Source of the DNA: Sialis fuliginosa
Lineage: Eukaryota; Arthropoda; Insecta; Megaloptera; Sialidae
Direction of reading: 5' to 3'
Length of the DNA stretch: 64,000 bases
NCBI GenBank assembly: GCA_961205875.1
Contig: OY540816.1
Span: 16,874,701 to 16,938,700, forward strand
The position numbers and the translations under genes were made by a program. How positions within the stretch are numbered: position 1 is the stretch's first letter; each line of letters opens with the position of its first letter. This document shows, piece by piece, positions 1 to 64,000 of this stretch. The notes under the pieces were generated by a model. The model saw nothing but the letters and a program-made list of their open reading frames with translations. It was not told the origin of the DNA and searched no databases.

Positions 1-1519
1 ATAAGTGATATACAGTGGGTTAACTTTTCTTAATTATGTATCAGTAAATCATGTTTTGTTTCACTGAATAACTTATTAAAATTAAAGGGATAAGGTAGTC
101 TGTAAAAAATGAATATGGTTAGAGTTCTGCAATTTTTGAAAAAATGTGTAAGGTCTCTTCGAGAAAATAAGTTTAGGACTACTGATACAGAGTCGGCGTT
201 AGCAAGTCTGGCGCTCTGGGAGAGATTTATTTTTCCGCCATCTCTCCCCCTAAAAAAATGTTCAAAAATCACCAAAAATGTGAATTAAAATTGATAAATT
301 AACAAAAGTTGAATAGTTAATATTTCAGCTTGGCGCGATCCTACAGACTCCAACTTTTTTTTAAATATAGCTTACACTATTTACTTTAAGACTATCAAAT
401 ACCCTAAGACCGTCGAGACCCCCTTCCCCTATTATTAACAAATACGTTGAATAGTTAATATCTTAGAATCAGCTTAGCGCGATCCTACAGACTCCAAAAA
501 AGTTTTCTCAAACAAAATTATAGCCTGTATACTTTGAAACAAAAAAGTTACTTATGCTCCATTGTACGCCCCCTTCCCTAGCTGTGCTGATATATTAGAT
601 ATTATGTAAGCTAAATAATAAATTAATCGACAACAAATATTTTTATAAAACTAACAAAAGTTGTATACATTTCCCATCGATTAAGCATAACAACAACACT
701 AGAATTATTAATGCATTAAATCCATACAGACAACAATAGAAATTGATGGTTTTAAAACCGAAAGTCACAGACTATATTATTGTTTATTTTACAATAACAA
801 AACTGATTACACGAATAATTTAGATGTAACCTAAATAACAATTAAACTGTAACAACGACTCCACATGTTTTACCAAACATTTACAAGTGTTGTACAACGC
901 GCGGTGATTTCAATGCGTGTCAATGCAGTCGCGCGTCTAAGATGGCCATGTGTCTTCAACGACATGCGATTAGTCAACCCGAGTGTGATTTATATTGTAA
1001 ACATACATATGTATATGCATTGAGGTATGATTGTGTACATATGACTATTTCAGATTTAAATCAGGGACGTAGGAAAAATAAATACATTTAAATGATTTTA
1101 GATCTAATAAGGGAAGATACCGAACACGTAGATTTGAAAAAAATAGTAAAGGGAGGTCGAGGTAAGGTACGCAAAAAAATTACTGCGGTAATTCACTCTC
1201 CTTAGAGTGTTTATTTTAGTATTCTCAAACGATAAGAGATAAATAAAAGTTATTATTATTTAGTTTAAAAAATATTAATGTTTAAACAAATTTTGTCTAT
1301 AACAATTTAACTACATTTAATTTAAATTAAATAAAATAATATTCTATAAAGATTTTTACGTGCAAAATCTAAATAAAAAAAGAGCCCTTGAATCATTGGC
1401 TCTAAGTCCATTTAGTCCAATGAGTAAGGAGAGCCTACCAACGCCGGTTTTAAAGTTTAAAAAAAAGGACACTGTTTTCGACTTCAGAAAATCTTATCAC
1501 TTTATGTAGAGACCAATAA
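1..1519. other. Intergenic, no gene recognised
   Basis: No convincing exon is seen. A direct repeat of about 80 bp occurs at roughly 288-350 and 430-500; both copies carry the phrase gcgatcctacagactccaa. A patch at about 890-985 is clearly richer in CpG than its surroundings and contains a short open frame from an ATG at 939 (about 50 codons) without recognisable similarity. It could be a promoter or first exon, but nothing proves this. Confidence 0.5.
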
Positions 1520-1751
1520 CAGGGCTGTAACTATACTGGAGCAGTGCCCCGGGGCCCCCTTAACTTTATTTATTATTAATTAAAATTAGTGTAAAATTCA
1601 AACTGGCAAGAAAAAAATGTCATTTAAATCAAATTTAGTAATAAGTATGCAGGGAGTGACAAAAAAGGTTTTCAATTTTTATTTTGCATATTCTGGGGTC
1701 TCCTCGGTCATTTCTTTCCCCGGGGCCCCCGAGCCTCTAGTTAAAGCCCTG
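1520..1751. mobile_element. hAT-type MITE, 232 bp
   Basis: The ends are inverted repeats, CAGGGCTGTAACTA on the left and TAGTTAAAGCCCTG on the right. The element is flanked by a perfect 8-bp duplication, accaataa, at 1512-1519 and 1752-1759. An 8-bp duplication with CAG...CTG ends is the hallmark of hAT transposons. There is no coding capacity, so it would have been moved by a transposase from elsewhere. The interior has two GC-rich ccccggggcccc tracts near the ends that can pair. Confidence 0.88.
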
Positions 1752-2459
1752 ACCAATAAAGTTATTTTTCGTTAAATAAATAACGGATAAGTTGTGCAGT
1801 AGGTACTAAAACTATTATACAGAATACAAAATTAATTAATTCATATTTATAAATCTAAATTATTACAAAAATCTTGTAAGGTACTGATACACATTTTATT
1901 CAGTAGTTACTTTTTCTCAATATATTCTTTTCTGTACATCCTGTACACTAATGTATAAATATTTAAGGCACGCAACTTTGGTAATACGACTATTAATTTA
2001 TTAACAAAAATTCACCGGATGCATATATCATATGTAACGTTATTTGATAATTTCCTTTTTATGAATAGATCTGATTTTCAGATTTTTCATGCTCATTAAA
2101 AACCGATATTTTGACGCAATTTCGAAGTGGTGTGTATATAATTAGTTACACCTTATTAAATACCTATATATTATTTATTAATTTGATTTCCAATAACATT
2201 GTTTGTACATTTTATTGACATAAATTTTTTTTTCTATAAATATATATGTTTAAGTTGTGAACTTTCATCGGAAATCTTATATTGTATCAATGTTATAAAT
2301 TCTTTTTTATTCACTGTTAAAAATTTTTGTAAATTTACTACATTTTTACTAAGCAGTTGCTTTGTAAAATTACAAACTCTCGTATTGTATTGGAATTTTC
2401 AAACGCATTCGTAGTAATATTGCAATTTGTAATAACAAGAGTACTAAGCAGGTTGCAAT

Positions 2460-3290
2460 TTTACAAATTTTTTGTATTCGTCAGAAACTTGTTGTAATTT
2501 TACCATTCAAAGTTGTAGAATTAAATCTAAAGTTTTGTAAAATTTCCATACATATTCGGAATTTAATTTTACCACAATTATCTGTAAAATTACTAACCAA
2601 AATTTGCAATTACAATCTCAAGAAGTGATTGGAAATTTACAAATCATTATTTATTTTTTCAAATTCTGTTTGCATTTTTACAAAAATTCATTCAAGTCAT
2701 GAGCGCTATGTATTTTTACAAGTCTTGTTTGTAATTTTAAGTCTAAAACTTTGTAAAATTTCTACACATATTCGGAATTTAATTTTACCACATTTATCTG
2801 TAAAATTACTAACCAAAATTTGCAATTACAATCTCAAGAAGTGATTGGAAATTTACAAATTATTATTTATTTTTTCAAATTCTGTTTGCATTTTTACAAA
2901 AATTCATTCAAGTCATGAGCGCTATGTATTTTTACAATTCTTATTTGTAATTTCAAGTCTAAAACTTTGTAAAATTTCTACACATATTCGGATTTTGATT
3001 TTACCAAGATTAATAGTAAAATTACTAACCGAAACTTGCAGTTACAATTACAGGAAATTTACAAATCATTACTTTTTTTTTGAAAATTCTGTTTGCATTT
3101 TTACAAAATTTCTTTCAAGTCATGAGCGCTATGTATTTTTACAATTCTTGTTTGTAATTTCAAGTCTAAAATTTTGTAAAATTTCTATACCTATTTGTAG
3201 TCTAATCTTACTACAGTTATCAAAAAAATGACTAACTGAAATACGTAATCCAAATTGCAAAAAGTGATTGAAAAATTGTAAAACTTTAAT
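2460..3290. repeat. Tandem array, about 216 bp period, about 4 copies
   Basis: Units repeat with a spacing of about 216 bp (for example the phrase gaaatttacaaatcatta near 2631, 2847 and 3055). The last copy is diverged. Each unit carries several short motifs of the type ttgtaaaatttc / gtaaaattactaac. The period is a multiple of three, so open frames persist across units (2629-3231), but the translated products are low-complexity and resemble no protein. I treat them as non-coding. Confidence 0.8.
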
Positions 3291-4099
3291 TACTTTAGAT
3301 TTGTTTATATTTTTACTAGTGTCTCTTACAATCATATAGTTTTATGTAATCTTCTAATTCTGCTGTGTAGTTTCAAGTATAAAACTTGGTATATTTATTT
3401 TGCATTTTTATAAAATTGTGACTTATGCAGATTTAAAATTTAATTTGAATGCAGTTCTAAGTAAAATTAGTAGCAAACATTTATACTTGAATTGCAAGTA
3501 TGAAGTATAGATTATAAAAAAATATTTTTTTTTTATTAAAATGTTTTAATATACATGTTGTTTCTGAATATGAAATATGTTAGTTTTATAAAAAAAACCT
3601 CATAGAATCGATCAAGTGTATAAAAAAAATTGTGAAAGAACCGAATTATTCACTGTGGTAAAAAATAGTGATAAAATTTAATTGTAAGTGTAATAGGGTA
3701 TGTTCAAAACTGCATATCAACATTTTTTATATTTGAAAGTAAGTAAATCTTTGCTAATTATTATTTATGAATTATATATAAACTGGTCAAAATGCCTAAA
3801 ACAACCTTTATAAATGCTCCATATGCCGGTGTAAAACAACCTTTAATTTTATTCGAATTTGCAAGTCCCGACCAGCATAGAAAAAATCATTGTTGCGTTT
3901 CTTTTGACATGCCGACACAAGTATAGAACAGTGATTCTCAAAGTGTGGGTCGCGACTCCTAGGAAGGTCGCAGAAAAATTGATGACATAAACCGAGTTTA
4001 GTAAGCAAACAATTATTTTTTACTTGGTGTGAAAACAGTGTCCACTATTCGCTGAATTAACAATGACAGTTCTCTTGCCATTTGCAACCAACTTATTTA

Positions 4100-5478
4100 T
4101 AGGCGAGCGGATTATCGAGTCTAGCTCGCTTAGAAATGACAATAACCGACCAATCGACGTTCTAGTGGCTAAAAATGATTTTATTAAATTCTTTATATTT
4201 TTCTGAGAAAAAACATCTATATACATGATATTTTTTTATGCGGTCCTTCAATAGGTACACACATTTTTTTGTTTAATAAATCTAAATCTGCATTAAAAAA
4301 TCTGAAAAAATTATGTAAGCTTCATTGGATTAAAATGAACATTTTTTGTCTCATAAACTTTTTTTTAAAATCAATTGTTTTGAAGATAAAAAATATTTAT
4401 ACTTTAAAAATAGCGAAAAATTCGTATATTTGTGATTTTTTTTCTCGGAAACTAATTGTTCAATCAAAATAAATCAAAAACAAAAAGAATCAGCCAACTT
4501 TGAACTATAACTATATTTTTTTTCATTTTGATCATTACTGTAATTAAATGTAAAAACTTCATTAGAGCCGAACTCACTCTTTGCGCCGTAAATCGATACC
4601 ATGGCTGGCTACAACATTCATTTAATAATAATTGAAGTATTTAAATACTGGGATGAATGCATCAATAAAAACACTTTAGAATATTTTTATTGCACATTTA
4701 TTTGTCACGATTATTTTCTTTATTATAATATTATACTTATCAGAACATCTACAAAAAATATTTCTGTTCTTGTTGCGGAAAATTTCCTTGTACAGCTAAA
4801 ACATGCTCTTGTTTGGATTTAGATTTAAAATGTTGTTCAGTTTGTAGATGTTTTGATAAGTGTAACAATAAAGAAAATAATTGTAACAAATAAATGTGCA
4901 ATAAAAATATTCTAAAGTGTTTTTATTGAAACTTTCATCCCAGTATTTAAATATTTCAATTATTAAACGAAAATTGTAGCCAGCCATGGTATCGATTTAC
5001 GGCGCAAGGAGTGAGTTCGGCTCTAATGAAGTTTTTACATTTAATTACAGTAATAATCAAAATGAAAAAAAATCTAATTATAGTTTAAAGTTGGCTGATT
5101 CTTTTTGTTTATGTTTTATTCTGATTGAACAATTAGTTACCGAGAAAAAAATTCACAAATATACGAATTTTTCGCTATTTTTAAAGTTAAAATATTTTTT
5201 ATCTTCAAAACTATAGCTTTAAAAAAAAAGTTTATGAGACAAAAAATGTTTATTTTAATCCAATGAAGCTTACATAATTTTTTCAGATTTTTTAATGCAG
5301 ATTTAGATTTATTAAACAAAAAAATGTGTGTACCTATTAAAGGACCGCATAAAAAAATATCATGTATATAGATGTTTTTTCTCAGAAAAATATAAAGAAT
5401 TTAATAAAATCATTTTTAGCCACTAGAACGTCGATTGGTTGGTTAGTGTACTCGAAATAGCTGTAATCCGCTCGCCCT
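4100..5478. mobile_element. Fold-back element, about 1.38 kb
   Basis: Two long inverted arms meet near 4800. The left arm begins with GGCGAGCGGATTA at 4102 and the right arm ends with TAATCCGCTCGCCC at 5477. Arm similarity is visible throughout: the plus-strand frame from 4601 and the minus-strand frame from 4987 both begin MAGYN and continue with near-identical residues, and the same holds for the pair starting at 4269 (plus) and 5319 (minus). Those frames are by-products of the inverted arms, not genes. TA dinucleotides flank both ends, but no longer target duplication is clear, so the superfamily is uncertain. Confidence 0.8.
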
Positions 5479-6226
5479 ATTATACGAAATGGTATTTTCA
5501 GTACTGACCAACATCAAAACAAAGCCGCGCTCACTCATCACATTAAATTTAATTTAAAATATTTTAAGTAAACTCAATTAGTTAGTTAAGTTAATGTCGA
5601 AAAATATACAAATAATATTTTGTTCAAAGATGTACTCGAGATAAGTTATTAACTTGTTATTAATTATTATTGATATTAAATTTCGCTATTAATCACAATT
5701 ATGAGTGATTCAATTCAAAAAGTTTGAGAAATACTGGTATAGAACATAGTTTCATGTGAACGCGCTGGCGGAAGGGGTAAATTTTGTTACATTTTATTTT
5801 CTCACGATGCTAAGCTACTGCGTATGAGCAATAATACGATTTTTGAACAGTCGTTATTAAAAATTTGTTGTGTAAAGATTGATGCTGCTACAAGTGATTT
5901 TTTATAATTCTGTTGTTTAATCCAATAATTGTTTTTAACGTTTATTGAATATATATCTGTTATAATTCAGGTAACTTTTTCACCTACTTACATCTTTAAG
6001 CTGTAGCCATTTGTCTAAACAAATGATTTTTATTTTTGGAGTTAAAATTTTAAGGCAAAAGAAATATTTTCTTGTTTCAAATAATTTTTTTCCAAAACTA
6101 AGATTTTAATATTTGAAATGTGTAATCAAATTTTGATCAGTGTTTTAAAATTTCACGACAAATAAGTATAACTTCTAACGCGTGTACATAAGTACACATA
6201 CCCACTTTTTGTTTTGTTTTTTATAG
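5479..6226. other. Intergenic, nothing recognised
   Basis: AT-rich sequence between the fold-back element and the DUF4806 pseudogene. I see no exon, RNA gene or clear repeat. It could contain an upstream exon of the pseudogene, but none is recognisable. Confidence 0.4.
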
Positions 6227-7629
6227 ACATGGATCATAAATATCGTCTTATATTATATTATATTATATATACATGGCTTCATTTTGAAGAAGATTCTGAT
6301 AAGGTATATTGCAAATATATGCCAGGCCTGCTTGATGATCCAAATGTATGCGAAGAACTGCAAGAAATGGTGAAAAATTTAGAACCACCCAAATCTACAT
6401 AGCCAACATTTCTAGTGGATATTCGCGGAAGTGCTCGTAAGTAATGATATGTTATTTTAAAATAAATTCTTTACCACAATATTAATTTTTTTACATTTTA
6501 TTAATTTTTTATGAGCAAAAAAAATATTTTGACATATTATTAATCAATTTTTTAGATACTTATAAAGAAGCTGAAAATAAAATCGTTGAGTTAGAAACAA
6601 AACCATATGTATACTCGACAGCAAATGAAGAATCTGCAAAAAAAAAGCAGATACTGATAAGAAGGCTCTGAAGCGCAAATTTGTTGCAAAGAATAAAGAG
6701 CTCATTAACAAACAATTTAGTCAAGCAGCATTGAAATGGACAGACGATCTTGGTATAAAAATTCGTAAGTAGTTTTAATTTTTTTTGGTAAAATTTTTTG
6801 TTATAAATATGCAACAAATATATTTTTTTTAATGTTAGATTCATCTAATCCTAAAAGTCAACACACAAAAAGAAAAAAATTGAATTCTAAATCGATTTCA
6901 ATCCCAAGTTGTCACCCATCTGATGACACTGACATTAAGTCAACTTCAACGGAATTTTCCAGTGATGAAGACAACACTAACGGATTAGATCCAAACAATA
7001 TATTAAATCCAAAAAGGATTGTAAAAAAAAACGCTGAAGAAAAACTCGAGACCAGTGCAAATCAACCAATGACAATAGGTAAAAACATACATCGTTTTTT
7101 TTTTCTTTAATGTGTATTGGAAACGTGATTTTTTTTGTTACAGAAGATCTGCATCAATTCATATCGAGCTGTTTTGTAAGCATCGGCAAACGTTTGTCAA
7201 ATTTAGGAAGTCAATTAACCAATTATTCAACCAGATTACAAAGCCTTGAAAATGTCATTGAAAAACTTCATAATTCAACAAGCATTTTGAGTGACGAAAT
7301 CAGTAACTCTGAGAGTGAATTTGACATGATTCTTCCACTACAAAATGAAGAAAGTTTTATTAAATTTAATGATAAAATTAAAAATGATGTTGATTTTAAA
7401 AAAAAATTGGTAAGTAATCACAAATAAAATTATTATTTTTTTATATAAGCCCTATTTTATATAATTCGTTTATAAGACATGAATAATAATTTTCTTTTTT
7501 TAGATTTACAAATTGTTATGCTAAATAAACAAGACAGTAGATATAACCAAGAATATTGGAAAGATACTCCGTGCCTACATTACTCGTGATTTGGCAATTA
7601 ATTATGTGGCAATCAAAACGTCAGAATAA
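6227..7629 (+). pseudogene. Decayed DUF4806-domain gene, five exons
   Basis: Exons: 6227-6436, 6556-6764, 6839-7078, 7144-7409 and 7504-7629, all with GT-AG borders whose phases join correctly. The C-terminal part (EFDMILPLQNEESF, then DVDFKKKL, then KNIGKILRAYITRDLAINYV) matches my memory of DUF4806, a domain of unknown function common in insect proteins of multi-copy families. The middle is a Ser/Asn/Lys-rich low-complexity linker followed by a helical segment. Three lesions are visible: an in-frame TAG at 6400-6402, a one-base frameshift at a run of nine A (6638-6646), and an in-frame TAA at 7522-7524 inside DUF4806. The 5' end is uncertain; the first ATG in exon 1 is at 6229. Introns are kept, so this is a non-processed pseudogene. 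It lies between two tandem-repeat arrays. Confidence 0.72.
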
Positions 7630-7829
7630 TCTTCAAAAAAAATTTAAAATTTGTGTTAGCATTAAATTATGTTATTATTTTCATAATATAAATTATTGAT
7701 AACACTGTTATAATTAATGACATATGTTTAATTGTTAATTAAATAATTAATAAATTAATATTTAATAAATATTTTATATTTAACACTAAAATACGCTGTT
7801 GTAGCATTCATTGATTTAACAATTTTTTT

Positions 7830-8660
7830 CAGTAAAATTACAGTCTGATATTGAAATAAAGCTATGCAAGTAATATCCCGATGCATAGTAATATTGCAAC
7901 GAGCGGTTTGTATTTTTTTCAAATTGACTTGATGTAAGTTGGGTAGTAAAAATTCAATACTGCAACAAATAGTTTGTAATTTTTCGAAACTAAATTGGTA
8001 TTAGTTGGGTTGAAAAATTACGATATATGGTTGTAAAATTACTAAATGTATTTAATCTAATTTGTTTAGTAAAATTCCGACTATTGTATTGTAATATTAC
8101 TAAACAATTTTTTAATAAAGGTTAGTAATATTGCAACAAATAGTTTGTAATTTTTCTAAACTAAATTGGTATAAATTGTCTAGTATAATTACAATAAATT
8201 TTTGTAAAATTACTAAAATTATTAGAAACATTTGGCTTAGTAAAATTACGAATAATGTACAGTAATATTACTAAACATAAGTCTAGTAAATGATTAGTAA
8301 TTTTGCGACAGATGATTTGTAATAGTTTAAAATTGAGTTGTGATAAATTGTATAGTAAATTTACAAAACTGTGTTCCATAATTCCGAAAATTGTGGTGCG
8401 TAAAAACTTCCTACACATTTTTGTAAAATTACTAAAATTATTAGAAACATTTGGCTTAGTAAAATTACGAATAATGTACAGTAATATTACTAAACATAAG
8501 TCTAGTAAATGATTAGTAATTTTGCGACAGATGATTTGTAATAGTTTAAAATTGAGTTGTGATAAATTGTATAGTAAATTTACAAAACTGTGTTCCATAA
8601 TTCCGAAAATTGTGGTGCGTAAAAACTTCCTACACATTTTTGTAAAATTACTAAAGAAAT
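7830..8660. repeat. AT-rich array with two near-identical 219-bp units
   Basis: From about 7830 the motifs gtaaaattac, agtaatattgcaac and tttgtaatttttc recur at short spacing. Within this, 8201-8419 and 8420-8638 are two essentially identical 219-bp units. As 219 is a multiple of three, a minus-strand frame stays open from 8718 to 8161 with a duplicated 73-residue block; the product is low-complexity and not convincing. The motif vocabulary is the same as in the array at 2460-3290. Confidence 0.8.
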
Positions 8661-8743
8661 TTTTGACAGTGTTTATTTTTGACAAATAACGTTTAAAACA
8701 AATTAAATCTAATTTCAAAATTAAGATTTACCATATTAATCGT

Positions 8744-8878
8744 ATTTGATCTACGTAGATCTACAATTAACTAGCTTACTAACATAAGTAGTAGATTTAA
8801 GTGGATCTATGCAGATCTAAGGGAAAAAAAATGTTTTTTTAGAGAAAAAAGATCTACTTTGATCTACGAAGATCAAAT
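8744..8878. mobile_element. Small inverted-repeat element
   Basis: The left end reads ATTTGATCTACGTAGATC and the right end GATCTACGAAGATCAAAT, an inverted pair. The interior has further gatcta repeats. It has no coding capacity and no clear target duplication. A MITE is the likeliest reading. Confidence 0.5.
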
Positions 8879-9785
8879 AAATTTTTTCTTAGGTACTTTC
8901 TACTTATACTAACATTATTATTTCATATTATATTAACGTCTATACTTTAGTATAAATTAAATTTAATATGGGCACTTAAAAAGTTGCGTGATTTTTTTAA
9001 ATTAAATAATAATTTTATTTTTTATTTTTTATATATTATTTAATTAACACTAACAATAAAACTATTAATCATTACTGTTATTTTAATGAAACAAAATACA
9101 TTAATTTAATAAAATTTGATGTGTCTAATTTTCAAGGATTGGTTTCATTTACAAATTCTATTGTTTTATTTTTTATATGTACTATAAAAATTATGTGCAC
9201 AGATACTACGAGGGTTGAGTTTCAACATATGTTATAGAATAGATACATTATAATTATATGAAAACCAAAACAAATCATGTTTACTGCTCACAACATTTCC
9301 TAATTGTAAATGTAGGAATGCCATTACAATATATGTACATAAAATAAGTCAATTAAATATGTATATAATTCATGATATAATTTCTAGATATCTTTTAAAA
9401 ATATATTCATTTATTATCATTACAACAGTTTTAACAACATGGTGTTAAAATAAATCATTTAAATATGTATATAATTTATGTTCTAATTTCTAAGTATATT
9501 TTTTTCTTCATTACCCATGTATATGAAATATACGTACATAGTATAAGTATTTGTTAAAGCGTGTATCTGTCGGTCTGTCTGTCATATAACATTTTTTCTT
9601 ATTTCAAAAATAATTCGAAAATTGACAAGAATAATAAAAATCCATTTCCAGTTTAGTAATTACGTTAAAAAAATTCATTTGGAGTAGAGAATATTATTAT
9701 CTTTAATTTACGCCCTTTCATTTTATTCTATCTTTTTTAAAGTTTATCAGAAACACGTTTTAATAAAAAAAGAATCAAGTGCACT
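8879..9785. other. Intergenic, nothing recognised
   Basis: Very AT-rich sequence with short repeated phrases such as aaatatgtatataatt (near 9357 and 9461). No exon is seen, although an upstream coding exon of the serpin should exist somewhere 5' of 9882. Confidence 0.4.
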
Positions 9786-9841
9786 GTTTACTGTCAGTAT
9801 TACGTATAAGAAAGTCCCGTGGCTTCTATGGCAGATATTAT
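9786..9841. repeat. Dispersed repeat shared with ABCC copy 1 intron 2
   Basis: A stretch of about 55 bp containing cagtattacgtataagaaa and tggcagatatt recurs with few changes at about 34083-34137. It lies just upstream of the first recognised serpin exon. It is probably a transposon remnant. Confidence 0.6.
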
Positions 9842-9881
9842 TAATTAATGATTAATTTGTATTATCAATTACATTTTTCAG

Positions 9882-12800
9882 TGTCACAATTACAACAGTT
9901 TCAACAACATGGCGTTCTCTCCCTACGGCGTAGCCGCTGTTCTCGTAGCTCTCTATGAAGGCGTAGCAGGTGCAGCAAGGATAGAAATTCGCAATGCTGC
10001 AAGATTACCAAAACGACTAGATATAGTTAGAGTTGGATTCAGAGATATCCATCGATTATTAAGGGTAATTATTATTCATATTTTATTGTCAACATTTTAA
10101 TATTAAACCTTAGTAAATAAGACAGGACTGTTACATCGCCGCATCAACATCGCATCGACATTAATAATTCTAACCGTGTAAGTGAGTTGACACGACCATT
10201 TTACAGTACTGTCTTATTTGCCAAGGCTTGAGTGAGTAGAAGTTTTCTTAAATGTTGTATTTGGAATATATTATACATATATAACTATGTGCTATGGGCT
10301 TCAGAAGTCGTCTGCCACCCTAAAGGTCAGAATCGCTCACAACAGATTAAAAAATACATCATTGGTTATCTTTTTCTAGGGCGGAGCTTATATAGTTACA
10401 TCATTTTAAATAAAAACACAAATATACGTCTATTTCATTAATTAATTTTACATCAAGTTTAACATATTTAAATACTAAAATTCGGAATATCAAATATTTA
10501 TTGCCACAAAATTTACTTATACAATTTTGAATGAAAACTGGTCGACCACTTCTGCATCCAATTTTACGTATATAATGTTTTGTGATAAAAACGTTCAATA
10601 TTGTTTATTAGTGTTAGATCTACAAATTTCTATAAGAGAAATCCATGTTGCGACTGTTTCAGCTTTTTTTATGTAATTTTCAGAAACCCATGAAGATGTT
10701 CTCCATAATATTCATGTGCTAGTTTTATTAATACAACTTTAAAAATATCTCATAAAGAAGCGACGACTACCCAGAAACCATAGATAACCATGAAAAGTAA
10801 AAAACTTCAGTTTTTACCTTTTTTTTAAAGATTATTTGCCAAAGTTAACGATAAACTTCTTTACATAACACTTTTAGTAAATGTAAATCGTATAAAAACA
10901 TTTGTTTTCTCGACTCAAGTTGTATGCAGCCAATTATTTTGTCTTCTAAAAAGAATAATCTATAATATTGACTGACCTTAACTTAAACCCTAACTAACTC
11001 ATGACAAAAAAATAAAAATGAAACAATAAATTCTTCATTCGTGATTTAAACAATTATCAATTGAAACGCAGTAAGTATTTGTTGTTGTGAGCCAAACAGG
11101 ATACACGGAGGTTTAAGAAGATATAATTTATGTGTTTTTAACACAAATTACAGATAAACAATACGTATTTGATAATCACGACTCCAATTAGAAGAACAAA
11201 TAGGATCTTAACAGGTCATGATTATCAGGGCCATCTTCGACAAGGATAATATTTATATGTAGTGGGTACTTTATTAGGATTATTATTTTTCACCAGACCG
11301 CTGATCGAAAAATTAAAAATTTACCATTGCTTTCCTTATACCTTTATAATAATTTGCTATATAATGCTAAGATTTGTTCGATTTATATGATTATGGTTCA
11401 TTATGAAGTTCATAATGACAACACCCGACATTAACTATAAAATACTTATACCTTTATACAGGGCTTTTTTGTAATGCAACGCGGTAGAACGGCGTTCCGG
11501 CACCTTTTTTTTCATGGCATAGGAAAAGCTGCTTTAAATTTAATTATAATTTTCTTTAGTATAGGCATCTTTTTTTTTTAAAGCCCTGCCTTTATATAAG
11601 AAAAGTAGGATTCAAAATGGATTTGCGTATCAATCGATCAAATTTAAGTATTTTACAATGCAGTACTAAATAGTTACAAAATTTATTTATAAGTTTGGTA
11701 GTGAAAATTATTTTTTTCGGTAAAGTTGTTAAAAAATATTTTGATTTCTTCAAAATTTGCAATTTTCTCATGTGTTTTTATATTAACGAGACCCCCAAAG
11801 ATTTTGCCTTAAACAATTTTTTATTTAATATCTGGAGAACCCATTGAAATTTGATTATCGGTTTAGTATTAATATACATGTTATCGATTACCAGTATCAA
11901 CCAATGATTATTTATACCACGAATGTGGTGGCTCTTTGATTTTTATCTATTATTTTTTTGTACTTTTTTTCCCTATGTTTGGTACTTTTATAAAGTCATA
12001 TGATAAAAAATACACAGAAATATACTTTGTTAATTTGTCATAAGATCAACCGTTTACAAGAAAGAGAGGTTTGCAGAATTTAACTTAATACGGATTCAAA
12101 TTAACCAACTGTAATAAGGGCACATTTTTCCCCAAACTAACAGTAGCAATGGTATTAGATTTTATTAATTATATAAATATTCATAAAAACTAATACAACG
12201 CGGTCGAAACCGCGAGTGGGCCCATAGTACAATATATTTATTTACAATTGTTTCAAAACGATTTGTCTTATATAGCTTTTACCACACAGGCTATGCATCT
12301 TTTAAAATGAAATAATTTACGAAATTAAAAATAAATAAAAATAACTACAGGGTTGTCCGTAAAAAACCGGCTCTGGCCAAATAATTCATCCCAAATCGTA
12401 CACAGCAACCTTGAGAAGAAAAACGCGAATACAAAAGGATTAATTGGATCGTGCGAAATCATACACTATTTGCAATATTATTTTAACGACATAACAATTC
12501 AATTGCATCTAACCTTGGATTGTTTGGTTGTCATTATTTCAAAATTATGTTAGTCATCCGCGCACTGACCATAGCATATGAATTATTCCACTCAAATGAG
12601 AAGATGTGTAGTATAGACTTAAAGAATCATGACACACAGCGAAAAATTTAGTCATAAAGAAACCAGATTACAGGATGTGTAATTATTTCGCTGAAATCGG
12701 AAGATCTGCTCATTCATACTAAAACAAAAATTAAATGGTAGCTGTATTCTATTATTTTAATAAAATTAAAAAACAAAAACTAGAAAAAATCAAAGGTTTG

Positions 12801-15800
12801 AATTTTAGTAAATAAAATATTTTATAAGATAATTTTATGTATCGTTATACAGTTGAACATTAGAAGATATTTAAATATCTTCTGAGAAAAAAGAAAAATT
12901 GAGAAATTTTATTCACTGCTATAATCGACGAAACATTAACTAAAATAACGACCTAAAAATACGGCTAAGGGGTCAAGGAGGGGGAAGGAGTCACAAGCTT
13001 CGTGACGTCACATTTAAAAAATCGAAATAATGAATTTTATATAAATTCTTAGAGCGAAAATTATTATGTTGTTAGTAACTCGAGATCGGTGTAAAATTTC
13101 TTTTTATTCGTTGATTTTGATTACCTACTTATTTCTCAAACAAAAACAGGGGGATGTGGCAACTTTTGACAAAAACGGTAGGAGGGGGGGAGGGGTAAAA
13201 AAACCATGTTTGTGTGACGTTATTTATGGATGGTCCCTAAGAATAAACAAGTTATTAAAAGTTTAAAAACACTGGAATACGTAAGAAATGTATCTTCAGA
13301 TACTATAAAAAAACTTATAAACACTGAAGTCGGAATGAACATCTATAGAAAACTGTAAAGGACGCCATTAATTCTATGCTTTGTTACTTTTGTTGCGTTT
13401 GTTTTTATATGATAATTACGGCTACTAATTTACATTTTATTCTAATGAAATAATGGGATCATATAACTTTGGAGTGTTGTCTTTGACCTTACGGAGCCGT
13501 GGTTTTGAACACTTTCATGCTCCACGAATTTATTTTTTCTGCTTGATGACCAAACTAGTGATAATCGTTTTTTGGTATTCCCGTTTCACGGTTATGCGTT
13601 TGAAATTTGAAGCAAGGATTTTAGTTTTATTATTACGCGTGAATTCATAAACATTACATTTTTATTATTATTATTTATTATTATTATTATTTTTGTTTCA
13701 ATTTTTTTTTATATTCTAGATGTAGATTCTAGATCGTAGGTTTGATCAATCGTATAATTGAAAGGGTCTGGTCATTACAGTAGATTACTTAAGTTTTTGA
13801 AAAACATAACCTTTTGTTAAATAAAAATGACTGCCCTGGGACTTTCTGATTCTCTGTACCTACCGTGTTTCTATTATATAATTATATTTTTTTAGTATTT
13901 CAGATAAAAATAAGATACAAAAAAAGTATGACATAAATTATAAATAATAATATCCTTTACAACATTTTTTCTAATTTGCTCCATTTAAAAAAAAAATAGA
14001 AAAATTAACAAGAGTAAACATCAGTTTCCGATTGTAAGATTGTTTTCAAAAATAACAGGTTTTATTGATCCTTGAAAAAAATTGATCTTAAATATAGAAT
14101 TTCACCCTTCTATATACTGTCGTTATGAGTTACAGAGTCTACAGAAAAAAATCGGCTTTACAATAAATACTTAAGATATGTACATATGTATATATGTATT
14201 TCATAATATGGTTATATAAGAAAATAAAAATCAAGAAATTTTAAAAATATAAATCACTACAATGAGGAAAATTACTTATTTTAATAATTAACAATTTTCT
14301 CTTTAAACGTAAAAGTTATCGAGGTTTAGCAAATATTACGAATTATTTTGAAATGATTTCTTATTTTACATTACTTAAGTACGTACATTGGTTGCAATAT
14401 AGCGTTTAACATAACTAGTTGTAGCGACTAAAATGCAACAATTACTTACATAGTAGGTAATTAATTGTAGCTTTGCACTCTTTACCAGATTATCTTTATC
14501 TTAAATGGAAACCTACCCATATATGACGATATGTTTGCTCATCAGAAAACAATACGGCTATGTATAGGGGTAGATAACTATAGTACTTGGCTTTTCAGTG
14601 GGTACGTTTCTTTTAATAGCATTATATCTTTTAAATAGCTGTAAAGATGTTATCCTTATTATAAGAATAAAATCACATTTAGAGAATTGTGAGAATCAGT
14701 AATTAATCTAGAGAAGGGAGGGAAGGAGGGGTCTAGAGGGTATTTTTACATTTTTTTGTGTGTATTTCTGCAGTTAAATTTAAACAAAATTAAATAAAGA
14801 TCATGACACTTGTTTATATATTAACAATATTGGCTATATAAAATAAAAATTATTATACTTCGCCCTCCCCCCCCCCCTCGTACTTGAAATTGAAACCACT
14901 ATACGAATATTTATTATACCGTTTTCTCATCTTGCATGTATCCGGAAAAACTGACGAGCTCAACAAATGTAGGGAAATGCGCTTTAATGAACAGCGATTG
15001 TTTATTAAGTTAATAACAACTGACACCGTAAAAAATAACCGTCATTGTATCACCAATGAAGGCGAAAGTTACGTATATAGATACATACATGCCTATGTAC
15101 TCGTACATGTATGAAAAACAACACTATTATATTATAATACAATTATCATGGATAATAAATCATCATTTTACCTATTCCTGCTTTTTTACACAATATATTA
15201 TATTATAATACTCATGGCATATATCTGTCAAATTAATATACATGCTCATTATATTTATTAAATGTACACACATTTTTTATATAATTAAATTATGTAATGA
15301 ACTAATTAATTTAGTGTACATTACAGGTATATAATATAGGTACATTATCAACAGTTATTTTGTACATATTACATTAGACGATAGTCGTCAGAATTGTATC
15401 GCTCTAGTGAAGCAAACCATAAGTCGTGAACTTTAATGTACGCCCGTGCAATAAAGCTAAAATTTAAGAAAATTTAGACTACATTGAATTCATTCACTAA
15501 TTACAAAAAATTAATAGACCTAGTACATAATACATATTACTGATTATTTTGTAATTCATTTTCTGGTTAAAAAATCTGATTATCTATCACGTTATAATTT
15601 TTTGTAAAGATTACATATGTATATTTAATGAAGTTTCTTTTTTCAGAGTTACTTTATCCCACAAGAAGGATTCTTAGCCGGTTTATCACTGAACAACAAC
15701 ATCACCCTGACTGACGAATACCTAGCAATATTACGTTTCTACGGTTATGACGTAGAATCCCAATTCACAACCCAGAGGCCAGTCACAACAGAGATCGCCA

Positions 15801-18800
15801 CAGAACCATCTCTGTACAATACCACAACACCAATGTCAACTACAGACAAGACATTAACTACTGCAACATCTTTAAATACCGGCGAAACTACATTCCCCAG
15901 CACAATAGACGAATATACCACAACAATGAAGTCGACAACTGATATATTTCTTCCAACTATACCTCAGACAACATCGACTGAAGAATCGACTTTCTATACT
16001 ACAACAGAAAAACAGTTTGTATCGACAAGTAAAGATGAAGAAACAACTATGGTGTTCCTTGGAGTTACAGAAGAATCTATTGAAACATCACCTAAACCAA
16101 CTATATCGACAACATATCCGTCTGAACCTGAACAAACAACTAGAATGCCTACATCTACAGATACAATGACAACGACAAATTCATATACAACCGAAACCAT
16201 GACTGAAAAAACCACCCCAACTGATTCTTCCACAATTTCAAACATACCGACAACCCAAGTGTCAACAACCACAGAATCATCTCTAGAAGACGAAGCCGAA
16301 ATGGTAACTGGGGCAACTAAAATTACTTCAGATCGTGTATCAAGGCTGAGTACAATAACGCAGCAAAAAACTTCTCCATACACGGTGAATATTCCTGAAA
16401 AAGGTACTACTGAAGAATCAAATGATATTCCTAACGAAAATAGCTTCACAACAAGTCCATCGATATCAGTTGAAGAAAGTACGATACCTATTTATGATAG
16501 ATTTGGTGGATCTTCAAGTACTGAAGAACAAACGTCATCAGTGGGTATAACGGATACAACTGAAAGGATCTCTGAAGAATCATCTGAATCAGTAAGTATA
16601 ACAGAAACTACTAGATTAAACACAGAAATGAGTTCTGAAAAATCTGCTGCAACATATACCACAAGTGCTGGAAGTAGCTCTGTAGAAACTGAATCTGTCG
16701 ATACAACAGTTACTTCTGCAAGTACTGAAAGAAGTACTGAAGAACAATCTGAATTTGTGACTGTAATAGATAGTACAGCTTATACAATACCAGTTTTTAT
16801 TATTACTGATACGACAGAGCAAACCACAAGTAATGAACAACAAACTGTAGATAACTTCAGTCAGGTCGGAACAGAGCCTACTACTGATATAGAATCTAAT
16901 ACAACACCTGATTCAGAAAATGGCATATCTTATGTGACAGTAAGTTCAGAAACAACGACTGAAAGCACTACAGTTTCAAATAATGAGAGTGATAGGACAG
17001 AAGAAAGTACATATAATACAAAAGAAACTACTAGTAGTGAAAATGAATCAGAAATGTTTACGGAGGAACAAATTAGTACTGATCTTAGTACTTCAGAATC
17101 AACGTATAAACCTGAAAGTATCAATGCCACTACAAACGATCCTTCTGTGATTGTTTTTCCTGATAGAAATCGAACAAGACGATCTGTTGTTGATTACTTG
17201 CTTGCTAGGTATTTACTAGATTTTATATTATTTTTATTAAAACTTAATAATTTAGTTTACTAACAATGTATTTTAATTATAATATTAATACTGTTTCTAT
17301 TAACAACACTAATAATGTAGAAATTTAGTTTTTCTTTCTACCTTTTTTTAATTGTAAGTTTTGTTTAAAATTTAAATACTGGTAACTCTCGATTAATTTG
17401 AATTCATTATAAATACTAAAGGAGTAATTTTATTAAATATGTCGCGAATGCTACTCAAAATAATTTACTATATTAATTAACTTTTCCCAATTTTTAGTAC
17501 AGCTGGGTACCTGAGTAATTTTTGCTCACGAACGAAATATTTTAGTCACATCCGCTCATTCACAATCACGAACACTCACGAATTATATTTTTTATTCATG
17601 CACAGAGGGTCACTCTGGTGACACGATTAAATTTATTTTGTTATAATTTTTTTTAAATGAAAATTATTGTTTTTACGTGCATTATGTGTATAGGTTATAT
17701 TTGTATTATTTTTTTCTAAACTACATTTCTGATGCGAGTAATAGAAAACAAATCAAAAAGAAAATAATGCACAGTTCATTTTTAAAGGAGGTTTTTGGTG
17801 TACTATCGAAGTTTGCAACACTAGCTATGCACAGAATTTCTTCTTTGAACTTATAAAAAAATATTTGTTTTCTGATAAAAATTATACTGCATTTTTTTAT
17901 TTATGTATTATGAGTTCAGTTTTAAAAAAAGGTTAAAATTTTCTTACCTTCAAAACGCATGATTATTTTACTTTGACTCATGATCCAAGATTTGAAAATA
18001 ACTCACGCTCACGTCCGATCACGGTCTTGATCTGATATGACCTAAAAAAAATACGACCCGCGTCAAGCTCTAATTTTAAGAACCCTATCACCTGCATTTA
18101 TTACACCTATCCTACTGATTGATTTTAAATACAGCATGTTTTAAAAAATAACAATCTTATCAGTAAATGTTTAATATAGGTATCTATAATATTTGTTTTA
18201 ATTAATAAATATCCGAATTAGGATATTTTAAATTCGTTTGTTATTTGTCTTTCTTTCTTCTGTTGAAAATGCAATAATAGTAGTTAAATGTTGAAAACAA
18301 GTAATAAGATAATGAAAGCGTATTTTGAAAGAAATATTAATCGAATGTTACTTGTATATTATTAAAATATAAATTATGTTTTTTTTCTTCAAAATTAAAT
18401 CAACAAACAGATCATAATAAAATTAATAAATTGTATGGAGAAGACTAAATAATATTAAATAAACAATTATTACTGCAACGTCGTATTTTGATATTTCAAG
18501 GCATCACGATACAAACGGCGATTTCTTTAACTTCTACCACCCGATGGCAACACCCCCACCTCCGCCACCACCGCCACCAAGACCTGCACCCAGAAAATTA
18601 AATCGTCCGTTTCTTGCGAATGGATTTCAACCAATTTTCGACGTAAATTATACAGAATACGAAGCTGTTTTGCCATATTTGTACATGCCACGAATTGGAG
18701 CCCAGGCGTTGAAATTCCCATTGGATAGTGACAAGTCAGTAAACATTTTTAATTCATTTTTTAATATTAATCTCACACTTTTAAATATTTTTTATTCATA

Positions 18801-21800
18801 TAATAATCTTGAAAAGAATCGGACAAATACATAAAAATACAATGTTCTCCGAAAAAGTTAGGTACCTTTTTTGTATGTGGCTGTGTAATTACATGCATAA
18901 TACATGTAAAATTATCTATAAAATATACACCTAACCTCAGTGGTGGATTAAGGAAGGTTTGTACCCGGGGTGGAATGTTAATTATGCACCCTTCCCCTAA
19001 AACATTTTTTTTATTTGTCACTTTACAAAATAATTGTATTTCAATTTTTCACAAAATAGTATCCTCTATGAATAACACCCTTACTAATTTTGTACCCTTC
19101 TGTACCTTGGCATTCAAAACGGGCTGCCCTACCTTAATCCGTCACTGCCTGAACTAAATTTACATACATTACATTAAAATAAATCAGCGGCGAAGCGTCC
19201 ATGGAAGCAAGGGAAGCAGTGCTTCCCTTACTTTATGGGTAAATTAATACAAATCTGTGTTTTCAGTTAATAAATAATTAAAAATATTATTAGAATATTC
19301 ATCTTTATGCGCAACTCAAACATTTTAACCGAAAATCAAAAAAAATCATTTAATATTAATTTACACACTCAATTATAAAACTATAATACCTCTACGTCTT
19401 ATTTTCTTGTATTTTAGTCGATATTTGTATGATGAGTTGAAGTTCACTGCAGGAAATTTCACTAAAAAATTTAGAATTTTTTATTTGGTTAAAAGTATGT
19501 TTATTGTATAGAAAATGACGTGAAAAGTTGTTTGTTTCAAACCGCAGGTCTGTATCTCAAACCGTTCTCGAGATATAGCCTCTCAAAGTTTTAGTTTTTT
19601 CAAATTTTTAGAGAAAAAAGGCCATAACTTTTGAACGTGTGGTCGGAATTGATTTTAGTTGACGGATTTGAAATCAGCGTGTCAAAATCTATATAATGAC
19701 ATGTATAATACCTTAAAACTCGAAAAAAAAGTTTTCGCGAAAAATCGAAAAAATTCAATACCTTAAAAAAATGTCGATTTTTGACCAAAATTTTTTTGTC
19801 GGATTTTAAAGTATTATACATGTCATTATATAGATTTTGACACGCTGATTTCAAATCCGTCAACTAAAATCAATTCCGACCACACGTTCAAAAGTTATGG
19901 CCTTTTTTCTCCAAAAATTTGGAAAAACTAAAACTTTGAGAGGCTATATCTCGAGAACGGTTTGAGATACAGACCTGCGGTTTGAAACAAACAACTTTTC
20001 ACGTCATTTTTTATACAATAAACATACTTTTAACGAAATCAAAAATTCGAAATTTTTTAGTGAAATTTCATGAAGTGAACTTCAACTCGTCATACAAATA
20101 TCGACTAAAATATATGAAAATTAGACGTAGAATCATTTAGTTACTATATAAATATATGAGAATTTATTTAAAAAAGTAAAAGCTTGAGCTTAAGGTGTTT
20201 CATAACTAGTTTTTTTGTTAATAGGAAGAGGAGGATTGACAAAATATGCTTCCCTTATTAAATATTTCACGCCTCGCCACTGAAATAAATATAATATGAA
20301 CTTTGATATTTTCAGGTATTATCTTCTTGTTATTCTACCCAGTAACCCACGGGGTATGAATGGTTTGATATACGATCTAACAAGACATCTTAACTTGAAA
20401 TATATAATAGGAAACTTAAAGGATACTTACGTCCGCGCCGTTATTCCAAGCTTTAAACTCAGCGGATTTGTCGTTTTAACAAACGCTTTACAAAGGGTAA
20501 GTAAAAATTGATTCATTTATTTTATTAAAATCAAATCAATTGGTTAATTAAATAAAGTTTTATTTTATAAATAAAAGGATTCTATGTTCTACTGTGAATA
20601 TTGCATATATTTCATTTTGGCTTCCACACCTTATTCGAAGGAGGGAATAAAATTTTGTTCTTCGATTTCAAAATTTCTATTTAAGGTCAAAATTCAAAAC
20701 AAACACTTTTTGTTCCGTATCTATCTGTCCTCTGAATCCTTACTACACGTATAACTCATGAAACATTAAACTGATTTTAATGAATCTTGATTTCTTATTT
20801 AGGTCTTGCTAATAGATGGTTCCGTATATATAAAAAAATCATGTGTAAGGGGAGGAACGGTATTACAAAAAAAATTTATTTTTTAAATATCTTAAGGACA
20901 ATAATATAGTAATACAAAATTAACTAACCACAGAATGCTAACAAGGGGACTACCAGATCCTTGCTGCACCAATTTGCTTTTAAAAAATTAGGGTTGTAGT
21001 AGTGGCATAGACAAACCTACACATCAAGCTATTTGACGGAAAACTCATAAACAAACGAGAAAAAAATTATGAAATTTCCTCTGTAAATTCGCTTAAACAT
21101 GTAGCTATAAAAAAAAATCGATCGAACCCGACCATTCACGGTTGTCGCCCGTAGCGCTAACGACCGAGCCACCGCTAGTGTTATGGTTTGACTTCAACTG
21201 GATAAGAAGCGAATTTACAGAGAAATTTCATAATTTAATTTTTTTAAGCAAATTGGTGCGGCAAGGGTCTGGTAGTCCCCTTGTTAGAATAATACAGAAA
21301 AAATTATAACTAAATTATTTTTTATTTGAAAAAAAAATTAAACAAAAATAGATATGCACAGATGGAAATTATTTTCCTGTTACCTTTTGTTCATGAAAAC
21401 TGATTTCCATTGTGTATTTAAGTTACAAGAAAATCAATAAAATATTTATTATTACACAGCTTGGACTCCGTTCGGTATTTGAACCTGGCCACTCAGATTT
21501 CAGTATAATGACAAAAGATGACGACACGTACGTTACGAACATCGAGCAAGCAGTGACCGTCAACATTCGTAATTACATGGAGCCAAAACTATTGTCAAAA
21601 AGTAAGTATATACATTCATACATAATATTACTTTTAGTTAAAGTACATGTTTTGTGTAAGAACAATTTGTTTGTGTTTTTAATTTTTTCGTGATTATTGG
21701 TTTTAGTTTTATCTATACTATAATTATTTACAAACAATAAGTTTGAGTCATTTATACTAGAACTTAGCAGGTGTAAGTCTAAAATTTTTGTGTAGACCAA

Positions 21801-24800
21801 AACTTAACCGACCTTTTTTAGCAGAGGTAAGCGTAAGGGCCGATCCACACTATTGTGCCGGTCTCGGTCCGGTCTCGCTCCAGTCAAATATTCAGTATAG
21901 TAAACACTATATCGAAGCGTGACTGGACCGAGATGTTTATTTATATTTGATTGGAGCGAGACCGATCGACCCTTAGCACGCTACACAGGAATCAGTAATT
22001 TAAAAGCAGTGGTGATTGGTGTACACCATAGAAAATTGATAAACATTTGACACACTTCGCAGGAAGCATTTGGTTTTATTATGGTTGTGGTACAGATCAT
22101 TTTTTTTATATTATACCGAACATTATAATATTAAATGTGATCATTAAGTAATAAATTATAAGTTGATTTAAACTTAAATTATATTATTAATGATAAGTGG
22201 CAAACGATTTAATGTTTAGTAATCTCATTTATTTAAAATTATATTTACCTTGACATATGATACGTTTATAATTTTCAAACTATTATACTTATTAGATCTA
22301 TTTAAATATAATTATCATATACATATATGCATTATAATTTTTAGGAAACTATATTATTATATAATTTTTTATAAACTTAATTGACTATATCCAGAGGTGT
22401 AACTATGGTTCCATGCACCCCCGACAGGGGTTTTTTTAGTATGAAACTCTAGCTTGTTCAGGCAGCTCTAAAATTCAAATGTTGCTTTATACGCAGTGCC
22501 TAAGAAAAAATGAAAAAATAAATTCAGATAGTTCTCGATTTACGACTGTGCTCCGTTATATATTTTATATTCAAATTTCAAACATAAAGTAATTTTTGCG
22601 ACGTTTTTTTTTTTTTAATTATCGTCTCTACTTCTTTCTAAAACATAACTTATTTTGTTCAAATTGTGCAGCCCTAAAATTTCGTTAAAATAACCCTTGG
22701 CCTCCGGTATATATTACTCCGGTTATATTACTGCAGACCTTTTTTTCCAACCCCCTGGATCTTACACCACTGGCGGGGCCCATTTCGCTACCCCCTAGCT
22801 ACGTCTCTGACTATACCTTACCTTCAAAAAGTACTTTTTCAATCAATCATTAAAAAATACCATACATTAAAAAATCAATTGTCAAGTTTACAGTTTCAAA
22901 ACTCATTGTCAGGTAAACTAGGTATTTGAGAACAAAACAACTACGTGAGTGCTCCAAGAATGACATTGCAACAATAGATGTCGCGTGAGGCTATGTCATT
23001 ATTGTTGTTAAATTGAGAGAATAAATATACACTAATGGCTAAATTAATGCTTCCATCGGCACACTTGAGGATTGCCTAACGTCCTCTTACTCTTAGGCAT
23101 GCTTTTAATATATGTATAAGTAGGACTCCACACGAAACTAGATTTAGGTAAACCTTGTCTAGTCTCGGATTGTAACCGACAGTCTCAGTGGCGCTGGAGC
23201 CGGAGAGAGGGGGGAATCTGCCCCCCCCCCAAATATTCAGTGGAGGGGGGAACTGAGTACTTCCCCCTTCCAAATTTTGATCTTGTTTTTTAAGCGACGG
23301 GTGATTATAAAAATCTGTTTTTTTTTACACTAAATTCCTGAATTAAGAAATTACTAAATTTTTAGGTATTTTTGAATGGTAATATATTCGATAAAACAAA
23401 TACAGCAGTAACGCGGATAAACGAGATAGATTTGTGGTAGATTGTAGAGATGTAATGCGTGCTTGTTTAGAGCAGTCGGTCGCGTAGGCATTTACCGATT
23501 TCAAAATACGCGCAGGCAACCTCGAATATAAAAGCTGAAAGCTTGAAGTATATTTTTTATTAAAAATTTCACAATATGTAGGTGCTGTTTTTGACAAGAA
23601 ACACCAAAGAGAAGAGAAAATGTACATACATATGTAAGTGCACATTTTGAAGGACACTTTCCTTATGTAATTTAGCGGTTATTAGTTCGCGACAACGCCG
23701 CATTACTACAGCGCCACATTATCCCGCTTCTGCTAATTTGCCTAGATTAACGTAACTGACGTAAAGTTCTTTGTCTATGGCGCACTGGCATTATACTAAC
23801 GTGTATTAGGAAACGACACTATGTAATTTAATATGCTGTTATTATGTCTCCTCCCAGATTCGTTGACAAATTACTTAAAACCGTGAAAGTTTTTGTGCTG
23901 CACTAAAAACCATTCGTTGCGTAGATTTCAGTCGATATTGATCTACGCAAATGGCAAATGCATTAGAGACGTATTAATTAATATTTAATATTCAAATTTT
24001 GTTGGTAATTTTCACCCCTTCAATAGCTATTTAGGAACATACAAAAAATAAATGTCTCTTAGGTTCAATTGAACTGCATGCAAATGTATGTGTACCAAGT
24101 CTTATTAAAATTAATGAGATAATATTCGCAACGTTCACTTTTTTAATAATAATAGATTTCGAATATTTCCAAAACCCCTAACTCGATTAGCACCAAAATC
24201 AATAGGTCTGGAATACCCACTGAGAAAAACCTTTTCCCCAAAAATAATTCAGATCGGTGCATTTTTACAGTAATTATCGTGAACGAAAGAAAATTCTACA
24301 TCCAGACGCACGCACAGACACACAGACACACACAGTCGCCATTTGGAAATTAACTTTTCTTTACGTTTTGAAGATAGTTCAATCAGAATCTGGTCTTATC
24401 TCAGACACGATTTTTCGACGGTATTACAATATTTCCATTTCCTTCGGAACATGGAAGTAAAATGCATTATTTTAAACTGCTTTTTTAAAAGAGCAAATGA
24501 AAAACATTTTCGATAATTGACTTCCTAAACGACTTATGTAAATGTACCAATATAACAAACGATAATTTTATTTAAATAAAAAAATAAAATTCAACATGAC
24601 AAGGAGGCATTAATCAAATCTCGTAGTGACAGTTTACAATTTATTTTTTCGTTGATGGGCTTGAAAACATAACTATTTAATAATATTCAATATTTATTAC
24701 ATACATACTGCCATCATATACATAAATAATATATCTATCAGTGATGGTGGTACTTTTTTATATCAGATTGGACAACAATGAATTATATAAATACGATTTT

Positions 24801-25196
24801 TTCGTACTTTTTATTTTGGATTAATTTTTTTGCTATTTTTCGATTTACGACGGAATAATTTGCCCTTATTCGCACAAGAAGGAGGGGGGGGGGGGAGATA
24901 TCCACTCAGTGGCGCATTTAGGAATTTGTTTGATCAACTATCTTGGTAACTTCTACGAATGTATTATTTTTCTTAATATTTATAATTTTTGTATAGAATT
25001 AATTTTTTCCGCATTTTCTTTTATAAAAACTCATATCTATGTACAATTTTTTTTCTTTGCAGGGGAGTATTTGAGCTACAAGACGGCAGATTTTATAGCA
25101 GCTCATCCATTCTTGTATTTTATAATGGACGCAGAACTCAACGTAGCATTAATGGCAGGAAAAATATTAAATCCATTAAATTCTAGAATACAATAG
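9882..25196 (+). CDS. Serpin-family protein with mucin-like insert (5' partial)
   Basis: Exons: 9882-10064, 15647-17208, 18501-18734, 20316-20496, 21460-21601 and 25063-25196. All borders are GT-AG, phases agree, and they sum to 811 codons plus stop. The N-terminal part (MAFSPYGVAAVLVALYEG, then GFRDIHRLL and LRFYGYDVE) matches serpin helices B to E. The C-terminal part matches strands of sheet B (YLYMPRIGAQALKFPL, YYLLVILPSNPRGMNG), LGLRSVFEP, and the terminal ADFIAAHPFLYFIMD ... GKILNPLN. Between them, exon 15647-17208 encodes about 450 residues rich in Thr, Ser and Glu, ending in RNRTRRS, a furin-type site; exon 18501-18734 adds a run of nine prolines. The segment normally holding helix F is not recognisable. 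Before ADFIAAHPF there is no Glu/Gly/Thr/Ala-rich hinge, so protease inhibition is unlikely. The exon at 9882 starts in phase 0 after an acceptor, so a signal-peptide exon is expected upstream but was not found; the ATG at 9909 lies inside the serpin fold and is not a credible start. Confidence 0.82.
10114..10220. mobile_element. Small MITE in serpin intron
   Basis: The ends AAATAAGACAGGACTGT and ACAGTACTGTCTTATTT are inverted repeats about 105 bp apart. No coding capacity. The target duplication is not clear. It lies about 50 bp after the donor of the exon ending at 10064. Confidence 0.6.
10221..11458. other. Serpin intron sequence
   Basis: Intron between the exons ending at 10064 and starting at 15647. 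No exon or RNA gene is seen in this part. Confidence 0.4.
11459..11588. mobile_element. hAT-type MITE, 130 bp
   Basis: The ends CAGGGCTTTTTTG and AAAAAAAGCCCTG are inverted repeats, flanked by a perfect 8-bp duplication cctttata (11451-11458 and 11589-11596). This is a textbook hAT insertion without coding capacity, inside a serpin intron. Confidence 0.88.
11597..15646. other. Serpin intron with transposon debris
   Basis: No exon is recognisable. Pieces with repeat character include a GC-rich hairpin of Helitron-like look at about 12185-12215 (cgcggtcgaaaccgcg), a sequence starting acagggttgtccgt at about 12349, and two G-rich stretches near 12970 and 13150, each followed by a gtgacgt phrase. 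None could be delimited. Confidence 0.35.
18938..19147. mobile_element. hAT-type MITE, 210 bp
   Basis: The ends CAGTGGTGGATTAAGG and CCTTAATCCGTCACTG are inverted repeats. The flanking 8-mers cctaacct and cctgaact agree at 6 of 8 positions, an aged target duplication. It sits in the serpin intron just upstream of another hAT-type element. Confidence 0.75.
19185..20282. mobile_element. Palindromic hAT-type element, 1098 bp
   Basis: Ends are CAGCGGCGAAGCGT on the left and ACGCCTCGCCACTG on the right, flanked by a perfect 8-bp duplication aaataaat (19177-19184 and 20283-20290). Almost all of the interior (about 19418-20107) is a long inverted repeat folding near 19770. Both arms carry, for example, ctatatctcgagaacggttt or its complement. 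No transposase is encoded. The right end lies only 33 bp upstream of the serpin exon at 20316, so the insertion abuts its splice acceptor region. Confidence 0.88.
20939..21286 (-). mobile_element. Palindromic element with tRNA-like core
   Basis: The outer ends (TAACAAGGGGACTACCAGA and its inverted copy ending at 21286) and inner arms (aaatttcctctgtaaattcgctt and its inverse near 21210-21233) form nested inverted repeats. The centre, 21117-21185 read on the minus strand, resembles a tRNA-derived promoter: an A-box-like TGGCTCGGTCG and a B-box-like GGTTCGATCG. A tRNA-derived SINE captured in, or evolved into, a fold-back element would fit. No true tRNA cloverleaf with an anticodon is claimed. 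Confidence 0.6.
22392..22809. mobile_element. hAT-type MITE, 418 bp
   Basis: The ends CAGAGGTGTAACTA and TAGCTACGTCTCTG are inverted repeats. The flanking 8-mers actatatc and actatacc agree at 7 of 8 positions. It is non-coding and lies in the last serpin intron. Confidence 0.85.
23186..23400. repeat. Dispersed repeat, relative at 62205
   Basis: Starts cagtggcgctggagccgg and continues through poly-C/poly-G stretches to aaattttgat, acactaaa and tttttaggtatttttgaat. The same order of phrases is found at 62205-62360. The CAGTGGCG start suggests a hAT-type end, but the other end was not located. Confidence 0.6.
23401..25062. other. Serpin intron, repeat debris
   Basis: No exon is recognised. 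At about 24275-24340 a cacaca-rich stretch (acgcacagacacacagacac) of the kind often seen in insect transposon tails is present. A poly-G tract lies near 24883-24896, and cagtggcgcatttagg at 24907 looks like a single hAT-type end. Confidence 0.4.
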
Positions 25197-25286
25197 GTCA
25201 TATTTTTATAATACGGCGCTTTTAAAATTAAAATTTCATAGCATTTTTTTAGTTGTATCAACAATGAAAACTTACATTAATTATGT

Positions 25287-25613
25287 TATACAGGTGTCCA
25301 AGATAAGCGTGAAATGCATAGGGATTTCTTAAACGATAAGATATACGGATTTGGTTAAATGAGATAAATTATTTGTGAGGAAGGGGTGAGTATTACTACA
25401 TCAAAAAATATTATTAATTCTATGTGGTTTAGGCGGTATACCCAAAAATTTGATTTTTTTAATGGCTAAACCATATAGAATTAATAATATTTTTTGATGT
25501 AGTAATACTCACCCGTTCCTTACAAATAATTCATCTCATTTAATCGAATCTGTATCTCTTACCGTTTAGGAAATCCCCATGCATTTCACGCTTATTTTGG
25601 ACATTCTGTATAT
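25287..25613. mobile_element. Fold-back MITE, about 327 bp
   Basis: The two halves are near-perfect inverted copies around about 25445. The left end reads TATACAGGTGTCCAAGATAA and the right end ...TTATTTTGGACATTCTGTATA. TA sits at both borders, compatible with a TA target as in mariner-type elements. It lies between the serpin stop (25194-25196) and the FAM185A-like gene. Confidence 0.8.
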
Positions 25614-26223
25614 TGACTTTAAAATCGCTGTACAAATAGTGCGTTTTTAACGTTTTTTAACAAAAATAACTTGTGTTAGTATTATTATATAACATTTTAA
25701 ATTTTTAAATAAATATTACATAGTCGGGACAGTTTTTAATGTCTATATATTCTTCTTATGATTTAATGAACTTAATACATACCTAATATAAGTATTTTAT
25801 GATATGTTTACAAATGTCCAGACATGTTTTATACTTTAACATCTGTGATTATGCTTCTTATTAGTATTATTAGAAGAATCATATCATGTATAATTTATTA
25901 TTATACATAAGTATTGATTTTGTAAGTAAAAGTTAAATAAATAGCGAATAAAATCATTTAAAAAAGTAATGACATCAAAAAAATTAACATAATAATACCT
26001 ATGTCTATTATTTTACATTTTTTGCAATCACGTCTCATGATTACTATTTTTAAATTTGAAATAACCGGTTTCCTGTTTCCAGTTTAGTTAGTAAGTAGTG
26101 ATTTTGTTCTCTTAATTTTGGTGACATTGTCAAATGTCATTTTGACATATAAAGAACCAATATTATTATTGTACTTGGATTTAACCTTAAACTAAAAATC
26201 GATTGTAACATTTAAGAAACAAT

Positions 26224-27549
26224 ATGTACAAAACGATTGCAAAACTAACAAATGTATATTATTCTGTATCGACTAATATATTTTCTGTAAATAAATATAT
26301 TTTTAGAAATAACCATACAAAACAATACTTTACTGTTAATCCTTTCTGTAAAATAAAAATAAACAGTTCGTTTCCCATTCAACTGAAACCTTCGGATGAG
26401 CATAATCATTCAGATGATGATAATATTATCATCACTACAAGTGAAAACAATGGAATCCTTCTGAATTGTGTTAATAATGAAAATGAATTCATAATATCGG
26501 GCGAAGCAGTCAAACATTTAGATCCAAAACAAATACCATGTATTATTGAAGGCCCTATTAAAGCAGGTACCTATCTTTATTTTAGTTACTTTCTTTAAAA
26601 TTTCAAAATCTTTAAAATTACTTTTATTATTTAGATTTAGATATCAACATGAAAGGAAAATCAGATATTATAGTTGGTCAGTTCGGTGGTACCGATGTCA
26701 ATATTACTACTGACAAAGGTAAAATAACTTTAGAGGGTTTAGAAAGTGAACATATTCACTTATCATCACACAGCGGAGACATTACTTGTAATGGTACAAT
26801 GCGAGCTCGAACCATCAAAGTACAAACAGTCGAAAAAGGAGTAAGTTTATTGATAATTAAAATCAAAAGTTTCAGTCATATATTCGATATATATTTTATA
26901 GAATATAAAAATAAAGAAGATTCAAGGGATAGATTTGTATTTGTCTTCTGATAAAGGTGATGTTGAAATAAATTCGTGCTATAGCAAGACGGCCAACTTT
27001 AAATCAACAAATGGTGATTTTAAACTAAATAATATTCATGCGGATTGTTCTATTGAAGCTGAAAATATTGGAACTTTGCTAATGAGTAAGTTAATGAATT
27101 TTTTATTTTTATTTACAACTGGCCACAAATTATAATATGTATCCATAATCACTCGCCTAAAGTTAGAACGTGATGTAGTAGTGAGGGTTCTCGTAATATT
27201 GTTTATTTTTCTGAGAATTAAAATAAAATAAACAATTTCAGCTGGATTTGATGGAACATTACATACAGAAATAGACAATTGTGATGGAAACATCGATGTA
27301 CAACTCTCACGGCTTCATGATAATTCTAAAATCAACATTAATCAAAGTAACAAAGTAAACATACGATTAGGAGAGGATATCCAAAAAAACAATAATATTG
27401 TTATTTTGGCTAAATCAGTTGTTAATCCTGATGGTATAAAAATAAATGAAGAAATTGATGATAAGAATATTACATTGAATGTTAATTGCAAAAAATCAAA
27501 TGTCAATTTGAGTTCCTCATCATGGTCTCAGATGATAACATTTATTTAA
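26224..27549 (+). CDS. FAM185A-like protein (DUF4097 beta-repeat)
   Basis: Exons: 26224-26566, 26635-26840, 26902-27085 and 27242-27549. All introns are GT-AG, phases agree, and the product is 346 residues. From about residue 115 the protein shows the repeated pattern of short strands with Gly-Asp and Asn (DINMKGKSDIIVGQFGGTD, LYLSSDKGDVEINSCYSKT, STNGDFKLNNIHAD) typical of DUF4097, a right-handed beta-structure found in FAM185A. The function of FAM185A is not established. The first 45 residues are basic and hydroxylated with no acidic residue, so a mitochondrial targeting peptide is plausible. The start is the first ATG, preceded by an in-frame stop-rich leader. A second acceptor 6 bp downstream (exon 2 from 26641) would keep the frame and drop two residues. 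No lesion is seen. Confidence 0.85.
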
Positions 27550-29202
27550 TTTGAATTTGTTTCTGACTTAGTTTACCGTAATGTGTAGTTTAAGCTTATT
27601 ATATTTTACGGCAAAGAAGTAAATGTTTTTAAAACTGGTAACAAATCAATAGAAGATTCATTGTACCTGTATTTGTAGCTAAAATGAAATTTATATAAGC
27701 AAAAAGAGTTATTATTTCAAAACTAACAGTTCACTTTGCCTGCAGAATTTATAGTAACAAATACCGTTAATGCTTATTTCTGCTAGTTAGACATCAGCTC
27801 TACAGGAAATGGTAAATCACAGTTTATAATAAAATATTTAAAGTAAGAACCAAACTCAGGCAATTAATTTTGGAAGCAATATAGAATCTATATATGCAAG
27901 TAACTAAATGTAAAACAACATGAATTATAATCGGAAGAATATCATAGTATTTTTATATTCAGAAAGAAAAAAATATTTTTGTGGCTCTTGCATATAAATA
28001 CCTATTTGCTTCCTAATTTTAAAATATATAATATAACATCATTCATTGTTTTATATGACAAATACTTATATGAGTAACATACTTGTTTTATTTATCCAAA
28101 TGGTAATGAAACAGTAAAAAAAATCTTAAAAAGCCATCCTTACAATACGATTAAGTATTTTTATAAATGTGTAACTTGTAGTTGATTTACTGAATCTAAA
28201 AATATATCAGCTTAAGTCAAAAAGCTTATATTGACGTTTGCGTAATTAATTTAGGAGCTTCATTGTACCTGACTTACATATTATAATACAAAAACATATT
28301 TTATGTAGTCATTATTGTCTAAAATAGTTGGCACTTATTTATTAGCTGTAGTCTATTTCCTGTTTACAGTTACGTCAATGCTTTTTAAACCACTACGTTA
28401 TTAACAAATCAAAGGTTGAGATACAAAAAGTATAGAAATATTTTCAGTATAAAATAGTTTTATAACAGAATGCTGTATTCAGTAGACAAAAGAACTGTAA
28501 TTTGGCCATGTATATCAGTGGCATAACCAGATTTTATGTAAGCTATGACTACAGCACTAAACACAAACACAAAATAGTATATTGTATACTTTATATTTGT
28601 AATAATAAAAATTATATACACGTATCTATTAGAAACAAATTTCAGTTTGGTTTTTTGTAGTGTATTTTACAGAAAAATTTTAATTAGAAATTACATTAAC
28701 TTCTAATAGACACACATAACAATATTTTATAAAATGATAATAAAATCGTGTATTGTTATATCAAAGTATTGGTGTATTTATAAAATTTTTATGGTCAGTG
28801 GTTTTATTGCAAAATGTTAAAATAGATAAATATTTATTTTATTATGTGAAAATATAATTTATCATCCTTGCTATGACTGTGACATCATATTATTATGTGC
28901 ATTTTCCTATTAAAAACAAAAAAAATGTATTGCCGCAGCTAAACAAAATTAGACCAGTATCTACTAACTAAATCTTTGAAAATTGAATATAAGAGATTGG
29001 AAGATTATGAGATGTTAAACAATAGTTAATTATTCAAAACATTTTAATAATGATTTTATACAATATTTAATTTTATACTAATTTTTAAATTATTTATTAC
29101 AATCCATTATTTATTTTAAATATATATAATACATACATATACCTGTTCACACCACTTTTAAAATTGTTAATAATAGTGAAGAAACAAAAGTATTTTGATT
29201 TC
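27550..29202. other. 3' flank and intergenic sequence
   Basis: Contains the 3' untranslated region of the FAM185A-like gene; an AATAAA-type signal occurs near 27828. No further exon, RNA gene or delimited repeat is seen. Composition is strongly A+T. Confidence 0.4.
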
Positions 29203-29205
29203 TTA

Positions 29206-31571
29206 TGCCGTGTTTAGACCAAAGAAAACAAAACAGCAAATCGGTGTTTGAAAACACATCCCAGTAATCGAAAAAGTAATCAAACAGAATGAAATACCAT
29301 TCTGTTTTATTCCGGAATCTGAATTCCATTTTTTGTATTAATACGGAATGAGAAATCAAACTAACCGAACTAAAACGAATATTACCGGATTCAGGAAATA
29401 CGATACAAATATAAGTCTATGGATGCAAATGACGCGGGTACACATATAAGTCTATGGGTGTAATTGACGCGTGATAAAATTAATATTTATTTAAATAATT
29501 TCACCTGAAATTTATTTTATACAATACACATTCAATATAATATTTTACAAAAAAACAACAATAAATACACAATATTCACATCATTTAATACATATATTGA
29601 CATTTTTTTATAGGTTATGTAAACAAGGATAGATATATTAGCATTGATATATCGAGCATGCGTGCAAAACAAAAATTAGTGGTTTTTAAACTGTTTTTAC
29701 TTGTAAATTATATAAAAATAAGTTGAAATTATATGCTCGAAGGTTGAAATGATACCTAATATTTAATTTGGTACTGTTTTGTGCTTTGAAATAGTCATGC
29801 GCAATTAATCATATTTTAATACTGCGATCAACTGATTTTTTAGTAAGCTTTTTTTTCTTAAAATTTTTCTGTTAACAATTTAGTAAAAATAATACTTAGA
29901 CGTTCGGTAAATACGGAGTGTATGGGTGTCCCCTGTCAGAATTGTTAAAAATTACGTATATAGTAATTTAGAATAGTTTATGCGCATGCATGACTAGAAC
30001 ATTTTTACCTTCATGTTTATTTTAATTGATAAAATTATTTTAAAACAGTTCGTTGTGGCGGAGATTGATTCTCCGTTTTTAACCTAACCGAACCTAACAA
30101 AAACTAATCAACTCTAACCAAGGACAGTTAACATGTATATTATTAGAGCATCAACTCTATTCTTATTTACGTGATTATTGATAAATCTAACAGTGGACAC
30201 CCATACACTCCGTATTAGCCAGACATTCAAGTTACATTAATAGTTTCAAGATATAAAACGTTTTTTTGTCCTTAAAATTATCACTTTCACAGACGGCACC
30301 TGTTCGTTTCACTAGTTAAAGGTTAATAATTAATCTTGGAATACGCTCGATGTACTCTTTTTCGCTCTCAAACTACTGGACTCCGTCAAAAATTCAACTG
30401 ACATTCTTCATGTATTATTAATACCTAAATTTCAATAATCACTTCTTATTTTCATTGTCAGATTGGAAACTAAAAAAACATTTATTTGTTGAAAATTAAT
30501 TATCTAAATAAAATGATGTACATATTATTGTTATAAAAAATTCCATAGCCCTTTACCTTTTATAATATATTGAAAATAAGAGAGATATCTTCATTTTTCT
30601 TGTATTCGAAAGTTCTGTAATAGTCAATCATAACCAATTAGAACGGAATATTTCAATTTTCAAACTTCTGTGACCACAGTTTCCAGTTTCTCGCCACATT
30701 TTTGTCGAAACTTTAGTTCAATATAGTTTTAAAATCGAGTAAACTCATAATTATTTTTTAACACTATTTACAGAGTATAATACGTGTCGACATTAAGTAA
30801 TTGCGTCATTTTAAGAAAACAAAAAAAAAACAAATGGCGTCTTCAATTGTATCAATGTTGCACTATTTTGCAAAACACTCTATTACCTCTTATATGCCAA
30901 ACGACTCAAATTTTATCATGTCATCCCCGTGATATAATAAAAAAAGGTGATGTAAACTATTAAATTAACGTTCAAATGCTACGATTTGAAAATTACAATG
31001 ATAATATATAATTTTTATAGTAACTGAATCTTTCGTTATTAACCGTATTCATTTAGTGCTGACATTCAGTAAACTGAATTTGTTTAATTACGATTCAGTT
31101 CCAAAAAACGTATTAAAACGAACATAGTTGAGAACCATAATGATCCGTATTCGAAACCTCCAATCTGAATTTCTTAAAACATAATAAACCGGATTCAAAA
31201 CACCGAACGTAATAATACGTATTGAATATTTTCAAACTGAATGTCGTTTACCGGAACGATACGGATTCAACGTAATCATTCGAACTAAATCGGAATCAAA
31301 ATGTACAGTTAAAAGAAAGGTTGGCAATGTGTATTGGTAAATTGTATCATGGATTGGTAGTACTGCAAACATCTTCAGACCGCTTGATCGTATTAAATCA
31401 TAATTAAACAGATTGACATTGTTACATTTGATTACGGAATTTAACAGATTCCGGAATGAAACGTCAAAATATGATTCTGTTTGATTACTTTTTCGATTAC
31501 TGGGATCGTATTTAAAAATGCATAGGGTTTATTGCACTTTGCTGTTTTGTTTTTTCGGTCTAAACACGGCA
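29206..31571. mobile_element. Harbinger-like non-autonomous element, 2366 bp
   Basis: Inverted ends TGCCGTGTTTAGACC and GGTCTAAACACGGCA are flanked by TTA on both sides (29203-29205 and 31572-31574). A 3-bp TTA target is characteristic of PIF/Harbinger elements. The inverted similarity continues inwards for about 100 bp, including cagtaatcgaaaaagtaatc and its complement. No transposase frame survives. The interior also holds many cggaat/ccgtatt phrases and a nested element at 29899-30228. Confidence 0.78.
29899..30228. mobile_element. Nested inverted-repeat element
   Basis: Left ACGGAGTGTATGGGTGTCC (about 29913-29932) and right GGACACCCATACACTCCGT (about 30195-30213) form an inverted pair, with weaker pairing outward (gacgttcggtaa and its diverged complement). 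It lies wholly within the Harbinger-like element, so it inserted later or is an internal palindrome of it. Confidence 0.6.
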
Positions 31572-31765
31572 TTAGAATATTTATGGAAATTCTATTTTTT
31601 ATATTTAAAACCAAAGATTTGTATTTATTTATATTTTATTATATCTATTGGAAAATTATATATTTATTAGAATTGATTCGATGTTTAAAAAATGTGAGTA
31701 TATAAATATATTAATAAAAATGTTCTCTAATCCAAAAATTTGTTTTAATTAATAATTTTTTATAT

Positions 31766-31918
31766 ACTGCTACTGCACTGGTGTAGTAGAACTCTTCTAA
31801 AAGTGTACTTTCAGAAGAGCACTGAAGATGTCCACCGCAATGTGTGACGAAACGTTGGCCGATAAAACTACCAAACCGATGCGGCTTACACCCAGAAGCC
31901 AAGATCCAAGACTAGTGA
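31766..31918 (+). ncRNA. Hammerhead-like motif in Penelope-type fragment
   Basis: 31822-31828 reads CTGAAGA, fitting the hammerhead core CUGANGA. It is followed by a possible stem II (GTCCAC pairing with GTGTGAC across a short loop, one bulge) and by GAAACGTT at 31849-31856, fitting GAAA plus a minimal stem III and cleavage triplet. Such minimal type I hammerheads are known in the terminal repeats of Penelope-like retroelements. A related copy occurs at 61625-61812. Stem I pairing is weak here, so activity is doubtful. Confidence 0.45.
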
Positions 31919-32359
31919 CTAGTAGTTTTAAGTATTAAAAAAATGTTTTTAGTAATTTATGCCAAGGATATGCTAAAATTTACAGGAACCCTATTTCTTT
32001 TTTCACATATTCGTATTTAACAGAAAAAAAAAAATTTTTGTCTGAAAAGTTTTTTAAATTCACTAAAAAATTCATAAAAAACTTTACATGTAAAAGTTGT
32101 TTTTTCTTTCTTTAAAATACGATTATGCAAAAAAAGAAATGACCTTCACTCAAGGTCAATTTTTTTTTCTCCATTAATTTTTCTCTTTTTAATTTTAAAA
32201 CTTTTTTTCCAAACATTTTCCCTAAAAAAAACTTCGTTTTGCTTGTCTCAATTTAAATAGACCACTCGGTATAATCATCGACGAAAAAAACATTTCTTCC
32301 TCAACCAATATTGTTATTATTTCACACACACACAAAAGTAAAACAAATTAATTACCTTA
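31919..32359. other. Intergenic, nothing recognised
   Basis: AT-rich sequence with many poly-T runs between the hammerhead-like fragment and the telomere-type repeat. No exon is seen. Confidence 0.4.
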
Positions 32360-32385
32360 CCTAACCTAACCTAACCTAACCTAAC
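32360..32385. repeat. Short (CCTAA)n tract
   Basis: Five perfect CCTAA units, the complement of TTAGG, the ancestral insect telomere repeat. The tract is interstitial and only about 80 bp upstream of the conserved ABCC promoter block. It is a weak clue to an insect host. Confidence 0.85.
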
Positions 32386-32441
32386 ATTAAATTTGTTCAA
32401 ATAAATACGTATAACTAATTTCACCCACATTACACATTTAT

Positions 32442-32747
32442 ATGATAGGATGATAGATATTATCTATTATAAAATCAGGTTGATCATTATTGATATTGGA
32501 AAGTAATTGTTATTTCGTGCAAATTGATAACATATATCTATATAATAAAAATAAAACCATTGTAACCAAGATAATAGCACTTTAGATTAAAAAAATACCA
32601 ATTCATCTTCAGTCATCAGTTAACTTATTTTAAACATAGTTTTTTTTTATATTATATTCTAATATTGTGTGCAATATAAGTGTATAAATAAATATTAAAA
32701 TAATAAATCAAGTACTTATAAAAATGTTATTACTGTAAACGATTAAA
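32442..32747 (+). promoter_or_regulatory. Conserved upstream block, ABCC copy 1
   Basis: Sequence from 32442 to about 32545 is conserved upstream of all three ABCC copies. It includes atgatagatattatctatta, a near palindrome with two GATA-type sites, then caggttgatcatt, and (in copies 1 and 3) a TGATAA site. Nearer the start codon, atcagtt at about 32615 resembles an arthropod initiator. Conservation while the rest of the flank has drifted suggests a shared promoter or enhancer; GATA-factor control is inference. Confidence 0.55.
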
Positions 32748-40159
<7,412 letters not shown>

Positions 40160-41495
40160 TAATAATGAGATTTATTTAATATTTATTATCTTATTGTGTG
40201 TTGGTTTCATACACAAAGAAAATTACCACAATTTATTATAACCCGATGACAATATAAAGATATTGTGGTGAAAATTGACAAAACGTAAAAATGTTTTGTA
40301 ATTCACAAACAAATGTATCTTTAGGTACTCAATGACACCTTTTTTATAACAATTAAATTATTTTACTTTATTTATTTATTTTTTAATTTCTGTGCATTCA
40401 TCATTTGTATTATTGAATTGTTGTTGAGTTACTTACATTTTTACGCTAATTTTTTCAATTAAAAGTTCTCCTTGTATTATAGAGATTCTGATTATTAAGA
40501 GCTGTACTTACTTAACAGATTAAATCACAAATCTTATTATTAAAGTATATTATATTAATTTAATTTTTTATTAAGTAAATATCAGATTTTATAATTTTGT
40601 TATTTGTGAATAAAAGTTATTTATAATAGAACATAAAAAATGTAATGATATAATAATATGTGAAATAGAACTATTAAGAAATTTTATTATGAAAATAAAC
40701 GTTTTATTATTAATAAAATATTTGTTTAATTAACAAATTTGTTTTTAAATCGTTGAAATAATTCGTCTCCTACCGATATCTCTGAAAGTGATAGTGAGAA
40801 AAATCTGGAAACAGTGGGAATATGTATAATGATGGATTTAAACTACATGAGAACTAAAAAAAGTTCTTAGAAATTGAAAAAGGGCGCAAATAAAGTTTTA
40901 GGAGCGGAAAAATCGTGATGACAACGAGAAAAAATTAAACCAAGAGGTCATCTCTATACTCTGTCTCATTTAAGTTTGCAGTTGTTTATTTATGTGTTTA
41001 TTATTTTTATTTTTATTTTATTTTTGCTTTTATGGTTTTATTTTTAACCTAATTTACCTGTTTATTCTGTTCACAATAGTTGAAAAACTATTTTTCTAAA
41101 CATGTATAACTTATTATTTCCATAACTTGGATGAATTATACATATGTACATTGTACATATATTGTATTATTAATATACCTACAATGTATTATTTATTAAT
41201 TAAATACATTAACTAATTAGAGTACATTGTAGTTATCGTTATACTACGATAAAAATTGTCTTTTTTTATCACTGCAATAAATTATAATATAACGTAGGTA
41301 CCTACAGTTATTATATTAGCACACAGAATAGTCCAAAATGGTCAATTACAACGATAAATCGAAAAATTGTATTACTTCAAATATTTTATAAATGAAACAC
41401 ACAAGTACTTATAAAAATATTAAAGTAATTAATTATATAATTAGGTTTAACTTTAAATTTGGTTGAATATAACTAATTGCTCCCACAATATACAT
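40160..41495. other. Intergenic between ABCC copies 1 and 2
   Basis: Holds the copy 1 3' flank. A segment at about 40768-40850 (ctctgaaagtgatagtgaga) is related to 58965-59035 downstream of copy 3, and 41078-41360 is related to 49921-50300 upstream of copy 3. The duplicated unit therefore includes intergenic DNA. No other gene is seen. Confidence 0.6.
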
Positions 41496-41921
41496 TTATA
41501 TTTTAGAATGATAGATATTATCTATTATACAATCAGGTTGATCATTAATGATATTAGAAAGTGATTGTTATATCGTGCAAATTTATACTATATATCTATG
41601 TAATAAAATTAAAATCAATCTAACCAACTATACAGAAAATCGGAAAAACTGTGGTTTCTTAGTCACAAAACTAAAAATTACAACTTAACCATAAGAAAGC
41701 AGTCATTCGACACGTGTTTCGACTTCCCAAGAAGTCCTCAATAGGAGCCTAACATTGTAACCAAGGTAATGGCACTTTAGATTTTAAAAATACCTGTTCA
41801 TCATCAGTTATTAATTAAATTATTTTAAACATAGTTTTTTTATATTATATTCTCGTGTTGTGTGTAATATAGGTTCATAAATAAATGTTAAAATAATAAA
41901 TTAAGCAGTTATCAAAGTGTT
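41496..41921 (+). promoter_or_regulatory. Conserved upstream block, ABCC copy 2
   Basis: The block gatagatattatctattata, caggttgatcatt and following sequence matches that of copies 1 and 3. It is followed by an insertion of about 130 bp (about 41630-41755, including cgacacgtgtttcgacttc) that is shared with copy 3 but absent from copy 1. A conserved catcatcagttattaatt near 41800 may be the initiator region. Confidence 0.55.
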
Positions 41922-48974
<7,053 letters not shown>

Positions 48975-50432
48975 TAATAATACTTATAAAACATATTGTG
49001 TGTTGGTTTCAAACACGAAGAAAAAGATACTGTGGTAAAAATTGACAAAACGTAAAAATGTTTTTTAATTCATAAACAATGATAGCTTTCATTAAAACAA
49101 TTAAAGTATTTTACTTCACTTATTTTAAAAAATTTCCTAATCCTTGTGTCCTTGTCTATATAATACCTCAAAAACACACACCCACAAATACCTACCCCGC
49201 ACTTAAATTATCACCACTATTGGGTTTATTATTTTATGTATAATTTTAAATGATGTTTAAATAGTTCTAAATAAATATTTTAGATTTTAAATAATATATT
49301 AACAATATATAGGTGTCCCAATAACATGGATTCGTATAACTATTTGAAATATAATCTTTTTTAACAAACTGGTAGTGTTATCAATTAAAATGAAATAAAA
49401 TTATTTTTTTTAATGAAATTTGTTTATAACTTTTCTATTTGTTTAAATAATTAAAATTTTGGGGTTTCAAAAGTTGGACCTTAATGAGTAGAGTAATTTT
49501 TGTTATTAATTTTTTTTAAATATCTCTTACCGTTTAGGAAAAATAAAATAAAAAAGCAAAAATACTCCTATATTTTGGGGTTATTTCACCCCCTTACAAT
49601 GAAAGGAGGCAACAAATCGAAAATGCGCAGACCTTAGTTATTCCCTAATTTATAAAGATTATAAGCAATGTTAACAATTTTTGGCAAATGTTATTGTACT
49701 TCAGCACATTATTTTTGTTTTTGGAAATCAGCTTTGGCACCCCAAGTGACGTATTTTCTCCTTCTCGCGCCAAGTTGCAAGGCTATATTTGTTATGAATG
49801 TGCATATCATTCTCCCTCTCGACTGAGGCAACCTTGTACTAATTAATTTCAATTTCAATCAACTCTGTTATGTAAAATCAATGCAGATATAAAGTTATAA
49901 TTGTTTTGCAGTTTTCGCAATAGTTGAAAAACTATTTTTCTAAGCTACACCTTGTTGACAAAGGAGCAATCCAACCGACACCAATAATAATAATTAATAA
50001 TCTATACCATCATATGTATTTTTATTACTTATTTCCATGACATAAATGAATTATACAATTTTTTTTAATATTTTTATTTATATTAAAAATGTATTATTGA
50101 TTAAATTTATTACGTAAATAAAGATAAATTAACTGTTTAGAGTATGTAGTATAATAAACTATGACGTGCTACGATAAAACATATATTTTTTTTAACACTG
50201 AAATAAATTATAATATAACATAGGTATCTATAGTAATCTATACTGTTATATGTAGCTCACAGAATAGTCCGAAATGGCCAATTGCAACGATTAGTAGAGA
50301 AACTGATTTACTGGAAATATTTTATTAGTCAAACATTCAGGTAGATACTATTAAAAATATAAACGTAATACATTATATCTAATGGGGTTTAACATTCAAT
50401 TTGTTCACAATTTCACCCACAATACACATTTT
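48975..50432. other. Intergenic between ABCC copies 2 and 3
   Basis: 3' flank of copy 2 and 5' flank of copy 3. A stretch around 49720-49860 with more G+C (ctccttctcgcgccaagttg) has no counterpart in the other intergenic regions and looks like an inserted repeat. From 49921 the sequence is related to that upstream of copy 2. No gene is seen. Confidence 0.5.
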
Positions 50433-50852
50433 TATGATAGGATGATAGATATTACCTATTATATAATCAGGTTGATCATTACTGATATTGAAAAGTAATT
50501 GTTATTTCGTGCAAATTGATAACATATCTATGTAATAGAATTTAAACCATTGTAAACGACTATACTGGAAAACGGAAAAACTGTGGTTTCTTAGTCACAA
50601 AACTAAAAATTACACCTTAACTACAAGAAAGCAGTCATTCGACACGTGTTTCGACTTCACAAGAAGTTCTCAATAGGAGTCTAACATAGTAACCAAGGTA
50701 ATGGTACTTTAGATTTTTAAAATACCAGTTCATCATCAGTTATTAATTAAATTATTTTAAACATAGTTTTTTACAACATATTCTAGTGTTGTGTATGATA
50801 TATGTGCATAAATAAATATTAAAATAATAAATTTAGCAGTTATCAAAGTGTT
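50433..50852 (+). promoter_or_regulatory. Conserved upstream block, ABCC copy 3
   Basis: Contains gatgatagatattacctatt, caggttgatcatt and gcaaattgataacatatcta, matching copies 1 and 2. The palindromic GATA pair has one substitution (ttacctatt for ttatctatt). The insertion with cgacacgtgtttcgacttc follows at about 50560-50690, as in copy 2. Confidence 0.55.
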
Positions 50853-57954
<7,102 letters not shown>

Positions 57955-58380
57955 TAATAATGAGATATATTTAAGACTTATTGACTTATTGTGTGTTGGT
58001 TTCATACATGAAGAAAATTATCACAATTTGTTTACCATAACCCGAAAACAATAAGAAGATATTGTGGTAAAAATTAACAAAACGTAGAAATGTTTTTTAT
58101 TTACAAACAAATAAATAGGTACTCAATGACAGTTTTACTTTATTTGTTTTTAAAAATGTCGATACATTTCTATATTCCTCGTATTATTGAATTATTCTTC
58201 AGTTATCTGAATTTTTATGGAAATGTTTTCAATAAAATTGTATTAAAGCGATTCCGATAATTAAGAGCTATACCTTCTTACTTAGATATCTATATATTAG
58301 TACGTGAACATGGAAAATTGTCGTACGTTTTTTTAGTATTTATTATAAAAGGAGGTGTATTAATTGTATATCATTCGAAA
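57955..58380. other. 3' flank of ABCC copy 3
   Basis: Related to the 3' flank of copy 1 (attgtgtgttggtttcatac, attgtggt). No further gene is seen. Confidence 0.5.
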
Positions 58381-58660
58381 GGTACTGTGCCATAGATATG
58401 CACAAAAAAAATCATGTGTGTATGTTGCCGTTAAGGCAGGTAAGATAAAGTTAACATACACACATGATTTCCCCTCTCGTTCAACAGCATAGCAATACTC
58501 CTAGTGCCATCAAGGGGTAAGTATAGAGATTTTCAATTCGCGTTCAATTGCAGTGTTTTTATTTGGAAATTTTTGTTGTAAAAATAGGTTAGGTTAGGTA
58601 CTGTGCCATAGATGTGCACAAAAAAATTCATGTGTGTATATTGCCGTTAAGGCAGGTAAA
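58381..58660. repeat. Direct repeat pair with hairpin between
   Basis: About 62 bp starting ggtactgtgccatagat at 58380 recurs at 58597 with few changes, both copies ending tgccgttaaggcaggtaa. Between them, catgtgtgtatgtt (58412) and aacatacacacatg (58453) can form a stem. A ggttaggttaggt phrase lies just before the second copy. It could be a tandem duplication within a transposon. Confidence 0.6.
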
Positions 58661-58879
58661 ATTTTGGTCGAATTTCGATTTATAATTGAATATACCTATA
58701 CCTATATTGTATGTATGTTATATTAAAATTATTTACAAGAAAATATTTTCTTTTTGAATTAGGGTTTAAGATCTAACAATATGTTAGCAATTATTGTTTA
58801 GTATTTCGTACCGAAATCAGAAAATGAAATGGTATCAACTGTCCAGTGACCAAAATTCATCTATTGGTATAAAATTTAT

Positions 58880-58940
58880 ATAGACGGACGGACGGACAGA
58901 GCGAAACTATAAGGGTTCCTAGTCTTCTATGGAACCCTAA
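58880..58940. repeat. Transposon tail-like sequence
   Basis: Contains gacggacggacggacagagc followed by taagggttcctagtcttcta and ggaaccct, a phrase order that I know from the ends of dispersed insect repeats. The boundaries could not be set. Confidence 0.4.
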
Positions 58941-61624
58941 AAAAATAATTAAAATATTTCGTCCTTTACCCATATCTCCGAAAGTGATAATGAGAAAAAT
59001 CTGAAAATATTGGGAATATGTATAATGATGCCGATATTAAAAGAAAATTTTGAGCACTCGCAGCACTTACGTACGTGTTTTTTAAAAAATAATTCAAAAT
59101 TATAATTTATTTAAAAATCTAAACTACATTGTGCTGCCATCTTTTCAATAATATTTAAACTAGGAGTAATAACATTTTCTGTATAAATTGGTTATTAATT
59201 TTGTTAAAATCTAATTGTAAAGTTTGTGTTATCAATTCAAAATAAAATATAATTGCATAAATTGAATAACTATGCGGTACGGAGCACTTAGACACGAAGT
59301 TTAGAAAATTTTATTAAAAAATAAACAATTTGTATCGCCGCATTTTAATGATGAAAAGTTTTTGTGGTAACCCATATAAAAATATTGATAATTATATAGC
59401 AATTGCAAGAGTAATTTAATATAAATTATATTCGATAACGTAACATTGACACAATTTTGTTTTATCAGTTATACTTTCTGTATCTTGTACCTTTACGTAA
59501 ACGTAAATGATATAAAGAAATATTGTGGTCAGGATAAATAGTCTGGTAAGTAACATGGATCCATTTAAAACTCCTCTAAATCCATTTTAACTATTTTTAA
59601 CCATGCTGTATGCATTTTATTTAAAAAAGGTCAATGAATCATGAAATTATTTGTTTAAAGAATACATTTGTAAAAATCTCAGTAATTTTTCTAACCAAAA
59701 TTGTTATTTGAAGCCGTTTTCATATTTTTCGGTTTTATGTAAAAAAATATGTGTTTGATAACAAAATTTACATGCGTACAGTTAATTAAACATAATTATA
59801 TTTTCTTCACCAGTGGCGTGACTACTACTATTAAAAAAATAAAAAATAAAACAATTTACTGTGTTATTTATTTGAATTAGATAATTTTTAAAAACTGTTT
59901 TTTCGAAATAATAAGAACTTGGAACGATTTTTAATATTGTACGTATATTTTTCAGTGGATAAAAGCAGTAGGTACCTATAATTTAAAAGTTACTGCTTTT
60001 TTATGTTGAAAAAATATTTTTACTGCTTTCATATTCAGATAAAGTAACTAATTTGATATATTCGATAAACATACAAAATCAATATTCTATTGAAATAACA
60101 TTCTTAATGATTAATAAAAGATGGTACGGCGAGAGGCTAATCAGTATGGTATTAGCTTTGTATTATACCAGTATCTTCTATATGTACCTACATAAAAACC
60201 CAGACCGATCCAACTGTAAATGAGTGTTTTTTTAGATGGGCCTTATTACACTCTTATTTGCCGCAATATCTTACATATATTTAAAAATAATAATTTATAA
60301 TCACCCACCAAAGATTTGATAAAGAAACACAAGCTACAAGTTCTAAAGTTTACAATTGACTAACTTTAATTTAAAAAACTAAAACTTACTTGTTTACTAC
60401 AAAAGTTTATATTTCGTTTCATATTTGAATAAAATTATGAATTAAAAAAAATTAAATACGCCCATGTTCAAAAATAAACAAAGATACGAGTGTAACAAGT
60501 GTGTGGATTTAAAAAAAATCAAAATAATTACATCAGTAGTTCACTAGTTACACAGTTTTAAATGCATCTATTTACATCATCTGTAAATAGAATATCTAAT
60601 TTATCTTTCATAACAGATAATTCAGGGTCGGAACTAATAAATAAGGAGAAAAAAAAATCAAATATTCATTCAATAACCATATAAGGGATATTAATTACAC
60701 CGTTTGTTAGTCTTCTGAAAGAACTTATGTAGGTATACATAATTATACTTAAATTTAAAATATTAAGTAGGGGAAAGGGTTGTACCTTGGGACATTTTTT
60801 ACTTTTTTAATTATTGCACTGATATCTTTTGTTCGAATACAATAATCTTTTAGCCCTGCAGAGGCTACAACTGTAGGCAGCTACTACCAAACAATCATTT
60901 TGCTATCACCAAAGCGTACACTACTACTCATTGTTTAATAAGCTGGTGATTTTTGTCGAATTGGCAAAAATTCAGGGGCGCCCGACTTTAGGGAGCCCCG
61001 CGACATGTTCAGTAAGCTTTTTTTTTTGTTACGGCCCAAACTTGTACTGTATATTTATTTTTATTTAAAATGGCTACAGTTAATGTTTTAAAAACAATAA
61101 ACATGTAGGTATGAACATATCCAGATGGTTTCTACCCCTACCCACAAATACAGACCCCTAACGCTAAACATATGGAGGACCTCTATTAATTTGTATTAAA
61201 TAAATAAAAATGTTAGGTAGAAAGAAGACGTTACATTTTGTACAACTAAATAATTATCATCTTAATAACTGTTTGGCATCCATTTTTGTATGGAGTTATG
61301 TGATAATATAAATAGCAATAGTATGTAAATATCAATAAATTATTTGAAAAAATTGGTTAAATAGTTGTTGATAACGCATACATACATTGTTTGATAATTA
61401 AGTATAAATTATAGTATTATCTAATGTATCCACATTTATGAAAACTGCAGTTCAGTGATATCAACAAATTATTTTTGTATACTACATTATAAAGAAATTA
61501 TAAAAAATAACGGTTTTAGCTTAATCCCAAATAGGTTTATCTGTGAAAAAAAACATTTTGAAACCGAAACTTGACGCTTTCAAATTGCATTAGCTATTAT
61601 CACATATTTGATGAATAATGGATT
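58941..61624. other. Intergenic, nothing recognised
   Basis: Contains the copy 3 counterpart of the copy 1 3' flank at 58965-59035, then AT-rich sequence without recognisable exons. A possible single hAT-type start caggggcgcccgac lies near 60974. No RNA gene is seen. Confidence 0.4.
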
Positions 61625-61812
61625 AAAAGTCCTGAGGCTTCCGCGGTGATCTTGATATGGATCTTGGCTTCTGGGTGCAAACCGCGTCGATTTGGTCATG
61701 TTATCGGCAGGGCTCTTCTGAAAGTGCACTTTTAGAAAAGCCCTGAAGATGTCCACTGCAATGTGTGACGAAACGTTGACCGATAAGACGACCAAATCAA
61801 CGTGGCTTATAC
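61625..61812 (+). ncRNA. Hammerhead-like motif, second copy, with inverted arm
   Basis: CTGAAGA at 61743-61749, a possible stem II (GTCCAC with GTGTGAC) and GAAACGTT at 61770-61777 repeat the motif found at 31822. Upstream, about 61664-61712 is an inverted copy of the sequence downstream of the motif (ggcttctgggtg and tcgatttggtc against gaccaaatcaacgtg), so the unit is palindromic around it. Just before the core, cagggctctt and agaaaagccctg form a hairpin. This fits a Penelope-type terminal repeat fragment. Confidence 0.45.
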
Positions 61813-62024
61813 CCTACATATTTTATGTAAACATTATTTCATTATATTATTTTACATGCGGTTACATAAGCCGATATATCTACTAAATTAATATATTTTC
61901 GGTCGATACCCCCCTGTTTAATATTCACATTGCATACAAACTTGCTATTAAATATTATCAGACTATTTTATGAAGTTAGGTTTCATTACCAAGCAGTATT
62001 AGATTAAATTTAAATGGGAAAACA

Positions 62025-63480
62025 ATGGAGTCTGTAACAATTGAAAAACTGAAACCAAACCCTAGAAACAGTGCAAACATAATAAGCAAGTTATTTTTTG
62101 GGTATGTCTACTACATTATTTAAATATGTATTAATATATAAATATTTCATCAATCATGTAATATCCTTATTGTTGATCTATGAAATTGTTAATTTAAGTG
62201 CAGTGGCGCCGGAGCCGGTGGGGGGGACAGCTGCCGCCACAAAATTTTGATCCTATTTTTAGGACGGATTTGAAGTAACGTACAATTATAAAATGTTTTT
62301 TATACACTAAACCAAAAAAGGAATAGCTAATTTTTTAAATTATTTTTAGGTATTTTTGAATAGCTGCTTCTCCGCGAAAAATGGTCGGTAGAACAGTTTT
62401 AAAAAAAACAGTTTTAAAGCTTGAACATTTTAGTTTTCGAATCATTTGTTGAAAATTTTAATATCCTTAAGGATAACCTATTTTTTGAAGATAAAGTGTC
62501 CAAAAAAAATCAAAAATGTTTATCAATTTTAAGAGGTTCTACAGGAAATTTTTTTGTTCAAATTAAATAAAGTATGTTTGTAGAACATACTTTTTCTTTA
62601 ATTTGATTTTTTTTTTATTGCTGTACGACCATTTTTGACCAAGTTATTTGCAATCAAAGCAAAAATCAGTCTTTCAAAAATATTTTTAAAAAGTTGGAAA
62701 ATTTGAGTAATCCTTTAACTCTCTTATAGCAATATGGAATGTTTGATCTTTAGGGTACGAAGTAAAAAGAGCGATTCAGGGTTCCGCAGATATCTTATTG
62801 TTAGAGATATTCTTAACTTACATTAGTTAAAAACATAGACACTTTAACGATCCGATAATTTCTCCCCATGTTTTATGAAAAATAAAAAATATGAAATTTT
62901 TTAGGCCACTTTCAAGTGGATTTTTCAGAATGAAATTTTTTTATCAAATAAACAACTAATGGGCGTTAAAGAAAAAACTTTCAGCTCTCCAAATCTACCC
63001 CCCCCCCCCACCACTGTGTACTTTTTAAAACAATACGTATTTCAAGCATACATACATAACTTACTAAATTCTTTTATTTAAGATTACATTTTGAATTAAT
63101 CTTATCAAAAGTTAAAAGAGCAATTATTTTTAATACATATTTTTTAATCTTTATTTATTATCTTAATAAATTTTTTCTACTACAGTAGTAGTATCATTTG
63201 TAACATTTAAAAGTTCATCAAAGAGGGCAATATAATATAGGATATTATCATTGAATTATTCCCTTGTTGTTGTTGCATAATTTACAATTATATGTCTTAA
63301 AATATTAATAATGAAAATATATATTTGTTTTTGTCATATATAAAATTAATAGTAATATTACATTTTTAGGTGGACTTTCCCACTTATTTACAAAGGATGG
63401 AGAAAGAATATATTAAAAGAAGACTTATGGGAACCTATGTCAACAGACACTTCTGAATATTTAGGTGATCAATTAGAAAT
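62025..63480 (+). CDS. Fourth ABCC4-like gene, first two exons (partial)
   Basis: Exon 1, 62025-62101, encodes MESVTIEKLKPNPRNSANII and a few more residues; exon 2, 63370-63480, is 111 bp, exactly the size of exon 2 in copies 1-3, and joins in the same phase. The shared pattern (KPNPR, then a hydrophobic stretch, then PL..KG..K....EDL) shows homology, but identity is low, so this is an older paralogue. The rest lies beyond 64000; no exon 3 is seen before the edge. An upstream ATG at 62014 opens a seven-codon frame that overlaps the main start. Confidence 0.78.
62205..62360. repeat. Dispersed repeat, relative of 23186
   Basis: Begins cagtggcgccggagccgg, then ggggggg, aaattttgat, acactaaa and ttttaggtatttttgaata in the same order as 23186-23400. 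It lies in intron 1 of the fourth ABCC gene. Confidence 0.6.
62361..63369. other. Intron 1 of fourth ABCC gene
   Basis: No exon is seen. A short inverted pair at about 62570-62600 (taaagtatgtttgtagaac and gaacatactttttctttaa) suggests a small palindrome. A poly-C tract lies near 62998-63009. Confidence 0.4.
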
Positions 63481-64000
63481 GTATGTTAATACTTATTATA
63501 TTCTAAAGAAACTGGCTTTCTTATTTTAACTATAATTAAAATAATAAATTTTAATAACTAAAAGATATAATTTAGCCAGAGACCACAAATATCAGGTTTA
63601 TAGATACTTATTTATTACAAATAGTTGTTTTACCACGAAATGGTCGTGACGGGCCTCACTTTTTTCAAGAGACAACTAACTAAAAAATATTTTTTGAGTA
63701 AATTAAAAACCTTTGCTATTATATTTGAAAGTACATGCATGAGGTGCATAATAGAACCTAAATATTTGAATAAAGGGGAGTTGTACCGGATTTTATTTAT
63801 GGTTCGGGTTCGATTCGATTTTGGGTTCAACATGTTGCAAATTTTTTGGGTTAAAAAAACATTATTTTTTCAGGGTTCAGGTTCGGGTTCGAGTTCAAGT
63901 TTGTAATTGAAAGAAAATTGTTTTGTTCGAAAAAAAAATAATTAACAAATAAAACAATTATTTTTGCAAATTGAAATGTAATTCAGTTATAGAATTAAAA
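63481..64000. other. Start of intron 2, fourth ABCC gene
   Basis: No exon is recognised up to the window edge. A run of gggttcaggttcgggttcga (about 63874-63893) with related gttcgggttcgattcg near 63802 is a simple repeat. Confidence 0.4.

Follow-up and report, generated by a model that had tools for sequence, protein, structure and literature searches.

A candidate Spn100A-type gene for a serpin-derived protein with a mucin-like insert in Sialis fuliginosa

Introduction

Drosophila Spn100A (CG1342) is a protein of 653 amino acids in which two serpin blocks lie around an insertion of 294 amino acids. It was published in 2009 as a new fold derived from serpins, with no function assigned, and was grouped with the non-inhibitory serpins; the same description reports orthologues in mosquitoes and other insects (PMC2770083). 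Spn100A is tabulated at -5.39-fold among genes whose regulation is disturbed in a Grainy head study (PMC3348937), which fits a role in the epidermal barrier. It is also reported as upregulated in trabid-deficient flies and listed among serpins potentially inhibiting the protease Hayan (PMC12446012), which would speak against a non-inhibitory role. Bombyx serpin-10 and -11 were linked to Spn100A in a butterfly paper (PMC3654919), and serpin11 was placed with Spn28Dc instead in another description (PMC10671500). Spn100A was not found in the accessible part of one serpin phylogeny (PMC8233489), and in the accessible main texts from one open-access library we found mention of neither a mucin-like segment nor a convertase site in it.

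Here we analyse a gene of Sialis fuliginosa in a stretch of 64,000 nucleotides, hereafter the window (C8:16874701-16938700, + strand), from a 392-Mb genome of 20 contigs. On balance we favour the reading, made from sequence, that its product is a secreted protein of the Spn100A type, derived from a serpin and non-inhibitory, with an extracellular coat or binding role, a mucin-like insert and a possible convertase cut. The layout is already known from the fruit fly and is striking, not unprecedented.

Results

Two serpin blocks and an absent middle

Six exons in the window have GT-AG introns and compatible phases, and joining them keeps the reading frame. Together with a candidate first exon upstream they give a model of seven exons and 874 amino acids (window coordinates unless marked C8):

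C8:16872277-16872465 (window -2423 to -2235), + strand: candidate coding exon 1, amino acids 1-63, hydrophobic leader and helix A
9882..10064, + strand: coding exon 2, amino acids 64-124, strand 6B and the helix B-C/D region of the N block, phase 0/0
15647..17208, + strand: coding exon 3, amino acids 125-645, from the end of the N block through the mucin-like insert to SVVDYLLA, in phase with both neighbours
18501..18734, + strand: coding exon 4, amino acids 645-723, linker, nine-proline run and the start of the C block (where the Pfam match to that block begins), phase 2/2
18553-18579, + strand: nine-proline run within exon 4
20316..20496, + strand: coding exon 5, amino acids 723-783, serpin C block, supported by splice sites, phase, Pfam and PDB serpins
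21460..21601, + strand: coding exon 6, amino acids 784-831, part of the C block as far as the hinge-equivalent, whose start is at 21571 (NYMEPKLLSK), supported by splice sites, phase and PDB serpins
25063..25196, + strand: coding exon 7, amino acids 831-874, last part of the loop, then AAHPFLYFI and the C-terminal strands, supported by splice site, phase 1 and a Pfam match reaching profile position 370
25194-25196, + strand: stop codon TAG at the end of exon 7

Without exon 1, the spliced protein matched the Pfam Serpin profile (PF00079) at 1.5e-25 and 90.7 bits (cut-off 27). The C block reached 5.7e-21 and 75.6 bits on its own, above the cut-off, and its best match among solved PDB serpins was 6.9e-16; the N block alone scored 6.6e-5 and 22.7 bits, below the curated 27-bit cut-off. 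The profile was covered in two blocks, from about 15/20 to 112/113 and from 193/195 to 370, leaving about 80 positions (about 113-194) unmatched. On the usual serpin topology, the unmatched part would comprise helix F and strand 3A, together with strand 4C and the greater part of strand 3C; a complete serpin fold, including helix F and strand 3A, was not found. The protein is thus serpin-derived and not a complete serpin. The original prediction had the serpin halves split by about 450 Thr/Ser/Glu-rich residues; the insert is indeed there, 472 amino acids long and ending in RNRTRRS, but the roughly 80 profile positions are gone as well, so that the insert replaces serpin sequence rather than merely splitting it.

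Where the N block ends is uncertain. We read its end as helix E on the basis of Pfam, whereas a MAFFT alignment with serpins of the same genome set its last residues against strand 3A, and pairwise scores for the two placements were near chance (z <=2.2).

Comparison with Spn100A and other relatives

By description rather than by sequence comparison, the likeness to Spn100A lies in two serpin blocks parted by a long insertion. As described, Spn100A is shorter (653 against 874 amino acids) and so is its insertion (294 against 472), its C block is longer (235 against about 175), and it retains some hinge residues where this gene has none; the borders of the insertion may therefore differ. At E <= 0.001, no other place in the genome matched the C block among the best candidates scored. 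With orthologues reported in several insects and no second C-block match, this gene is the natural Spn100A candidate in the genome, and we regard orthology, judged on the described layout, as quite likely.

The alternative that fares best is that another serpin was rebuilt independently in this lineage and reached a similar end state without being an Spn100A orthologue. The block lengths and the hinge unlike those described for Spn100A would fit such a history, as would the recurrence of low-complexity parts at other places in serpins of this genome. The orthologues reported in several insects and the lack of a second C-block match speak against it, and we consider it unlikely.

Among other relatives, the sequence of Pteromalus puparum PpSPI10 was called incomplete by its authors; its gap overlaps the segment missing here, and its accessible description mentions no mucin-like insert (PMC5691223). 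PpSPI4 and Cydia pomonella CpSPN26/BmSPN27, as described, also carry extra segments on a serpin scaffold, located elsewhere than in this gene; in CpSPN26, of 1405 amino acids, about 40 residues are added in the loop. NCBIfam gave no match, Rfam gave nothing above its gathering scores, and three pattern matches in viral contigs yielded no confirmed relative.

Several serpin loci elsewhere in the genome carry additions of their own. At L022 (C6:14512000-14521999), an Asn/Gln/Thr-rich repeat insert of 265 amino acids lies between helix I and strand 5A and ends in an R-X-K-R motif (RVKR), with the hinge intact. At L015 (C13:9640000-9649999), a serpin with a long loop region shares its open frame with a preceding, very extensive Ser-rich repeat part. 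The frame spans at least 1590 amino acids within the locus and continues past its left end, and this serpin resembles CpSPN26/BmSPN27 as described. At L023 (C6:21568000-21577999), some tens of extra residues precede strand 5A and the hinge is intact; an open frame of 497 amino acids with APSNFT-type repeats lies nearby.

Support for the gene model

The 5' exon, carrying signal peptide and helix A, likely lies outside the window, 2.2-2.4 kb to its left. A scan of window positions 1-9880 gave one weak candidate, at 7110. A second scan, with somewhat different thresholds, covered 60 kb upstream as well as 1-9880 and returned 11 start codons, 5 of the 11 with a phase-0 donor among those listed. 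We picked C8:16872277-16872465 because its end, DVTNNLGLMVLE, followed by CHNYNSFNNMAFSP, resembles the passage from helix A to strand 6B. The junction with exon 2 aligns with residues 11-56 of PDB 7qtz at 6.3 bits, which is not significant alone. The Pfam match to the N block starts at residue 65 and leaves exon 1 out, and including the exon gave an E-value of 9.9e-5 against 6.6e-5 without it. The hydrophobic leader of this likely exon, beyond the reach of the window, supports the earlier view that the protein is secreted.

Exon 3 stays open from serpin-like residues across the Thr/Ser/Glu-rich stretch as far as RNRTRRS; given the stop frequency of this window, its open frame of 520 codons would arise by chance with a probability of about 10^-17. 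No ordered donor-acceptor pair for an internal intron in exon 3 passed a crude splice filter, the sole passing acceptor (15968) preceding every passing donor. The acceptor filter, a pyrimidine fraction of >=0.65, misses three of the six acceptors of this gene, those of exons 3, 5 and 6.

Exon models built from five serpins of the same genome were searched against window positions 1-34000 and 20 kb upstream. They found neither a helix F-3A-3C segment (best i-E 0.89; 0.1 for a shorter helix F-3A model, on 20-residue frames) nor a strand 5A-hinge segment (best 8.7), and a pattern search for a hinge or middle exon in the three + frames, with starts in 1-34000, was likewise empty. On six control loci outside the middle model, that model gave strong matches at L016, L018, L019 and L020, a weak one at L017 (0.0025) and none at L015. 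Of these loci, the hinge model recognised L016, L018 and L020 (of two stretches at L020, one had gone into the model) and found nothing credible in L015, L017 and L019. Such models would detect a normal hinge exon. They missed exons 4 and 6 of this very gene, which are diverged, so a further exon of similar divergence would escape them. The expectation that no exon with a normal hinge had been overlooked thus held, for models and pattern alike, with models that are weak for strongly diverged sequence.

These results bear on a second alternative, an error in the gene model. On this view the mucin-like exon would be part of a different gene, or some of it would be intron, and the serpin proper would have an ordinary middle and hinge. 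The exon structure is predicted from genomic sequence, and the insensitivity of both the acceptor filter and the exon search speaks for such a reading. Against it, serpin-like residues and insert share a single unbroken exon that is in phase with the exons before and after it, the only passing acceptor in that exon cannot be paired in order with a donor, and models that were clear on control loci found nothing in the window. We consider a wrong gene model improbable and hold that this is very probably one gene, mucin-like insert included.

Other features of the window were recorded alongside. Exon-like open frames at 6172-7586, a gene or a remnant, lie within the proposed first intron, and two pieces of them had no Pfam match. 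A - strand open frame at 8164-8727 repeats itself almost exactly, a local direct repeat of the DNA. Intron 4 holds long inverted complementary stretches around 19750 (19430-20110) that look, by eye, like a hairpin-type mobile element. Just downstream, 26209-27549 contains frames of a presumably FAM185A-like gene, one with a DUF4097 match that stays below threshold (21.3 bits; cut-off 22.9). Three tandem ABC-transporter genes, which we take to be of the ABCC/MRP type, occupy 34119-57951, with Pfam ABC_tran in one frame per copy.

The insert is mucin-like in composition

15767..17182, + strand: mucin-like insert, amino acids 165-636 (472 amino acids), delimited by composition

The insert is a long Ser/Thr-rich stretch (S+T 41.5%; T 25.8%, S 15.7%) with 12.5% glutamate, no cysteine and no tryptophan, and it holds 80 acidic and 25 basic residues. 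At 5.1%, its proline content is low for a classical mucin. Six of the eight N-glycosylation sequons of the protein fall inside it. Judged from its composition, mucin-type O-glycosylation may occur. The insert is single copy, no second copy or close paralogue being found in the genome at E <= 0.001. A tandem-repeat origin was considered and rejected, there being no array at the insert and only diffuse direct repeats.

A decaying serpin pseudogene is very improbable: conserved fold elements and the hinge are lost, but none of the seven exons is interrupted by a stop, their splice sites are usable, the insert shows a strong codon-position bias, and so long an open insert would be unlikely.

The reactive-loop hinge is lost

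In a gap-free register, the hinge-equivalent agrees with 1 of the 10 positions of the Drosophilid P17-P8 consensus (PMC2770083), and the best 10-residue window of the loop fragment with 3 of 10; an inhibitory-type hinge is not present. Elsewhere in the genome, seven serpin loci provided nine hinge windows, which scored 7-10 of 10. These windows came from a pattern for hinge-like sequence that gave 12 rows in 11 loci; 3 rows that were not serpin were dropped. Being preselected in this way, they show the intact form in this genome, not its frequency. A 10-residue stretch inside the mucin-like insert, outside the loop, also reaches 7 of 10, by composition. From the P17-equivalent to the 'PF', the loop measures 27 residues, against 29, 29, 31, 31 and 32 in five readable serpins of the genome. 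Of the short, hingeless stretch proposed originally, the missing hinge consensus stands, but the loop is merely 2-5 residues short.

The absence of a hinge, of a second hinge exon in the searches and of the helix F/strand 3A region bears out the proposal that the protein does not inhibit proteases, and we hold it to be non-inhibitory with high confidence. A structural or binding role is plausible.

A candidate convertase site at the end of the insert

17165..17182, + strand: RNRTRR, candidate proprotein-convertase (furin-type) site at the end of the insert, followed by Ser

RTRR is the sole R-X-K/R-R motif in the protein. Shuffling the mature protein 5000 times produced such a motif in 470 cases, so it is not rare by composition; the longer form R-X-R-X-K/R-R, chosen post hoc, appeared in 91 of 20000. 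The nine-proline run does not follow RNRTRRS directly, as had been supposed: 26 residues and an intron lie between them. Judged from the motif, cleavage at RNRTRR in life may occur, at slightly under an even chance. With the end of the leader assumed at residue 30, the predicted cut would leave one cysteine in the N-chain and none in the C-chain. With no cysteine in the C-chain, no disulfide could link the two chains, and shared packing alone could hold them together.

Discussion

The favoured reading, a Spn100A-type protein derived from a serpin, suggests the following mechanism. The remaining B-sheet core would pack from both serpin halves, and the insert would form an acidic brush, extended and O-glycosylated. 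Cleavage by a proprotein convertase after RNRTRR may yield a mucin-bearing N-chain and a C-chain that would stay together by shared packing, with no disulfide. The product would be an extracellular coat or binding protein, perhaps of cuticle, trachea or another apical matrix, and not a protease trap.

A bolder version is speculative and, in our judgement, rather doubtful. In it, a serpin has become a two-chain, convertase-processed mucin of the insect matrix, in which the part from helix F to strand 3C has been exchanged for a glycosylated brush and the B-sheet core serves as a disulfide-free clasp, a latch instead of a trap, possibly as a rule for all Spn100A proteins.

From this gene one can see what part of the serpin seems to have been replaced in the Spn100A-type layout, and the layout is linked to a mucin-like segment that bears a single convertase motif. 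Two predictions follow for the protein: it would form no complex with a protease, and it would consist of two chains without a disulfide between them.
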